Below are positions 1 to 64,000 of a DNA stretch of 64,000 nucleotides, piece after piece; position 1 is the stretch's first letter, and every line of letters begins with the position of its first letter. The notes under the pieces are model-generated. The model worked only from the letters and a program-made list of their open reading frames with translations, was not told the DNA's origin and did not search any database. The position numbers and the translations under genes are program-made. Source of the DNA: Verrucomicrobiota bacterium JB022 (lineage in GTDB: Bacteria > Verrucomicrobiota > Verrucomicrobiia > Opitutales > Oceanipulchritudinaceae); contig JAUTCQ010000015.1 in NCBI GenBank assembly GCA_030673845.1, positions 310,001-374,000 of the forward strand. Reading direction: 5' to 3'.

Positions 1-254
1 ACGAAACCGAAACCGCGGAAGCGACCCCGACGCTTGTCCATGACGAAGTGGACTTCGGAGATTTCGCCAAAACCGGCGAACAGCTCCTTCACTTCGCTCT
101 CTTGGACCCCGTAGGCCAGATTCCCTACATAGAGGGAGACGGACTCGGGAGGCTCGGGGGCAGGCGTTTCGGTTGCAATGGGTTCAGAAGTCCGAAGCTT
201 CTTGATTTTGGAGCAAACTTCGGAGACTGACGGACGATGCGCGAGAACAGGCAT
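1..254 (-). CDS. RRM-domain RNA-binding protein (3' end outside window)
   Basis: The reverse strand encodes the first 84 residues of a single-RRM protein that leaves the window at its left edge. RNP-2 is LYVGNL (residues 41-46) and RNP-1 is RGRFRGFGF (about 76-84), with the usual helix between them (ESEVKELFAGFG). Residues 1-40 form a Pro/Glu-rich tail without a recognisable fold. Small RRM proteins of this kind bind single-stranded RNA and occur in cyanobacteria and the PVC group; the target here is unknown. The ATG at 254 is the first one after an in-frame stop, but no Shine-Dalgarno sequence supports it, so an upstream TTG is also possible. The family is clear and the exact start is not. 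Confidence 0.8.
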   Translation of the reverse strand, partial: MPVLAHRPSVSEVCSKIKKLRTSEPIATETPAPEPPESVSLYVGNLAYGVQESEVKELFAGFGEISEVHFVMDKRRGRFRGFGF

Positions 255-367
255 AGGCAATAACCGGGTTGAGAAACCGCCGAAACGTTGAGTGTGAAGA
301 TGATAGCATTACCTCGGAGAAGCAAACAAAAAAGCGATTTATCCCGGTAGATGTCACGTGATCGCCA

Positions 368-3300
368 CTACTGCAACGATTTGTCACCTTTGGCATAACG
401 GGATAAATGGTCACGGAGGAAAGGTGCCGTAGGGGAGCGGTCGACCTCCAGCAGGCCGTGGAGTGGGCCTTGGTAGAGGATTTCGCCGCCCGCTTCGCCC
501 CCGGTGGGCCCTACTTCCACCACGTAATCGGCCTCGGCGATCAAGTCGAGATGGTGCTCGATTACGACGACCGTGTGGCCTTGGTCCACCAGGCGTTGCA
601 ACAGCTCGATCAGACGCTCGCAGTCGCGCAGGTGGAGCCCGATGGTCGGCTCTTCGAGGATGTAGAGGTTGCGCGGCATCACGTCGACGCGCGGGCGCTC
701 GCCGGCATACCGGGCCAGCTCGCTGACCAGCTTCACGCGCTGGGCCTCGCCGCCGCTGAGGGTGTTGCTGCTCTGGCCAAGCGTCAGGTAGCCGAGGCCG
801 GTATCGACCATCAGCTGCAGCATGGCCTGCAGGCGGCTGCTAAAGCTGAAGAACTCGGCCGCCTCCTCGAAATCCATCGCCAGCACCTCGCGGATGTTTT
901 TGCCCTTCCAGCGGATCTCCTCCAGCTCGGGGCCGTAGCGGCCGCCGTGGCAGTCGTCGCAATCCACATAGGTGTCGGGCATGAAGTTCATCTCCAGCTT
1001 CACGCGCCCCGCGCCCTTGCACGTTTCGCAGCGCCCGCCCTTGGTGTTGAAGGAGAAGGTGCTGGGACCGTAAGCATGCATCTTGGCTTCCGGCAGTTGG
1101 CCGAAGTGCTCGCGGATCAGGTCGAACGCGCCGATGTAGGTGGCGGGCGTCGAGCGCGGGGTCTTGCCGATCGGGCTCTGGTCGACCTCGATCACCGCGC
1201 GGAACGGCTGGCCGCCACGCAGGCGCTTGAATGGCGGCAGGTTGGGCAGGGCCTCGCGCCCCTCCGCACCGCTGGCCAATTGACCAGGCAGGCGTTCGAG
1301 CTGTTGCTTGATCGCGGCCTCGACGGTCGGCTTCAGCGTGTCGCGGATCAGCGTGCTTTTGCCCGCGCCGGAAATGCCGCAGACCATCACCAGGCGGGCA
1401 GTTGGCAGGTGCAGGTCGTGACCCTTGAGGTTGCGCAGGCGCGGCTCCTCCAGCACGAGCCATTCGGGCTGTTCCTTGCGGCTGCGGGGCTTGAAGGGCT
1501 TCGGCAGCGGGCGATAGTTGCCACGCAGGGGGTGGGGGATGCCGCGCGCGAGGTAGTGGCCGGTCAACGACCGCTCCTGCTCCGAAATCTCGTCCAGCGT
1601 GCCCATGGCGAGCAGTTCACCGCCGTGATGGCCGGCACCCGGCCCAAGGTCGATAATGCAATCGGCGGCGCGCATCGTATCTTCGTCGTGCTCGACGACG
1701 AGCAGCGTGTTGCCCTTCTCCTTCAAGCGGTTGAGGGAGGCGATCAAGCGCTCATTATCGCGCGCGTGCAGGCCGATGGAGGGCTCGTCGAGCACATAGA
1801 GCACGCCGCTGAGATTGCTGCCGAGCTGCGATGCCAGGCGAATGCGCTGGGCCTCGCCGCCGCTCAGGGTGTGCGTCGAGCGGTCGAGCGTCAGGTATTC
1901 GAGGCCGACAGCATCCATGAACTTCAGGCGCTCCTCGATCTCGGGCCGCAGGTCGCGCAAAATGGCCTCCCCGCGCTTGTCCACCTCCAGCTCGCGCATG
2001 GTTTCGAGCAAGTCGTTGGGCGTCAGGCGCAGCAGCTGGGGCAGGTTGTATTTGCGCCCGCCGGGCAGGTGCAGGTAGACGGCGCGTGCCTGGGCGTGCA
2101 GGCGTTCGCCGTGGCAGGTGGGGCAAAGTTGGCCGTCTTCGACCTCGCCTTCCTCCACGTGCTCCCAGTTTTCGTCGGAGCCCATCCAGCTATACAAGTA
2201 GCCGTAGCCGCGACAGGTCGGGCACCAGCCCTTGTTGCTGTTCCAGGAAAAGTGCTTCGGGTCCAGCTCCGGGAAGGCCTCGCCGGTGGCGGGGTCGGTA
2301 CGCTGGGTCGAGAACCACGTCAGCAGGCGCCCGGTCGGTCCCGCGAGGAAGCACGCGCCCTTGCCCAGCTTGAGCGCGTCGGCCAGCACGGTCTTGGCGT
2401 CGACGCTCTCGCCCTTCGATTCCAGCGCGTAGCCCTTGCTGGAGGCGCGGGCGGTGGCGAAGACCACCTCGATGTCGTGCTCGCGGTAGCGGTCGAGCTT
2501 CTCGAAGTCTGCCACCGGCACGAGACTGCCGTCGATGCGGAGCAGCTTGAAATCGTGATCGCGGGCCCAGTTGGCCAGCGGCTGGTGGTGTCCCTTGCGG
2601 CCCCGGATGAGCGGAGCGCAGAGGTAGAGCAGCGCCTGCCCCTCGTCCAGCCGCTCGCGCAAGGCGCGGTCGAGGTGCTGGGTGAGGGCGTCGGGCGAGA
2701 GCGCCACGAGGGGCTCGCCAGTGGTAGGGCTGTGCTGAGTGCCGAGGCGCGCGTAGAGCAGGCGCAGGTATTGCGCGACCTCCGTGATCGTGGCGACGGT
2801 GCTCTTGCGGGTGCCGTGGGTCACGCGCTGCTCGATGGCGACCGTGGGCGGGATGCCGCGCAGGTCGTCGATCTCGGGGCGGGGCAGTTGCTCCACGTAT
2901 TGGCGGGCCCAGGCCGACATCGACTCCATGAAGCGGCGCTGGCCCTCCGCGAACACAATGTCGAACGCGAGCGACGACTTGCCCGAGCCGCTGACGCCCG
3001 TGACGACGGTCAGCGAACGGTGCTGGATGTCCAGCGTGAGGTTCTTGAGGTTGTGCTGGCGCGCGCCCTCGACCTCCAGCTTGCCTTGGTAGGCGGCAAA
3101 GGGCACGACCTTGCCGTTGCTGCCGTGGTCATGGACGGCTTCCGCCACCTGCAGTTGTGGGGCGTAATCGGCCTCGGCGGCGGCGAGTGCTTCGGCGAGA
3201 AAGCCGGAGGTGGCCGTCTTTTCGCGCGCGAGAGCTTCCGGCGTGCCTTCAAAAACGACCTCTCCGCCCTTCGCACCGGCTTCCGGACCCAGCTCGACCA

Positions 3301-6019
3301 CCCAGTCGGCGGCAGCGAGCATGTCCATCTGGTGCTCGATCACGATCAGGCTGTGCTGCTGGTCCACGAGGCGCTGCAACACGCCCAGCAGACGCCGGAT
3401 GTCGTGGCGGTGCAGGCCGGTGGTCGGCTCGTCGAGCAGGATGAGGGCGTTTTGCGTGGTGGCGTCGAGCTGGCCGAGGTATTTGACGAGCTTCAGGCGC
3501 TGGCTTTCGCCGCCGGAGAGGGTGTTGAGCGGTTGGCCGAGCATCAGGTAGCCGAGCCCCACCTCCTGCAGCAGGCCGAGGCGGTGCTTGATCTTACTCT
3601 GCTTGGCGAAGACCTGCAGCGCGTCGTCGACCGTCATTTCGAGCAGGTCGGCGACCGAATGGCCCTGCCAGGTGATTTCGAGGATCTCGGGCTTGAAGCG
3701 GCGGCCTTCGCAGACGGGGCACTCGACAAACACGTCGGCCATGAACTGCATTTCGACGCGCTCGTAGCCCAGGCCTTCGCAATGGCTGCAACGTCCTTCG
3801 CCGCTGTTGAAGGAAAAGTCGCCCACCTGCAGCCCGCGTTGCTGCGCTGCCTCCGTGCGGGTGAACAGCGTGCGGATGGGGTCCCACGCATCGACGAAAA
3901 GGGCGGGATTCGAGCGCGGCGTGCGCGTGACGGGCCCTTGATCGATCCGCACGACTTCGCTGAAGCCGGTGTCGCTCTCCAGCCGCTCGATCTGGGCCGG
4001 GTCGTCGCTCACACGGCCGCTCTGGTTGAGCCAGCCCTGGTAGAGCACATTGTCGAGCAGGGTGGATTTGCCGGAGCCGCTGACCCCGCTGAGCACGACG
4101 AGGCGCTGCAACGGCAAGTCGAGGTCGAGGCCCTGCAGGTTGTGCTTGGTGGCGCCGCGGATGTGCAGCCACGGCAGGTCTTTGGCCTTTTCGACCTTGC
4201 GGCGGCGCTTGGGCAGGGCGATGCGCTCCTTGCCGGTCAGGTATGCGGCGGTGATGGAGTTTTCGGCGCGGTGCAGGTCGCGGTGCGGGCCAAAGTAAGT
4301 GATTTCGCCGCCCGCTTTGCCCGGCTTGGGACCGACTTCCAGCACGAGATCGGCGGCGCGCATGACGGATTCATCGTGCTCGACCACCACCACCGTGTTG
4401 CCTTGATCGGTCAGGCGGCGAAGGATGCCGACAAGGCGGTCGATGTCGCGCGCGTGCAGGCCGATCGACGGCTCATCCAGTACAAAAAGGGTGTCCACCA
4501 GCGCGGTGCCGAGGCACGAGGTGAGGTTGACGCGCTGGGTTTCGCCCCCGGAAAGGCTGCGCGAGCTGCGGTCGAGCGTCAGGTAGCCGAGGCCAACCTG
4601 GTCGAGATAGCGCAAGCGGGTGAGGATGGCGTGCAGGGCGAGGTCCACCTGACGTTCGCCTTCCACGTGCTCGGCCACGTAGGCCTCCATCAGTTGCAAC
4701 AGCTCGCTGACCGGCATCAGGTAGAGGTCGGGCAGGCGATAGTCGCGCCACTTCCAGTTGAGGGCCTCGGGCTGCAGTCGTGTGCCGTCGCAGGATTTGC
4801 AGGGCATGTAGGCGCGGTATTTGGAGAGGAAGACGCGCACGTGCATCTTGTAGGTATTGCTCTCCAGCCACTCGAAAAAGCGGCGCACGCCATACCAGGC
4901 GTGGGGCCATTCCTTACCGGCGGTGCCGTAGCCGGGCTCGCCCTCCATCACGAAGCGCTGATGTTCCTCGCTCAAGTCTCGCCACGGCGTCTTGGTGGGC
5001 ACACCGTATTTTTTGGCCGCGCGCATTAAATCCTTCTGGCTCTCGCTGTAGACCGCGCCGCTGAAGGCCTTGATCACGCCGTCGGCAATGCTGAGGCTCG
5101 CGTCGGGGATGACGAGGCGGTCGTCGATCTCGATCACCCGGCCAAAGCCCCGGCAAGTGGGGCAGGCGCCAATCGGCGAATTGAACGAAAAGAGGTTGGG
5201 CTGGGCGGGGCGGAAGATCTGCCCCGTGACGGGCGACTGCAGGCCCTCCATGTATTTCGCTAGCTGCCCGCCTTTGTCGTCGAGGAGATACAGCGTACCT
5301 TGGCCGAAGTGCAGCGCCGTTTGGGCCGATTCGATGAAACGCGTCTGCTGGTCGTCCGCCAGCGTCAGGCGGTCTTGCACCACCATCAGGGTCGGGTCGC
5401 CGTCCAGCGGCAGGGCTTCGGTGGCGGCAGCGGCTTCGCCCTGCAGGCGGTGGAGCTGCCCGTCGATAAAGATGCGGGTGTAGCCTTGGCCGATGAGCGA
5501 GCCGATGACCTCCGTCCAGCTCAGCTTGCCCAGCCGCTCGACGGCGAAACAGAGCAGCACCCGTTGATCGGGGAAGCGCGCGCGGGCCTTGGCCCAGATG
5601 CTCGCCGGGTGGTCGCTCTCGATCTTCTCGCCCGTAGCCGGGTCGAAAAGCTCGGCCACATGGTGGAACCAGACTTTGAAGTAGTCCGTCAGCTCCGTCA
5701 TGGTGCCGACGGTGGAGCGGCTGGTCTTGACGGTGTTGGTCTGTTCGATCGCGATCGACGGGCGGATGTTCTCGATCGTGTCCACCTCCGGCCGGTCCAT
5801 GCGGTCCATGAACTGGCGCGCGTAGGGGCTGAAGGTCTCGACGTAGCGCCGCTGGCCCTCGGCGTGCAGCGTCTCGAAGACGAGGGACGACTTGCCCGCG
5901 CCGCTCAACCCGGTGACCACGATCAAGCGCCCCAGCGGCAAGTCGAGGTCGAAGTTCTTCAGGTTGTTCTGGCGCACCCCACGCAAGCGGATGGCCGAAG
6001 GAGCGGCGGCATCTTCCAT
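368..6019 (-). CDS. uvrA: Double-length excinuclease ABC subunit A (tandem UvrA, 1883 aa)
   Basis: This protein is the damage-sensing ATPase of nucleotide excision repair. It is about twice the normal 940 residues because two complete UvrA units are fused. There are four ABC modules with Walker A motifs GLSGAGKSS (37-45), GVSGSGKST (about 645), GVSGSGKSS (about 1007) and GISGAGKST (about 1548). The four signatures are [16 protein letters not shown] and two of LSGGEAQR. Four zinc-finger pairs are visible (for example CPTCRGFG with CKSCDG, and CETCKGAG with CDDCHG). The second unit starts near residue 975 at [14 protein letters not shown]. The last module reads [12 protein letters not shown], with Glu in place of the Walker B Asp. 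ATG 6019 is preferred over an in-frame TTG two codons upstream. Chlamydial UvrA is also double length. No neighbouring repair gene is present. Confidence 0.95.
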
Positions 6020-6206
6020 AAACAAGTGAACAACTTATCACATGTTTCTACCTTGTCTACGGGGATTTTGCGGAAAGTGCAGCGCCTGAGGGAACGGCTT
6101 CAGGAGGGTGATCGAGGTAGCCTGCCCTGAACCAAGGCACGGGTGCGGCAGACGCCCACGCTGATATTCGCTCGCCAGCGTGCGTAAGTATGTTAAGTTG
6201 AGGCCT

Positions 6207-6446
6207 GTGAACTGGCAGGAATATATTGTGGCCGATCCGCGCATTCTAGCGGGTAAGCCGACCGTAAAGGGGACCCGCCTGAGCGTGGAGTTTCTGCTGG
6301 GATTGCTGGCCAAAGGCTGGACGGAAGAGCAGATTTTTGAATCTTACCCTCATTTGACGCGGGAGGCCTTCCGGGCGGTCTTTGCTTTCTCTGCCGAGGC
6401 GATGAGAGATGAGGCGTATTTCGCCCTGGATGCGGCGCAAGCATGA
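6207..6446 (+). CDS. DUF433 antitoxin-like protein
   Basis: The 79-residue product starts at a GTG that follows GAGG closely. It has the DUF433 pattern: NWQEYIVADPRILAGKPTVK followed by GTRLSVEFLLGLLAKGW and a helix-turn-helix-like region (TEEQIFESYPHLTREAF). DUF433 proteins are usually the DNA-binding antitoxin partner of DUF5615 PIN-like toxins. The next gene is exactly such a protein and overlaps by four bases (ATGA), so the pair is probably translationally coupled. The start at 6207 gives the N-terminus typical of the family; an upstream GTG at 6180 would add nine residues of no obvious family character. The toxin-antitoxin role is inferred from family and order. Confidence 0.85.
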   Translation: MNWQEYIVADPRILAGKPTVKGTRLSVEFLLGLLAKGWTEEQIFESYPHLTREAFRAVFAFSAEAMRDEAYFALDAAQA

Positions 6447-6799
6447 AGCTGCTCGCCAATGAGAATGTGCCCCGGCCGTCTGTGCTTCGGCTGAAGAGCC
6501 TAGGCTGGAATGTGGCAAGCGTGATGGACCTTCGGGCAGGGATACCAGATGAAGAGGTCCTTGCTTGGGCGGAGCGGGAGGGCCGGGTAATCTGGACCTT
6601 TGACCGCGACTACGGGGAATTGATCTTCAAGAAGCGCCTACCTCCTCCAGCGGGGGTGATCTACATGCGCTTTGAGCCGGATACGCCTTTGCAGCCCGCC
6701 GAGGTTCTTCTGGCGTTGGCTGCTTCACCCGCAATCGCCTTCGTAGGTAAATACTCGACGCTGATGAGCCCCAGCCAGCTTCGTCAGCGGCCGTTGTAG
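6443..6799 (+). CDS. DUF5615 PIN-like toxin candidate
   Basis: This 118-residue protein begins MKLLANENVPRPSVLRLKSL and carries the acidic pattern of the PIN-like DUF5615 family: an N-terminal Asn/Glu pair (NEN), a central Asp-Glu (IPDEEVLAWA) and the DRDYGELIF motif near residue 56. Family members are predicted Mg-dependent RNases that are co-transcribed with DUF433 antitoxins. The four-base overlap with the preceding DUF433 gene supports a two-gene toxin-antitoxin unit. No third gene follows on this strand until the LysE-type exporter about 90 bases on. Activity cannot be judged from sequence; the canonical first Asp of PIN domains is Asn here, which is common in this subfamily. Confidence 0.82.
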   Translation: MKLLANENVPRPSVLRLKSLGWNVASVMDLRAGIPDEEVLAWAEREGRVIWTFDRDYGELIFKKRLPPPAGVIYMRFEPDTPLQPAEVLLALAASPAIAFVGKYSTLMSPSQLRQRPL

Positions 6800-6885
6800 A
6801 CGTATGGCGGACCGTGCCTTAATATTCATGCTTCACCTCCTCGCTTGATAAGCCGAAGCGGAGGGCCTAGCGTGGGCGGCATTTT

Positions 6886-7494
6886 ATGTCTTCGTTGATC
6901 GTATCGGGGCTGCCCTTCGTGTATTTCATGCTTGTGGCGTCGCTCACGCCAGGGCCGAACAATGTGATGCTGACGGCCAGCGGCATCAATTTCGGCTACC
7001 AGCGCACGTGGCCGCATATCCTGGGCGTCATTGGCGGCTGTGCGATTGTCATGCTGCTGGCGGCGCTGGGGATGGGAGCGGCCTACCACGCCTACCCACC
7101 GCTGCAGGTCATCATGAAGGCGCTGGGCTCCTGCTACCTGGTCTACCTTGCATACCGCATCCTGAAGGCGGGCCGCCTCGGTCTGCAGGAAAAGAGCGAA
7201 CAGACGGCGCGTCCGTTGAGATTCGTGGAAGCTTTCGGCTTCCAGTTCATCAACCCCAAGGCGATCGTGTTTGCCGTCACGGCAGTCAATATCCTGCCCG
7301 ATTACTATACGGTTTTCGAATGTTGCCTGGTCGCCGTCGTGGGCAGCACCTTGGTCTGCATCCTCTCCACCCACACCTGGACCTTCTTCGGTAAGCTGCT
7401 CGCCAAGCTCTTCCGCAACGACCGTAGCCGCCGCATCGTCACTATCCTGCTCGCCCTGCTGCTGCTTGCGACGATCCCGATGATGTGGCGGTGA
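6886..7494 (+). CDS. LysE/RhtB-family amino-acid exporter
   Basis: The 202-residue membrane protein has about six hydrophobic segments and the LysE superfamily N-terminal signature LTPGPNNVMLTASG (residues 21-34), followed by a glycine-rich helix (GVIGGCAIVMLLAALGMG) and the conserved GFQFINPKAIVFAV region near residue 116. Members export amino acids or related small metabolites across the inner membrane. The substrate is not predictable. It sits alone between two toxin-antitoxin pairs. Its stop codon directly abuts the stop of the convergent PIN gene with no spacer, so no separate terminator fits between them. Confidence 0.88.
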   Translation: MSSLIVSGLPFVYFMLVASLTPGPNNVMLTASGINFGYQRTWPHILGVIGGCAIVMLLAALGMGAAYHAYPPLQVIMKALGSCYLVYLAYRILKAGRLGLQEKSEQTARPLRFVEAFGFQFINPKAIVFAVTAVNILPDYYTVFECCLVAVVGSTLVCILSTHTWTFFGKLLAKLFRNDRSRRIVTILLALLLLATIPMMWR

Positions 7495-8058
7495 TCAGGG
7501 CACCAGCCCAAGTTCGTCAATCAGTCGGGATGAGAAGTGGGGGAGGGCTTTGCCCAGATTGATCAACAGGTCCAACTCCGAGAGGCCCCGCTTGGCGGCA
7601 ATCGCGGCGACGCGGCTGATCACCTGCTTTGCGTCCATTTCGTAGAGCACCAGCAGGTAGTCTTGTGGGTGGCAGGCGCTGATCCCGTGTGGTTGCAGGT
7701 GCTCGGGACGGAAATCTTTCAGGTTGAAGGTGAGGATCAGGTTGCAGTGGCCGTGAAGGGCAGCCGCGAGCACATGCCGGTCTTTCGGGTGGTTTTGAAG
7801 TCCGGCGATGATGTGCTCGAATCCGTAGATGCAGCCTTCGGGAAACGTTTGCGTGACTTGATCTCGAAAGTGGTCAGCGAGCTTCGTTGGCCACTTGAGC
7901 TTATTGACTTGGGTGCGGTGAGTTTCTTTCAGCACCTCCTGCGACCAGTGAGGTGAGAACTGACGTGGTCGCTCCGCCAAGCAAAGCAACAGGTCGCAGA
8001 CCTTATAGTTTGCCAGCACACATGCATCCAGAAACACACGAAAATCAGCCCTCAGCAT
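7495..8058 (-). CDS. PIN-domain toxin candidate
   Basis: The 187-residue protein begins MLRADFRVFLDACVLANYKV. Asp11 is in the first PIN position, and later acidic residues fit the family (WSQEVLKETHR, HPKDRHVLAAAL, TFNLKDFRPE). PIN proteins of this type are RNases. The gene lies immediately downstream of, and overlaps by 14 bases, an excisionase-type HTH gene. That order is common for antitoxin followed by toxin. The ATG at 8058 was chosen because it yields the family N-terminus; an in-frame start 39 bases upstream would add 13 residues without homology character. The C-terminal 60 residues (from about DYLLVLYEMDAKQ) form an extra helical segment beyond the core PIN fold. Confidence 0.83.
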   Translation of the reverse strand: MLRADFRVFLDACVLANYKVCDLLLCLAERPRQFSPHWSQEVLKETHRTQVNKLKWPTKLADHFRDQVTQTFPEGCIYGFEHIIAGLQNHPKDRHVLAAALHGHCNLILTFNLKDFRPEHLQPHGISACHPQDYLLVLYEMDAKQVISRVAAIAAKRGLSELDLLINLGKALPHFSSRLIDELGLVP

Positions 8059-8521
8059 CGCCCGTATAGGACGCGTCGTAAAAGCCAGCCTCGTCAATGG
8101 TCTTTCTCAGCTCGTCAAGCGCGATACGGCGTTTCTCATCCCGCTGGCGTTCCCAGGCGAGGAGGTCGCGGAAGTAGATGCGACGGTGCTTGCCAACCCG
8201 GTGGAAAGGTAGCTGCCCCGCGTCGAGCACTTGGTCGATCAGGAACTGACGCGACATGCCGAGATAGTTCGCCGCCGCCTGGGTGGTGAACGTTTCGTCC
8301 TCGGGGATCATGACGATGGCTTGGCGATCGTTCAACAGGCGCACCAGGCGCATCAGGTGGTGGTAAAATGGTTCCGGGATTTCGGTACGTTGGCCTTCCG
8401 CGTCGATAAACGCGACGTGGCCGGGCTTGGAAAACGTGGCCATCAGTTGGGCCAGCTTCTCGTCCTCCATGGTGGAGGGATCGAGGCGCGTATTCGAACT
8501 GGTGAGAGTGCTGGTTGCCAT
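8045..8521 (-). CDS. Excisionase-type HTH protein, likely antitoxin
   Basis: This 158-residue protein has an AlpA/excisionase (MerR-like) helix-turn-helix: FTTQAAANYLGMSRQFLIDQ at about 77-96, then a wing ending in RVGKHRRIYFRDLLAWER. Its N-terminal half (AFIDAEGQRTEIPEPFYHHL) resembles the leading domain of HTH antitoxins paired with PIN toxins. The start is supported by AGGAG about nine bases upstream. The gene overlaps the PIN gene downstream, and two 12-base direct repeats in its upstream region are candidate binding sites for self-repression. The antitoxin role is inferred from context. Confidence 0.82.
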   Translation of the reverse strand: MATSTLTSSNTRLDPSTMEDEKLAQLMATFSKPGHVAFIDAEGQRTEIPEPFYHHLMRLVRLLNDRQAIVMIPEDETFTTQAAANYLGMSRQFLIDQVLDAGQLPFHRVGKHRRIYFRDLLAWERQRDEKRRIALDELRKTIDEAGFYDASYTGDAEG

Positions 8522-8552
8522 GGTGGTGCTCCTGTTGACGCAATAAACACCA

Positions 8553-8588
8553 TAATCGCTATATTCGCTGCAATCAAAATCGTTATAT
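8553..8588. promoter_or_regulatory. Direct repeats upstream of HTH/PIN pair
   Basis: Two 12-base direct repeats, TAATCGCTATAT (8553-8564) and AAATCGTTATAT (8577-8588), match at 10 of 12 positions and start 24 bases apart. They lie 32-67 bases upstream of the HTH start codon in an AT-rich patch. The position fits autoregulatory operators of a toxin-antitoxin unit, and the AT content would also suit the promoter. No binding evidence exists. Confidence 0.4.
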
Positions 8589-8612
8589 CGAAAACGAACG
8601 CAGCCGCAAAAA

Positions 8613-8640
8613 AACGAGCGGAGCCTGTGCCCCGCTCGTT
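8613..8640 (-). terminator. Intrinsic terminator of the lectin-pectate lyase gene
   Basis: A perfect 9-bp stem (AACGAGCGG with CCGCTCGTT) around a 10-base loop is followed, on the minus strand, by a run of seven U. It lies 44 bases past the stop codon of the pectate lyase gene and has the form of a Rho-independent terminator. On the plus strand it is preceded by the A run, so it works only for leftward transcription. Confidence 0.85.
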
Positions 8641-8683
8641 GCTGTGCTTCATGTCTCGTTTTCGGGTGCTTTCCCCAAAAAAC

Positions 8684-10057
8684 TCAGGGGTTTTGGAAGC
8701 GCCACTGTTGGACGTCGCCGCCCCAGTAGGTCCAGATGCCCACGTTGTCGCCATTGGCGGTGCCGAAGGCGTCGACCGCCGAGTTGGGGGCGTTGTTGGG
8801 CGTGATGCGGTAGTAGCCGCCCGAGGTGGGGGTGATGGTGAACTGCTGGTTCGAGCCGCCCAGGTAGTCATAGAGCGCGACGTTGGTGCCGTCGGCGCTG
8901 GAGGGGCCCCAGACGTCGAGCGAGCGGTTGCCGGGGAGGATGGTACGGATGGTGTAGGTGTTGCCGCCGATGTTCGTCACCTGGAAGCGCTGGGCGTCGC
9001 CGCCCCATACGTCGTAGAGGGCGATGTTGCCGCCGTTGGTGTTGTCCCATTCGTAGACATCCATGGCGCGGCCGCTCGCACGGTTGACGATCACTTTTAC
9101 ACCCGTGATGCCGGAGCTGCCGCCGCCGACGGGGCCGGCGCTGGCGATGATGGCAGAGCGGGCAGCGCTGGGGCTTTCGAGCGAGTATGCGTAGGGCGGG
9201 GTGAAGACCGAGTCGTTGAAGGACTGTACGTCAGAGCAATTGACCGTGGTATTGCCGGTGGCGCGAATCTTCCCGTTGGGGGCGTAGTACTCGTAGGGAG
9301 TGCTGATGTTTTCGAAGTAGTTGTTTTGGGCGAGCACTTCGGACTGGATGCTGGCGCGGATGCAGTAGTTGTTACCGGGAGCGTTGAAGTAGTTGTTGTA
9401 GGTGTGCACCCGGCCGAAGCGCACGCGCGGCATGCGCTCGTGGCAGAGCGTCGACCACCAGTTGTGGTGGAAGGTCACGCGCAACCGACCTGCATCTTCG
9501 GACGCGTTGTTGTTGCTGTGCCCGATCAGGTTCACGAAGTTGTGCCCACTGTTGTAGGTGTAGGAGAACTTGCACCAGGAGACGGTGATGTAATCGGAGC
9601 CGTGCGTGATATCGAGGGAGCCGTCTCCGCAGTTGACGAACGCGCAGTGGGTGACAAACACGTTGGTGCAACCGTCGAGCGTCAGCCCGTCGCCATCGCC
9701 TTCACTGTTGGGGTTGGTGAAGTTGAGGTTCTGGATGATGACGTTGCTCTCATCGACGCCTTTGAGGTTGCCGATGAAGCCCGAGTTGGTGCCGACGCCG
9801 ATGATCGTCTTGTTGGAGCCGAAACGCACGCTCGACGAGCCGAGGTTGATCGTGCCGCTTACCTGCACGATCTGAGGGTTGTCGTGATTGATCGCAGCGG
9901 TGAGCTGCGAGAGGTTGGTTACGGTGACGGTGGGGCCGCCTGCGCCGCCGGAGGCGTTGGCAAAGCCGCCGACAGCCTGCAGGTTGGTGGTGAGTGCGGT
10001 GGTGACCAGCGCAACCAGCGCCATGCATCTGCGGAGAGAAGATAGAAATGTCTTCAT
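8684..10057 (-). CDS. Secreted PL1-type pectate lyase with C-terminal ricin-type lectin (CBM13-like) domain
   Basis: The 457-residue exported protein has a signal peptide (residues 1-28, ending TTNLQA), a pectate-lyase right-handed beta-helix to about residue 310, and a ricin-B-like domain from about 320 to the end. Lyase motifs are visible: CGDGSLDITHGSDYITVSWC (the Ca-binding DGxxD region and the strand that follows) and RMPRVRFGRVHTYNNYF with the RxPxxR catalytic-arginine pattern. The lectin part has repeated QxW-type elements (WGGDAQRFQV, YLGGSNQQFTI, YWGGDVQQWRF). Such enzymes cleave polygalacturonate by beta-elimination. It stands alone, 16 kb from the main pectin locus, with its own terminator. 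No regulator is adjacent. The substrate assignment is by family. Confidence 0.92.
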   Translation of the reverse strand: MKTFLSSLRRCMALVALVTTALTTNLQAVGGFANASGGAGGPTVTVTNLSQLTAAINHDNPQIVQVSGTINLGSSSVRFGSNKTIIGVGTNSGFIGNLKGVDESNVIIQNLNFTNPNSEGDGDGLTLDGCTNVFVTHCAFVNCGDGSLDITHGSDYITVSWCKFSYTYNSGHNFVNLIGHSNNNASEDAGRLRVTFHHNWWSTLCHERMPRVRFGRVHTYNNYFNAPGNNYCIRASIQSEVLAQNNYFENISTPYEYYAPNGKIRATGNTTVNCSDVQSFNDSVFTPPYAYSLESPSAARSAIIASAGPVGGGSSGITGVKVIVNRASGRAMDVYEWDNTNGGNIALYDVWGGDAQRFQVTNIGGNTYTIRTILPGNRSLDVWGPSSADGTNVALYDYLGGSNQQFTITPTSGGYYRITPNNAPNSAVDAFGTANGDNVGIWTYWGGDVQQWRFQNP

Positions 10058-10651
10058 GATAATGGTTTGTTCGGGGGGAACCAGGTTTGCGGATGCGGAT
10101 CAGTGCCGGGCAAGGCGGGCGCAGGGCTGGCTGCCGCTGCTCGCCGGGTGGTGGGGAAGACGCGCGTAGAAGAAGGCGTCGTCGTGATCGCCTGCGCCTG
10201 TCCAGCGATGGGCAGACAAGGTGGGGGTAGCTATCTTGGCGGTAGCTTTTCTCATATGGATCCTAGGTGGGTTTGGGGTTGCGGGGGGATACCGCGGCCA
10301 AGAGGAGTAGCTTTGAGAGGCTTACGCTAGCCTTGTTTGGATAGAGCAACCAATCTTCCGAAATCTAACAGTCAGAAAATTTAATGATAGTTATGAGTAA
10401 GTCTTGTGCTAGATGATTGTGTATGGTTTTGAGGGCGTTGGGCGGCTCTGCTCAGGCCAGGTCCGTACAATCACTGAAGGGCGAAAATAGAGGCTCTACT
10501 CGGTGGATTGGCCGCATGGGCGTCGCCAGAGACCGGAATACGCTTTCATAAGTCGGCTAACGTAATCATAGCCGAAGCAAGGCAGCAACTGCGGCAGCAC
10601 GAGTGGAGGGAAATCGGATTCAGCCTCTTGGCGCGGAAGGACTTCTGGGCT
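10058..10651. other. Intergenic region without a recognisable gene
   Basis: These 594 bases separate the divergent lectin-pectate lyase and HAD phosphatase genes. Short reading frames here have no family features. A G-rich half (about 10,060-10,320) is followed by an AT-rich patch (about 10,350-10,430), which is the best place for a promoter. I saw no tRNA, riboswitch or strong palindrome. Confidence 0.6.
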
Positions 10652-11461
10652 ATGCTGCGGGCTATGAAACTCCAACTCGCCCTCATCGATCTGGACGACA
10701 CTCTGCTGGGCCCCGACAAGCGCGTGTCGCGCGACAACCTGAAAGCCCTGCGCCGTCTGGAGGATGCGGGGATTCAGCCCGTCCTCGCGTCCGGCCGCCA
10801 CCTGCTCAGCATGCAACGCATCGCGGCGGAGCTGCCGGGCATCAAGTGGATCATCTCGATGCAAGGGGGGCTGGTGACCGATGTGGCGGGCCAGAATATC
10901 ATTTTCGAAACGTTGCTCGATGCTGAAAAAGCCGGCAAGGTGATCGAGATGGGCGCGGCGGCGAAATACACCGTCATCGTCTACGCGCGCGACGAGATTT
11001 TCGCTCACCGGAGCAACGAATACGTGCAGCGTTACGAACGCCTCTCCGGGCACAAGGTAACGCTGCTCGACCCGGTGGAGCTGCTCAAGCACGAGATCTT
11101 CAAGGTGCTTTGGCTCGACCGCACCGACCGGATCGACCAGATCCTCGGCATGGTGGAGCTCCAGGAGCTCGACGCCTACCTCGTGCGGACCCACAACGAA
11201 ATTTTCGAGTTCATGTCCAAGAGCTCCAACAAGGGCATTGCGGTGGCCGAGCTGGCCGGACACCTCGGCATTCCCCGCGAAGCCTGCGTGGCCTTCGGCG
11301 ATGGCAACAACGATGTGCCGATGCTCCAATGGGCAGGCCAATCCGTCGCCATGGCCCACGGCTGGGAAGACGCCAGGAAAGCCGCCCGCCTCGTAACCCC
11401 CGAAGGTGGCGACCCCAGCACCGCCTTCGCCCGCGCCGTGGATATGGTGCTGGGGGAGTAA
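10652..11461 (+). CDS. Cof-type HAD-IIB family phosphatase
   Basis: The 269-residue protein has all four HAD motifs. Motif I is ALIDLDDTLLG with the nucleophile and acid/base Asp, motif II is VLASGRHL, the motif III lysine is in SSNKGIAVAELAGHLGI, and motif IV is FGDGNNDVPML. The large alpha/beta cap between motifs II and III (about residues 85-185) places it in the Cof/YbjI-like group, which dephosphorylates sugar phosphates or cofactors. The ATG at 10,652 lies 11 bases after GGAAGG. An internal ATG four codons on (MKLQLALIDL) is the alternative start. The substrate cannot be predicted and no partner gene is adjacent. Confidence 0.9.
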   Translation: MLRAMKLQLALIDLDDTLLGPDKRVSRDNLKALRRLEDAGIQPVLASGRHLLSMQRIAAELPGIKWIISMQGGLVTDVAGQNIIFETLLDAEKAGKVIEMGAAAKYTVIVYARDEIFAHRSNEYVQRYERLSGHKVTLLDPVELLKHEIFKVLWLDRTDRIDQILGMVELQELDAYLVRTHNEIFEFMSKSSNKGIAVAELAGHLGIPREACVAFGDGNNDVPMLQWAGQSVAMAHGWEDARKAARLVTPEGGDPSTAFARAVDMVLGE

Positions 11462-11530
11462 GCATATGGATGACCTCGATAACGCCCACCGACGGTAAAC
11501 GCCGAGGACTTATTCTTTAGGCTTCAACAG

Positions 11531-11896
11531 TTACTTCCCAAAGAACGCTGCCCACTGGTCTTCCTTGAAGCCGACGATGCCGCGGCCGTCGGCGGTGAGG
11601 AGGAAGGGGCGCTTGACGAGGTTGCCGTTCTGCTGCTGTACGGCGAAGGCTTCTTCGGGCGTCCAGGTGTCGAGGCGGTCCTTGAGGCCGGCCTCGCGGT
11701 AGTCGGCGCTGCTGGTATTGAAGAGGCGGCGGATGTCGCCCTGATAGACATCGAGCATCTTTTGCAGCTCTGCCGGGGTGGGGGGCGTCTCGCGGATCGG
11801 CCGCTCTTCGAAGGCGATGCCGTTTTCGCGCAGCCACTTGGTGGCATTGCGGCAGGTGGAGCACTTGGCGTAGGTGTAAACGACGACATCGGGCAT
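11531..11896 (-). CDS. Spx/ArsC-family thioredoxin-fold protein
   Basis: This 121-residue protein begins MPDVVVYTYAKCSTCRNATK. The CxxC pair (C12, C15) and the later VKRPFLLTADGRGIVGF segment are typical of the Spx/MgsR/YffB branch of the arsenate reductase fold; the conserved Arg-Pro (KRPFL) is present. Members are either redox-responsive regulators or glutathione-linked reductases. No ars genes are adjacent, so arsenate reduction is not supported. ATG 11,896 was chosen because it follows AAAGGA and gives the family N-terminus; longer in-frame extensions lack homology character. The gene converges with the HAD gene and diverges from mreB. Confidence 0.86.
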   Translation of the reverse strand: MPDVVVYTYAKCSTCRNATKWLRENGIAFEERPIRETPPTPAELQKMLDVYQGDIRRLFNTSSADYREAGLKDRLDTWTPEEAFAVQQQNGNLVKRPFLLTADGRGIVGFKEDQWAAFFGK

Positions 11897-11986
11897 GCGT
11901 CCTTTGTGGCGGCTGGGGCCGTTTCGGGCAAGGTCGAAGGCGTTCGGCGGCGCCAAACGGTGCCCGGGTGGATTCGGCAGCCAAAT

Positions 11987-12016
11987 AAGGAACTTCCGGT
12001 GCGTAGTAAGTTCCTT
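11987..12016. repeat. Perfect inverted repeat in the arsC-like/mreB divergent region
   Basis: AAGGAACTT (11,987-11,995) and AAGTTCCTT (12,008-12,016) form a perfect 9-bp stem with a 12-base loop. It lies 65 bases before the mreB start codon and 91 bases before the divergent Spx/ArsC-like gene. Neither side has a U run, so it is not a standard terminator. It could be an operator or an mRNA leader hairpin. Confidence 0.5.
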
Positions 12017-12080
12017 TCAGGGTTGCACTTTAGGGCCGACGCGTTTTCCATGTGCGAGTCTTCAACGCGGGTGCCATTGA

Positions 12081-13118
12081 ATGCGCTCACTCATCAGGAT
12101 GTTTCGTCGAGCCCTCGGATTTTTCAGCAACGATATCGGCATCGACCTGGGTACCGCCAATACCCTCGTCTATGTGCGCGATAAAGGCATCGTTCTACGC
12201 GAACCCTCCGTCGTCGCCATCAACAGCGACAACCGCGAAGTGGTGGCGGTGGGGAATGAGGCGAAGAAGATGCTGGGACGCACGCCGATGAACATTACTG
12301 CCCTCCGGCCCATGAAAGACGGCGTGATCGCCGATTTCGAGGTGACGGAGGCGATGCTGCGCTACTTCATCAAGAAGGTCAGCAACCACGTGCACGTGGC
12401 CCAGCCCCGGGTGGTGGTCGCCGTGCCCAGCGGCATTACCGAAGTGGAGCGCCGCGCGGTGCGCGAGAGTGCGACCCACGCCGGAGCCCGCGACGTGAAG
12501 CTGCTGGTCGAGCCCGTGGCCGCCGCGATTGGCGTCGGGCTGCCGATCGAAGAGCCGACGGCCAACATGATCGTCGACATTGGCGGCGGCACGACGGAAG
12601 TGGCGATCATCTCCCTCGCCGGCGTCGTCTTCACCCGCTCGATCCGGGTAGGGGGTGACGAGCTGGACCTGGCGATCGTCAACTACATGAAGCGCGCCTA
12701 CAACCTCATGATCGGCGAGCGCACGGCGGAAGAGATCAAGATCAAGATCGGCTCCGCCGCGCCGCTGGACGAAGAGCTGACCTTGGAAGTGAAGGGGCGC
12801 GACTCCGTGGCCGGCCTGCCGAAGACGCTGCATATTTCCTCGCAAGAGATCCGCGAAGCGCTGGAAGACACCATCGCCTCCATCGTGGAACTGGTCCGCA
12901 ACGCCCTTGAGCGCTGCCCGCCGGAACTTTCCGCCGACCTGGTGGACCGCGGCTTTGTGCTCGCCGGGGGCGGCGCCATGATCCGCAACCTCGACCGCCT
13001 GCTCAGCGACGCGACGGGCCTCCCGGTGATCGTGGCGGAAGACTCGCTCAGCGCGGTGGCCAAGGGCACGGGCGTGGTGCTCGAAAACCTGCCCTGGCTG
13101 CAGAAAATGAAGATTTAG
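12081..13118 (+). CDS. mreB: Rod shape-determining protein MreB
   Basis: MreB is the bacterial actin homologue that organises lateral wall synthesis under the inner membrane. At 345 residues it is of normal length. Actin-fold motifs are clear: phosphate-1 loop [15 protein letters not shown] (about 18-32), [20 protein letters not shown] (phosphate-2 loop) and the adenosine motif [12 protein letters not shown] near the C-terminus. The N-terminus [15 protein letters not shown] is amphipathic and basic, as expected for the membrane anchor. It leads the mreB-mreC-mreD-mrdA cluster. Confidence 0.98.
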
Positions 13119-13155
13119 CGTGCACCGTTGCGCTCCGTTGAGCTAGTACCGCACC

Positions 13156-14025
13156 GTGGCGCCTGAACGTAGCACCTTCGTCCCCCTGCAAGCCCTGGTA
13201 TTGGTCGGGGGGCTTGTGGCCGTCTGGTGGCTCCTGCCGCTCGGCATCAAGGCCTTTCTCCGCGTTACCTTCTGGGAATTCCAGGCCCCCAGCTATTACG
13301 CCACCTCCCAACTGCACGACTTGCAGGACTACTGGGCGGCGCGCGTGAAGAGCAAGAACGACCTCATCGAGGCCAATATCGACCTCGCGCGCCTCAACGC
13401 CGCCTACTCGCTGCGTAACCAGGCCGCCGAAGCGACCGCCGAAGAGCTGCGACGCATCGAAGAGCTGCTCGACCTGCCGCCGCTACCCCGCCACCGCTAC
13501 GAAGTCGCCCGCGTCGTGCGGCGCGACATGAACGCCTGGTGGCAACGCATCATCATCCGCAAAGGCTCGATGCACGGGCTCGAAGTGGGGCAGGCCGTCG
13601 TCTTCCGCGGCGGCGTTGTGGGCCGGGTGAGCGAAGTCTACACCTACACCGCAGCGGTTGAGCTGGTCACGAGCCGGGAATTCCGTGTGGCCGCGCACTT
13701 CGAGGGCGACCCGCGTCCGGTGCAGTTCCAGGGCGGGCTCAACGCCACCTTTCACGCGCCCACCGGGGAGGTCAGCACGGTGCCGCCCGATAAAGGCGTT
13801 TCGCTGGGGCAACCGCTGACGCTGGTCAGCTCGCGGCTCGGCGGCGTCTTCCCCGACGGCCTCAAGATCGGAGACGTCTACCAGCTCGATCCCGGGGCCG
13901 ACGGGCTCTTCCAGAGCGGCCTCGTGCGCCTGCCCGATGAGTTGCAGAGCCTCGAAGAGGTGGCCGTGCTCATCCCCCTGCAGCCCAGCGAAGAAGCCGA
14001 CATCCCGACTTTGCCCACCCGATGA
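13156..14025 (+). CDS. mreC: Rod shape-determining protein MreC
   Basis: MreC links cytoplasmic MreB to the periplasmic wall-synthesis enzymes. The 289-residue product has one N-terminal transmembrane helix (about 12-31), a coiled-coil segment (about 55-110, LIEANIDLARLNAAYSLRNQ and on) and the two beta-barrel domains that carry MreC motifs such as IIIRKGSMHGLEVGQAVVF and GVVGRVSEV. The start codon is GTG, 38 bases after mreB. Its stop overlaps the next gene by four bases. Confidence 0.95.
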   Translation: MAPERSTFVPLQALVLVGGLVAVWWLLPLGIKAFLRVTFWEFQAPSYYATSQLHDLQDYWAARVKSKNDLIEANIDLARLNAAYSLRNQAAEATAEELRRIEELLDLPPLPRHRYEVARVVRRDMNAWWQRIIIRKGSMHGLEVGQAVVFRGGVVGRVSEVYTYTAAVELVTSREFRVAAHFEGDPRPVQFQGGLNATFHAPTGEVSTVPPDKGVSLGQPLTLVSSRLGGVFPDGLKIGDVYQLDPGADGLFQSGLVRLPDELQSLEEVAVLIPLQPSEEADIPTLPTR

Positions 14026-14549
14026 GCGGACGCTTCCAGCTCCTCGTGCTGCTGCTCTGGAACTGGCTGGGCCTGCAGATCGTGACGGAGGTCAACCACT
14101 ACCTGAGCGCCTTCGGCATCGCCTTGCACCTCGATCTGCTCTGGCTGCTCTTCGTCGCCCTCAACCTTGGGCGCAAGGTGGGCCTGCTCTATACCGTGCT
14201 CTTCGGCCTGCTGGCGGAGGCGCATCTAGGCGGGCCCGATGGCATCTGGATCAGCCTCTACCTCGTCTTCTGGGCGCTGCTGGTCACGCTGCGCCGCCAC
14301 ATCCAGCGCGATTCGGCGCTGCAGATGCAGTTCCTCTCCGTCTTTCTCCAAGGGCTGTTGTTTACCCTGCTCTCGGTCTTTCTCGCGGGCGGGCAAGCCG
14401 ACACCTTTGCCTACTGGCAGCGCATCCTGATCGAAGGTGCGCTCTCGCTCGTCGCTATCTGGCTGCTCTGCGTGCCCTGGGCCGCCCTCCAGTACCGCCT
14501 CCTGCAGTCCCTTGGCTGCGACATCTTTGCCGACGTGCGGACGGATTGA
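14022..14549 (+). CDS. mreD: Rod shape-determining protein MreD
   Basis: The 175-residue hydrophobic protein has about five transmembrane segments and no soluble domain. Sequence motifs are weak, as usual for MreD, so the call rests on topology, length and position: it overlaps mreC by ATGA and precedes the PBP2 gene. It is expected to be an inner-membrane component of the elongasome. Confidence 0.85.
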   Translation: MSGRFQLLVLLLWNWLGLQIVTEVNHYLSAFGIALHLDLLWLLFVALNLGRKVGLLYTVLFGLLAEAHLGGPDGIWISLYLVFWALLVTLRRHIQRDSALQMQFLSVFLQGLLFTLLSVFLAGGQADTFAYWQRILIEGALSLVAIWLLCVPWAALQYRLLQSLGCDIFADVRTD

Positions 14550-14673
14550 GCAGTGGGCATCCAGCTTCTGTAATCTTGATCTGTGGTGCATTCTCCTTTG
14601 CTTCAGCAGATTCAGAATCTTTAATGGTGCGTGAACGCCGGAGCCTCTTCACGGTCTAAGGCGGAGAAGGTCC

Positions 14674-16596
14674 ATGACGGTCAATCAGAATGAAGACACC
14701 GGTTCGGGTAGGCGCCTGTATCTCCTCTACGGGATCATCGCGCTCTGCATGATCATTCTCGTCTCCGGCCTGGCGCAGAAGCAACTGTTCCAGAAAGAGG
14801 ATTACGTGGAGCACATGGAGCGGCAAAATTACCGCCGCATCATCCTCCCCGGCCCCCGTGGCAATATTTACGACCGCGACGGTCGCCTGCTGGTCGGCAA
14901 CCGCCCGCTGTTCTCCGCCGTCGTCTATCTCAACGACTTGCGTCGCGAGTTCCGCGAGGAATACATCCGCATCGTGCGAGACGCGCGCGAGCGCCACCTG
15001 ACGCTCGACCGCATGGAGACCAACCTCACCGCCCGCCGCAACGTCGTCCAGCGCTACCTCGACGACATCAATGCCGTGCTGGGTTCGACCGATCAGGTGG
15101 ATTCGCGCGAGATCGAGCGCCACTTCCGCCAAAGCCTGCTGCTGCCCTTTCAACTCAAGAGCGACCTCTCGGGCGAGGAATACGCGCGCCTGATCGAGCA
15201 GGTGCCGATCGACTCGCCCGTCCAGATCCTGATCAGCAGCACCCGTTACTATCCCTTCGAGGCGGCGGCGTTTCACACTCTCGGTTACGTCTCGTCCAGC
15301 GAGGAGTTCGAGATCGGCGACTTGCCGGGCGACGACCTTTTGACCTTCCGCGCTCCGGCCTGGATCGGCCGTACGGGGCTCGAAAAGGAATTTAACGACC
15401 AGCTGCAGGGAGAGACGGGCACCGAGATCTGGACCGTCGACCCCGGCGGCTTCCAGTACGACCGCGTGGAATATGTCCAGCCCCGCAAAGGCAGCGACCT
15501 CGTGACGAGCCTCGATGTCGAAATGCAACTGGCGGCGGAAAAAGCGATGCAGGGCAAGACCGGCGCGGTCGTCGCCCTCGATGTCCGCTCCGGCGAGGTG
15601 CTGACGCTGGCCTCGATGCCCAATTACGACCTCAACCGCCTCACGCCCTTCATCAGCTTCGATGTCGACGAAGAGATCCGCGAGCAGGGCGGCTGGATCA
15701 ACCGTGCGACGCAAGGCCTTTACCCGCCCGCCTCCACCTTCAAGCTCATTACGGCCATGGCGGGCCTGCGCAGCGATCACCTCCATCACGACACGGTGAT
15801 CAATTGCCCGGGCTACCACCGGGTGGGGCGCCGCGTCTTCCACTGCATGAAGCGTTCGGGCCACGGCGACGAGTCCCTCAGCGATGCGATCCGCGACTCC
15901 TGCAACGTCTACTTTTACCAAAGCTCGCTCGACATGGGGATCGACGCGATCGTGGAAGAAGCCCGCCGTTTCGGCCTCGATACACGCACCGGGATCGACG
16001 TGCCGGGTGAGACCGGTCGCATGCTCGTGCCCAGCCCCGCCTGGAAGCAGGAGCGCCTCTACGAATCGTGGTTCGATGGCGACACGGCCAACGTCTCCAT
16101 CGGGCAAGGCTACCTGCTCGTCACGCCGCTGCAGATGGCTACCTTTATCACCTCCGTGGCACGGGGCCGGACGATTACGGTGCCGACGATGCTGCACTAC
16201 CCCCATGGACGTTCGGAGGAAGAGATTGGCGGCGAGCCCATCGGCCTGCCGGAGGAAGACATGGCGGCCGTCTACGAAGGTATGATCGAGGCAGGGCAGA
16301 CGGGGACGGCCCGGCGTGCCAGCCTCGACGATTTCCCGGCCGCCGGCAAGACGGGCACCGCTCAAGTCCGCAAAGACGGCAAGCCGACCACGCTCGCCTG
16401 GTACGTCGGGTTTGCACCGGCAGACAACCCGCAGGTTGCCATTGCGGTGATGATCGAAGGGGTGCCCGAAGAGACCGACTATGGTGGCGGCTCCACCGCC
16501 GCCCCCGTTGCGCGCGAAGTCTTCCGCGTCTACCGCGACAAGCTCCAGCGCCAGCAGCCCGCCGAGTCCCCCGCGACCCAGGTGGCAGCCTATTGA
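14674..16596 (+). CDS. mrdA: Penicillin-binding protein 2 (peptidoglycan DD-transpeptidase)
   Basis: PBP2 is the elongasome transpeptidase. The 640-residue protein has an N-terminal membrane anchor (about 15-33), a dimerisation/pedestal region starting RIILPGPRGNIYDRDGR, and a transpeptidase domain with the active-site motifs STFK (354-357; Ser354 is the acylated residue), SCN (409-411) and KTG (559-561). An unusually good Shine-Dalgarno sequence for this window (GGAGAAGG, three bases before ATG) marks the start. It is the last gene of the mre cluster. RodA is not downstream, because the next gene is on the other strand. Confidence 0.96.
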   Translation: MTVNQNEDTGSGRRLYLLYGIIALCMIILVSGLAQKQLFQKEDYVEHMERQNYRRIILPGPRGNIYDRDGRLLVGNRPLFSAVVYLNDLRREFREEYIRIVRDARERHLTLDRMETNLTARRNVVQRYLDDINAVLGSTDQVDSREIERHFRQSLLLPFQLKSDLSGEEYARLIEQVPIDSPVQILISSTRYYPFEAAAFHTLGYVSSSEEFEIGDLPGDDLLTFRAPAWIGRTGLEKEFNDQLQGETGTEIWTVDPGGFQYDRVEYVQPRKGSDLVTSLDVEMQLAAEKAMQGKTGAVVALDVRSGEVLTLASMPNYDLNRLTPFISFDVDEEIREQGGWINRATQGLYPPASTFKLITAMAGLRSDHLHHDTVINCPGYHRVGRRVFHCMKRSGHGDESLSDAIRDSCNVYFYQSSLDMGIDAIVEEARRFGLDTRTGIDVPGETGRMLVPSPAWKQERLYESWFDGDTANVSIGQGYLLVTPLQMATFITSVARGRTITVPTMLHYPHGRSEEEIGGEPIGLPEEDMAAVYEGMIEAGQTGTARRASLDDFPAAGKTGTAQVRKDGKPTTLAWYVGFAPADNPQVAIAVMIEGVPEETDYGGGSTAAPVAREVFRVYRDKLQRQQPAESPATQVAAY

Positions 16597-16623
16597 GTTT
16601 ACTGAAATGGACCCGTACAGCAG

Positions 16624-16655
16624 AGAGCCGCCCCCAGAGGGAAAGGGGCGGCTCT
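16624..16655 (+). terminator. Terminator-like hairpin after the mre-mrdA cluster
   Basis: An 11-bp perfect stem (AGAGCCGCCCC with GGGGCGGCTCT) closes a 10-base loop 27 bases after the mrdA stop. The 3' side has no U run, so termination may need Rho or the hairpin may only protect the 3' end. Position at the end of a cluster, before a convergent gene, supports a termination role. Confidence 0.55.
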
Positions 16656-16694
16656 GCAGAGAAGGACTGTCAGCAATATAGACGTCCTAAAGGG

Positions 16695-17144
16695 TCAAAC
16701 CTTGAAATTTCTGAGGAGTTTCGCAATGCCTGGACTATAGTGCTTTTCCCCTCCGAGCACAACCTGAATGGCTTTTCTTAATTCCTCAAGGCCGTAGGTT
16801 TTTTCGACGTAGCCGTCGGCCCCGTAGCGGACGGCGAGGCGCAGGCTCTCGTTGTCGACCGTGCCGGTAAAGAGGATGATCTTGGTGCCCGGCAGCTTGC
16901 GGTGGAGCAGGGTGAGGATTTCGAGCCCGTTGACCTCCGGCATACGGATGTCGACCACCACCATGTCCGGCTTCAGCTCCAGACAACGTCGCATGGCTTC
17001 GGCCCCGTCTTGGGAGTAGCCGAGGTAGTCGATCTCGGGCATGGTCTTCACATACTCCTCAAAGAGATCGCACAGCAGTGCTTCGTCTTCGATAAAGTAG
17101 AGGCGAGTCTTGGGGGCCGATGGGCTTTCTGCGTTTTGGCTCAT
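16695..17144 (-). CDS. Stand-alone response-regulator receiver protein
   Basis: The 149-residue protein is a single CheY-like receiver domain. The acidic pair is E19-D20, the phosphoacceptor Asp65 is in VVVDIRMPEVNG, the switch residue is Thr93/95 (ILFTGT) and the conserved Lys is K115 (YVEKTYG). There is no output domain; the last 30 residues (KAIQVVLGGEKHYSPGIAKL) look like the linker seen before LuxR-type HTH domains, so it may descend from a NarL-type regulator that lost its DNA-binding part. No histidine kinase is adjacent. The role is unknown. Confidence 0.9.
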   Translation of the reverse strand: MSQNAESPSAPKTRLYFIEDEALLCDLFEEYVKTMPEIDYLGYSQDGAEAMRRCLELKPDMVVVDIRMPEVNGLEILTLLHRKLPGTKIILFTGTVDNESLRLAVRYGADGYVEKTYGLEELRKAIQVVLGGEKHYSPGIAKLLRNFKV

Positions 17145-17292
17145 GTCTCTGCAACGGGTCGTCCCCGCTTAAGGGATTTAAGGGTAAGATCGGCGGAATT
17201 ACACCATTCGTTAATCGACTAATCCGCAATTTTCACGGACAGCGCGGGGGGAAATACTTTATCCTTACGTTATTCCAGGCCATAAGCCCAGC

Positions 17293-18327
17293 TTAAAGGA
17301 GGCCGTCGGTGTCCATCGCTTCTCCACCTATAACCTTGTCGACCGTGCGCCGCCAGCGATAAAGGGGAAAGTATTTCTCTTTGCGCAGGTGTTTGTGCAG
17401 CGCCTTGGCATCGCGTTTCTGCATCATCAGCTCTTCCACACCCTCGGCCTGACAGTTGAGCAGCTTCAGATAGCCCTTGTACTCGCGGGCGTGGCCGATC
17501 ACGCGACTCCAGCCCGGGCCCGGCTCTGCGCTTTCCTCCCGGGTGCGGCGCTCCAGCACGAGGAAGCTGTAGGGCAGGGAGCGCAAGTCGATGCCCAGCC
17601 ATTGGCCGAAGCGCGCCCAGTGCCCCTCCGTAAACGCCTCGACGGGCGCCCGCCCGAAGTGGTGGCACCAGTGGCGATTGTTCTCCTCGGTCAGCATCCC
17701 GCAGCCGGCGGCGTGGGTGCAGGGGGCGATGGGGCGGAAGTCCTGCATCAGCGCCTCGCGCAGTTGGATGAGCGCGCGGCTCTCGTCGTAGGAGCCCGGC
17801 TCGACCCAGACCACCGCCTGGGCCTGCGCCGCGACATCGAGCAGGCGAGCCCGCCCCGTCGCGTCCAGCTCGTTGAGCACGTGCGAAACGAGTAACACGC
17901 CTCCGGTCACGGCACTGGCGGCGGCTTCGGGGCTCAGTTGGCGGATCTCCGGCTGGGGCAGGGAGACGGTTGCGTATCGGGCGCGCAGGCGCTCTTCCGC
18001 AAAGCGCATGGCCCGCGCCGAGCGGTCGCTCACGATCAACTGACTCCACCCCTCAAAGCCCATGTGCTGCAGCCAGCGCCGCAGGGCAATGCCGGAGCCG
18101 CAACCCCAGTCGACCACAGGCACGTGGCGCGGTGCTTGCCACTGGCGCAGGGCCAGCTCGCGCAGCACGGCATCCCACTTCCAGCCAATGCGCTCGGCAA
18201 AGGTCAGGTCGTAGGCGGCCAGGTCGGCGTCGTCGGTCCAATAATCGGCTTCGCCCGCCGTGCGTTCGAGGAAGCGCGCGCGCAGCGTCTCCAGCCGGGC
18301 GTAATCAAGCTCGTCCCAAGTCATCAT
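17293..18327 (-). CDS. Rsm22-like SAM-dependent methyltransferase with cysteine cluster
   Basis: The 344-residue protein has a class I methyltransferase core: SAM motif VVDWGCGSGIALRRWL near residue 71 and the VSHVLNELD motif seen in the Rsm22 family. It also has the family's cysteine/histidine cluster (APCTHAAGCGML followed by WCHHFGR), which in Rsm22 proteins is thought to bind an iron-sulfur cluster. Rsm22 proteins act on or assemble with the small ribosomal subunit. The gene lies three bases downstream of a conserved unknown gene, so the two form an operon. Assignment to Rsm22 is by motifs only. Confidence 0.78.
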   Translation of the reverse strand: MMTWDELDYARLETLRARFLERTAGEADYWTDDADLAAYDLTFAERIGWKWDAVLRELALRQWQAPRHVPVVDWGCGSGIALRRWLQHMGFEGWSQLIVSDRSARAMRFAEERLRARYATVSLPQPEIRQLSPEAAASAVTGGVLLVSHVLNELDATGRARLLDVAAQAQAVVWVEPGSYDESRALIQLREALMQDFRPIAPCTHAAGCGMLTEENNRHWCHHFGRAPVEAFTEGHWARFGQWLGIDLRSLPYSFLVLERRTREESAEPGPGWSRVIGHAREYKGYLKLLNCQAEGVEELMMQKRDAKALHKHLRKEKYFPLYRWRRTVDKVIGGEAMDTDGLL

Positions 18328-18330
18328 CGG

Positions 18331-19404
18331 TTACAGGGCTACGGGCGAGAGAGGCTCGTTCCGTTCCAGGCGATGCTTGCGTACACTGGTCTCCACCTGC
18401 AAGAGGCTTTCGCGCAGGATGTCGCCCATGCGCTCGCATTGCAGGAATTTGCGGTTCTGGTGCAGGTCGGCCAAGGCGTTTTTCAGCTCCGCCACCTTCT
18501 CCGGGGCGGAGAGCTCGTCTTGCCGCATGCAGCGGATGAGGCGGCTGACGCGTTCGTGCGCGAGGCCGATGCGCCGGTAGATCACCGCCTGCTCCTCGCG
18601 CTGGTATTGCCGGGCAGTCTGGACGTTGAGCACGTTGGTGCAAAAGGCCACCAGCGGGTTGTTGTCCTTGAAGAACTGGGGGCGGTAAAAGTTGAGGCGA
18701 CCGCTGTAGCTCTGCTGGTCGAAGTCCATCGCGCGGATGCGGATCTGCACCTCCTCGAAGTCGGGCGTCACATCGAAGACGAAGTTATAGCTGCGCATGT
18801 CGCCCAGCAGGCGCACGAAGCAACGTTCGTTGAACTTCACCAGCTCCTTGGCCAGGCGGATCTTCTTGATGTGGTGATCGGCCATCCAGCGGTTGATGAA
18901 CACGTCGCCCGGGATGCCCACTACATGCTCCTCCACCAGCACGTCTTCAGCTACGAGGTAGTGCATGCGGTTGGGCGTCAGCAAGTGCTCCAGCTCCAGG
19001 CCGTAGATGCGCGAGGCGTCGGCCCGCTTGATGTAGTAGTAGTCCTGGTTGTCGTTGTAGGCGTTGACGACGCGGATGCGGAAGGGGTTGCTGTTGCCGA
19101 AGACGCAGTAGTCCACCCGGTCGACATACAGTTGCTCGACAAACGACATGTCGCCCTCGGTCTTGAGCATGGCGTACATGGCGGTGAGGTGCTTGTTGAG
19201 CCGCTTCCACACCTCCGGCCGATAGATCACGGTGCGCCAAAGGGTATCGCGCATCATGTGGTCGTAGAGCGGCATGGCCTCTTCCCACTCGGTGAGCCGC
19301 GAGTACGACACCGGGAGCTTGAAGGTGCGCCCGTATTGTTGCAGGTAGTCGCGGAGGCCGGCGCCGACCGGGTAGATCGGCTTTTTATTGGTCACAAGCT
19401 GCAT
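18331..19404 (-). CDS. Unknown protein with kinase-like catalytic-loop pattern
   Basis: I do not recognise this 357-residue protein with certainty. It has no signal peptide or membrane segment. A stretch near residue 215 reads LLGDMRSYNFVFD and then IRAMDFDQQSY, which resembles the GDxxxxN catalytic loop and the DFD/DFG metal site of kinase-like (APH/HipA-type) folds. An upstream YYYIKRADASRIYGLELEHL could supply the ATP-binding lysine. The C-terminal 90 residues are helical and charged. It starts divergently from a membrane protein gene and is directly followed by the Rsm22-like methyltransferase gene. ATG 19,404 is preferred over ATG 19,413; longer frames run into the divergent gene. Confidence 0.6.
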   Translation of the reverse strand: MQLVTNKKPIYPVGAGLRDYLQQYGRTFKLPVSYSRLTEWEEAMPLYDHMMRDTLWRTVIYRPEVWKRLNKHLTAMYAMLKTEGDMSFVEQLYVDRVDYCVFGNSNPFRIRVVNAYNDNQDYYYIKRADASRIYGLELEHLLTPNRMHYLVAEDVLVEEHVVGIPGDVFINRWMADHHIKKIRLAKELVKFNERCFVRLLGDMRSYNFVFDVTPDFEEVQIRIRAMDFDQQSYSGRLNFYRPQFFKDNNPLVAFCTNVLNVQTARQYQREEQAVIYRRIGLAHERVSRLIRCMRQDELSAPEKVAELKNALADLHQNRKFLQCERMGDILRESLLQVETSVRKHRLERNEPLSPVAL

Positions 19405-19498
19405 GGATCTCATACCGGGCATAACAGGCCGGGGTGCTGTGGTCAATCCAGTGGCTTTAGTCTCGCCAACGGCACACCCTTTTCCAGTGTGGAAAGCC

Positions 19499-20251
19499 AT
19501 GTTGGCGCAGTCTCTCGCTTTTCCGCTTCTCGCCGCCTGGCAGGCCAATCCCACCTTCAACGCCGTTGTCGAGGTGATCCTGACCTCTCTCGGCGTGCTC
19601 GAACTCATCGCGGTGGCCGCGTGGTTCGGCTTCAGCATTGCCCGGCTGCGCGCGCGGCACTGGTCCAACACCTTCTGGAACATCATGGTCGTGGGCTCGG
19701 GCATCCTGCTCTTCATCCAGGTAGCCCTAACGGTCGTCTTCACCTGGTGGGGGCTGCGCACCAGCCAGGATCAATACGAGATCACCCTCCAGACCCGCGA
19801 AGAGCTCGCCGCCGGCCACGTGACTTCGCTCGACCGCCAAGTCCGCCTCTCGGTGCCGCCCGGCTACATTGCGCTTTCCGACGAAGGCAAATACACCCTC
19901 CACCTCCAGCTGCAGAACGCGATCCTGGAGATGACGCTGGCCTCCAACGTCAAGGCCGAGATGGGTCTCGATCTCCAGAGCTATGCCGACTACGAGGTGC
20001 GTCGCCTGCAGGAAGGCGGCGACCCCATTGAGCTGGTCAGCAGCGAAGCCACCGTGGTCAACGGCCTGCCGGCGATTCGCCAACGCTTTCTGATGGACTA
20101 CAGCGGCTTCCGCCAAGTCTACCTGCAGGCGGTGATCGAAGGGCCGGAAGAGTATTACCAGCTCGTGCTCAAGACCATCCCCGGCCTCGAAACCAGTGCC
20201 GTCGAGCACTTTGAGCGCATGCTGGAAGAATTTGAGGTAGTGGAAAAGTAA
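19499..20251 (+). CDS. Hypothetical membrane-anchored protein
   Basis: The 250-residue protein starts after GGAAAG. Two hydrophobic helices (VVEVILTSLGVLELIAVAAW and FWNIMVVGSGILLFIQVAL) lie in the first 90 residues, followed by a soluble domain of about 155 residues with alternating strands and helices (SLDRQVRLSVPPGYIALSDE and on). The soluble part could face the periplasm. I find no known motif. It is divergent from the kinase-like gene and has no close downstream partner on its strand. Confidence 0.7.
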   Translation: MLAQSLAFPLLAAWQANPTFNAVVEVILTSLGVLELIAVAAWFGFSIARLRARHWSNTFWNIMVVGSGILLFIQVALTVVFTWWGLRTSQDQYEITLQTREELAAGHVTSLDRQVRLSVPPGYIALSDEGKYTLHLQLQNAILEMTLASNVKAEMGLDLQSYADYEVRRLQEGGDPIELVSSEATVVNGLPAIRQRFLMDYSGFRQVYLQAVIEGPEEYYQLVLKTIPGLETSAVEHFERMLEEFEVVEK

Positions 20252-20361
20252 AAAAGCGTGTGCTTGAGAGCGGTTGCCTCTTGCTTTGTCAGGGGTTTTG
20301 GCCCTAGCTGAAAGCGTCGTTTAAACGGCCTCCGATTTAGTAGTTCTCTTCCGCTCTCACC

Positions 20362-21141
20362 ATGAAAAGCTCACCGTTTCTCGCTTCCCTTCTCATGCTC
20401 CCGGCGCTGCTTGGCGCAGCCGTCGATATCGACTTGATCCTCGATGGGGATCAGGCTGTCTTCTCCCAGACTTATGAAATCGTGAGCGGCAGCTCCAATG
20501 CCATCGATTATTACACTTGGGCTACGGTGGCCGATTTCAGCGTAACCGAAGCCAGTTCAGCGTGGTCGATCACGCTGAGTGCACCGGAAGGTGGCTATTT
20601 TCAGTATGTTCCGCCGGTGAGAGACCCTGAGTCGGGCTACACCGATTTTGGGATGTCGTTCTCGTTTACTTGGGCCACTGATGATTTCTTTACCGGTCCT
20701 CCTACCAGTTACTATGGTTTCACCGCTTCTTTTGGAGGTGCCAGCGATAATTTTGCAGAGATCGACCCCCCGGGGAGCGGTTTCGTCCGACGTACATCAT
20801 CCAGCACCGGAGGGACAGTCGCGCTCTTTGGTAATCTGGGCGGCGCATACGTGCCGGGAGAAGAATATACCTTTGAAAGCGTGACCCTCACCGCTTCGAT
20901 TCCTGCCCCCCTCCTTTCCAACCTGAGGTTGGCGTCGGTCAATGGGACCAACGGAGCCGGAAATTTCTACGGCCGAGCCAGCACCGCCAGCCAGTTCGAG
21001 TATCCGGTACAGCCCGAGCCCGACCAGTTTTTCTTCTACGTCGCGCCGCCGCCCGTCGTGCCCGAGCCGGCACATGCCGCGCTGGCGGGTGGCCTGCTCG
21101 CGCTGTTGGGGGCGGCGGTAATGCGCCGCCGCCGAGGCTAG
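20362..21141 (+). CDS. PEP-CTERM sorting-domain protein
   Basis: The 259-residue exported protein has a signal peptide (MKSSPFLASLLMLPALLGAA), a beta-rich body full of Ser, Thr, Gly and aromatic residues, and a C-terminal PEP-CTERM tripartite tail: VPEPAHAAL, a hydrophobic helix (AGGLLALLGAAVM) and RRRRG. Such proteins are processed by an exosortase and are typical of exopolysaccharide-forming Gram-negative bacteria. No exosortase gene is in the window. The body function is unknown. Confidence 0.88.
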   Translation: MKSSPFLASLLMLPALLGAAVDIDLILDGDQAVFSQTYEIVSGSSNAIDYYTWATVADFSVTEASSAWSITLSAPEGGYFQYVPPVRDPESGYTDFGMSFSFTWATDDFFTGPPTSYYGFTASFGGASDNFAEIDPPGSGFVRRTSSSTGGTVALFGNLGGAYVPGEEYTFESVTLTASIPAPLLSNLRLASVNGTNGAGNFYGRASTASQFEYPVQPEPDQFFFYVAPPPVVPEPAHAALAGGLLALLGAAVMRRRRG

Positions 21142-21142
21142 G

Positions 21143-22063
21143 CTACTCGGCCGTCTCTTCCGGGCCGCTCGGTGCCGCAAAGGTCTCGAATTTACCGTCG
21201 CGGTAGACAAAGAGCAGCGGTGTCAGCCGATCTTCGCTGCGCGTCCAGGCATCGACGACGAGCTCTTTCAGGCGCTCGATCCCGGCAGCATCCTCGCTGC
21301 CGGTGACGACCAGCGTATCGCGCGTCGGGATCGCCACCACCGGCTCGCCCTTTACCGGTAGGCGCCCGCTGCTCCAGATCGAATCATAGAGCACCAGACT
21401 GGCGTCGAACGAGCCGTCGGTCAGCAGCGAATAAGTGCCGTTGCCGCCACTCTGCCTCACCTGTGGGTAGCGAGCCCGCAGGTTGGCCAGCGCCTGCTCG
21501 TAAAGCCCACCGGCCTCCAGCTCCAGCGCCGCCACATCGGCCTTGGAGAGGTAGCGGATGGTGTGCTCGCGGTCTTCGGCGTAGAGCACCACCAGCTCGT
21601 CATTGAAGTCGTGCTGCGCAAAGTCAGGGAACGTCGTCCCTGCCTGTGCGGCGCGTTCCCTCATCGCCTCCAGCCAGGCCCGCCCTTTCACCACCGGCAC
21701 AATCCGCTCCACCTCGACCGGCCCCAGTCCGATGCCCAACGTATCGAGCGTCGACGTGATGTTCTGGACGATCTGGGCGTCCTTCTGCGCAGGAGCGGCC
21801 TGGTATTGCGCATAAAGGCCGTCCAGCGGCACGAGGGAAGGCGTCCCCTCTCGGTCGACGATGCGCACCTGCAGCTCACCCGCCGCCTCGACCTGCAAGT
21901 CTGGCCGCGCCTGCTGTAGCACCGTCATGTAAGCCTGCCCGAACTCAACCGGCGAAAGCACCTCGCCCGATGCCTCCGACTCAGCCTTGGGCCCGCAGCC
22001 CAAGAGCAGGCCGCCCAGCAGCCCCAGCGTCGCCCAACGTGTCCAATTCCGTGCCTTGTGCAT
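21143..22063 (-). CDS. DUF1444-family (YtpQ-like) lipoprotein
   Basis: The 306-residue product begins MHKARNWTRWATLGLLGGLL and continues to the lipobox cysteine (LLLGCGPK), so it is probably a lipoprotein. The rest shows the DUF1444 layout: a pair of alpha/beta units, KGRAWLEAMRERA, DELVVLYAEDREHTIRYLSK and ALANLRARYPQV. The function of DUF1444 is not known. A longer start at ATG 22,129 would overlap the stop of the upstream gene (TGATG) and give a 31-residue leader before the hydrophobic core; I prefer 22,063 because it makes a normal signal peptide, but coupling to the upstream gene argues for the longer form. Confidence 0.75.
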   Translation of the reverse strand: MHKARNWTRWATLGLLGGLLLGCGPKAESEASGEVLSPVEFGQAYMTVLQQARPDLQVEAAGELQVRIVDREGTPSLVPLDGLYAQYQAAPAQKDAQIVQNITSTLDTLGIGLGPVEVERIVPVVKGRAWLEAMRERAAQAGTTFPDFAQHDFNDELVVLYAEDREHTIRYLSKADVAALELEAGGLYEQALANLRARYPQVRQSGGNGTYSLLTDGSFDASLVLYDSIWSSGRLPVKGEPVVAIPTRDTLVVTGSEDAAGIERLKELVVDAWTRSEDRLTPLLFVYRDGKFETFAAPSGPEETAE

Positions 22064-22128
22064 CCGCCCGAGCATGGGCCAGTGGCGGCAAAGGACAATG
22101 CTGGAGTTGGTGGGGCAGGGCCTCGTCA

Positions 22129-22503
22129 TCAATCAACTGGAGACGGCGGATCGGCAGGTGCCGCCATCTCTTCTTTGGTTGGTAGCCCTAGAAAGACTGG
22201 GAGTGTGATCGCCTCTCCTGCCACGAATTCGACGGTCAGCCGGCTCTGATCTGCATTCAGGTGCATGTCCCGGATTTTGTAATCACGCAGGTCGGCGTCC
22301 GAAGACAAGTCCAGCGCGGTGAAGAGAGGGAAACGCGCTAAAGGTTCGCCAAATCGGTCGATCTCGATGGAAATCTGCGCGACTCCCAAGACCAGAGGAG
22401 GACTGTCGAGTACCGCCCGTAAGGTGTAATCTCCCGATTGCTTCTCGTAGAGACGTTTCTCGCTGCAGGCTGTCCAGAGCATCGCGATGCAGCCTATCAC
22501 CAC
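22129..22503 (-). CDS. Small lipoprotein-like hypothetical protein
   Basis: The 124-residue frame starts at GTG with MVIGCIAMLWTACSEKRLYE, a short hydrophobic segment ending at a cysteine that could be a lipobox, although Trp at -3 is unusual. The remaining residues form a beta-rich domain (DYTLRAVLDSPPLVLGVAQI, RLTVEFVAGEAITLPVFLG). Its stop overlaps a possible start of the DUF1444 lipoprotein gene, suggesting a two-gene unit. I do not recognise the family. Confidence 0.55.
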   Translation of the reverse strand: MVIGCIAMLWTACSEKRLYEKQSGDYTLRAVLDSPPLVLGVAQISIEIDRFGEPLARFPLFTALDLSSDADLRDYKIRDMHLNADQSRLTVEFVAGEAITLPVFLGLPTKEEMAAPADPPSPVD

Positions 22504-22699
22504 GAGGGCGATTGCGATCTAGATCAGCCCTTTTCTTCTCCGTTTGGATGCTGTAGGCATGGTTCATGTGATTATGGGCGCGCGGATGCTTGCGACGAGC
22601 CGTTTTTGCCCTTGCGACCCTCTTCCGGAAATGGCTTTTTAAACCCTTTCGCGTCCTGCCGTTTGTAGGGCAGCTCGCCAACCCGAAAAGACACATCCC

Positions 22700-24538
<1,839 letters not shown>

Positions 24539-24562
24539 TTGGTGAGGTCGGACGGTTAGAAA

Positions 24563-24593
24563 TTAACCAGAGAAGGCAGAAAATTCAGAAAAA
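24563..24593 (+). repeat. Left inverted-repeat arm of the GxxExxY cassette
   Basis: This purine-rich arm starts TTAACCAGA and continues with CAG spaced every 9-10 bases. Its outer nine bases are repeated exactly, in opposite orientation, at 25,001-25,009. The inner part (AGAGAAGGCAGAAAA) is closely matched in the right arm (AGAGAAGGGCAGAAAA). The arm ends immediately before the ATG of the GxxExxY gene. Confidence 0.7.
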
Positions 24594-24965
24594 ATGAATG
24601 AAGAGCACAAGGACCTCATAGATGCGGTTCGCCAAACCGGCTACGAGGTCCATGTGTATTTCAAAAACGGTTTTCTGGAAAAGGTCTATGAGAATGCCTT
24701 GGCCAATCGTTTGAGAAAGCAGGGATACAAGGTCGAACAGCAGCGGCAGTTGATGGTTTACGATGAAGACGGCTCCATTGTCGGTGAGTATTTCGCCGAT
24801 CTGTTGGTGGAAGGCGTTTTGGTCGTTGAACTCAAGGCTGCCTCTGCATTGGCCGATGCCCATGTGGCCCAAGTGCTTTCTTATCTGAAGACCTCTCGTC
24901 TACGCCATGCCGTTTTGATGAACTTCGGTGCGCCCAAGTTTCAGGTCAAAGCTTTCATCACGTAG
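24594..24965 (+). CDS. GxxExxY protein (PD-(D/E)XK nuclease-like)
   Basis: The 123-residue protein has the name-giving motif GFLEKVYENAL (residues 26-36) and the conserved downstream pattern YFADLLVEGVLVVELKA, which holds an Asp and a Glu-x-Lys as in PD-(D/E)XK nucleases. Family members are widespread, often in many copies per genome, with no settled function. Here the gene sits between thrS and the sirtuin gene and is exactly bounded by inverted purine-rich repeats, which suggests it moved as a cassette. The start is fixed by the left repeat, with no separate Shine-Dalgarno sequence. Confidence 0.9.
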   Translation: MNEEHKDLIDAVRQTGYEVHVYFKNGFLEKVYENALANRLRKQGYKVEQQRQLMVYDEDGSIVGEYFADLLVEGVLVVELKAASALADAHVAQVLSYLKTSRLRHAVLMNFGAPKFQVKAFIT

Positions 24966-24970
24966 CCGTT

Positions 24971-25009
24971 TCTCTGCTTTTTCTGCCCTTCTCTGTTTTT
25001 TCTGGTTAA
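24971..25009 (-). repeat. Right inverted-repeat arm of the GxxExxY cassette
   Basis: Read on the minus strand, this 39-base arm begins TTAACCAGA and continues with CAG units every 9-10 bases, one unit more than the left arm. It ends four bases before the stop codon of the convergent sirtuin gene. Confidence 0.7.
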
Positions 25010-25013
25010 AATA

Positions 25014-25730
25014 CTACTCCCGCATCCCCAACAACCGTTCGACCAGGGCCGGCACGAGTTCGCTGGCGGGGCCTTGGTGGTATTCCTGGAATTCGTGTTC
25101 GTTGGCGGGAGGGTCGAGCGTGAGGCAGATGGTGTGCGCTCCGGCTTGGTGCCGCGCGATCTGCACCAGCCCGGCGGCGGGATACACGACCCCGCTCGTC
25201 CCGATGGCGATAAACAAGTCGCAGTGCTCGACCTGCTCCACGATGTGGTCGAGGCCGAGCGGCATTTCGCCAAACCACACCACATCGGGCCGCAGCGTGC
25301 CCACCTCCTTGCACGCCGGGCAGGCATGTGAGGCATCGAGCTCGCCCGGCCAGTCGCGTTCGGTATTGCAGGCGGTGCAGCGGGCCCGGGTCAACGAGCC
25401 ATGCATGTGCCAGCATTGGCGGCTGCCCGCGCGCTCGTGCAGGTTGTCGACGTTTTGCGTGATCAGCGCCACGTTGCCGCCCCGATATTCGCGCTGCAGA
25501 CGCGCGATCGCCTCGTGCGCCGCGTTGGGGCGGATCTCCGGGCTCTGTAGCTGCTGCCGCCTCTCGTTATAAAAGCGGTAGACCAGCTCCGGGTTGGCCA
25601 GAAATGCCTCGGGCGTGGCGACATCTTCGAGGCGGTGGCCCTCCCACAGGCCCTCGTCGCCGCGATACGTGCGGATGCCGGACTCCGCCGAAATGCCCGA
25701 ACCGGTCAAGATCACAATATGCTGAAACAT
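25014..25730 (-). CDS. cobB: NAD-dependent protein deacylase (sirtuin, CobB-like)
   Basis: CobB removes acyl groups from lysines using NAD. The 238-residue protein shows the sirtuin motifs ILTGSGISAESGIRTYRG (NAD site), LITQNVDNLHERAG, the catalytic His in HMHGSLTRARC, and the zinc cysteines CTAC and CPAC. The class III pair Tyr-x-x-Arg is present in RFYNERRQQL, as in E. coli CobB, so desuccinylase activity is plausible besides deacetylation. The gene is isolated, between the GxxExxY cassette and the terminator of the pectin locus. Confidence 0.95.
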   Translation of the reverse strand: MFQHIVILTGSGISAESGIRTYRGDEGLWEGHRLEDVATPEAFLANPELVYRFYNERRQQLQSPEIRPNAAHEAIARLQREYRGGNVALITQNVDNLHERAGSRQCWHMHGSLTRARCTACNTERDWPGELDASHACPACKEVGTLRPDVVWFGEMPLGLDHIVEQVEHCDLFIAIGTSGVVYPAAGLVQIARHQAGAHTICLTLDPPANEHEFQEYHQGPASELVPALVERLLGMRE

Positions 25731-25828
25731 GGCTGGAAGAGAGGAAGGTGAAGCCCGATTCGCTCACATTTGCTGGCGGATGTCCAACCGCTTTGTCGAA
25801 GCCGCTCTCGCCCTGCGGACATAAAAAA

Positions 25829-25855
25829 GCCCGCCGACCACAGGGGCCGACGGGC
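25829..25855 (-). terminator. Intrinsic terminator of the minus arm of the pectin locus
   Basis: On the minus strand an 8-bp GC-rich stem (GCCCGTCG with CGGCGGGC, one G-U pair) with an 11-base loop is followed by six U. It lies 23 bases beyond the stop of the GH2 gene and marks the end of the leftward operon. Confidence 0.88.
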
Positions 25856-25877
25856 GAAAGGGTGCCGTAGGGCGGGC

Positions 25878-28800
25878 CTACTCGACTTCGAGCGAGTCGA
25901 AGATCAGGGACTCCAGTTGCGGGGTCTCGATGATCACGTGGTAGACGCCGGCGTTGATGCTGTCGCAGGTGCGGAGGCGGGTCAGGCCCCACTCACCGCG
26001 CTCGGTCGGCTGGAACACCACATCGTCGTCGCACACCAGCGCACCGTCGGCCGTGTTGATGATCGTCATCTTGGCCGGGATGGGCTCGTTGGATCGGCTC
26101 TGGTAGCGGAAGTTGAGGCCGTAGCGGTCGCCCACGCCCACCGAGATTTCAAACGGGAACTGCGTGAGGCCCGAGCCCTGGAGGTCCACATAGCCCTCGC
26201 CGGTATAGCCGGGCACGCTGGCGGCGCGGTAGCCGGTGGCTTCCTTCTGCCCCTCGGTCTGGAGGGTGAAGGCGGCGCGCACGGTCTGGATCACACCCAC
26301 ATACATGCGGGCAGGCTCGCCGTTGGGCAGCTTGGCGTTGGGCCCCAGTTCGACCGTCTCGCCGGGCAGGAAGCGCTTTTTGCGGAAGCGGTAGCCCGTC
26401 TCGCCGTCGTCGGTGGTGAAGAGCTTCCAGCCGCGCGAGTCGATCCAGTCGCTCATCCACGCCGGGAACTCGGTCACGCGGGCGTCGAGGCCCACATGCA
26501 CCTCGGTGTGGTCTTCCACGCGGAAGCGCACGCGCAGGTCCGGGTTGTCGGCATCGGCCTGCGGGAGCTGGATCCAGTCGGCATCGCTGAGGCGCGATTC
26601 AAACTTGGCGATGGCCGGGCCGCCGTCGCTGTAGAGCGGCTGACCGGCACGGAGGTTGCCCACCGCACGCACGCCATCGGGGCGCTGGCTGCCGCTGGCG
26701 ACAAAGTCGAACACTTCGGCGGCCGGGGGCGGCGGGAAGCGGCGCTCGGCCAGCAGGGCAATCGGCAGGGTGGGGAGGGTCACGGCGTCGCCCGCGCTCA
26801 CGCGCTTGCGCACCAGCGAAACGGCTTCGTCACGCGCCGAAGTCTCCAGTGTAAAGGGCGTGCCCTCCCAGTCGGCGAACTCACCGGCCAGGCTGGCGTC
26901 GACCGCCGCGTAGAGGTTGGTATCGACGGCCACGGAGAACGACACGGCCTGCTTGCCAGCCTTGGAGGGCAGTTGCAGCCAGTCGGCTTCGCGCAGCTCC
27001 CAGGAGAGGTCGGTCAAGGTGGTCGGCTGGTCGATGTGGAGCTTCACGCCCGTGTCGAGCCAGGTGCGTGCAGCGGCTCCCTTCACGTCGCGGAAGAGCG
27101 TGGAAGGCGTCGGCGCGGCGATTTTCACCGGGCTCTTGCTGGCCACGGCGATGGCGGAGATCACGGCCTGCCCGGCCTCGATCTGCGGGAAGTGGACCAC
27201 CAGCTTGCCGTCCTTGGCCTGGGCGGTCACGGTGCGCTTCAAGGCCTTGGCGCGACCGGCTTCAGCGAAGAGGTCGAGCCTTTCGAGCACTGTCTCGTCG
27301 TTGATCGCCACGTCGAACAAGCGCCAGCCCTTGGACTGGGTGTTGCCGAGGCCATACCACGGTTCGATGAAATACAGCTCCACTTCGTAGGTGCCGTTGG
27401 GGACTTCGAAGACGTATTGCAGCTCCTGCCGCCCGTAGCGGAACGACTGGAAGAGCGCGTCGTCGGAGGTGCCGAGCACGGGGTCGAAAATGCGGCGCTT
27501 GCTGCCGAAGCGCGGGTCGACGTTGGCGAAGCGGCTGCCCCAGGAGACGGAGCCCCAGGTGTCGCCCTCTTCGTAGACGCGGTCTGCCGCCCAGACACGG
27601 CCGGCGTGGTCGGCAAAGGCCGGGCCGCCAGCGTTGACGCGGTAAAGGTAAGTCAGCTCCTGCTTGGCTGCGGTCGGCTCCTTCTTCGGGGCCGGGTCGA
27701 GCTTGGCAAGGGTGTCGTCCTTGGGCAGGTGGTGGAGCGTGATCCAGTCGCGCGCCACCACTTTGCCGTCGATGCGGCCTTCGGCGTAGAGCAGGTTGGT
27801 CTGGATGTCCGCGCCGTCCCACTTGAAGTGCGTGCCGGGCCCGTTGCGCGTGCGCTTGCCCAGCGAGCGGGTGCGGAAACCGTTGTACAGCTCCACCTCG
27901 TCCACGTTGCCATAGACGACGATGCCGTCTTTCGCGCCCGGTTGCACCCAGCGGTCGGGCCAGGTGTGGGACGAGATGTAGACCATCGGTTCGTCGCTGC
28001 CCTCCACGTAATTGCTGCGATACATGTAGAAGGCGTCGAGCGGCTCACCCCAAATCGTTTGCAGGCCCTTGTTGTTGGCCGGGCCGATCTGGTCGAGCGG
28101 GCGGATGCCGTCGGTCGTCTGCTGGCCGAGGGCGCCCACGTTGCGGCCCGGGTTCTGGTGGGTGGTAAAGGGCCAGAGGAAGTGCCCGATGATCTGATCG
28201 CGGACCTTTTCGGCCTCGCCCAGCTTGATTTCGAGCAGGCCGGTCATGCGGTCTTCGGTCAGCGGGGCGTCGTCGTAAAAGCCGCCTTCGGAGTGGGCGT
28301 CGATGCTGCGCCAGGCGCCGTATTCGCCCACCATGCGCTGGCGGATCAGCTCCTCGCCATACTTGTAGGGGTCGCCGCCGTATGTGCCCGACCAGTTTTG
28401 CGGCACATCCCAGTCGGTGCCTTCGCCGCCGTTGCAGGTGACGATGGGGCGCTGGACGCTCGCGGTCGGGTCCAGCTCGCGGATGATCTCGACGCACTGC
28501 TCGGCAAACCATGCGGGTAGCTTGCTTTCGTTTTGCAGGCCGTAGAGGAAGATCGAGGGGCTGTTGCGGCGTTCCTTGATCCAGTCGCGCAGGAGAGCCT
28601 TGTAGTTGTTGTAAAAGTCTTCCTTCTCAAACCAGATGTGCGCGCCGAACTGCGTCCACCACAGCACACCCTTTTCGTCCCAGTGCTCGTTGAAGCGCAG
28701 ATTGTGCGGGTGGTGGGCATCGCGGAAGGTGTTGAAACCGGCGGAGAGGATCTTGCTCACCCGGGCGTCGACCTGCTCGTCGGAGAAGGCGTGGCTCTGG

Positions 28801-29825
28801 CCGAGCAAGTGCTCGTAGTCGGCGACGCCGCGCACAAAAAAGGGCTCGCCGTTGATCTTGAGCGGCTGGCCCGGCTCGCCGTGCACATCGGGCCACTCGA
28901 TATACCGGATGCCGAAGCGCGTTTGCGTGCGGTCGACTACCTTGCCGCCTTCGATGATCTCCGTGACCACCTGGTAGAGGTAGGGATTCGCGGGCGACCA
29001 GAGCTGCGGATTCTCCAATTTGGGGAAGTCTTGTGCCAGCTCGGTCGTGGCACCGGGGCGGAGGAAGGTCTTGGTCTCGACTTCGGCCACCGTCTGCCCA
29101 TCGGCGTCGACCAGGCGATTGCGGATGGTGAAGTCGCGGCGCTCGTCGCGGTGGTTGCGGACTTCGGTCGTCAGGTGGACGTTCTCCACGTCTTTCCCGT
29201 TCCAGGCGTGCACACCAAAGGGCGTCACGCGCAGGGAATCCGTCACGACGACGGAGACCGGGCGGGAGATGCCGAAGGGCTGCGTGCCTTCGGAAAAACC
29301 GTAAGCCAGCTCACAGCCGCCGCAGACCCAGGGCAGGTCGCGGATGCCCTCGGGGTGATCGGCGCGGACGGCCACCGTGTTGGGGCCGTCGTAGTCGATC
29401 ACATCCGTGACGTTGAGCGTAAAGGTCGTGAGGCCGCCGCCGTGGTGGCCGACCTGTTTGCCGTTGACCCACACCGAGGCATAGGAGCCTACGCCCTCGA
29501 AGAAGAGGAACACCTCGCGGCCATCGTCTTCGGGCTCGAGCGTAAAGGTGTTGCGGTACCAGGCCGAGCCGTGGAACACGCCGTGTTTCACCTGGCGGAA
29601 GCCCTCGTAGCTATCCCAGTTGTGCGGCACGCGCACCACTTCCCAGCCTGCGTCGTCAAACTCCGGCTGCTGGAAGGCCTGTTGCTCTGCCGAGGTATCT
29701 TCGGTGGCGACGGTGCGCCAGCCGTCGAGCAGGTAGGCTTGACGGCGCGTGTCGGCATCGGCCAGCACGGTGGAGGCCAGCGCCCATCCCAGGGCACCGG
29801 CTAGCATCGTTTGGGTAAAAGTCAT
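25878..29825 (-). CDS. Secreted GH2-family glycosidase with malectin-like domain (1315 aa)
   Basis: The exported enzyme has a signal peptide (1-22), the GH2 sugar-binding jelly roll (VRVPHNWDSYEGF, SVWVNGKQVGHHGGG), an Ig-like domain, and a TIM barrel. The acid/base Glu433 is in YGLQNES and the likely nucleophile Glu501 in MVGEYGAW. From about residue 725 a malectin-like carbohydrate-binding domain follows (YRVNAGGPAFADHAGRVWAA), then about 400 residues of beta-rich modules. GH2 covers beta-galactosidases, beta-glucuronidases and others, so the substrate is open; the setting suggests a pectin side-chain sugar. It is the last gene of the minus arm, five bases after the sialidase-like lipoprotein gene. 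Confidence 0.9.
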   Translation of the reverse strand: MTFTQTMLAGALGWALASTVLADADTRRQAYLLDGWRTVATEDTSAEQQAFQQPEFDDAGWEVVRVPHNWDSYEGFRQVKHGVFHGSAWYRNTFTLEPEDDGREVFLFFEGVGSYASVWVNGKQVGHHGGGLTTFTLNVTDVIDYDGPNTVAVRADHPEGIRDLPWVCGGCELAYGFSEGTQPFGISRPVSVVVTDSLRVTPFGVHAWNGKDVENVHLTTEVRNHRDERRDFTIRNRLVDADGQTVAEVETKTFLRPGATTELAQDFPKLENPQLWSPANPYLYQVVTEIIEGGKVVDRTQTRFGIRYIEWPDVHGEPGQPLKINGEPFFVRGVADYEHLLGQSHAFSDEQVDARVSKILSAGFNTFRDAHHPHNLRFNEHWDEKGVLWWTQFGAHIWFEKEDFYNNYKALLRDWIKERRNSPSIFLYGLQNESKLPAWFAEQCVEIIRELDPTASVQRPIVTCNGGEGTDWDVPQNWSGTYGGDPYKYGEELIRQRMVGEYGAWRSIDAHSEGGFYDDAPLTEDRMTGLLEIKLGEAEKVRDQIIGHFLWPFTTHQNPGRNVGALGQQTTDGIRPLDQIGPANNKGLQTIWGEPLDAFYMYRSNYVEGSDEPMVYISSHTWPDRWVQPGAKDGIVVYGNVDEVELYNGFRTRSLGKRTRNGPGTHFKWDGADIQTNLLYAEGRIDGKVVARDWITLHHLPKDDTLAKLDPAPKKEPTAAKQELTYLYRVNAGGPAFADHAGRVWAADRVYEEGDTWGSVSWGSRFANVDPRFGSKRRIFDPVLGTSDDALFQSFRYGRQELQYVFEVPNGTYEVELYFIEPWYGLGNTQSKGWRLFDVAINDETVLERLDLFAEAGRAKALKRTVTAQAKDGKLVVHFPQIEAGQAVISAIAVASKSPVKIAAPTPSTLFRDVKGAAARTWLDTGVKLHIDQPTTLTDLSWELREADWLQLPSKAGKQAVSFSVAVDTNLYAAVDASLAGEFADWEGTPFTLETSARDEAVSLVRKRVSAGDAVTLPTLPIALLAERRFPPPPAAEVFDFVASGSQRPDGVRAVGNLRAGQPLYSDGGPAIAKFESRLSDADWIQLPQADADNPDLRVRFRVEDHTEVHVGLDARVTEFPAWMSDWIDSRGWKLFTTDDGETGYRFRKKRFLPGETVELGPNAKLPNGEPARMYVGVIQTVRAAFTLQTEGQKEATGYRAASVPGYTGEGYVDLQGSGLTQFPFEISVGVGDRYGLNFRYQSRSNEPIPAKMTIINTADGALVCDDDVVFQPTERGEWGLTRLRTCDSINAGVYHVIIETPQLESLIFDSLEVE

Positions 29826-29829
29826 GTCT

Positions 29830-31647
29830 CTATTGCTCGGCGGGGAACTCGAATTTCACGTCGTCGATCTGGAATACGGCGCGCTTGGCGCGTTCGTCGG
29901 CCCCGGGCAGCTCGTGGCCACCGGCGCCGCGTCGGCGGTATTCACCGGTGCGGAAGGTCATGCGCTCGACTTGCGGGATGTAGTCGCTGAAGTAGGCGTC
30001 GCGGTAGAGCGTCTCCTTGCCGTTGACGAGGATGCGGAACTTTTCGGTGTTTTTCTCGGGGTTGACCCAGATGGTCAGCTCCGACCACTCACCGGCCTGG
30101 TAAGTGCCGGCGTCTTTCCAGATGCCCTCATGGCGGGCTTCGATCTTGCCGTCGGCGGTCAACGCCACCTGGACGGGGCGCATGCCGTTGGGGCCGGTAA
30201 AGTCGATTTCGAGGCGGGCGTCGGTCTGCTCGGCCTTGAAGTTGAAGGTGGTCTTGACGCTGCGGCTGGCCGGGAAGGCGCGGGTGGCGCTGGCGTAATC
30301 GTAAGGGTCTTCGTCCACCAGTTGCAGCACGCGGCCATGCGTCTCATCGGCCTGAACGACGGTGACGGGGGCCCAGACGGGGCGGTAGATGTTCCAGAGC
30401 ACCGGCATCTTGTTGATGTTCGTCTGCTCAAACTCGTCGTTGGCGGGCACCGGGGCGTCTGCGGTGATGGGGGTGGGCGTGCGGCTCACCCAGAGGTCTT
30501 CCTTGTTCACGCTGTAGGTCAGCCACAGGTCGTTGCCCGGCGGGTTGCCGTTGCCTTCGGAGATGCCGCGCACGTATTGCGGCCCCATGTTCTTGTAAAG
30601 GCCGGGCCAGCGTTGCACGGGCAGTTCGCCGTGGATGCTCAGCAGCTGGTCGAAGTTTTGGCCGTCGTCGCTCAACATCACGGCCAGCGGGTGGCGCAGG
30701 CGCGTGGTGGGGTTGTAGACGAGCGCATACTTGCCGTCGTCGGTCTTTTGCGCCCAATACTTCGAGCCGTTGACCTCCAGGCCGGGGATGAAGCCCTTGC
30801 GCTCCCAGGTCTCGCCCTCGTCGTCGGAGATCGAGGCCTGCGCGTCCTTGGCCAGGCCGACGACCTTGCCGTCGGGGCGGTGGTAGGTCATAAAGGCCTT
30901 GCCCTTCACGCGGTAAAAGCCGTCTTCGGCGCGGTCTTCCTCCCACCATTGGGCGGTGGCCAGCTTGTCGTTGAGCAGGGCTTCGCAAGCTTCCTTGAAG
31001 GCCGCATCGCCCGACTGGGTGTAAAAGGGATACTGCTTGGCCTTCGCTTCGTCCCAATTCGGGCCCGAGTTGTAGCGGATGAAGTAGATCGGGCCCAATT
31101 CGCCATTGGCCTTCACCTCGCGCACGACCCGGCCGATGCCGCTGCCGTCGTTGGGGTTGGGGGCCTCGCCGTGGAAGCCGGTGGCGAGCAGGCGGCCATT
31201 GGGCGCCACATACCACACCATGCGCTGGTGCGTCAGCGTCCACGAGCCGTCGGGCAGCTGGTAGGCGGGGAAGAGCAGCTTCGGCGCGCTCCAGTTGACG
31301 CCGTCGAGCGACGTCATGAAAGAGGTGTCGGTCGGCGTGTCGTGCTCGTTGACGGCACCGCTGAGGTAGGCGAGCAAAAACTTGTCCTGCCAATAGGCCA
31401 GCATGGGCGCGTGCAGGTAGGTATGGTCGAGCCCGTCCTGGTGCTGCGGCTGGGTGCGGTTGGCGCGGTAGACCTGGATGTTGTGGGTACCTACGGCCCA
31501 GCGCAGGCCGCCGTCGGCATTGGTGTTGGCCACCTCATCGCCGTTGAAGATGACGGGATGTTCGATTTCCGAAATCGGCTGCGCAGTGGCAGTGCAGCCC
31601 GCGAGCAGCGGAAGGGCAAAACAAGAAACGAGATAGGGGAGCTTCAT
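29830..31647 (-). CDS. Sialidase-like (BNR/Asp-box) lipoprotein with C-terminal LamG-like domain
   Basis: The 605-residue protein starts with a lipoprotein signal (MKLPYLVSCFALPLLAGC; Cys18 lipidated). Residues about 25-380 look like a beta-propeller with Asp-box-type repeats (SISDDEGETWERKGF, FMTSLDGVNWSAPKL) and many conserved aromatic and acidic residues. Residues about 410-605 form a concanavalin-like or LamG-like domain (DARLEIDFTGPNGM, RFRILVNGKE-type strands). Sialidase-fold enzymes include hydrolases of 2-keto-3-deoxy sugars such as Kdo and Dha. Because the operon encodes aldolase, kinase and dehydrogenase for such an acid, release of an ulosonic acid at the cell surface is a reasonable guess. 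The start at 31,647 is fixed by the signal peptide. Confidence 0.78.
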   Translation of the reverse strand: MKLPYLVSCFALPLLAGCTATAQPISEIEHPVIFNGDEVANTNADGGLRWAVGTHNIQVYRANRTQPQHQDGLDHTYLHAPMLAYWQDKFLLAYLSGAVNEHDTPTDTSFMTSLDGVNWSAPKLLFPAYQLPDGSWTLTHQRMVWYVAPNGRLLATGFHGEAPNPNDGSGIGRVVREVKANGELGPIYFIRYNSGPNWDEAKAKQYPFYTQSGDAAFKEACEALLNDKLATAQWWEEDRAEDGFYRVKGKAFMTYHRPDGKVVGLAKDAQASISDDEGETWERKGFIPGLEVNGSKYWAQKTDDGKYALVYNPTTRLRHPLAVMLSDDGQNFDQLLSIHGELPVQRWPGLYKNMGPQYVRGISEGNGNPPGNDLWLTYSVNKEDLWVSRTPTPITADAPVPANDEFEQTNINKMPVLWNIYRPVWAPVTVVQADETHGRVLQLVDEDPYDYASATRAFPASRSVKTTFNFKAEQTDARLEIDFTGPNGMRPVQVALTADGKIEARHEGIWKDAGTYQAGEWSELTIWVNPEKNTEKFRILVNGKETLYRDAYFSDYIPQVERMTFRTGEYRRRGAGGHELPGADERAKRAVFQIDDVKFEFPAEQ

Positions 31648-31688
31648 AACGAATCGGGTCAGGGGGATGGACTCGGGTAAACCGCCGC

Positions 31689-32684
31689 CTACGACGCAAG
31701 TTGCGCCGCCAGCTTCAAAGCGGCCAGCAGGCTGCGGGGATCGGAGCGGCCCGTGCCGGCCAGATCGAAATTGGTGCCGTGCTCGACGGAGGTGCGGATG
31801 ATGGGCAGGCCGAGGGTGATGTTCACCCCGCGCCAGATGCCGAGCATCTTCACCGCGACGTGGCCCTGGTCGTGATACATGGCCACCGCAGCGTCGAACT
31901 CGCCGTTCATCGCGCGGAAAAACACCGTGTCGCCCGGGTGCGGGCCGGTGACTTTCCAGCCGCGGCGGCAGGCTTCGTCGATTGCCGGTTGGATAAATTC
32001 CTCTTCTTCGCTGCCAAAGAGACCGTGCTCGCCCGCGTGGGGGTTGAGGCCGGCCACCGCGATATTGGGCTCTTCGATGCCCAGGCGCTGCACGGCTTCG
32101 CGGGTCAACTCCAGCACCTTCAGGATTCGCTCCGGGCGCACGCGGTTGATCGCCTCGGCTAGCGAAACGTGGGTGGAGACGTGGCTGACCCGCAGCTTCT
32201 CGGCCGCCAGCATCATCGTGGCACCCGGGGTCTTGCACAGGTGCGAGAGCAGCCCCGTATGGCCGTCGTAGTGGTGCCCCGCCTTGTTCAGCGATTCCTT
32301 GTTGATCGCAGAGGTGACGATCGCGCCTACCTGCTTGGCCAGCGCGGCCTCGGTGGCCGTCTTGATGTATTCGTAGGCGGCCTGGCCGGCGGGCGGGCTC
32401 ACCTTGCCCAGCTCGAGCGTGGCAAGATCGACGTTCTGGAGGTCGAGCACTTCGATGTGGTCGGCATCCGGCGCGGCGGCGCTGAAGTCGGTAATGGCGC
32501 GGATCTCGGCCTTGCAGCCGGTATAGCCGGCGGCGGCGCGCAGGGTCTGGGCATCGCCCACCACCACCGGGCGGCAGATGGCGAGGATCTCGGGATCCAC
32601 GAGGGCTTTGGTGATCAATTCGGGACCGGTGCCGGCGGGGTCTCCCATCGTCACGGCCAGGATCGGCTTGTTTTCAGGCTTCAT
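31689..32684 (-). CDS. pdxA2: PdxA2-type 4-phospho-D-threonate (or erythronate) dehydrogenase
   Basis: The 331-residue protein is a PdxA-family NAD-dependent decarboxylating dehydrogenase: AVTMGDPAGTGPELI at the N-terminus, metal-binding His in GHHYDGHTGLLSHL and AMYHDQGHVAVKML, and the phosphate/NAD region LPIIRTSVEHGTNFDLAGTG. True PdxA makes pyridoxine, but this gene overlaps by four bases a DUF1537 kinase. That pair is the hallmark of the D-threonate pathway, where PdxA2 converts 4-phospho-D-threonate to dihydroxyacetone phosphate and CO2. No other vitamin B6 genes are nearby. The assignment to PdxA2 rests on this context. Confidence 0.85.
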   Translation of the reverse strand: MKPENKPILAVTMGDPAGTGPELITKALVDPEILAICRPVVVGDAQTLRAAAGYTGCKAEIRAITDFSAAAPDADHIEVLDLQNVDLATLELGKVSPPAGQAAYEYIKTATEAALAKQVGAIVTSAINKESLNKAGHHYDGHTGLLSHLCKTPGATMMLAAEKLRVSHVSTHVSLAEAINRVRPERILKVLELTREAVQRLGIEEPNIAVAGLNPHAGEHGLFGSEEEEFIQPAIDEACRRGWKVTGPHPGDTVFFRAMNGEFDAAVAMYHDQGHVAVKMLGIWRGVNITLGLPIIRTSVEHGTNFDLAGTGRSDPRSLLAALKLAAQLAS

Positions 32685-33829
32685 GCGCGTAGCAGCTGGG
32701 TATTTAACGTCTCAGGCCAGGCATAGCTGCCCGGCTTGAGGGTTACAATAAAATGGGAAGCGGATTTCGGGGCGAGGCTGACGACGCCCGGCGCCCAGCT
32801 GCCCGCCATTTCGAGCTGGTGCCACTGGAGGCGGTCGAGAATCGCGGCCGCCGTCGAGCCTCCGGCGATCACGAGGTGCTGGAAGGCCCACTCGCGGTAA
32901 AGGTGCGCCACGGCCCCGCTGAGGACTTCCGCCGCGCGTTGGGCGAGGGAATCGGAGGCAACCCCGCGAGCGTCGGCGGCGATCACCACTGTCTGTCGCT
33001 TTTCGAGCAGGGAGGCGATACCTGCCAGAATCGGCGGTGCGGGGTCTGCACCCACGGGCAGCGGGAAAAACTTCGCGCCCCGGCTGATCGCCAGCTCGCG
33101 CCACGCATGCGTCGCATCCGCAATCGAGCCCAGCACGATGAGGGCAGGGGAGGGCACGGTGGGGGGCGGTACGACGACCGGAGGCCGGCAGCCCTGTTGG
33201 CGCAGCAGTGCGGCAAAAAACTCGGCCCCGCCTGCCGCCAGCGTCTGGGCGTCGACTTCGCGAGCCCACGCGGTCACGTCGGCACTCGTGGCGGTTTCGC
33301 CCACGACGAGGCCCTCGCGCGCGGCGCGGCCTGGTTGCCCGAGGTGGACCGGGTGCGGGCCGAAGCGCTGCAGCAGCTCCGTCACCTGGGCTGTCGTCGC
33401 CGGGTGGCGCGGGTCACGGGCAAAAGGCGTCTGGTGCAGCGGCACGCCGTCGACCAGGTAGGTGCCGTCGATGATCTGGCGGCGCAGTCCCGGGTTGGCG
33501 GGCACCAGCAAGGTGCGCTCGCGGCCCAGCCACGCGGCCATGGCCGCACACTCTTCGGCCACCGCGCCGCGCAGCACGGAGTCGGTCTTTTTATACCAGA
33601 GCGCTCCGGGGTGCGGGCTCAAGCCATCGAGCATCGCCCCCAGGCGTCGGGTGGCCTCGTCCGGAGCGTCGAGGCGGGTATCGGTGTCGCCCACCACCAG
33701 GTCGGCAGTGGGGTCGAGGCGGGGCTCCGGACCCCGCACGACGAGGGATCGCAGGCCATGCGCCTGCCCGATCGCGGCGATTTCGGCCGCGCCGGTCAAG
33801 TCGTCGGCCACGGCGATCACGCGGCTCAT
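32681..33829 (-). CDS. dtnK: Four-carbon acid sugar kinase (DUF1537, DtnK-like)
   Basis: The 382-residue protein begins MSRVIAVADDLTGAAEIAAI, the substrate-binding motif (ADDLTGA) of the DUF1537 kinase family. KKTDSVLRG and the C-terminal nucleotide-binding glycine motif HLVIAGGSTAAAIL complete the pattern. Family members phosphorylate D-threonate, L-threonate or D-erythronate on the terminal hydroxyl. Overlaps of four bases on both sides (ATGA) tie it to the upstream aldolase and the downstream PdxA2-type gene. The ATG at 33,829 was chosen over one 15 bases earlier because it gives the conserved N-terminus and the coupled overlap. Confidence 0.87.
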   Translation of the reverse strand: MSRVIAVADDLTGAAEIAAIGQAHGLRSLVVRGPEPRLDPTADLVVGDTDTRLDAPDEATRRLGAMLDGLSPHPGALWYKKTDSVLRGAVAEECAAMAAWLGRERTLLVPANPGLRRQIIDGTYLVDGVPLHQTPFARDPRHPATTAQVTELLQRFGPHPVHLGQPGRAAREGLVVGETATSADVTAWAREVDAQTLAAGGAEFFAALLRQQGCRPPVVVPPPTVPSPALIVLGSIADATHAWRELAISRGAKFFPLPVGADPAPPILAGIASLLEKRQTVVIAADARGVASDSLAQRAAEVLSGAVAHLYREWAFQHLVIAGGSTAAAILDRLQWHQLEMAGSWAPGVVSLAPKSASHFIVTLKPGSYAWPETLNTQLLRA

Positions 33830-34740
33830 ACAGGGTTCGGGCACTGGCGGCGGGCGGCAAGGGCCTGCACGACAGTGTCACGCTCGGCTCCTTCGAGGGT
33901 CAGGAGCGGCGGCAAAACGTAGGGTTGGCACAGGCCGTCGACGCACATGGCTGCCTTGAGGGCGGCGAGCGACTGGCCGAGGGTGCGGTTTTCCTGATAG
34001 ACGAGGCTCAGGTGGTCGAGCTGGTCCTGGCAGGCCTTGGCGCCTTCCCAGTCGCCCTGGGCGGCGAGCGTCTCCAACTGGTGCCACAGGGCCGGCTCAA
34101 GATTGCCGGAGCTGGGGACCAGGCCGTCGAATCCGGCCTTGAGGGCCTCGACGGAAAGACGCGCGGCGCCCATGAAGACCGAGAAGTCGTCACGTTGAGC
34201 CAACGGTGCCACCAGCTCCAGGCGCCCGGGCGTCGCCTCGGAGTCCTTGAAGCCGATGATGCACTTTTCGGAGGCGAGCGCCTCGACCACCTCGACGGGG
34301 ATCGACATGCGCGTGGCCTGCGGGATGTTGTAGATCATGATCGGCCCGTCGATCTCCTGGCAGAGCAGGCGGAAGTAGGCGATCATCTCGTCTGGCTTCA
34401 GCAGGTAATAGGACGGCAGGTGCGCCACGACCGCGTCGACCCCTTGCTTGAGGTATTCGCGGGCGGCAGCGATCGACTCGAGCACGCAGTTTTCGCCGAT
34501 CCCGGCAAAGACGGGCACGCGGCCTTCGGCGGCCTGCACGGCGATCGCCACCAGCTCGCGGCGCATCCGGCCGGGGATCGAGGCGGCTTCGCCCGTCGTG
34601 CCGAGCACAAAAGCGCCGAGCTTGTTCTGGGCCAGGCGGTCGACCAGGCGGGCGGCGGCTTCGCCGTCGAGTTCGCGGTCGGCCGTGAATGGGCTGATCA
34701 TGGGCACCACGGTGCCTCGGATTTTTTCGGAACGGGTCAT
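33826..34740 (-). CDS. DapA/NAL-family pyruvate aldolase
   Basis: The 304-residue protein is a class I Schiff-base lyase of the DapA family: GTTGEAASI near residue 48, the catalytic Tyr in PIMIYNIPQAT and the Schiff-base Lys in CIIGFKDSEATPG. Lysine biosynthesis is unlikely because the gene is locked into a sugar-acid operon by ATGA overlaps with both neighbours. Related enzymes cleave 2-keto-3-deoxy sugar acids to pyruvate and an aldehyde. Together with the iron alcohol dehydrogenase and the threonate-type kinase, the likely substrate yields a four-carbon aldehyde acid. Upstream in-frame extension overlaps the dehydrogenase gene and was rejected. Confidence 0.85.
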   Translation of the reverse strand: MTRSEKIRGTVVPMISPFTADRELDGEAAARLVDRLAQNKLGAFVLGTTGEAASIPGRMRRELVAIAVQAAEGRVPVFAGIGENCVLESIAAAREYLKQGVDAVVAHLPSYYLLKPDEMIAYFRLLCQEIDGPIMIYNIPQATRMSIPVEVVEALASEKCIIGFKDSEATPGRLELVAPLAQRDDFSVFMGAARLSVEALKAGFDGLVPSSGNLEPALWHQLETLAAQGDWEGAKACQDQLDHLSLVYQENRTLGQSLAALKAAMCVDGLCQPYVLPPLLTLEGAERDTVVQALAARRQCPNPV

Positions 34741-35894
34741 TCCATGGCCTTTTGGTAAATCATGGCAGCGTCCTCCACCGTCAGCGGGCGGGGGTTGTTG
34801 CGGAGTAAGCGGGTAACGGTCATCGCGGATTCGGCCATGCGAGGGATGGCGTCGGCCGGGACACCGATTTCGGAAAGGCGACGGGGTATCTGGCAGGCTG
34901 CGCACAGCTCTTCGAGCGCCACGATGCCGGCTTCGGCGGTGGCGGCGTCGCTGCCCTGGTCTTCCACGCCGAGCGCGCGGGCGATGTCCGCATAGCGTTT
35001 GGGGGCCGCCGGGAGGTTGAAGCGCAGCACGTGCGGCAGCAGGAACGCGTTGGAGAGGCCGTGTGCGATGTGGAACTCGCCGCCCAACGGGTAGGCGAGG
35101 GCGTGCACGGCGGCGGTATTGACCGGGCCGAGGCACATGCCGCCGTAGAGGCTGCCGAGCGAGACGGCGGTGCGGGCGGCGAGGTCGTCCCCTTGCTCAA
35201 AGGCGCGGCGGATGTTGGCCCCGATCAGGCGCACGCCCTCCAGCGCGTAGATGTCGACCATCGGGTGCGCGTGCAGGTTGGCGTAGGCTTCGATACAGTG
35301 GACCAGGGCGTCGATGCCGGTGGTGGCGGTCAACGCGGGCGGCAGGCTCAGCGTCAGCTCCGGGTCGACGAAGGCGGCGTCGGGCACGAGCCAGGGGCTC
35401 ACGACGCCCTTTTTCAGGTGCTCGCTCTCGTCGAGCAGGATGGCGTTGGGCGAGACTTCGCTGCCGGTGCCGGAAGTGGTGGGCAGGCACACGAGGCGCT
35501 TGTTGCGGCCCTTGAGGTTGCCGATGCCGAAGGCTTCCTTCACCGGTTGCGGGTTGTCGGCCATCGCTGCGATCAGCTTGGCGATGTCGAGTACGCTGCC
35601 GCCGCCGAGGCCGACCACCGTATCGGCATGGCTCTCCTGGGCGCGCTGGCGCAGGCGTTCAAAGGTGGCGACGTCGGGCTCCGGGGGGGCATCTTCGATC
35701 ACCGTCACGCTCATCCCGGCGGCTTCGAGGGCTTCCTTCACGGGATCGGCCAGGGAGCGGATGAACGAGTTGGTGATAAGGAGGACGGAGCGCGTCTGGT
35801 GTCGCTGGAGGTAGGCTGGCAAGTCTTTGCGGCAGCCCGCCCCGAAGGCGAGGTGGCCGACTTGCAACAGCGTGAGAGGAGAGATCGTTTCCAT
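34737..35894 (-). CDS. Iron-containing alcohol dehydrogenase, likely aldehyde reductase
   Basis: The 385-residue protein belongs to the Fe-ADH (type III) family. The NAD(P)-binding GGGSVLDIAKLIA segment is near residue 97, and the metal ligands are in TGIDALVHCIEAYANLHAHP and GEFHIAHGLSNAFLLPHVLRF. Such enzymes usually reduce short aldehydes such as lactaldehyde or succinate semialdehyde. Its stop overlaps the aldolase start by four bases, so reduction of the aldehyde produced by that aldolase is the simplest role. It lies seven bases downstream of the symporter gene. Confidence 0.9.
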   Translation of the reverse strand: METISPLTLLQVGHLAFGAGCRKDLPAYLQRHQTRSVLLITNSFIRSLADPVKEALEAAGMSVTVIEDAPPEPDVATFERLRQRAQESHADTVVGLGGGSVLDIAKLIAAMADNPQPVKEAFGIGNLKGRNKRLVCLPTTSGTGSEVSPNAILLDESEHLKKGVVSPWLVPDAAFVDPELTLSLPPALTATTGIDALVHCIEAYANLHAHPMVDIYALEGVRLIGANIRRAFEQGDDLAARTAVSLGSLYGGMCLGPVNTAAVHALAYPLGGEFHIAHGLSNAFLLPHVLRFNLPAAPKRYADIARALGVEDQGSDAATAEAGIVALEELCAACQIPRRLSEIGVPADAIPRMAESAMTVTRLLRNNPRPLTVEDAAMIYQKAME

Positions 35895-35900
35895 AGGAAA

Positions 35901-37454
35901 TCAGGCCGCCGTTTCGCTTTGGGGGCGTCGACGGAAGGTGTATTGCTCGATGTCGTCGGGGCGGTAGCCGCCCGCAATGAGGCTGACGATGTAGCCCACC
36001 CCGAAGAGGATGATGTGCCCGAAAATGCCGATCAGGATCGGGTTCCAGGTAAAGTTGAGGCCGAGGTCCATAATGCGGCTCTCACCGCCCTGCGTCAGGA
36101 TGCCCCAGCCGGTAAAGATCATGCAGGCCACGATGCCGGCGTAGCAGCCCGTGCGGGTCGCCTTGCGGGTGAGGAAGCCGAGCAGGAAGAGCCCCAGCGT
36201 GCCGCCGGAGAGGATCGCAGCGATGACGACCCCGCGCTCCATGATGGAGGCGATGCCTTCCTTGGGCACCAGCAGCAGGGCGACGCCGGCGGAGATGAGG
36301 CCCGCGATGGCCACCATCAGGCGCCCGTAGAGCAGTTGCTCGCGGTCCGACATCTCTTTGCGGAAAAAGCCGATGTAATCGCTCGTGATCACGGTCGCGA
36401 TGCTGTTGAGGTCGGCGCTGATGGACGACATCGAGGCGGCGAGGATCGCGGCGAGGATCAGGCCCACGATGCCTGCCGTCATCTCGGTAACGATGAAGTA
36501 GGGCACCACGTCGTCGGCCAAGGCAGGGGCCGGGTGCCCGGTGAGGTGGTAATAGCCCCACAGGCAGGCGCCGATAAACATGAAGACCGCCCAGACGGGG
36601 ATGCAGAGGAAGGCGTTCCAAAGCGCGCCACGGCTGGCCTCGCGGTCGGTCGATGCGATGAGGTAGCGCTGCACCATATGCTGGTCGGCAATGTAGCGTC
36701 GGCCCCAGTTGATCGCGTAGGCGAGCATGAAGAGCCACTGCGTCGTCAGCGCCGGATCGGTCAGAGACTGGAGGGTAAAGCTGAAGTCGCCCAGGTTGAG
36801 CTTGCCGCCTTCCCAGGCCGCCTGCACCACTGCGCCGGGAGGCCCGGCCTCGGGGGCCAACAGGAGGCGCGCGAGGATCAGCACCGCTGCGCCGATAAAG
36901 ATGCCGCCCTGCAGCACGCTCGTCCACACCACTGCCTTCATGCCGCCGATCATGGTGTAGAGGATCGTGAAGATACCGATGCTCAGGATCACGTAGCGAA
37001 TGTCCCAGCCGGTCATCACGCGCACGGCTACGGCGGTCGTGACCAGCGTCAGGCCCAGATCGAAGATCCGGTCGCAAAGAAAGCCGAAAGAGGAGTAGAA
37101 CTTGCCGCCCAGCCCGAAGCGTTTGCCGATGTATTCGTAGGCGCTCAGGCCCACGGTGTGCCGGTAGAAGGGCACGATGTATTTGGCCACCACGATGAGC
37201 ACCAGCGGCAGCATCATGTTGCCGAGCAGGAGGATCAGGCCCTTCTGGAAGGTGGTGCCGGGCAGGCCGACGATGGTGCCGCTGCCGATGATCGTCGCCA
37301 TCAACGTCATGGCCACGGCCCAGGCGGGCATGGTGCGCCCGGCGATAAAATAATCCGCAGAGCTTTTGGAGCCGCGGGAGGCCCACAGGCTCAGGCCGGC
37401 TACGATAATCGCGTAGCCGATGATGACAAGATAGTCTAGGGTTCCGAGGGACAC
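35901..37454 (-). CDS. Sodium:solute symporter (SSS family), sugar-acid uptake candidate
   Basis: The 517-residue inner-membrane protein has 13-14 hydrophobic segments and SSS features: a first helix LDYLVIIGYAIIVAGLSLWA, SKSSADYFIAGRTMPAWAV, and the Na-site region MSSISADLNSIATVITSDYI near residue 345. Members import sugars, sugar acids or amino acids with sodium. It leads the operon with the iron dehydrogenase, aldolase, kinase and PdxA2-type genes, so it probably imports the sugar acid they degrade. The start is GTG. Two TTTCATGAAA palindromes lie 75-115 bases upstream. Confidence 0.9.
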   Translation of the reverse strand: MSLGTLDYLVIIGYAIIVAGLSLWASRGSKSSADYFIAGRTMPAWAVAMTLMATIIGSGTIVGLPGTTFQKGLILLLGNMMLPLVLIVVAKYIVPFYRHTVGLSAYEYIGKRFGLGGKFYSSFGFLCDRIFDLGLTLVTTAVAVRVMTGWDIRYVILSIGIFTILYTMIGGMKAVVWTSVLQGGIFIGAAVLILARLLLAPEAGPPGAVVQAAWEGGKLNLGDFSFTLQSLTDPALTTQWLFMLAYAINWGRRYIADQHMVQRYLIASTDREASRGALWNAFLCIPVWAVFMFIGACLWGYYHLTGHPAPALADDVVPYFIVTEMTAGIVGLILAAILAASMSSISADLNSIATVITSDYIGFFRKEMSDREQLLYGRLMVAIAGLISAGVALLLVPKEGIASIMERGVVIAAILSGGTLGLFLLGFLTRKATRTGCYAGIVACMIFTGWGILTQGGESRIMDLGLNFTWNPILIGIFGHIILFGVGYIVSLIAGGYRPDDIEQYTFRRRPQSETAA

Positions 37455-37528
37455 AGGTGGATTGGGGGCTTAAGGGGTAACGCTGACAGGGGGTAACACA
37501 GATCCTGTGCAGCTCTCATGCAATGTTA

Positions 37529-37538
37529 TTTCATGAAA
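37529..37538. promoter_or_regulatory. Candidate LacI-family operator O1
   Basis: TTTCATGAAA is a perfect 10-bp palindrome within GTTATTTCATGAAAAGATAA. It lies between the LacI-type regulator gene and the symporter start codon, 75 bases upstream of the latter. An identical core is 31 bases further upstream. Palindromic sites of this kind fit a LacI-family dimer, though the usual central CG is replaced by AT. Confidence 0.6.
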
Positions 37539-37559
37539 AGATAAAGACAAAATCCTGTA

Positions 37560-37569
37560 TTTCATGAAA
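37560..37569. promoter_or_regulatory. Candidate LacI-family operator O2
   Basis: This is a second perfect TTTCATGAAA palindrome, centred 31 bases (about three helical turns) from O1, in the similar context TGTATTTCATGAAAAAATAA. The same-face phasing supports cooperative binding in the symporter promoter. Confidence 0.6.
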
Positions 37570-37625
37570 AAATAAGGCCCGCGCGAAGGCGGACCTGAAG
37601 CGGGGCTGACGGGCGCAAATGAACC

Positions 37626-38708
37626 CTACAACTGCGCGACGGACTCGCGTTCTACCAATGAAGGTGAAACCAGAATGCGAAAACTGAGGTTTTCCTGAGG
37701 GTGACGTATCCGCCACAGCAACTGATCGACTGCGCGCTGCCCGACGACTTCGGGGTGCACGTCGATCGTCGTCAACCCGGGGCGCAGGTCCATCAGCAGC
37801 GGCATCTCGTTGTTGCAGGAGATCACGCTCACGTCTTTACCCACCTGCAGGCTCCGGCGCTCGAGGGCGGAGTAAAGCTGCACCGCGGTGCGGTCCGACG
37901 GGACGAAAATGGCGGTGGCGCGACGCTCGGCGGGCACGTTCATCCACTGGTCGACCAAGGTCTCCACGTGCTCCTGCGAAGTGGTCGCCGGCAGGGGCCA
38001 GGAGATGAGCGGCGGCGGCTCGACTTCGAGGGCGCTGGTCTCGAGGCTCAGCCGCTCGGCGGCCACGAAAAAGCTTTGCTTCAGTTTCTCGAATTGCGAC
38101 TGCCCCGGCTTGGGGTTGAGGAAGCAGACGCGGCGGTGCCCCTTGGCGTGCAAGTGCCTCGCTACCAAGCGGCCGGCGGCATCGGTGTCGAAGTTGCAAT
38201 GGTCGCCCCGGGCGTTGGGCAGGCGGCCCATCAGCCACACGTGAGGGTAGCTGTAGACGTGCCGCAGCAGGTCGTTTTCTTCAGGGTTGGGCAGGGCACC
38301 CTGGTTGGGCCCCTTGATGATGACCCCTTCGACGCGATTTTCGGCCAGAAAGGGCGGGATACGGTCCCCTTCCGGGATGTTGCTGAGCATCAGATTGCGG
38401 CCGATTTCGGAGAGGGCGACTTCGATGCCGTGTACGGCAGAGCTCACGACCGGGAGCTGTGCCAGGGTGTCTTGCATGCCGAAGAAAATCACACCGATGT
38501 TGCCCACCTCGCTATGGTGAGCGCTGCGGGTGCGTTTGCGCTGCCGCACATAACCCAATTTGGCGGCAGCCTCGTTGACGCGACGCCGGATGTCGATGTT
38601 GACGTCGGGGTGCTTGTTAAAGACTCGAGAGACTGTTCCGGTAGCGACGCCGGCGGCCTTTGCAACCTCTGTAATGGTCGCCCGCGGCTTGGAGTTGGGT
38701 TTGTTCAT
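37626..38708 (-). CDS. LacI-family transcriptional regulator
   Basis: The 360-residue protein has the LacI HTH at ITEVAKAAGVATGTVSRVFN (12-31), a hinge region ending GYVRQRKR, and a periplasmic-binding-type ligand domain (NIGVIFFGMQDTLAQL, RVEGVIIKGPNQ, GHRRVCFLNPK, VSVISCNNEMPLLMDLRPGL, TTIDVHPEVVGQRAVDQLLW). It sits at the junction of the two arms of the pectin locus. Palindromes related to TTTCATGAAA lie upstream of its own gene and of the symporter gene, so it is likely an autoregulated repressor of at least the minus arm. The effector is presumably the imported sugar acid or a derived intermediate. Confidence 0.93.
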   Translation of the reverse strand: MNKPNSKPRATITEVAKAAGVATGTVSRVFNKHPDVNIDIRRRVNEAAAKLGYVRQRKRTRSAHHSEVGNIGVIFFGMQDTLAQLPVVSSAVHGIEVALSEIGRNLMLSNIPEGDRIPPFLAENRVEGVIIKGPNQGALPNPEENDLLRHVYSYPHVWLMGRLPNARGDHCNFDTDAAGRLVARHLHAKGHRRVCFLNPKPGQSQFEKLKQSFFVAAERLSLETSALEVEPPPLISWPLPATTSQEHVETLVDQWMNVPAERRATAIFVPSDRTAVQLYSALERRSLQVGKDVSVISCNNEMPLLMDLRPGLTTIDVHPEVVGQRAVDQLLWRIRHPQENLSFRILVSPSLVERESVAQL

Positions 38709-38788
38709 CGTGTGAAAGCAGAGGGGCGGGGTTGGCCCCGGATTATGGTTGACAAGGGAGTTAAATGAAAAAGGCTGAAATCTCTGTT

Positions 38789-38802
38789 ATTTCATATGAA
38801 AT
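38789..38802. promoter_or_regulatory. Candidate operator O3 upstream of the LacI-type gene
   Basis: ATTTCATATGAAAT is a perfect 14-bp palindrome, 81 bases upstream of the regulator start. It shares the arms ATTTCAT/ATGAAA and the left flank GTTATTTCAT with O1, but has two extra central bases. It is a candidate site for autoregulation. Confidence 0.55.
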
Positions 38803-38990
38803 TATAATCCCTGTTATCAGCGAGTTCGGCTACTTTTGGTCGATGCACAATCGTTCTTGGGGCAGAGGGGGTAAAGGAGCGATTCCTGACGTGGGCGATG
38901 CAACATGATCACGAAGTCGTTGTCAATTGCGCGCCTAGGGTTATTTCAACCTTCTCTTTTATAGATACTTAGGGCGATGGCAAGCTCCAG

Positions 38991-39010
38991 TTTCATCAGA
39001 TTTCATCAGA
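38991..39010 (+). repeat. Tandem 10-base direct repeat upstream of the pectate lyase gene
   Basis: TTTCATCAGA occurs twice in direct succession, 101-120 bases before the pectate lyase start. The first six bases equal the half-site of the palindromic operators. A 10-base period places both copies on the same DNA face, so it could bind a regulator as tandem half-sites. Confidence 0.45.
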
Positions 39011-39110
39011 CAGTCCGTTATCCCCTCGACCTGTGCCGCTTTCTCTGTAAAGTGCCGGATTCCCCTTGAGGGCCGCGCTTTTCTGGCCCATTTCTAACCA
39101 ACTGGTTTTC

Positions 39111-40553
39111 ATGAAGTTCACCCCAATCTCCCAACTATCGCCCCGACGTTTCATCCCCTGGGCGCTTTGCGGCCTGCTGGGGCCGGTCGCCTGCTATGCC
39201 CTGCCTGCCTTCCCCGGTGCGGAAGGTGCCGGTGCGGAGACCATCGGCGGGCGTTGGGGTCGCGTCGTCTACGTGACCAACCTTCAGGACAGCGGTCCTG
39301 GCAGCCTCCGCGCGGCCCTCGAGATGGGTGGCGAGCGTACCATCCTCTTCAAGGTGGGTGGCCGCATCCACCTCGAATCCCCGATCGAAGTCGTCAACCC
39401 TTACGTGACTATCGCCGGACAGACGGCTCCGGGCGACGGCATCACGATCAGCGGCGAGACGATCCACATCAACACCGAGGAAGTGATCATCCGCTACCTG
39501 CGCTTTCGGCGCGGGACGCTTGAGCGTCGCGACGACAACCTCGGCGGCTACCCGATCCGCAACATCATCATCGACCATTGCTCCTTCAGCTGGGGCCTCG
39601 ATGAAAACGTCTCGTTTTACCGCTACACGCGCGAAAACGAAGACGGCACCCGCGAAAAGCTGCCGACCGAAAACGTGACCATCCAGTGGTCCATCTCCAG
39701 CGAGGCGCTCGACGAGTTCAACCACGCCTTCGGGGCCACCTGGGGCGGCAAGAACGCCTCCTTCCACCACAACCTCTTTGCCAGCAACACCGCGCGCAAC
39801 CCGAGCATCGGGTGGGGGCAGAACGTGGACATCCGCAACAACGTGCTTTTCAACTGGCGCCATCGCTCGATCGACGGCGGCAGCGGCGCAGCCACGGTCA
39901 ACGTGGTCAACAACTACTTCAAGCCCGGCCCCGCCACCGGCGACGGCCCGATCCAATACCGGGTCGCTCGCCCGCAGCACCTCGACAAGCATTACGAGAC
40001 GAATGAGCCCGGCGGCTGGTTCGTCGACGGCAACCATGTCGTCGGCTACCCGGAGGTGACGGCCGACAACTGGGCCGGTGGGGTGCAGCTCGACGACGAC
40101 GAGCTGGGCGGCAAGACGCTCGAAGACGTGCGCGCCAGCCAGCCCTACGACATCGCTCCGGTGACGACCCACTCGGCCGAAGAGGCCTACGAGCTCGTCC
40201 TCGCCCACGCGGGAGCCACACTGCCGCGGCGCGACGTAGTCGACCGGCGCATCGCCCAGGAAGTGCGCGCTGGCCAGCCCACCCACGGCAACGGCATCAT
40301 CAAGCGCATCGACGACGTCGGCGGCTGGCCGGAGTTCCGGGGTGGCCTGCCCCCGGTCGATACCGACCTCGACGGCATGCCCGACGCCTGGGAACGCCGT
40401 TACGGCCTCGACCCCGAAGACCCCGCCGACGGCGTCCGCGATGCCGATGGCGACGGTTACACCAACCTCGAAGAATACCTCAACGGCACCAACCCCCTGG
40501 AAGCGGTCGACTACAGCGACCCTGCCAACAACGTATCCAGCCTGCCCCGATGA
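39111..40553 (+). CDS. Secreted pectate lyase (PL1-like) with C-terminal Ca-binding repeat
   Basis: The 480-residue protein has a signal peptide (about 1-31) and then LPAFPGAEGAGAETIGG, the typical start of bacterial pectate lyases. A right-handed beta-helix follows with YVTIAGQTAPGDGITISG, IRNIIIDHCSFSWGLDENVS (Ca and substrate region) and NASFHHNLFASNTARNP with the catalytic-arginine area. Near the C-terminus DTDLDGMPDAWERRYGLDPE and DADGDGYTNLEEYLNGTNP form a thrombospondin-3/dockerin-like calcium repeat. It opens the plus arm and overlaps the next gene by ATGA. No Shine-Dalgarno sequence precedes the ATG. The cleaved polymer is most likely homogalacturonan or the rhamnogalacturonan backbone. 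Confidence 0.9.
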   Translation: MKFTPISQLSPRRFIPWALCGLLGPVACYALPAFPGAEGAGAETIGGRWGRVVYVTNLQDSGPGSLRAALEMGGERTILFKVGGRIHLESPIEVVNPYVTIAGQTAPGDGITISGETIHINTEEVIIRYLRFRRGTLERRDDNLGGYPIRNIIIDHCSFSWGLDENVSFYRYTRENEDGTREKLPTENVTIQWSISSEALDEFNHAFGATWGGKNASFHHNLFASNTARNPSIGWGQNVDIRNNVLFNWRHRSIDGGSGAATVNVVNNYFKPGPATGDGPIQYRVARPQHLDKHYETNEPGGWFVDGNHVVGYPEVTADNWAGGVQLDDDELGGKTLEDVRASQPYDIAPVTTHSAEEAYELVLAHAGATLPRRDVVDRRIAQEVRAGQPTHGNGIIKRIDDVGGWPEFRGGLPPVDTDLDGMPDAWERRYGLDPEDPADGVRDADGDGYTNLEEYLNGTNPLEAVDYSDPANNVSSLPR

Positions 40554-42106
40554 AGCTCCGCCCCCTCACTTTGACCGCCGCTGCCTGCGCCACCCTGCCG
40601 GCAGCCTCCTGGGCCAACGACCGCCTCGCCGTGCTCGAAGCGGACGATTACGCCCGCCACGTGGAATTCTTTAACCAGATGGAGCCGGAGCGGGTCGTGA
40701 ACCTCATCCCCAACTCCGAGTCGTGGGAATGGATGGAGGCGGAGATCCCGTTCTTCACCTGCCCCGATGCCGATCTGGAAGAGATCTACTACTTCCGCTG
40801 GTGGGCCCTGCGCAAGCACCTCAAGGAAGTCGGCCCCTACAAGGCCTACACCGAATTCATCGAGCTGGAGACCAATGCCTGGTTCATCCCGCCGGAGCGC
40901 ACCATCGCCAGCGCGCTCGGCCACCACTTCATGGAGACCCGCTGGCTGCAGAACCAGGAAAACGACGACAGCTATCTCGATTACTGGATGCAGGGTAAGG
41001 ACGGCGAGCCGCAGGGCCACTTCCACCGCTACAGCAGCTGGTTGATGGACGCCCTTTGGCAGCGTGCCGAGGCCACCGGCGATTTCGAGTTCCTGCTCGA
41101 CCGTTTCGACCTGCTCAACGCCGATTATGCGCGCTGGGAAGAGGAGAAGCGCCGTCCCGACGGGCTCTTCTGGCAGTACGATGTGTGGGACGCGATGGAG
41201 GAATCCATCAGCGGCAGCCGCCACCAGCAAAACGTGCGCCCGACCATCAACAGCTACATGTTCGGCAATGCCGTCGCCATGGAAAAGCTCTCGAAGCTGG
41301 CAGGCGACAACGAGCAGGCCGAGGTCTACGCCGCCAAAGCCCGCGAGCTGCGCAACCTCGTGCAGGAACATCTCTGGAATCCGGAGAACAAGTTCTTCGA
41401 AGTCGTCTACCCCGATGGTGAATTCGCCGACGCACGCGAGGCCATCGGTTTCATCCCCTGGTATTTCAACCTCCCCGAGCCCGGCCAAGGCTATGAAGTG
41501 GCTTGGGAGCAACTGACCGATCCGCTCGGCTTCTGGGCTCCCTACGGCCTCACTACTGCCGAACGCCGCCACCCGCGCTTCCGCTCCTACGCCATCGGCA
41601 CCTGCGAGTGGGACGGCGCGTTGTGGCCCTACGCGACCAGCCAGACGCTCGTCGCACTGGCCAACGTGCTCCGCAACTACCCGGATACGCCCGTCTCGGC
41701 TCACGACTACTACGACGCCTTCGTCACCTACACCCGCTCCCAGCGTTATGCCGGGCTGCCCTACATCGGCGAGTATCAGGACGAGACTTCCGGGCAGTGG
41801 CTGAAGGGCCGTGCGCCGCGCAGCTATTACTACCACCACTCGACCTACGCCGATCTGCTGATCACGGGCCTCGTGGGCATGCAACCGCAGGCCGATGGCT
41901 CGCTCGTGGTCGATCCGCTCCTGCCCGAAGGCACGTGGAACTGGTTTGCGCTCGACGGCGTGCCTTACCACGACCACCAGGTCACCATCATTTGGGACGC
42001 CGACGGCAGCCAGTTCGGCCAAGGCGCCGGCTTCCAGGTGCTTATCGACGGCGAACAGGTCGCCCACGCAGAGGAATTGCAACGTTTGGAAATCAAGCTT
42101 CCATGA
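40550..42106 (+). CDS. Secreted six-hairpin glycoside hydrolase (GH63/MGH1-like)
   Basis: The 518-residue protein has a signal peptide (MKLRPLTLTAAACATLPAAS) and an all-helical (alpha/alpha)6 pattern. Characteristic segments are YYFRWWALRKHL near residue 80, GLFWQYDVWDAMEESISGSR and GTCEWDGALWPYATSQTL near 360, which resemble GH63/GH37-type and MGH1-like hydrolases. A small beta domain closes the protein. The substrate is unknown; the place between a pectate lyase and a beta-helix fusion, with overlaps of four bases on both sides, indicates a pectin oligosaccharide. Confidence 0.75.
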   Translation: MKLRPLTLTAAACATLPAASWANDRLAVLEADDYARHVEFFNQMEPERVVNLIPNSESWEWMEAEIPFFTCPDADLEEIYYFRWWALRKHLKEVGPYKAYTEFIELETNAWFIPPERTIASALGHHFMETRWLQNQENDDSYLDYWMQGKDGEPQGHFHRYSSWLMDALWQRAEATGDFEFLLDRFDLLNADYARWEEEKRRPDGLFWQYDVWDAMEESISGSRHQQNVRPTINSYMFGNAVAMEKLSKLAGDNEQAEVYAAKARELRNLVQEHLWNPENKFFEVVYPDGEFADAREAIGFIPWYFNLPEPGQGYEVAWEQLTDPLGFWAPYGLTTAERRHPRFRSYAIGTCEWDGALWPYATSQTLVALANVLRNYPDTPVSAHDYYDAFVTYTRSQRYAGLPYIGEYQDETSGQWLKGRAPRSYYYHHSTYADLLITGLVGMQPQADGSLVVDPLLPEGTWNWFALDGVPYHDHQVTIIWDADGSQFGQGAGFQVLIDGEQVAHAEELQRLEIKLP

Positions 42107-45060
42107 ATCGAACGCTCGCCATATTCGCCTCCCTCGCCGCCGCCGTCTCCTTGACGGCCAAGCAGGTCGACGAGGTTATCCATATGGCGCCGGAAGGCCA
42201 CTTGACCTACGACGCCGATGAACAGGGAAATCGGGTGCCCGATTTCTCCCATGCCGGCTATCAGGGTGGGGGTGTGCCCTTGCCACAGGTCGAGACGGTC
42301 TACGTGATCGAGCCACAGGAAGGGGACGACGGGGCGCGGATCCAGGCCGCCCTCGATGCGCTGGCCCAGCGTGAGCCTCAAAAAAGCGGCTTACGGGGGG
42401 CCGTCCAGCTGGCGAATGGCGAGTTTCAGGTTTCCGGGCAGCTCCGCATCGAAGCCAGCGGCATCGTGCTGCGCGGCTCTGGCGATACCACGATCGTGGC
42501 CGCCGGTGACGACCGGCGCACGCTGATCACCGCCATCGGCGGCAAGGACCGTCAGCTGCAAGGCGAGGCGGTTCAGATTGTGGACGACTACGTGCCCGTC
42601 GGCAGCTACCGCGTCACGCTTCCGGCTGGCACCGGGCTGCAGGTGGGCGACCGCGTCGTCCTGACGCGCCCGAGCACGAAGGCGTGGATCGAAGCCGTCG
42701 AGATGCACGAGCCGCCCGCCCGCTTGCCCTACCAGTGGCGGCCGGGCGAGTGGGACATGTGGTGGGACCGCACCGTGGTTCAGATCGAGGGCAATACTGC
42801 GACTTTCGACGCGCCCATTACCACCGCGCTCGAGCAGCGCTTCGGCGGCGCCACCGTGCAACGCTACACATGGCCGACCCGCCTCGAAAATGTGGGCGTG
42901 GAACACCTCAACCTCGTCTCCGAGTTCGACGCCTCCAACCCCCACGACGAGGAACACGCCTGGATCGCGATCGAGCTGGACAACGTCGAAAACGCCTGGG
43001 TGGCAGGCATCTCCGCGCGGCACTTTGTCAGCTCGCTGGTCGAAATCGGCTTCGGCGCGCGCGCGATCACGGTGCAGGATTGCGTGTCGTACGATCCGGT
43101 GTCGGAGCTGGCCGGTTATCGCCGGCTGACGTACCACACCAGCGGCCAACAGACGCTTTTCCTGCGTTGCGAGGCCCACGAGGGCATTCACGATTTTACG
43201 GCTGGCTACCTGAATACCGGCCCCAACGCCTTTGTGGACTCTACCGCGCACCATGCGGAGGGCTTTAGCGGCTCGGTCGGCAGCTGGGCCTCCGGCGTGC
43301 TCTTCGAGAACGTGATCGTCGACGGCAACGCCCTCCGCCTGTCCAACCTCGGCATCTGGAATCAGGGGGTCGGGTGGGCGCTGGCCAACTCCATGGCCTG
43401 GCGTTCGCGCGCCTCTGTGATGGACATCAGCTCGCCCCCCACCGCCACCAACTGGGGCCTGGGCGTCTGGGGCCAATTTGAAGGCAATGGCGTCTGGATG
43501 AGCACGAGCGAGGTGACGGCCAACCCGATGAGCCTCTACCGCGCGCAGCTCAACGACCGTATTGGCAAGGCCGCCTTGCATGCGCTGAGGCCGCTGCCGG
43601 TGTATCCTGTTCCCGCCCGCTTTGAAACCGCGCCCGCCCCGCAACCGGAGGCTCCCATCGCCACTCCCGGGATGCAGCTCAACGATCAGGGTTGGTTGAC
43701 TGTGGACGGCCAGCTGTTGACCGGGCGCGAGCAGGGCCTGCAGTGGTGGCGCGGCAGCCTCGTGCCACAACGTGCGAAGAAGATTTCGCAGCCTTCCATC
43801 ACGCGCTTTGCCCCCGGTCGCACCGGGCTGGGGTTGACGGACGACCTTTCCGCCGTCGCTGCCCAGATGCAGGAGCGCGGCCTCGTCGTGGCCCGCCATC
43901 ACTACGGCCTGTGGTACGACCGCCGTCGTGACGATCACGAGATGACGCGCCGCATCAATGCTGAAGTCTGGCCGCCTTTCTACGAGCTGCCTTGGGCTCG
44001 TACCGGCACCGGAGAGTCGTGGAACCGCATTTCGCAGTACGACCTCACGAAGTTCAACCCGTGGTATTTCCGCCGCCTGCGCGAGTTTGCCCAAGAGGCG
44101 CAACGGCACGAGCTGGTCCTGATCAGCGAGATGTATTTCCAGCACAACCTCATCGAATCGGGCGCCCACTGGGTCGACTTCCCGTGGCGCGAGGTCAACT
44201 CCGTGCAGGAGACCGGCTGGCCTGAACCGCCGCCCTACGATGGCGACACCCTCGTCAGCGCTCCCCGCTTTTACGACACGAGCATCCCCGAGATCGCCGA
44301 GTGGCACCGCCTCTACATCCGCAAGTGCCTCGACAACCTCGCGGACCAGCCCAACGTCATTCACACCGTCAGCGCCGAATACACCGGCCCGCTGCACTTC
44401 GTGGAGTTCTGGCTGGATGTGATTGCAGAGTGGGAAGCGGAGACGGGCAAGCACCCGCTCATCGCGCTCTCGACGCCCAAGGACGTGCAGGACGCTATCC
44501 TCGAAGACCCGAAGCGCAGCCCGTTGATCGACCTCGTCGACTTCACCTACTGGTTTGTGGACCGCAACGGCGACCTCTTCGCGCCCGATGGCGGGCAAAA
44601 CCTCGCGCCGCGCCAGCACCTGCGCCAGTGGGACGGCAGCCGCGCCGACGGCAAGTCGATTGCCCGCATGGTGGCCGATTACCGCGCGCGCTACCCGCAC
44701 CTCGGTATCATCACCGGGCACGGCGAGTACGAAGGCTGGTCGTTTGTGGCCGCCGGGGGCTCGCTGGCTCCGCTGCCCAGGCAGACCTCGCCGGAGCTTC
44801 TTGCAAGCCTCGCCATGATGAAACCGCTGAAGGCCGAAAAGGTCGCCTGGACGCTCAGCGAGGGGCAGAACGCCTTCTTTTATTACACTACGGGCGATGA
44901 ACCAGCCGTGATTGACTTGCGCAATGCTTCAGGGAACTTCACCGTCCATTTCATGGATTTGCAGACCGGGCAGCCAAAGTCGGAAACCGAGCAAGTGAAG
45001 GGCGGCAAGCTGTACAAGCCCCGCTCCAACGGCCCCGCCGCCTTCTGGATCACCCGCTAA
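42103..45060 (+). CDS. Beta-helix/TIM-barrel fusion protein (DUF6298-like, 985 aa)
   Basis: After a short signal peptide the protein shows the lead motif NRVPDFSHAGYQGGGVPLP that introduces pectin-related beta-helix proteins. Residues about 60-500 are a parallel beta-helix (IVLRGSGDTTIVAAG, ENVGVEHLNLVSEFD, FENVIVDGNALRLSN). Residues about 530-900 form a second, barrel-like domain with glycosidase-type segments (RGLVVARHHYGLWYDRRRDD, LVLISEMYFQHNLIESGAHW, NVIHTVSAEYTGPLHFVEFW, IITGHGEYEGWS). The tail is beta-rich. The layout agrees with what I recall of DUF6298 proteins, but I cannot confirm it. The start is fixed by the ATGA overlap with the previous gene; longer upstream extension is out of context. 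Confidence 0.75.
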   Translation: MNRTLAIFASLAAAVSLTAKQVDEVIHMAPEGHLTYDADEQGNRVPDFSHAGYQGGGVPLPQVETVYVIEPQEGDDGARIQAALDALAQREPQKSGLRGAVQLANGEFQVSGQLRIEASGIVLRGSGDTTIVAAGDDRRTLITAIGGKDRQLQGEAVQIVDDYVPVGSYRVTLPAGTGLQVGDRVVLTRPSTKAWIEAVEMHEPPARLPYQWRPGEWDMWWDRTVVQIEGNTATFDAPITTALEQRFGGATVQRYTWPTRLENVGVEHLNLVSEFDASNPHDEEHAWIAIELDNVENAWVAGISARHFVSSLVEIGFGARAITVQDCVSYDPVSELAGYRRLTYHTSGQQTLFLRCEAHEGIHDFTAGYLNTGPNAFVDSTAHHAEGFSGSVGSWASGVLFENVIVDGNALRLSNLGIWNQGVGWALANSMAWRSRASVMDISSPPTATNWGLGVWGQFEGNGVWMSTSEVTANPMSLYRAQLNDRIGKAALHALRPLPVYPVPARFETAPAPQPEAPIATPGMQLNDQGWLTVDGQLLTGREQGLQWWRGSLVPQRAKKISQPSITRFAPGRTGLGLTDDLSAVAAQMQERGLVVARHHYGLWYDRRRDDHEMTRRINAEVWPPFYELPWARTGTGESWNRISQYDLTKFNPWYFRRLREFAQEAQRHELVLISEMYFQHNLIESGAHWVDFPWREVNSVQETGWPEPPPYDGDTLVSAPRFYDTSIPEIAEWHRLYIRKCLDNLADQPNVIHTVSAEYTGPLHFVEFWLDVIAEWEAETGKHPLIALSTPKDVQDAILEDPKRSPLIDLVDFTYWFVDRNGDLFAPDGGQNLAPRQHLRQWDGSRADGKSIARMVADYRARYPHLGIITGHGEYEGWSFVAAGGSLAPLPRQTSPELLASLAMMKPLKAEKVAWTLSEGQNAFFYYTTGDEPAVIDLRNASGNFTVHFMDLQTGQPKSETEQVKGGKLYKPRSNGPAAFWITR

Positions 45061-45073
45061 CGATCATTTTCCC

Positions 45074-46678
45074 ATGCGCAGTTGCTTCTTCTTCCTCGCC
45101 CTGTTGGGCAGCCACCTGACGGCCTGGGCGGTCACGGCTCCATCTTCCGTGGAGCAGTGGGACGTCTACGAGATCGAGCTGGAGGGGCCGTCCGACGGCA
45201 ACCCCTTCGCCGAAGTCCGCCTCACCGGCACCTTTTCCGACGGCGAACAATCGACCGAAGTGGCCGGCTTTTACGACGGCGACGGCGTCTACCGCATCCG
45301 CTTCATGCCGCCCAAGCCGGGTAACTGGACTTTCCAGACTCGCAGCAATCGGACCGATTTGACCAACCAGCAGGGTGCCTTTGAGGTAACGCCTGCGCAG
45401 GGCGACAATCACGGGCCGATCCACGTCGCCTACACCTACCACTTTGCCTACGCCGACGGCACGCCCTACAAGCCCATCGGCACCACCAGCTACAGCTGGA
45501 CGCACCGCACCGAAGAGATGCAGGAGCGCACGCTGAAGACCCTCGCCGAGGCGCCCTTCAACAAGCTGCGCATGGGTGTGTTCCCGCAGGCCCACGGGGC
45601 GGATTACATGCCGCCGACGCGCTTCCCCTTTGCGGGCGAGCCGCACAACTGGGACTTCGAGCGCCCCAACCCGGAGTTTTTCCAGCATCTGGAGCAGCGC
45701 ATCGGTCAGCTGCGCGACATGGGCATCGTGTGCGACCTGATCCTCTTTTACCCCTACGGTGAAGGTCGCTGGGGGCTGGATCGCCTCGAAAAGCCCGAAG
45801 ACGAGCAGTTCCTGCGCTACCTCGTGGCCCGCCTCGCCGCTTACCGCAACATTTGGTGGTCGATCGGCAACGAATACGATTTCTTCCGCACCAAGACGAT
45901 GGAAGACTGGGATCGCTACTTCCAGGTCGTCATGGCCGCCGACCCCTACGGGCACCCGCGCTCCATCCACAACGGCTTTGTGCTCTACGATAACAACAAG
46001 CCGTGGGTGACGCACGCCAGCATCCAGAACGGCGCGGCCGTCGAGCACTCCCGCAGCGCGCAGCTCTACCGCGACGTGTGGCGCAAGCCCATCGTGTACG
46101 ATGAGGTGAAATACGAGGGCGACCACGACAAGCGCTGGGCCCAGCTTTCCGGCGAAGAGCTCGTACATCGCTTCTGGTCGGGCACCGTGGCGGGCACCTA
46201 TGTCGGCCACAGCGAGTATTTTCAGGCCCCGCACGACATCGTGTGGCTGGGGCAGGGCGGCGAACTGAAGGGCACCAGCCCCGAGCGCATCACCTTCCTC
46301 CGCCAGATCCTCGAAGACAGCCCCAAGGAGGGCATCAACCCGGCCGACAAGTGGCAGGATTCGCGCATCGGCGGCAAGGCGGGCGAATACTACCTCGTCT
46401 ACTTCGGCAAGGAAACGCCCACCGAATGGGCCTTCCAGCTGCCCAAGAACGGCCTGACCGACGGCATGGAGTTCCAGGTGGAGGTGATCGATACCTGGGG
46501 GATGACCATCAAGCCCGTCGATAAGCCCTTTGTGACCAAGAAGAACGGCATGTATTCCTACGTGGCCGAAGGCAACCGCAAGGTGAAGCTGCCTGGGAAG
46601 GAACACATGGCCCTGCGCATCCGCTACGTCGGCGGCGCCGAATCTCCCGGTGCCAACCTCGCACCGCTCGAGCCCTAA
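45074..46678 (+). CDS. Secreted DUF5060/DUF4038-type glycoside hydrolase
   Basis: The 534-residue protein has a signal peptide (about 1-19), an Ig-like DUF5060 domain (about 25-110; QWDVYEIELEGPSDGNPF, GVYRIRFMPPKPGNW), a TIM barrel of the DUF4038/GH140-like type (GTTSYSWTHRTEEMQERTL, FNKLRMGVFPQ, IVCDLILFYPYGEGRWGL, NIWWSIGNEYDF, KPIVYDEVKYEGDH) and a C-terminal beta domain resembling DUF5605. Candidate catalytic acids are the Glu in GNEYDF and the Glu in YDEVKY. Relatives include apiosidases acting on rhamnogalacturonan II, but the substrate here is open. Confidence 0.82.
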   Translation: MRSCFFFLALLGSHLTAWAVTAPSSVEQWDVYEIELEGPSDGNPFAEVRLTGTFSDGEQSTEVAGFYDGDGVYRIRFMPPKPGNWTFQTRSNRTDLTNQQGAFEVTPAQGDNHGPIHVAYTYHFAYADGTPYKPIGTTSYSWTHRTEEMQERTLKTLAEAPFNKLRMGVFPQAHGADYMPPTRFPFAGEPHNWDFERPNPEFFQHLEQRIGQLRDMGIVCDLILFYPYGEGRWGLDRLEKPEDEQFLRYLVARLAAYRNIWWSIGNEYDFFRTKTMEDWDRYFQVVMAADPYGHPRSIHNGFVLYDNNKPWVTHASIQNGAAVEHSRSAQLYRDVWRKPIVYDEVKYEGDHDKRWAQLSGEELVHRFWSGTVAGTYVGHSEYFQAPHDIVWLGQGGELKGTSPERITFLRQILEDSPKEGINPADKWQDSRIGGKAGEYYLVYFGKETPTEWAFQLPKNGLTDGMEFQVEVIDTWGMTIKPVDKPFVTKKNGMYSYVAEGNRKVKLPGKEHMALRIRYVGGAESPGANLAPLEP

Positions 46679-46700
46679 CCCCTTTTAGTCCCCTGTATCC

Positions 46701-47621
46701 ATGAAACCCAACTTTCCCTCCGAAGGTATTCTCGTCGCGTTGGCGCTGCCGACCGACGCCCAAGGCGCGTTGTGCGCCGACGCCATCCGGCAGCACTTGC
46801 AGTGGCTGCGTGGCGTCGGCATCCACGGCGCGTTGGCGCTCGGCAGCACCGGCGAGTTCTCCTTCTTCAGCCTGGAAGAGCGCAAGCGCATCCTCGCCTT
46901 TACCGCCGAGGCGGCCGCGCCCCTGCCGGTGATCGCCAATGTGAGCGACATCAACCCGAAAGTCGCTTGCGAGCTGGCCAAGACGGCTCGTGACGAAGGC
47001 CTGGCGGGCGTCGCCGTGATGCCGCCGTCGTTCTACCCCGTCTCCGCTGCCGACCAACTGGCGTTCTTCCTCAAGGTGGCCGAAGCCGCCGCCCCGCTGC
47101 CGGTGATGCTCTACAACTTCCCGGAGCTGGCCTGCAACCGCATCGCCATCGAGACGGTGGAAGCCTTTGCCGACCGCGCCAACATGAAGGGCTACAAGCA
47201 AAGCGGCCGTGAGTTCAGCTACCACAGCGAGCTGATCGCGATGGGCAAGGAAAAGGGCTTCGGCGTCTTCTCCGGGGCCGATACGCGCCTGCCCGAGGTC
47301 TTCCAGCTCGGCGCCGCCGGCTGCATCGGCGGTCTCGTCAACATGGTGCCCGAGCTGATGCTGGAGCAGTTCCGCGTCTACAAGCAAGGCCAGCCCGGCG
47401 AACTCGAACCGACCGCCTCCCGCATGAAGGAAGTCGGCCAGATCATCGACCGCCTCACGTTCCCGATCAACGTGCCCGCCGGCCTCGCCGCGCGCGGTTT
47501 CGAGCCGGGCGTGCCCAAGTCGATCGTTTCGGCCCAGTCGCAGGAAATCTTCGACGGCATCGTCAAAGACCTGCGCGCCAAGTTCGTCGAGTGGGGCCTG
47601 CCGCTCTACCAAGCCAAGTAA
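46701..47621 (+). CDS. Second DapA/NAL-family aldolase
   Basis: The 306-residue protein is another DapA-type Schiff-base lyase: LALGSTGEFSFFSLEER near residue 45, catalytic Tyr in VMLYNFPELACN, Schiff-base Lys in MKGYKQSGREFSYHSEL. It differs clearly from the aldolase of the minus arm. It sits directly before a second sodium symporter, so symporter and aldolase may serve a second 2-keto-3-deoxy acid, such as one from galacturonate or Kdo. No kinase or dehydrogenase is adjacent, so its products must be handled elsewhere. Confidence 0.85.
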   Translation: MKPNFPSEGILVALALPTDAQGALCADAIRQHLQWLRGVGIHGALALGSTGEFSFFSLEERKRILAFTAEAAAPLPVIANVSDINPKVACELAKTARDEGLAGVAVMPPSFYPVSAADQLAFFLKVAEAAAPLPVMLYNFPELACNRIAIETVEAFADRANMKGYKQSGREFSYHSELIAMGKEKGFGVFSGADTRLPEVFQLGAAGCIGGLVNMVPELMLEQFRVYKQGQPGELEPTASRMKEVGQIIDRLTFPINVPAGLAARGFEPGVPKSIVSAQSQEIFDGIVKDLRAKFVEWGLPLYQAK

Positions 47622-47642
47622 TCCCCGCTCCTGCTCCTGCCC

Positions 47643-49142
47643 ATGGGTTCCCATTTCACATTCCTCGATCTCGGCGTTCTGGTGGTCTATTTTGCGGCCA
47701 TCATGGGCGTCGGCCTGTTCTTCATGTTCCGCGAGCGTTCGGTGGAGAGTTACACCGCCGCCAGTCGCAGCATGTCGGGCTGGCTCACGGGGCTGTCGAT
47801 CCTGGGGACCTATGTCAGCAGCATCAGCTTCCTCGCGCTGCCGGGCAAAGCGTTCGCCGAAAACTGGAACCCTTACGTTTTCAGTCTGTCGCTGTTCATC
47901 GCGACGCCCATTGCGGTCTGGTTTTTCCTGCCGTATTACCGCCGCTCGCACTACGTCTCGGCCTACCATCACCTGGAAGACCGTTTCGGGGCCTGGGCGC
48001 GCGTCTACGCCAGCATTTGCTATCTCCTTACCCAGCTCGCCCGCATGGGCACGGTCATGTATCTCATGGCCCTGCCGCTGAAGGAGCTGCTGGGTTGGGA
48101 CATCTACACCGTGATCGTCGTGACGGGCGTGGCCGTGACGGCCTACACCTTCATGGGCGGTATCACAGCGGTCATCTGGACCGATGCGATACAGACGGTG
48201 ATCCTGATTGTGGGCGCGCTCGCCTGTGCCGCCGTCATGGTGTTCAGCCTGCCGGATGGCCCGGGCCAGGTCTTCACGCTTGCGGCAGAGCACGACAAGT
48301 TCAGCCTCGGCGACTACGGCCCCGGCCTTACGACTACCACCTTCTGGGTCACGCTGATCTACGGGTTCTTCATCAACCTGAACAACTTCGGCATCGACCA
48401 AAGCTACGTGCAGCGCTACATCGCCGCGAAGTCGGACAAGGAAGCGCGCCGCAGTATCTGGCTGGGTGGCCTGATGTATATTCCCGTTTCGGCCATCTTT
48501 TTCTTCATCGGCACCGCCCTCTTTGCCTACTACACGGCTTTTCCAGAGGCGCTGCCAGGCGACTACCAGGGCAACCCCGACCGGGTCTTCCCTTGGTTCA
48601 TCGTGTCGGCCCTGCCGCCCGGCATCACCGGCCTGTTGATCGCCGCGATTTTCGCCGCCGCCATGAGCACGCTCTCCACGAGCCTCAATTCGGCCGCCAC
48701 CATCGTGCTCAGCGACTACTACCAGCGCTTCTTTAACCGCGAGGCCAATGAGCGCCAGTCGATGCGCTTTGTGCTCATCACCACCATCGTGTTCGGCGCC
48801 GCCGGCACGCTCATGGCCTTGAGCATGACGCAGGTGAAGAACGCCCTCGATGCCTGGTGGGGCTACGCCAGCATCTTCAGTGGCGGCATGCTCGGGCTCT
48901 TCCTGCTCAGCATCCTAGCCCGGCGCGCCAACGCCACGGCGGCACTCGTCGGCACCATCGTGGGCCTGATCCTGATCCTGTGGATGAGCCTGTCGCCCAA
49001 GATGGGCTGGCTCGGCGAAGGCCTGCAAAGCCCGTTCCACAACTACCTGGTGATCGTCTTCGGCACCACCACGATCCTGCTGGTCGGCTTCCTCTGCGCC
49101 CAGTTCGCCTTCGGCCGTCGCCAAACCCCGCACCAGCCGTAA
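47643..49142 (+). CDS. Second sodium:solute symporter (SSS family)
   Basis: The 499-residue protein has about 13 transmembrane segments and SSS signatures (SVESYTAASRSMSGWLTGLS, GLLIAAIFAAAMSTLSTSLN near residue 335, IVLSDYYQRF). It follows the second aldolase gene by 21 bases and probably imports the sugar acid for it. It is distinct in sequence from the minus-arm symporter. Confidence 0.9.
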   Translation: MGSHFTFLDLGVLVVYFAAIMGVGLFFMFRERSVESYTAASRSMSGWLTGLSILGTYVSSISFLALPGKAFAENWNPYVFSLSLFIATPIAVWFFLPYYRRSHYVSAYHHLEDRFGAWARVYASICYLLTQLARMGTVMYLMALPLKELLGWDIYTVIVVTGVAVTAYTFMGGITAVIWTDAIQTVILIVGALACAAVMVFSLPDGPGQVFTLAAEHDKFSLGDYGPGLTTTTFWVTLIYGFFINLNNFGIDQSYVQRYIAAKSDKEARRSIWLGGLMYIPVSAIFFFIGTALFAYYTAFPEALPGDYQGNPDRVFPWFIVSALPPGITGLLIAAIFAAAMSTLSTSLNSAATIVLSDYYQRFFNREANERQSMRFVLITTIVFGAAGTLMALSMTQVKNALDAWWGYASIFSGGMLGLFLLSILARRANATAALVGTIVGLILILWMSLSPKMGWLGEGLQSPFHNYLVIVFGTTTILLVGFLCAQFAFGRRQTPHQP

Positions 49143-49209
49143 CGCCCCATCCCCCTTTCATGTATTCGCGCCTGCCAGCCCAACTTCGATCCAGCTTACG
49201 TAATCGCCC

Positions 49210-49348
49210 AGCACGCTCTGGAGTGCGGCGCTTTGCGCCGATTTCATTCCTGAAGCAGGCTACTTTTGGTTGTCGCGGATTGGATTCACCGGCCGGAGCC
49301 CGCCCGCAAACCAGATCGGCGCGAAGCGCCGCACTCCCAGAACGCGCT
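49210..49348. repeat. REP-like inverted-repeat element
   Basis: A left arm (49,210-49,242) and a right arm (49,315-49,348) are near-perfect inverted copies of about 33 bases, with a few mismatches and one indel. Each arm contains its own small hairpin: GGCGCTTTGCGCC on the left, GGCGCGAAGCGCC on the right. The 72-base centre is unlike the flanking coding sequence. The element separates the symporter and esterase genes. It has the form of a paired REP/BIME or a MITE. Confidence 0.75.
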
Positions 49349-49354
49349 AGGCAG

Positions 49355-50644
49355 ATGTGCGTTGTTTCTTTTAGTTCGGTGCTAGCCCTGACTTCCCTTG
49401 CCGTTCTTGCCGGTTGCTCGCGTTCGGAAACGCCGAACGCCGAGCCCGAGACCCTCACTTGGGCACCGACGGAGCTGCTCCCGCCCGCTCCCGGGAACGG
49501 CCCGATGCTGGCCCAACGCACTTATCTGACCCCGGAGCAGGGCGCGGTGGTGCTCGATGCTGCGATTGCCGAATTTCCGAACCGCGAACGTTGGAGCGCC
49601 TATGCCGCGCACGTGCGCCAGCGCATCCAGGAGGGCGCGAACCTCAGCCCATTGCCCGAGCGCACGCCCTTGAATCCGATCCGTCGCGACCGCCGCGAAT
49701 ACGACGGCTACGCGGTGGAAAACGTGGCCTTCGAGTCGATTCCCGGCTACTGGGTCACGGGTAATCTTTATCTGCCGCTCGATCGCGAACCGCCCTACGC
49801 GGCGGTCGTCAACCCGCACGGCCACTCCAGCCCGCCCGACGGTCCCGAAGGCTGGATCAAGCATGGCCGCTTCAAGGAAGACGTGCAGCGCCGCGCCGCC
49901 TCGCTGGCCAAGATGGGGGCGGTGGCCTTCACCATCGACATGGTGGGCTATGGCGATTCGACCCTCTTTCTCGGCCCCGACGGCCACCGCCACGGCGTCT
50001 CCATGACCCTGCAGGCCTGGAACGGCATGCGTGCGATCGACTTCCTCACGTCGCTGCCCGAGGTGGACCCCCAGCGCATCGGCGTCACCGGCCACTCCGG
50101 CGGTGGCACGCAGACTTTTGTGCTCACCGCGCTGGACGAGCGGGTGGCGGTATCGGTGCCGGTCGCAATGGTGTCGTCGTATTTCTTCGGCGGTTGCCCC
50201 TGTGAGAGCGGTTTGCCCATCCACCGCAGCGCAGACCACTTTGCCAGCAACGCGATGATTGCCGCCCTGGCTGCGCCACGCCCGCTGAAGCTGATCTCCG
50301 ACGGCGGCGACTGGTCGCAATACACCCCGCTGGTCGAGTATCCCTTTGCCCGCACCATCTACAGCTACTATGATGCGGCCGATCAGGTGGCCTACCACCA
50401 CCTGCCCGACGAGGGGCATAATTACAACTTTTCCAAGCGCCTGGCGATGTATCCCTTTATGGCCGAGCATCTCCAGCTCGACCTCAGCGCCATTCAGGCC
50501 CCCGACGGCTCGATCGACGAATCGTTCGTGACCGTGGAAGATCCCGCCCTCATGCACGCTCTACATGAGGACGATGCGTTCCTCGAGCGTGCGCTACGGA
50601 CGCCCGAGGCCATCCAGCAAGAGTTAGAATCCCTTCAGCGTTAA
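49355..50644 (+). CDS. Alpha/beta-hydrolase lipoprotein, likely carbohydrate esterase
   Basis: The 429-residue protein starts with a lipoprotein signal (SVLALTSLAVLAGCS, from residue 8). It is an alpha/beta hydrolase of the acetyl-xylan-esterase-like (AXE1/DUF-type) group: oxyanion region NPHGHSSPPDG, nucleophile Ser248 in VTGHSGGGTQTF, catalytic His355 in LPDEGHNYNFSK. Pectin carries acetyl and methyl esters, so de-esterification is likely. An in-frame ATG at 49,160 would put translation through the REP-like element and is rejected in favour of ATG 49,355, which gives the signal peptide directly. Insertion of the element may have altered the original 5' end. Confidence 0.83.
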   Translation: MCVVSFSSVLALTSLAVLAGCSRSETPNAEPETLTWAPTELLPPAPGNGPMLAQRTYLTPEQGAVVLDAAIAEFPNRERWSAYAAHVRQRIQEGANLSPLPERTPLNPIRRDRREYDGYAVENVAFESIPGYWVTGNLYLPLDREPPYAAVVNPHGHSSPPDGPEGWIKHGRFKEDVQRRAASLAKMGAVAFTIDMVGYGDSTLFLGPDGHRHGVSMTLQAWNGMRAIDFLTSLPEVDPQRIGVTGHSGGGTQTFVLTALDERVAVSVPVAMVSSYFFGGCPCESGLPIHRSADHFASNAMIAALAAPRPLKLISDGGDWSQYTPLVEYPFARTIYSYYDAADQVAYHHLPDEGHNYNFSKRLAMYPFMAEHLQLDLSAIQAPDGSIDESFVTVEDPALMHALHEDDAFLERALRTPEAIQQELESLQR

Positions 50645-50657
50645 GCATCTCCCCGAC

Positions 50658-53600
50658 ATGAAACTCCCCTTTCTGATCCCCGCGTCTGCCGCGGCGAGCG
50701 TGGTCTTCCTCGCGTCGCCTGCTCTGGCCCTGGAGCCGTATGCCCTGACTGCCGAAGCGATGCGCAACCCGCTCGGCCTCGATGCCTCGCCTACGCTCAG
50801 CTGGAAGCTGAAGAGCGATACCCGTGGTGATCGCCAGACCGCTTACCAGGTGCTCGTCGCCTCCAGTGCCGACAAGCTGGCCGCCGACGAAGGCGATTTG
50901 TGGGACTCGGGCCAGAAGGAAGGCGAAGACCAGATTTTTGTGCGCTACCGTGGGTCCAGCATCGGCAGCGGTCAGGAAGCATTCTGGAAAGTGCGTGTGT
51001 GGGATGCCGACGGCGAACCCGGCGACTGGAGCGAAACGGCCACCTGGACGATGGGCCTCAAGTCGCAAAACGATTGGGAAGCCTCCTGGATCGCCAGCCC
51101 CGAGTGGCTGAAATACGACCGCCCGCACCTGGGCTACCGCTCGCAACCGGCGGACGACGTCAACACGCCCAAGTGGATCCAGCTCGACCTGGGCAAGACC
51201 TACACGATCGACCAGATCAAGCTGCACGGCCTGCGCCACACCGTCTCCGAGCGTCTCGGCCTGCCGCAGGCATACGTGATCGAGCTGGCGAACAAGCCCG
51301 ATTTTTCCGACGCCAAGGTGGTTGCGGACACCCGCGACGCGCCCATCAACATGTGGATTTCGCGCCACACCATCCCGGTGGAGCAGGTCAAGGGGCGTTA
51401 CTTCCGCCTCAAGGCCCCCGTGCTGCGTGAGTTGAACGACGAAATCTGCCTCGCCTTCAGCCAGATCGAAGTCAATTCCAAGGGCCAGAACGTCGCCATC
51501 GGGGCCAAGGTCACGGCCTCCGACAGCCTTGAAGAAGGCCCGTGGAGCGCTTCGGCAGTGGTCGACGGCAAGGGCCTCTCCAGCGCCTTCCCGCTGGCGA
51601 CCGAAACGGTGATCGCGCGCGAAGACTTCCAGGTGCGCCCGCAGCTCAAGCGTGCCGTCGTTTTCGTCTCCGGCCAAGGCCAGTACACGCTCGAGATCAA
51701 CGGCGAGCGGGTGGGGGACTACGCCATCACCCCGGGTTGGACGGACGCCGAGAAGACGGTGCTCTACGATACTTTTGACGTCACGGACCTTGTGAAGAGC
51801 GGCGCCAACGCGATGGGGCTCACGCTTTCGAGCGGCATGTACAACGTCGCCGAGCCAGAAGGCCGCTACACCAAGCTGGTGGGCCGTTACCGCCCGCTGA
51901 CCGCCATCCTGCAGCTCCAGCTGGAATACGAAGACGGCTCAAAGGAAGTCGTCACCACCAACGACGATTGGGCGGTGCGCTCCGGCCCGACGACTTACAG
52001 CCACATGTATGGCGGCGAAGTCTACGACGCCCGCCTCGAGCCCGCAGGCTGGACGCAGCCCGGTTTCAAGGAAGACAGCTCGTGGCAGGCCGCCGCAGAG
52101 ACCAAGGGCCCCGGCGGTAAGCTGCGTGGCGCTTCCTACGCCGCCCCGGCGGTCAAGGTGATCGAGACATTGGAGCCCGTCGCCCAAAAGGAACTGGAGC
52201 CCGGCAAGGTCGTCTACGATCTCGGCCAGAATGCCGCCCTCATGGTGCGCGTGAAGGTCAAGGGCCCCGCCGGCTCCATGGTGCGCGTCGAGCCCTCCGA
52301 GCTGGTGCACGAAGACGGCCGCATCGACCCCGGCAGCACCCGCGCGGGCCTCGCAAGCTGGGATTACATCCTCGACGGCAAGGGCGAGGAAAGCTGGCAG
52401 GCCAACTATTTCTACCACGGCGCCCGTTACCTGCAGGTCACGACCACCCCGGCCAAGGAGGGTGGGGCGATGCCTGAAGTGATCGAAATCGAGGGCCTGG
52501 TGACGCACGGCAGCGCGGAGCCGGTCGGCGAGTTCGCCACCTCCAGCGAGCTGTGGACCAAGACGCGCGAGCTGATCCGCTGGGCCCAGCGCAGCAACAT
52601 GGTCAGCGTGTTGACCGACTGCCCGCACCGCGAACGCCTCGGCTGGCTGGAGCAATACCACCTCAACGGCCCATCGCTGCGCTACGAGTTCGACGTCACC
52701 TCGCTCTACCGCAAGACCTTTGGGGATATGGCCGACGCGCAGACCGAGCGTGGCCTGGTGCCGAGCACCTCACCCGAGTTTGTGGTGATGCCCGGAGACT
52801 TCCGCGATTCGCCGGAGTGGGGCAGCTCCCTCGTCCTCGCCGCCTGGCAGCAGTATCTCTACACCGGCGACGAAACGGCGTTCAAGGCCCAGTACAACCA
52901 GATGCAGGCCTACGAGGCTTATCTCGCGAGCAAGGCCGAGGGCCACATCCTCGACCACGGCCTGGGCGACTGGTACGACATCGGACCGGGCGCGCCGGGT
53001 TACGGCAAGCTGACCCCGCGTGCGTTGACCGCCACCGCGATTTACTACGAGCTGTGCCGCGAATTGGGCAAGATCTCGCAGATCCGCGGCCGCGTGGGTG
53101 AAGCTACCGCCTACGCCGAGCGCGCCGAGCACATCCGCAAGGCCTTCAACGACAAGTTCTTCAACGCCGATACGGGCAGCTACGCCACCGGCAGCCAGAC
53201 GGCCAACGCGATGCCTTACGCCCTCGGTATGGTGCCCAAAGGTCGCGAAGCCGATGTATTTGCCGCCATCGTCAAGTCCATCGAGGCCAGCGACTACAGC
53301 ATCACCGCTGGCGACGTGGGCCACCGCTACCTGCTGCGCGCACTCGCCCTCGGCAACCGCCCGGATCTCGTCTACAAGATCCACCACCGCACCGACGTGC
53401 CCGGCTACGGCTGGCAGGTGGAGCATGGCAAGACGAGCCTCACCGAGGCCTGGGACGGCGGTTCCAGCCAAAACCATTTCATGCTCGGCCACCTCAACGA
53501 GTGGTTCTACCGCAGCCTGGTCGGCATCGCGCCCGACCCCGAGGCCCCCGGCTTCAAGCATATCATCATCCGCCCCGAGCCGGTCGAGGAGCTGAGCTGG

Positions 53601-53861
53601 GCGGAAGCGACCCACGACGGCCCTTACGGCCCCATCCATGTGCGCTGGGAACAGGCCGCCGACACCTTCACGCTCGACGTGGAAGTGCCGCCCGGCTCCA
53701 CCGCCACCGTCCACCTGCCCAAGCGCGGCGACACGCTGCTCGAAGGCGGCAAGCCCCTCGCGCAGGTCCAGGGCGTGACCCTCGCGAATCAAGATGCGGA
53801 GACCGCCACCCTCGAGGTGGGTTCCGGCCACTACACCTTCGTTTCCACCTCCCGACGCTAG
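50658..53861 (+). CDS. GH78-family alpha-L-rhamnosidase with discoidin-like insertion
   Basis: The 1067-residue secreted protein has a signal peptide (about 1-24), the GH78 N-terminal domain (LDASPTLSWKLKSDTRGDRQ), an F5/8-type (discoidin) carbohydrate-binding insertion at about 145-290 (PKWIQLDLGKTYTIDQIKLH), a second beta domain and the (alpha/alpha)6 catalytic domain. The general acid is probably Glu659 in TDCPHRERLGW, and the general base Glu930 in TSLTEAWDGGSSQNHFML. It should release terminal L-rhamnose from rhamnogalacturonan oligosaccharides. It lies between the esterase and GH95-GH105 genes with gaps of 13 and 9 bases. Confidence 0.93.
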   Translation: MKLPFLIPASAAASVVFLASPALALEPYALTAEAMRNPLGLDASPTLSWKLKSDTRGDRQTAYQVLVASSADKLAADEGDLWDSGQKEGEDQIFVRYRGSSIGSGQEAFWKVRVWDADGEPGDWSETATWTMGLKSQNDWEASWIASPEWLKYDRPHLGYRSQPADDVNTPKWIQLDLGKTYTIDQIKLHGLRHTVSERLGLPQAYVIELANKPDFSDAKVVADTRDAPINMWISRHTIPVEQVKGRYFRLKAPVLRELNDEICLAFSQIEVNSKGQNVAIGAKVTASDSLEEGPWSASAVVDGKGLSSAFPLATETVIAREDFQVRPQLKRAVVFVSGQGQYTLEINGERVGDYAITPGWTDAEKTVLYDTFDVTDLVKSGANAMGLTLSSGMYNVAEPEGRYTKLVGRYRPLTAILQLQLEYEDGSKEVVTTNDDWAVRSGPTTYSHMYGGEVYDARLEPAGWTQPGFKEDSSWQAAAETKGPGGKLRGASYAAPAVKVIETLEPVAQKELEPGKVVYDLGQNAALMVRVKVKGPAGSMVRVEPSELVHEDGRIDPGSTRAGLASWDYILDGKGEESWQANYFYHGARYLQVTTTPAKEGGAMPEVIEIEGLVTHGSAEPVGEFATSSELWTKTRELIRWAQRSNMVSVLTDCPHRERLGWLEQYHLNGPSLRYEFDVTSLYRKTFGDMADAQTERGLVPSTSPEFVVMPGDFRDSPEWGSSLVLAAWQQYLYTGDETAFKAQYNQMQAYEAYLASKAEGHILDHGLGDWYDIGPGAPGYGKLTPRALTATAIYYELCRELGKISQIRGRVGEATAYAERAEHIRKAFNDKFFNADTGSYATGSQTANAMPYALGMVPKGREADVFAAIVKSIEASDYSITAGDVGHRYLLRALALGNRPDLVYKIHHRTDVPGYGWQVEHGKTSLTEAWDGGSSQNHFMLGHLNEWFYRSLVGIAPDPEAPGFKHIIIRPEPVEELSWAEATHDGPYGPIHVRWEQAADTFTLDVEVPPGSTATVHLPKRGDTLLEGGKPLAQVQGVTLANQDAETATLEVGSGHYTFVSTSRR

Positions 53862-53870
53862 ATTTTTCTT

Positions 53871-56800
53871 ATGCGCTACCTCTTGTCCTTCCTCTGCGCC
53901 AGCAGCGCCCTGCAAGCGGCCCCCCAGGCCGATTCGCAGGACCTGCGCCTCTGGTATGAACAACCGGCAGCCGTCTGGACGGAAGCCTTGCCCGTGGGTA
54001 ACGGCAGCCTCGGCGCCATGATCCATGGCCGCACCGACGTCGAGCTCGTCCAGTTCAACGAAGACACCCTCTGGAGCGGCGTCCCGCACAGCTACGCCCA
54101 CGAGGGCGCGGCCCAATACGTCGACGACCTGCGCCAGCTGCTCGAACAGGGCCAGCAGGACGAGGCCGAAGCACTCGCCAACGACAAGTTCATGAGCGTG
54201 CCGCTGCGCCTGCCCATGTATCAGGCCTTCGGCAACCTCGAGATCGACTTCGGCCACGATGGCAAGGTCAGCGACTACCTGCGCGACCTCGACCTCGAGA
54301 CGGCCATCGCTTCGGTCAACTACCGCACCGCAGGCGTTCGCTACACCCGCCACGCCTTTTCCAGCTACCCGGACAACGTTATCGTCCAGCGTTTTACGGC
54401 AGACAAGAAGGGCCGGATCAGCTTCACGCTGCGCTTCACCACGCCGCACGAGCAGTTCCAGGTCGAAGCCCAAGGCAGCGACAGCCTGCTGCTGACCGGC
54501 AACGTCGGCCCCGACAAGCGCCACGTCGAGATCGGCAACGAGCACGAGGGCATGGCCTTCGCCGCCCGCGTCAAGGTGCTGGCCGAAGGCGGCAAAGTGA
54601 CCACCGAGGGCGACACGCTGACGGTCTCCAAGGCCAATGCGGTGACGATCCTGCTCAGTGGAGACACCAATTTCACCCACTTTGATGAGCTCTCGACCGA
54701 TCCGGTGGCCGAGACCGCCAAAGTGATCGAAGCCGCCGCCGGCAAGTCTTACGACGCGCTGGCCCGCCGCCACGCGGAAGACTACGAGCCGCTCTTCGAC
54801 CGCGTCGACATCGAGCTGGGCAACAGCGAGTTCGACACCTGGCCGACCGACAAGCGCCTCTTCCGCGACACGAAGGTCGACGATCCCGGCCTGGCGGAGA
54901 TTTTCTACCAATATGGCCGTTATCTGCTGATCGCCAGCAGCCGCCCGGGCAGCCAGCCCGCCAACCTGCAGGGCATCTGGAATTACCAGCTCGAACCGGC
55001 CTGGGGCAGCAAATACACGCTCAACATCAACGCGGAGATGAACTACTGGCCGGCGGAGGTCGCCAATCTCTCCGAGCTGCACGAGCCCTTCTTCGACATG
55101 ATCGACGACTTGCAGGTCTCCGGCACCGAAGTCGCGAAAGTGCATTACGACCTGCCCGGCTGGGTCGTCCACCACAACACCGACCTCTGGCGCGGCGCGG
55201 CCCCGATCAACAATTCCAACCACGGCATCTGGCCGCTGGGCAGCGGTTGGCTAGTGCAACACCTCTGGGAGCGCTTCCGCTACACCCAGGACATGGACTT
55301 CCTGCGCGACCGGGCTTACCCGGCGATGCGCGACGCCGCTCTCTTTTACTCGCACTACCTCGTCGAAGACCCCGAAACGGGCTGGCTGATCAGCGGCCCC
55401 TCCAATTCGCCCGAGCACGGCGGTCTCGTGATGGGCCCGACGATGGACCACCAGATCATCCGCAGCCTCTTCGGCTGGGTGATCGAGGCGGAAGAGATCC
55501 TCGGCATCGACGACGGCCTCGCCGCTGAAATCGAGCCCCTGCAGGAGCGCATCGCGCCCAACATGATCGGGCGCTATGGCCAGTTGCAGGAGTGGCTCGA
55601 AGACGTGGACGACCCGGACAACGAGCACCGCCACGTCTCCCACCTCTGGGGCGTATTCCCAGGGCAGGACATTACCTGGGACGAGCCGGAAATGATGCAG
55701 GCCGCCAAGCAGTCGCTGCTCTATCGCGGCAATGGTGGCACCGGCTGGGCTCTCGGCTGGAAGATCTCGCTCTGGGCGCGCTTCCTCGATGGCCCGCACG
55801 CCCACCAGATCCTGATGAATCAGCTCAACTACGTGCGCGACACGCCCGATGGCGCTCTGATTCGTCAGGTCGAAGGCGGCGCCGGGGTCTACCCGAACCT
55901 CTTCGACGCGCACCCGCCTTTCCAGATCGACGGTAACTTTGCCGCCACCGCCGGCATCTCCGAGATGCTGATGCAAAGCCACCACGAGGTCGGCTACGGT
56001 CGCGGCAAGCAGCAGAAGTTCGAGATCGTGCTGCTGCCTGCGCTGCCCGAGCAATTCCACACCGGCTCCGTGCAGGGCCTGCGTGCCCGCGGCGGCATGG
56101 AACTCGATTTTGCCTGGCAAGACTCCGAGCTGCAGGAGCTGACCATCCGCTCCGAAAAGGGTGGGGAAGCCCGCCTGCGCTACGGCGATCAGGTCAAGGA
56201 CGTGGCGCTCAAGGCTGGCGAAGAAAAGACTTTTGGGCCCGGCCTGCACGACATGCGCCCCTACACCGGAGACGCCTCGCCGCTGGAGTTGTCGCAGCGC
56301 ATGATGACGGACCTCGTCGACCGCTTCCATGAGTGGGTGCCCGAGGGCCGCGACGTGCCCGCGATGTGGGATTACAGCCTCGCGATCGTGGCCCTGGGTG
56401 CAGTCGACCTCACGCAGACCACCGGCGACATGAAGTGGCTTGAATATGCCGAGGGCATCGTGGGCGATTGCCTGCAGGCCGACGGCACGATCAAGGGCTA
56501 CAAGCACGACCACTTCAACATCGACATGGTCAAGCCAGGTAGCCCCGCGCTCGACCTCTACGGCATCACCAAAGACGAGCGCTACCAGCAGATCGTCGAG
56601 ATCCTGCGTGGCCAGATGCGCGAACACCCCCGCACCAGCGAGGGCGGCTTCTGGCACAAGCAAGTCTACCCGCACCAGATGTGGCTCGACGGCCTCTACA
56701 TGGGCTCGCCCTTCCTCGCCCAATACGCGAAGGACTTCAACGAGCCGGAGCTGTTCGACGACGTCGTGCAACAGTTTGTGATCATCGACCGGCACGCCTG

Positions 56801-57392
56801 GGACGCTGAAAAGCAGCTCCACCACCACGCGTGGGACGAGGCGAAGCAGCAGCCCTGGGCCGACCCCGAGACGGGTCTGTCGTCCAACATCTGGGGCCGC
56901 TCGGTCGGCTGGTACGGCATGGCGCTGGTCGATGTGCTGGAGTTCCTGCCCGAAGACCACCCCGGCCGCCCGGTGCTGATCGAGATCCTGACCCGCTGGG
57001 CGCTCGGCGTGAAGCGCTGGCAAGACCCGGAGACGGGCCTGTGGTGGCAGGTGATGGATCAAGGGGACCGCCCCGGCAATTATCTTGAGGGCACGGCCTC
57101 TTCCCAGTTTGTTTATACCCTGGCCAAGGCGCTGAACAACGGTTGGCTGCCCCGCAACGCCTTTACCGGCGTGCTTGAAGACGGTTGGAACGGCATCCAC
57201 GACCACCTGCTGGAGGTCGATGCCAAGGGCCGCCTCAGCCTCACCCAGTGCTGCCGCGTGGCCGGCCTCAGCGACGATCGCGACGGCTCCTACCGGTATT
57301 ATCTCAGCGAGCTGGTCATCAGCAACGACCTCAAAGGCGTCGGCCCCTTCATCCGGGCGGGCGTCGAAATGAACACTTATCTCAATCGCTAG
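53871..57392 (+). CDS. GH95-GH105 fusion: alpha-L-fucosidase/galactosidase joined to unsaturated rhamnogalacturonyl hydrolase
   Basis: The 1173-residue secreted protein joins two enzymes. Residues about 25-785 are GH95: [56 protein letters not shown] and [20 protein letters not shown], where the conserved Asn, Glu and Asp lie. GH95 removes alpha-L-fucose or alpha-L-galactose. Residues about 795-1173 are a full-length GH105 domain: [39 protein letters not shown] with the catalytic Asp940, and [18 protein letters not shown]. GH105 removes the unsaturated uronic acid left by pectin lyases. The join falls at [16 protein letters not shown]. The reading frame is continuous with no sign of error. 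Confidence 0.92.
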   Translation: [1173 protein letters not shown]

Positions 57393-57402
57393 CATCTTTC
57401 CC

Positions 57403-60400
57403 ATGAACCTCCCCCGTTACAGCACCCTTCTGTCGCTCGCCGTCTGTGGCTTGAGCGCGGTGACTGCCGATGCGTCCGCCCGTGAGGGCCTGCCCGGCAT
57501 CCCTGATACCCTCTCCCTCAACGGCGAGTGGCGCTTCCATCTCGCTCTCGATCCCAAGGCCGCCGACGAGTATCGCTGGTTCTTTGAAGAGGGCTACGAC
57601 GTCTCCGGCTGGGAAACGATCAAGGTGCCCTCCAACTGGAACCTCGAAGGCTTCGAGGAGCCGCACTACGTCGACGGCACGGAGTCCGAGGGCTTCTACG
57701 TGAAGACCTTCACAGCCCCGGCGAAGACCGAGAAGGACGTGCGCGCACTGCTCGACTTCGACGGCGTGTGGATGTCGACCGAGGCGTGGCTCAACGGCAA
57801 GCGCCTGGGCCAGCACGACAGCGGCTTTACCGGCTTTGCCTTCGACGTGAGCGAGCAAATCAAGTGGGGCGAGGAAAACACCCTTTCGGTGCGCGTGCGC
57901 CAGCAGATCCAGCCCGACCAGTGGAAGTTTGACGCCAACGACGACTGGGCGCTGGCCGGTATCTACCGCGATGTCGAAATCGAGTTCTCCCCCCGCGAGA
58001 TGGTGATGTCGCGCGTGGCGGTCGAGACCGACCTCGACGAACTCTACCAGGACGCCCTGCTCAAGACTCGCATCTTCGTCGAGCGCTGGGACAAGAAGGC
58101 GGACTTCTTCGCCGTGTCCGAGCCCTTCGAGCTGCGCGCCATCCTCAAAGATGCCGACGGCAAGGAAGTGAAGGTCGAGTCCAAGACCGTCACCATCACG
58201 GGTGCCCACCAAGGCAACGACTTCACGCTGGTGATGGACGTCAACGAGCCCAAGAAGTGGACCGCAGAGACGCCCAACCTCTACGAGCTGACGGTCGAAC
58301 TCGTCCGCGATGGCGAAGTGTGGGACCGCTGGAGCGACCGTATCGGCTTCCGCGAAGTCTCGACCAAGGGCGGCGTGCTGCGCGTCAACGGCCAGGCCGT
58401 GAAGCTGCGCGGCGTGGCCCGTCACGACCAGTTCCCCGACACTGGCCGCGCCACGACCAAGGAGCAGTGGCTGCAGGATATCAAGCTGATGAAGGCCGCC
58501 AACATCAACGCCGTCCGCACCGCGCACTATCCGCACGCCGAGGGCTTTATACGTCTGGCCGACGAGCACGGCCTCTACGTGATCGAGGAGATCCCGCTGG
58601 GCTTCGGGGGCGACCGTTTCTGGAACCCCAGCTTCAACACCGGGATGCTCACCCGCATCCACGAGACGATGAAGCGCGACCTCAATCGCCCGTCCGTCAT
58701 CGTGTGGTCGTTTGGCAACGAAGACCCGTTCAGCGCGCTGCACCTCGAAGGCCTCAAGGTGATCAAGGGCCTCGACGACACCCGCCCCACGCTGATGCCT
58801 TTCCGGGCCGAAAAGGACCTGCCGAAGGAAGTCGACATCCTCGCCCCGCACTATTGGTCGGCGGCGCAGTATGACGAACTGGCCGGCAACTCCACCCGCC
58901 CCCTCGTCACGACCGAATACACTCACGCCATCGGGCCGACGGACTTCGGCGAATTTGGCGACCGCTGGGAAGCCATCACCAAGCACCCGGCTGGCGCGGG
59001 CGGCATGATCTGGCTCTGGGCCGACCAGGGCCTCCGCCGCAACACCGAAGGCCAGACGGTGCTCGACCCGCTCGAAGACAAGAGCAAGTATACCCGCAAG
59101 GGCGCCGAGTTTGTGGCCGACAAGCGCATCGACGAAAACACGATCCTCGACGCCCACGGCAACAACGGGATGGACGGCATCGTCGACGCCGACCGCGTGC
59201 CGCAGCGCGACTACTGGGAGACCAAGGCCGTCTACGCCCCCGTCCAGATCGCCGCCGACTGGCTGCCGCTCAACGAACACCGCGGCAACGTGTCGATCCC
59301 CGTCTACAACGGCTACGACTTTACCGACCTCTCCGCCGTTTCCATCGAGTGGAAGCTCTTCCGCAACGGTGTCGTGCTCGATTCGGGCACCGAAAACCTG
59401 AGCGGCCAGCCGCACACCACCCAGCGCTTCCTGCTGCCGACCACCAAGATCGACTTTGAAAAGGAAGGCGTGCACTACGCGCAGTTCACGATCAAGGGCC
59501 CCGACGGCAGCGTTATGGGCAAAAACAGCGTGCGCCTGGGTGAGGGTAAAACGCCTCTGCCGGTGCCTGCCCAAGTCGAAGGTGGCGCGAAGATCGTCCA
59601 GGACGGCGACTCGACCCGCCTCGTGGCCGGCGATGTGGAATTCCACTTCAAGGGCGGCGTGATTGAGAAGGCCAAGAAGGCCGGCAACGACATTATCGAA
59701 GATTCCGACATCGCCGTCTGGCGCACCGCGACCTGGTCGGAGCGTAATCGCCTCGACAAGATCAAGGAAGCCCCCGACTGGCGCACCTTCCTCCAGCGTC
59801 TGGAGCCGATGACCCTCGAAAGCTCCACCGAAGACGTGGCCGACGGCGTGGTCCTGCGCTCCAAGGTGGAATACAAGGCCGACGAAGAGAACCGCGTGGT
59901 GGTCGACTACACCTACCACCTGCTCGACAACGGCCAGATGAAGCTCGATTACGCCGTGACGCCGCACCTGACCGTGGTCGATTGGATCCCGGAAGTGGGC
60001 GTGACGCTCAAGATCGTCGACGAGCCGCTCAACGCCGAATGGCTGGGCGAAGGGGTCATGGATTCCACCCCCGGCAAATCGGCAGCGACGATCTTCGGCC
60101 AGTGGGACGTGGCGCTCTTCAGCCAGGAAGCCCGCGGCACCAAGATGGATGCCAAGTGGGTCAAGGTCTACGACGCGCGTGGCTGGGGCATGTATGCCGA
60201 GGGCATGGAAGCCTTCCGCTTTGATGGCGAGCTGGGCAAGGGCAGCGAACTGCGCCTGCTCTCGCAAGTCGCCGGCTCGTGGACCAAAAACGGCCCTGCG
60301 GAGCGCCCCGAGCGCAACATCCCGACGACCGACGCGCCGACCTACACGGGCTCCGTCACGTTGACGATGCTCGACCCGAAGGAAGTCAGCGAAGCCGACG

Positions 60401-61398
60401 CCGCCAAGGTTGCGACCGATAGCCCTGCCGTGCTCGATTCGGAGTTCATCAACCCGAACGCCCCCTACAAGTCCTGCCACGCCTCGACCATCGCCGAAAC
60501 GAGCGACGGCCACCTCGTGGCGGCCTGGTTTGGCGGCACCAAGGAGCGCAACCCCGACGTCACGATCTGGGTCGCCCGCATGGTCAACGGCCAGTGGGAA
60601 AAGGCCAAGGAAGTCGCCACCGGCGAATGGAAGGACGGCAAGCGCTACCCGACCTGGAACCCCGTGCTCTTCCAGCCCAAGAACGGCCCGCTGCAACTCT
60701 TTTACAAGATCGGCCCCAGCCCCAGCGAATGGTGGGGCATGGTCATGACGTCCAAGGACGGCGGCAAGACCTGGAGCAAGCCCCGCGAATTGCCGGAAGG
60801 CATCCTCGGCCCGATCAAGAACAAGCCGGTTGAGTTGGCCGACGGCACCTGGCTCTCGCCCTCCAGCACCGAGGGTAACGGCTGGCACCTCCACTTCGAG
60901 CGCAGCACCGACCAAGGCAAGACCTGGACCAAGACCGAGCAGGTCGAGCGCAATGGCATGGATTCGATCCAGCCCAGCGTGCTCTTCCATCAGGACGGCT
61001 CGCTGCAGTCGATCAACCGTACCCGCAACGGCCACCTCTCTACCAGCTGGTCTTACGACCAGGGCAAGACCTGGACCGCCACCACGTTCACCGACCTGCC
61101 GACCCCCGGCTCCGGCACCGACGCGGTGACGCTACAGGACGGCCGTCAACTGCTGGTCTACAACCACAGCAGCCCGCCCGCCGAGCGCCCGTCGAAGGGC
61201 GTGCGCTACCCGCTCGACGTCGCGATCTCCAAAGACGGCGTGCACTGGGACCGTGTGCTGACCCTCGAATCGGCCCCCCGCTCCGCCGGCTATGCCTACC
61301 CGGCGGTGATCCAGGCCGAAGACGGCAAGGTGCACATCACCTACACTTGGGACCGCGACCGCATCAAGCACGTGGTCCTCGACCCGGCCAAACTTTAA
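57403..61398 (+). CDS. GH2-BNR fusion glycosidase (1331 aa)
   Basis: Residues 1-25 are a signal peptide. A GH2 module follows (SLNGEWRFHLALDPKAADEY, IKVPSNWNLEGFEEPHYVDG, AWLNGKRLGQHDSGFTGFAF) with the acid/base Glu440 in VWSFGNEDP and nucleophile Glu505 in VTTEYTHAIG. Middle beta domains run to about residue 1000. Residues about 1007-1331 form a sialidase-like BNR domain (CHASTIAETSDGHLVAAWFG, several SKDGGKTWS-type Asp boxes, STDQGKTWT, SYDQGKTWT). Each half resembles separately encoded enzymes. Substrates are unknown; beta-glucuronidase or beta-galactosidase action with a second activity on an acidic sugar would fit pectin side chains. Confidence 0.88.
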   Translation: MNLPRYSTLLSLAVCGLSAVTADASAREGLPGIPDTLSLNGEWRFHLALDPKAADEYRWFFEEGYDVSGWETIKVPSNWNLEGFEEPHYVDGTESEGFYVKTFTAPAKTEKDVRALLDFDGVWMSTEAWLNGKRLGQHDSGFTGFAFDVSEQIKWGEENTLSVRVRQQIQPDQWKFDANDDWALAGIYRDVEIEFSPREMVMSRVAVETDLDELYQDALLKTRIFVERWDKKADFFAVSEPFELRAILKDADGKEVKVESKTVTITGAHQGNDFTLVMDVNEPKKWTAETPNLYELTVELVRDGEVWDRWSDRIGFREVSTKGGVLRVNGQAVKLRGVARHDQFPDTGRATTKEQWLQDIKLMKAANINAVRTAHYPHAEGFIRLADEHGLYVIEEIPLGFGGDRFWNPSFNTGMLTRIHETMKRDLNRPSVIVWSFGNEDPFSALHLEGLKVIKGLDDTRPTLMPFRAEKDLPKEVDILAPHYWSAAQYDELAGNSTRPLVTTEYTHAIGPTDFGEFGDRWEAITKHPAGAGGMIWLWADQGLRRNTEGQTVLDPLEDKSKYTRKGAEFVADKRIDENTILDAHGNNGMDGIVDADRVPQRDYWETKAVYAPVQIAADWLPLNEHRGNVSIPVYNGYDFTDLSAVSIEWKLFRNGVVLDSGTENLSGQPHTTQRFLLPTTKIDFEKEGVHYAQFTIKGPDGSVMGKNSVRLGEGKTPLPVPAQVEGGAKIVQDGDSTRLVAGDVEFHFKGGVIEKAKKAGNDIIEDSDIAVWRTATWSERNRLDKIKEAPDWRTFLQRLEPMTLESSTEDVADGVVLRSKVEYKADEENRVVVDYTYHLLDNGQMKLDYAVTPHLTVVDWIPEVGVTLKIVDEPLNAEWLGEGVMDSTPGKSAATIFGQWDVALFSQEARGTKMDAKWVKVYDARGWGMYAEGMEAFRFDGELGKGSELRLLSQVAGSWTKNGPAERPERNIPTTDAPTYTGSVTLTMLDPKEVSEADAAKVATDSPAVLDSEFINPNAPYKSCHASTIAETSDGHLVAAWFGGTKERNPDVTIWVARMVNGQWEKAKEVATGEWKDGKRYPTWNPVLFQPKNGPLQLFYKIGPSPSEWWGMVMTSKDGGKTWSKPRELPEGILGPIKNKPVELADGTWLSPSSTEGNGWHLHFERSTDQGKTWTKTEQVERNGMDSIQPSVLFHQDGSLQSINRTRNGHLSTSWSYDQGKTWTATTFTDLPTPGSGTDAVTLQDGRQLLVYNHSSPPAERPSKGVRYPLDVAISKDGVHWDRVLTLESAPRSAGYAYPAVIQAEDGKVHITYTWDRDRIKHVVLDPAKL

Positions 61399-61419
61399 CG
61401 GCCCTTTTCTTTACCTGCG

Positions 61420-61447
61420 CGCCGACCTCCGAAACACGGGGTCGGCG
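61420..61447 (+). terminator. Terminator-like hairpin after the GH2-BNR gene
   Basis: CGCCGACC and GGTCGGCG form a perfect 8-bp stem with a 12-base loop, 22 bases after the GH2-BNR stop, followed by the weak T-rich run TTCTCC. It may end or attenuate the long plus-arm transcript before the oxidoreductase gene. Confidence 0.5.
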
Positions 61448-61480
61448 TTCTCCGTCACAGATGTCTTTCCCCACTCCCTT

Positions 61481-62557
61481 ATGAAGAAACTTGGACTTGG
61501 CGTGCTCGGCCTTGGTGAAGGCCGCAGCATTATCTCCGGCTGCCTCAGCAGCGACCGTGTTGAGCTCATCCGCCTGTGCGACCTGAACGAAGACCTCTGC
61601 AAGCAGCGGGCGGCCGAGTTCAAGTTCCCGCACTACACCACGTCTTACGACGAGCTGCTGGCCGATCCGAAGATCGACATCATCGGCATCTACACGCCCG
61701 ACCAGCTCCACGCCCGGCACATCTGTCAGGCGCTCGAAGCCGGCAAGCACGTGATCTGCACCAAGCCGTTTCTCGACAGCCTTGAAAGCGCCCAGCAGGT
61801 GCTCGACCTCGTCCGCAAGACCGGCAAGCGCGTCTTCGTCGGCCAGAGCACGCGCTTCTTCGCGCCCTTCACGCGCCAGCATGAACACTTCCAGACGGGA
61901 GAATTCGGCGAACTCATCACGATCGAGGCCCAATACCACGCCGACCACCGCTGGTTCCTCAAGAAGCCTTGGGCCACGCGCGACGACTTCAAGTGGCTCT
62001 ACGGCTGCATCAGCCACCCGGCCGACCTCGTGCGCTGGTATCTCGGCGACATCGAAGAGGTGATGGGCTACGGCACCCTCAGCCCCAACGGCAAAGCCGG
62101 TGGACTCGCCCACGAAGACACCTTCCACTTTATCCTCAAGAGCACCTCCGGCCACATCGCGCGGGTCAGCGGTGCCTACTCGGGCCCGACCGTGCCGATC
62201 GTGCGCGACAGCGGCATGAGCTGCGTGATTCGGGGCACCGAAGGTGCCAGCCAGGCCGACTACCACGAGCTGCGCTACACCTGGAAGATCGGCGAGCGCA
62301 ACATCCAGGAGAGCTTCGAGCACCAGATGAACCATTACTTCCGGTTCGAAGGCATCAGCCACCATGCGGGCGAATACCAGAACTACCTCGATTACTTTGC
62401 CGACTGCCTCTACAAGGGCGAAGTGCCGAAGCCGGATGTGGAGGAAGGCATCGTGACGATTGCGCTGTTGCAGGCGATGGACGAGTCACTCGCGGCCGGC
62501 AAGCCGATCAAGGTCCGCGACATCCTGGCCCGTTACGGCCTCGACAGCCTCGTTTAG
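61481..62557 (+). CDS. Gfo/Idh/MocA-family oxidoreductase
   Basis: The 358-residue cytoplasmic protein has a Rossmann NAD(P) site (LGLGVLGLGEGRSIISG), the KHVICTKPFLDS motif with the catalytic Lys, and a C-terminal alpha/beta domain (HADHRWFLKKPWATRDD, YGCISHPADLVRWYLGDIEE) with a probable catalytic His. Family members oxidise or isomerise sugars, inositols or deoxy-sugars. The gene is separated from the upstream hydrolase by a hairpin and followed by a secreted mutarotase-like gene, so it may work on a sugar released by the locus. Confidence 0.88.
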   Translation: MKKLGLGVLGLGEGRSIISGCLSSDRVELIRLCDLNEDLCKQRAAEFKFPHYTTSYDELLADPKIDIIGIYTPDQLHARHICQALEAGKHVICTKPFLDSLESAQQVLDLVRKTGKRVFVGQSTRFFAPFTRQHEHFQTGEFGELITIEAQYHADHRWFLKKPWATRDDFKWLYGCISHPADLVRWYLGDIEEVMGYGTLSPNGKAGGLAHEDTFHFILKSTSGHIARVSGAYSGPTVPIVRDSGMSCVIRGTEGASQADYHELRYTWKIGERNIQESFEHQMNHYFRFEGISHHAGEYQNYLDYFADCLYKGEVPKPDVEEGIVTIALLQAMDESLAAGKPIKVRDILARYGLDSLV

Positions 62558-62570
62558 GCCGGGGTTTCTT

Positions 62571-62606
62571 TCACCGAAGGGGACGAAGACAACGAAGAAC
62601 ATGCTT
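62571..62606 (+). repeat. Short periodic repeat, ACGAAG units
   Basis: The stretch has three units of the form (A)CGAAG spaced every nine to ten bases, preceded by TTTCACC. It resembles the purine-rich periodic arms that flank the GxxExxY gene at 24,563, in spacing more than in sequence. It lies between the oxidoreductase stop and the next gene. Confidence 0.4.
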
Positions 62607-62619
62607 CGTTCCCTTTTAT
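62600..62619 (+). terminator. Terminator-like hairpin after the oxidoreductase gene
   Basis: AACGAAG and CTTCGTT form a perfect 7-bp stem with a six-base loop, followed by CCCTTTTATTT. The short stem and imperfect U run make this a modest candidate for Rho-independent termination. Confidence 0.5.
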
Positions 62620-62674
62620 TTCCGTCTGGAGCATACTCTTACTCCTGTTCTTAAATTTTTTGTCTCTCCCCAAG

Positions 62675-63454
62675 ATGTTCAGATCCCTTCTCCCCCTTCT
62701 GGTTAGCTTATTCCTGTTCACGCAGGGCTGGGCCTTTTCGCCTTACGAAAACTATCTTGCCACCGGCCGCGACACCCAAGTCGGCCTGCTGGCGCAGATC
62801 GAGGAAGGGCAGGGGGATGCGCTGGCGAAGGCCGTCGCCTCACTCGAAGAGGGCAAGCCCGCCCGCCAGTTGAAGAAGGCCGGCATCTCAGGGCTCGCGA
62901 CCTTTTCGCGGAACATCGAGGGCAAAGACTACGCGGTCATCCGCTTCGTCTACGCGGGCGGTAAAGACTACCTGGGCGCGGCGAAGGCATTTGAGGAAGC
63001 GACTGCGCAGGTTGAGTGGCGCAAGATCGTCGCGCCGCACCCCCGTGCGGTCACCTATGGCCGCACCTGGCTGCAAATGGAGTGGATCAACTATATCCGC
63101 GGCTACGACGTCGACCGAGAGCCGAGCAACAGCCTGATGATTGGCTGCCGCGTGCGCCCGGAGATGGAGATGCAATACCGCACGCTCCACCAGACGGTCT
63201 GGCCCGGGGTGGTCGACCAAGCGGTGCGCGGCAAGATCCGCGACCTTTGCGTCTTCCTTGTGGAGCTGGATGACGACCTCGTCGAGTTTCTCTACCTTGA
63301 TTACATGGGCGACGATCAGGCGGCGGACGACGCTGCCAACGCGGCCGACCCCATCAACCAGCGTTGGTGGAAGCTGACCGATGCCTGCCAAATGCCGTTT
63401 TCCGATGTCGAAGAAGGCATCTGGACGCTGATGAACCCCGTGCCCGCCCAGTAA
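62675..63454 (+). CDS. Secreted L-rhamnose mutarotase-like protein
   Basis: The 259-residue protein has a signal peptide (MFRSLLPLLVSLFLFTQGWA). Residues about 150-259 are an L-rhamnose mutarotase domain: YRTLHQTVWPGVVDQAV, CVFLVELDDDLVEFLYLDYM and AADPINQRWWKLTDACQMPF with the typical NQRWW motif. Residues about 25-145 look like a second, diverged ferredoxin-fold unit (VIRFVYAGGKDYLGAAKAFE). RhaM normally acts in the cytoplasm on imported L-rhamnose, so an exported two-unit form is unusual. It precedes the third symporter by one base, suggesting that it prepares rhamnose for that carrier. ATG 62,675 is chosen because it begins the signal peptide. Confidence 0.82.
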   Translation: MFRSLLPLLVSLFLFTQGWAFSPYENYLATGRDTQVGLLAQIEEGQGDALAKAVASLEEGKPARQLKKAGISGLATFSRNIEGKDYAVIRFVYAGGKDYLGAAKAFEEATAQVEWRKIVAPHPRAVTYGRTWLQMEWINYIRGYDVDREPSNSLMIGCRVRPEMEMQYRTLHQTVWPGVVDQAVRGKIRDLCVFLVELDDDLVEFLYLDYMGDDQAADDAANAADPINQRWWKLTDACQMPFSDVEEGIWTLMNPVPAQ

Positions 63455-63455
63455 G

Positions 63456-64000
63456 ATGCTGCCGAACATCACACACATGCTGGCCTTTGCTGGCGGCGAC
63501 GTGCGCATGGGCTCGCTCGACATGGTGGTCTTCGTCGGCTACCTGCTGGCGTTGGTCGGCATTGGCGCCTGGGTGAGCCTGCGCGAGCGCAAGACGGAGG
63601 ACTACTTTCTCGGAGGGCGCTCCATGGGGTGGGGCAGCATCGGCTTTTCCATTTTCGGCACCAACATCGGGCCGACCTTCCTCATCGCGACCTGCGGTGC
63701 CGGCTACACCACCGGCATGGTCACGGCCAATTTCGAGTGGATGGCCTGGGTCTTCCTTTTCCTGCTCGGCATGGTCTTCGTGCCGTTTTACCTGAAGACG
63801 CAGATTTCGACCATGCCGGAGTTCCTCTCCCGGCGCTTCGGCAACGGCTGCTACAGCTTCATGACGTTCTACTCGCTCTTCGGCACCGTCGTGCTGTGGA
63901 TCGGGGGCACGCTTTACGCCGGTGGCGCTCTGCTCGGGCAGCTGCTCGGCTGGGACACCATGCTCAGCATCTGGGTGTTGGCGGGCTTGGCGACCGTCTT
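63456..64000 (+). CDS. Third sodium:solute symporter (SSS family), 3' end outside window
   Basis: The first 181 residues of an SSS carrier are present. Typical are LDMVVFVGYLLALVGIGAWV (first helix), RKTEDYFLGGRSMGWGSIGF, and FGTNIGPTFLIATCGAGYTT. The start lies one base after the mutarotase-like gene, so they are co-transcribed. L-rhamnose uptake is the simplest guess from this pairing. Confidence 0.88.
   Translation, partial: MLPNITHMLAFAGGDVRMGSLDMVVFVGYLLALVGIGAWVSLRERKTEDYFLGGRSMGWGSIGFSIFGTNIGPTFLIATCGAGYTTGMVTANFEWMAWVFLFLLGMVFVPFYLKTQISTMPEFLSRRFGNGCYSFMTFYSLFGTVVLWIGGTLYAGGALLGQLLGWDTMLSIWVLAGLATV

Follow-up and report, generated by a model that had tools for sequence, protein, structure and literature searches.

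An operon of Verrucomicrobiota bacterium JB022 probably takes up 3-deoxy-D-lyxo-heptulosaric acid (Dha), a rare C7 sugar acid found in plant cell walls as a component of rhamnogalacturonan II (RG-II), and breaks it down via D-threonate to DHAP, a reading that joins genomic observations to reactions that we infer. Release of Dha from RG-II by an enzyme has already been described (PMC6811678). The open-licence literature searched yielded no account of the fate of free Dha in cells and, in agreement with an earlier note on this DNA, no described catabolic route. The locus offers a complete four-enzyme candidate route for Dha catabolism.

Organization of the locus

All coordinates refer to the window, the whole 64,000-nucleotide stretch analysed. 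Five genes, the run described in the earlier note, lie contiguously on the minus strand: a sodium:solute symporter (SSS; 35901-37454; Pfam SSF E 1.6e-39), an iron-containing alcohol dehydrogenase (Fe-ADH; 34737-35894; Fe-ADH E 1.9e-44, ADH_Fe_C E 2.9e-56), a DapA-superfamily class I pyruvate aldolase (33826-34740; DHDPS E 1.2e-46), a DUF1537 four-carbon acid sugar kinase (32681-33829; SBD_N 121 bits, NBD_C 43 bits) and a PdxA2-type decarboxylating dehydrogenase (31689-32684; PdxA E 6e-106). The SSF, Fe-ADH, DHDPS, SBD_N, NBD_C and PdxA matches all exceed the Pfam curated cut-offs. The symporter and Fe-ADH genes are 6 bases apart, and the last four genes share the three ATGA overlaps previously described (Fe-ADH/DapA, DapA/kinase and kinase/PdxA). 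Both aldolase and kinase starts were taken as ATG; the ORF list has a longer GTG frame for the aldolase, and a GTG at 33844 is possible for the kinase. The array is not a product of chance, because the four cytosolic enzymes co-occur in many other loci.

The five genes stand as a unit, but the limit drawn after the fifth does not, as two co-directional genes continue it. A GH143-type gene (29830-31647, minus strand; PF24067 Beta-prop_BT_1020 E 1.4e-85, 287 bits against a cut-off of 27) begins 41 bases downstream of the PdxA2-type gene, and a GH2 enzyme is encoded at 25878-29825 (minus strand). A terminator-like hairpin (25829-25855, minus strand; 11 pairs, then a T run) is also present, hairpin-type matches overall being no commoner than in shuffles (9 observed versus 10.3 expected). 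The GH2 enzyme resembles the GH2 portion of NF049877, a beta-glucuronidase/beta-L-arabinofuranosidase family to which BT0996 belongs (1204 bits over profile positions 364-1246 of 1400, below the cut-off of 1800). Nearby and divergently transcribed is the gene of a GH142-type beta-L-arabinofuranosidase (40550-42106, plus strand). PF22422 was rejected as a GH142 marker because it is too broad, matching 11/11 genomes. The window further contains an apiosidase-like gene (45074-46678) and a second DapA/SSS pair (46701-49142).

The GH143-type and GH142-type genes encode separately homologues of the two halves of Bacteroides BT1020 (structure 5mqr), the founding GH143 Dha hydrolase, which is reported to take off first the arabinose of chain D and afterwards Dha (PMC6811678). 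The GH143-type protein aligns to residues 28-576, the N-terminal half (E 2.2e-122), and the GH142-type protein to residues 618-1101 of the second half (E 2.9e-160). GH143 catalysis is reported to use a Tyr-Glu pair (PMC6811678), and Tyr77, Tyr358, Glu101, Glu177 and Glu383 are invariant in 12 aligned GH143-type sequences including that of the window, a set from which the alignment does not single out the catalytic residues. The GH143-type product is proposed, from its homology, as a putative Dha hydrolase. Its N-terminus has a lipoprotein-like LAGC, presumably a lipobox motif.

Upstream of the symporter gene and in the same direction, a LacI-family regulator is encoded at 37626-38708 (minus strand; Pfam LacI and Peripla_BP_3). 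The strandless palindrome TTTCATGAAA occurs at 37529-37538 and 37560-37569, its only two copies in 64 kb against an order-1 expectation of 0.02 per strand, and also upstream of the symporter gene in L032, L038 and L051. LacI homologues 60-62% identical to that of the window are encoded upstream of the four-enzyme set in these three loci and in L040. LacI probably represses the operon through the palindromes, which are candidate operators.

A candidate route from Dha to DHAP

Gene families, gene order, conservation, co-occurrence and BT1020 homology are observed directly, and from them we infer the substrate, the transporter's role, the regulation and each reaction. Outside the cytoplasm, the GH142 enzyme would remove the terminal L-arabinofuranose and the lipoprotein-like GH143 enzyme would release Dha, which the symporter, as the proposed Dha importer, would bring into the cell. 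The aldolase would cleave the C3-C4 bond of Dha to yield pyruvate and D-threuronate (4-oxo-D-threonate), the Fe-ADH would reduce the aldehyde of the latter to D-threonate, the kinase would convert this to D-threonate 4-phosphate, and the PdxA2-type enzyme would oxidise and decarboxylate the phosphate to DHAP and CO2. The stereochemical argument made earlier holds when worked through: a D-lyxo configuration at C4-C6, cut at C3-C4 and then reduced, corresponds exactly to D-threonate. The Dha interpretation gains further support from the presence of homologues of both BT1020 halves at the locus and from the recurrence of the set across phyla in other gene orders.

The marks of class I pyruvate aldolases in the DapA superfamily, which we take to be the GTTGE motif, a tyrosine and the Schiff-base lysine, are invariant in 18/18 aligned aldolases including that of the window (G47-E51, Y137, K165). 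A DHDPS role in lysine synthesis was rejected, because the protein falls below the dapA equivalog TIGR00674 (146 versus 206 bits needed) and is missing the arginine after YNVPS that we take to be the DHDPS (DapA) signature; at this position of the 18-row alignment the window aldolase has A and the remaining 17 sequences all have T. The window aldolase also does not reach the cut-offs of the nanA models. Arg173 is invariant in the 18 rows; it was dropped as a carboxylate-binding signature because E. coli DapA presumably has an arginine equally far from the lysine. The window aldolase belongs to a clade of 36 rows (SH-aLRT 97) that does not include the second DapA of the window, and the aldolases of the four-enzyme set form one clade across phyla. 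We propose that it is a Dha aldolase.

DapA-fold lyases act on 2-keto-3-deoxy acids, and RG-II offers another of these in Kdo, from side chain C. It is most improbable, however, that the aldolase acts on Kdo while the kinase and PdxA process D-threonate from a separate source: Kdo cleavage gives D-arabinose and therefore leaves both the C4-acid kinase and PdxA unexplained, the genes of the set stay together across phyla, and the second DapA/SSS pair could serve Kdo.

The labels DtnK and PdxA2 given earlier to the last two enzymes are sound at the family level but not at that of the NCBIfam equivalogs for D-threonate enzymes. The kinase reaches 89 of the 450 bits needed for D-threonate kinase NF047819, the better of two matching NCBIfam models; it falls in a 40-row clade (support 100/100) and carries a C-terminal KPGSYxWP motif, and the kinases of the four-enzyme set form one clade across phyla. 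The PdxA protein passes the family cut-offs (PF04166 354 bits, TIGR00557 361 bits) but scores 329 bits against the 583 required for D-threonate 4-phosphate dehydrogenase NF002891. Its best solved relative is 4jqp, named 4-hydroxythreonine-4-phosphate dehydrogenase (E 5e-92), and D-threonate 4-phosphate dehydrogenase 6e85 matches at E 4e-83. A vitamin B6 synthesis role was rejected because a second, distant PdxA (34% identical) is encoded elsewhere in the genome. We propose D-threonate kinase and D-threonate 4-phosphate dehydrogenase functions for the pair, and a D-threuronate reductase function for the Fe-ADH, which lies below the equivalog cut-offs of lactaldehyde-reductase and similar models. 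A symporter gene accompanies the four-enzyme set in most related loci listed.

The DUF1537 family has other members of relevance, among them 3-oxo-isoapionate kinase, whose OiaK model matches the kinase of a Paenibacillus locus (L217) and fails to match that of the window at E 0.001. That the window kinase and dehydrogenase serve D-apiose, another RG-II sugar, or a plain D-threonate pathway, with their co-location incidental, is hard to credit, even with an apiosidase-like gene in the window and with kinase and PdxA genes lacking an aldolase partner in L160 and L161. The aldolase and Fe-ADH would be left unexplained, and the split transketolase and FGGY kinase genes that adjoin GH143 in L053 and L077, which we take to be of apiose type, do not have the set nearby. 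With D-arabinose as the product of Kdo and the window kinase missed by the OiaK model, both Kdo and apiose were rejected as main substrate.

Distribution of the four-enzyme set

In a sample of 387 genomes from the window's phylum, kinase matches above 480 bits (a line set after the scores were seen) occur in 11, all of which have the four enzymes and GH143 in one locus; GH143 above 80 bits is found in 5 of the remaining 376 (Fisher p 7e-18, relatedness ignored). The 11 genomes are not independent, because 10 belong to one order. An intact four-gene set was confirmed in 12 of the 387 genomes, and in 11 of these 12 the locus also contains a GH143-type gene, which largely answers the earlier concern that the set might be found mainly outside pectin loci.

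The co-occurrence with RG-II hydrolases for which the earlier note proposed a search is evident in this phylum (11/11), but it is not exclusive: in the Bacteroidota sample, the kinase is apparently missing from 14 of 17 GH143 genomes and GH143 from 2 of 5 set-bearing ones (L207, L208). Within Verrucomicrobiota, no kinase match exceeds 160 bits in the GH143 genomes of L056, L059, L060 and L061, and the complete set of L159 stands in a genome from which PF24067 is absent. As the set occurs without GH143 in the genomes of L207, L208 and L159, its association is not with GH143 alone.

Complete sets are also present in Bacteroidota, KSB1 and other Verrucomicrobiota in at least three gene orders, and two Planctomycetota loci have three of the four enzymes, with no Fe-ADH seen. 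Cultured bacteria with the set include IMCC26134, Pelagicoccus and Larkinella punicea. In Bacteroidota, it adjoins GH143 in L192 and L200 and lies within 20 kb in L209. A gammaproteobacterial MAG has Fe-ADH and DapA genes abutting GH143 on one contig and kinase and PdxA genes on another. Translations that contained internal stops or fell short of 200 residues were left out of the trees, as were kinases <330, aldolases <270 and PdxA proteins <300 residues, second copies of other loci (L052, L055, L063, L064, L189, L199) and L202, a close relative of L201.

Could the operon instead degrade a broader class of, or another, 3-deoxy-2-ulosaric acid, for example from algal walls, with RG-II Dha as one source? 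In L159 and L207 the set has no GH143 and adjoins another sialidase-like gene, of BNR type (the two proteins are homologous, with 39% identity over 559 positions), and in L189 a relative separates the kinase from PdxA. Sulfatase homologues adjoin the set in L207, L209 and L196, with an incomplete piece in L206 and one of 42 residues in L208. Dha is reported from prasinophyte scales and the Tetraselmis theca (PMC10762512); should the algal Dha be identical to that of RG-II, it would represent a wider niche, not a rival. We consider a broader or different substrate unlikely, given that the set shares a strand with GH143, often near GH142, both in the window and across its order.

The Dha route may nevertheless extend beyond RG-II. 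We tentatively consider, as possible though short of an even chance, a dedicated, phylum-crossing 3-deoxy-lyxo-heptulosaric acid pathway with its own KPGSYxWP kinase subfamily and aldolase clade, reaching land-plant RG-II via GH143 and marine green-algal Dha via a second sialidase-like family (L159, L207, L189) and sulfatases, and perhaps re-assembled in Paenibacillus from other aldolase and kinase subfamilies (L217; L099). Least secure is the Paenibacillus part, because the L217 aldolase scores 240 bits, above the dapA cut-off, and keeps the DapA arginine. Fe-ADH and DapA genes lie near GH143 in L099. Of the 6 GH143 genomes in a 13-genome Paenibacillus sample, 3 encode a close relative of the L217 aldolase (>315 bits) less than 5 kb from GH143, and a fourth has one at a distance of ~22 kb; the GH143-negative G732, G735 and G739 likewise have relatives of the aldolase and of Fe-ADH side by side. 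This proximity is suggestive only.

The findings suggest what a DUF1537 kinase subfamily and a DapA-superfamily clade may do, and GH143 plus the four-enzyme set may serve as a genomic marker for organisms that use Dha as carbon. They also predict that most of the sampled GH143 Bacteroidota, seemingly without the kinase, either use a different route or forgo Dha in favour of other organisms.

Parallels with known systems

The lower part of the proposed route resembles the D-threonate pathway by DtnK and PdxA2, reportedly described by Zhang et al. in 2016, in which a DUF1537 kinase and then a PdxA2-type dehydrogenase give DHAP. In the window, however, an aldolase and a reductase would supply the pair, and the kinase, far under the DtnK cut-off, is of a separate subfamily: eight Paenibacillus DtnK-like kinases (L215-L222) have KAG(G/A/N/S)FG where it has its C-terminal KPGSYxWP. 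The upper part follows the logic of the GarL-GarR-GarK route for galactarate and glucarate, in which a pyruvate aldolase acts on a keto-deoxy-aldarate, the aldehyde acid is reduced and a kinase follows. The proposed route differs in starting from a C7 rather than a C6 acid, in using the DapA, Fe-ADH and DUF1537 families in place of those of the Gar enzymes and in its extra PdxA2 step.

Homologues of both catalytic halves of the GH142-GH143 protein BT1020 of Bacteroides thetaiotaomicron are encoded in the window, but by two genes on opposite strands, and GH143 is joined there to an intracellular set that is apparently missing in 14/17 sampled GH143 Bacteroidota. N-acetylneuraminate catabolism combines a sialidase-fold hydrolase, an SSS symporter and the DapA-fold lyase NanA, and the window too has a sialidase-fold hydrolase, an SSS symporter and a DapA-fold lyase. 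Its lyase nevertheless stays below the nanA cut-offs, and the enzymes downstream are a kinase and a PdxA2-type dehydrogenase rather than those of amino-sugar metabolism.

An operon in a locus with homologues of BT1020

On its minus strand the window carries a head-to-tail series of seven genes (37454 down to 25878), whose products are, in order, an SSS symporter, an iron alcohol dehydrogenase (Fe-ADH), a DapA-type aldolase, a DUF1537 kinase, a PdxA2-type dehydrogenase and, last, BT1020-N-like and GH2 proteins. Three junctions are ATGA overlaps, and gaps of 6, 41 and 4 bases separate SSS from Fe-ADH, PdxA2 from the BT1020-N-like gene, and the latter from GH2. The earlier note had proposed the first five genes (31689-37454) as an operon for catabolism of Dha, the heptulosaric acid of rhamnogalacturonan II (RG-II); the same genes, order and overlaps were recovered here, and the two remaining genes were not named there. 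A LacI gene (37626-38708) precedes the run, and 3' of GH2 lies a terminator-like hairpin (25855-25829) of a kind no commoner in the sequence than in shuffles. Two copies of the candidate operator TTTCATGAAA are present in the 64 kb, against an expectation of 0.02 per strand, and both lie between LacI and SSS. Nine loci, the window among them, were checked for it. In four of the five with a LacI homologue (the window, L032, L038 and L051) it lies 5' of the first gene of the set (Fe-ADH, aldolase, kinase and PdxA); the fifth, L040, lacks the exact sequence there, as do all four loci in which a LacI homologue was undetected (L034-L037).

Pfam Beta-prop_BT_1020 (PF24067, used below to mark GH143) recognises the product of 29830-31647 (E 1.4e-85), which also matches residues 28-576 of the solved BT1020 chain (E 2.2e-122). 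Residues 618-1101 of that chain, its second half, are matched by the gene at 40550-42106 (E 2.9e-160). PMC6811678 describes GH143 as created for the BT1020 enzyme of Bacteroides thetaiotaomicron, which first takes L-arabinofuranose off RG-II chain D and then cuts Dha from the backbone. Other papers describe the second half of BT1020 as a GH142 enzyme (PMC7263609), chain D as terminating in beta-1,5-arabinofuranose (PMC12282258), and Dha in plants as confined to RG-II (PMC12168206). Since window genes match both halves, the locus has a homologue for each of the two chain D activities reported.

The operon's GH2 gene is similar to part of family NF049877, with a score under the cut-off. A large GH2 protein (57403-61398, plus strand) is fused at its C-terminus to a BNR_2 sialidase-like domain; in Larkinella (L192) a homologue of this domain has GH143 on one side and Fe-ADH on the other. 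Near the pectin genes, a DUF6298 protein (42103-45060, plus strand) belongs to an uncharacterised family that recurs near GH143/GH142 in related loci and possibly acts on RG-II.

Distribution of the gene set

PF24067 and the kinase profile A3 were searched in 387 genomes of the window's phylum. PF24067 matched 39 at E 0.001, with scores over 80 bits in 16; the kinase profile matched 20 and exceeded 480 bits in 11, a threshold chosen once the drop to the next score (317) was known. All 11 fall among the 16, and in every one the four set genes and GH143 share one locus (ten fetched loci and the window), an association with Fisher p 7e-18, relatedness ignored. Ten belong to the window's order, and the eleventh, G168 (L044), lies outside its class and has a different gene order. 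GH143 above 80 bits lacks a close kinase in G160, G375, G344, G010 and G350, some on very short contigs. In G375 the set is fragmented (L166, on G375:C3) and GH143 lies elsewhere (L042, on G375:C6), each split over several frames; the breaks are decay or assembly errors.

Among the next three kinase scores, G295 has the full set (L159) in a genome without a PF24067 match, and G274 and G099 have kinase and PdxA only. In these two (L160:9713-11763 and L161:8972-11105) the same-clade kinase and PdxA stand without aldolase or Fe-ADH, perhaps taking threonate from another source; L160 also has SDR and aldo/keto-reductase-like genes, named by eye, in the vicinity.

Among 296 Bacteroidota genomes, PF24067 matched 20 at E 0.001, of which 17 passed the family cut-off, all above 320 bits. 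The broader kinase profile A6 matched 8, and all five above 400 bits have the complete set. Three of these five carry GH143, at less than 8 kb (G407), less than 20 kb (G466) and ~645 kb on the same contig (G468), and the PF24067 search found none in G509 and G611; 14 of the 17 GH143 genomes appear to lack the kinase (Fisher p 0.0015 for set and GH143). The set thus predicts GH143 moderately and GH143 predicts the set poorly, which suggests that most GH143 genomes there handle Dha differently.

A scan of named genomes gave at least 583 GH143 relatives. Of the best 80, 11 have the complete set inside the flanks retrieved, all of them Verrucomicrobiota (four repeat phylum-sample loci), and five more have one or two of its genes there. 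The kinase profile was then run on the genomes behind 50 of the 80 loci (49 distinct), omitting mainly loci where the set had already been seen. It matched 32 of the 49 at E 0.001, 17 above 200 bits; no kinase exceeded 200 bits in 32 of the 49, including the Verrucomicrobiota behind L056, L059, L060 and L061. Among the loci of the 17, 11 hold all four genes, 2 hold three (both Planctomycetota, in which Fe-ADH was not seen) and the other 4, some on short contigs, hold fewer. Because these genomes were picked for GH143, they show recurrence, not correlation. Gene orders include Fe-ADH-DapA-kinase-PdxA-GH143 in Opitutales, Fe-ADH-DapA-PdxA-kinase-SSS with GH143 upstream in Larkinella, and DapA-SSS-Fe-ADH-PdxA-kinase in Paludibacter and Pleomorphovibrio, the latter with GH143 directly upstream.

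Enzyme families and possible sugar sources

Set-linked kinases and a few kinase-plus-PdxA relatives form one 40-row clade (100/100) apart from DtnK-like proteins. KPGSYxWP occurs in 39 of the 40; the exception, L206, is truncated where its contig stops. Set aldolases form one 36-row clade (SH-aLRT 97, quick method) that includes neither the window's second DapA nor the Paenibacillus aldolases; among its members, L224 derives from a locus whose kinase is of another subfamily. Specific models score under their cut-offs (D-threonate kinase 89/450 bits, D-threonate 4-phosphate dehydrogenase 329/583, dapA 146/206), and high scores come from general models only.

In Paenibacillus, L217:7230-11737 is a run of DapA, Fe-ADH, DtnK-like kinase and PdxA2 whose aldolase, which passes the dapA cut-off, and kinase are of other subfamilies. 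The window's second DapA-type aldolase and SSS pair (46701-49142, plus strand) adjoins an apiosidase-like gene; KDG/KDPG aldolase is the aldolase's nearest solved structure, and a relative shares a single 6-kb contig with GH143 (L043). The pair possibly serves Kdo or another keto-deoxy acid. Two other GH143 loci, L053:1008-4359 (Paraglaciecola) and L077:14657-18013 (Paenibacillus), carry split transketolase, FGGY kinase and transporter genes, which resemble an apiose route.

Two sets without GH143, L159 (Verrucomicrobiota) and L207 (Bacteroidota), border on a sialidase-like gene of another kind. The two proteins are 39% identical over 559 aligned positions; BNR_2 was detected in the L207 protein, and MORN was the only match at E 0.001 in that of L159. 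In L189, where GH143 is also present, relatives stand between the kinase and PdxA genes. Next to the set, L207, L209 and L196 have sulfatase homologues, and L206 and L208 have pieces of such genes; a GH127-like gene lies a few kb off in L208. Deoxy-lyxo-2-heptulosaric acid is reported, in PMC10762512, from prasinophyte scales and Tetraselmis theca, which makes it a reasonable guess that this sugar can also come from algae.

A proposed route from Dha

No Dha catabolic route came to light in the open-licence literature searched. As judged from sequence comparison, the BT1020 homologues and the co-occurrence support a putative role of the operon in Dha catabolism, with evidence beyond that of the earlier note. 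Its claim that the D-lyxo configuration leads to D-threonate is borne out by a stereochemical reading of C4-C6: breaking the C3-C4 bond of Dha leaves an aldehyde acid of four carbons, and reduction of its aldehyde yields D-threonate. Applied to Kdo as a control, the method gives D-arabinose from the equivalent cut. Given that cleavage and reduction yield D-threonate, the kinase and PdxA2 would have an obvious role, that of the D-threonate pathway reportedly described by Zhang et al. in 2016.
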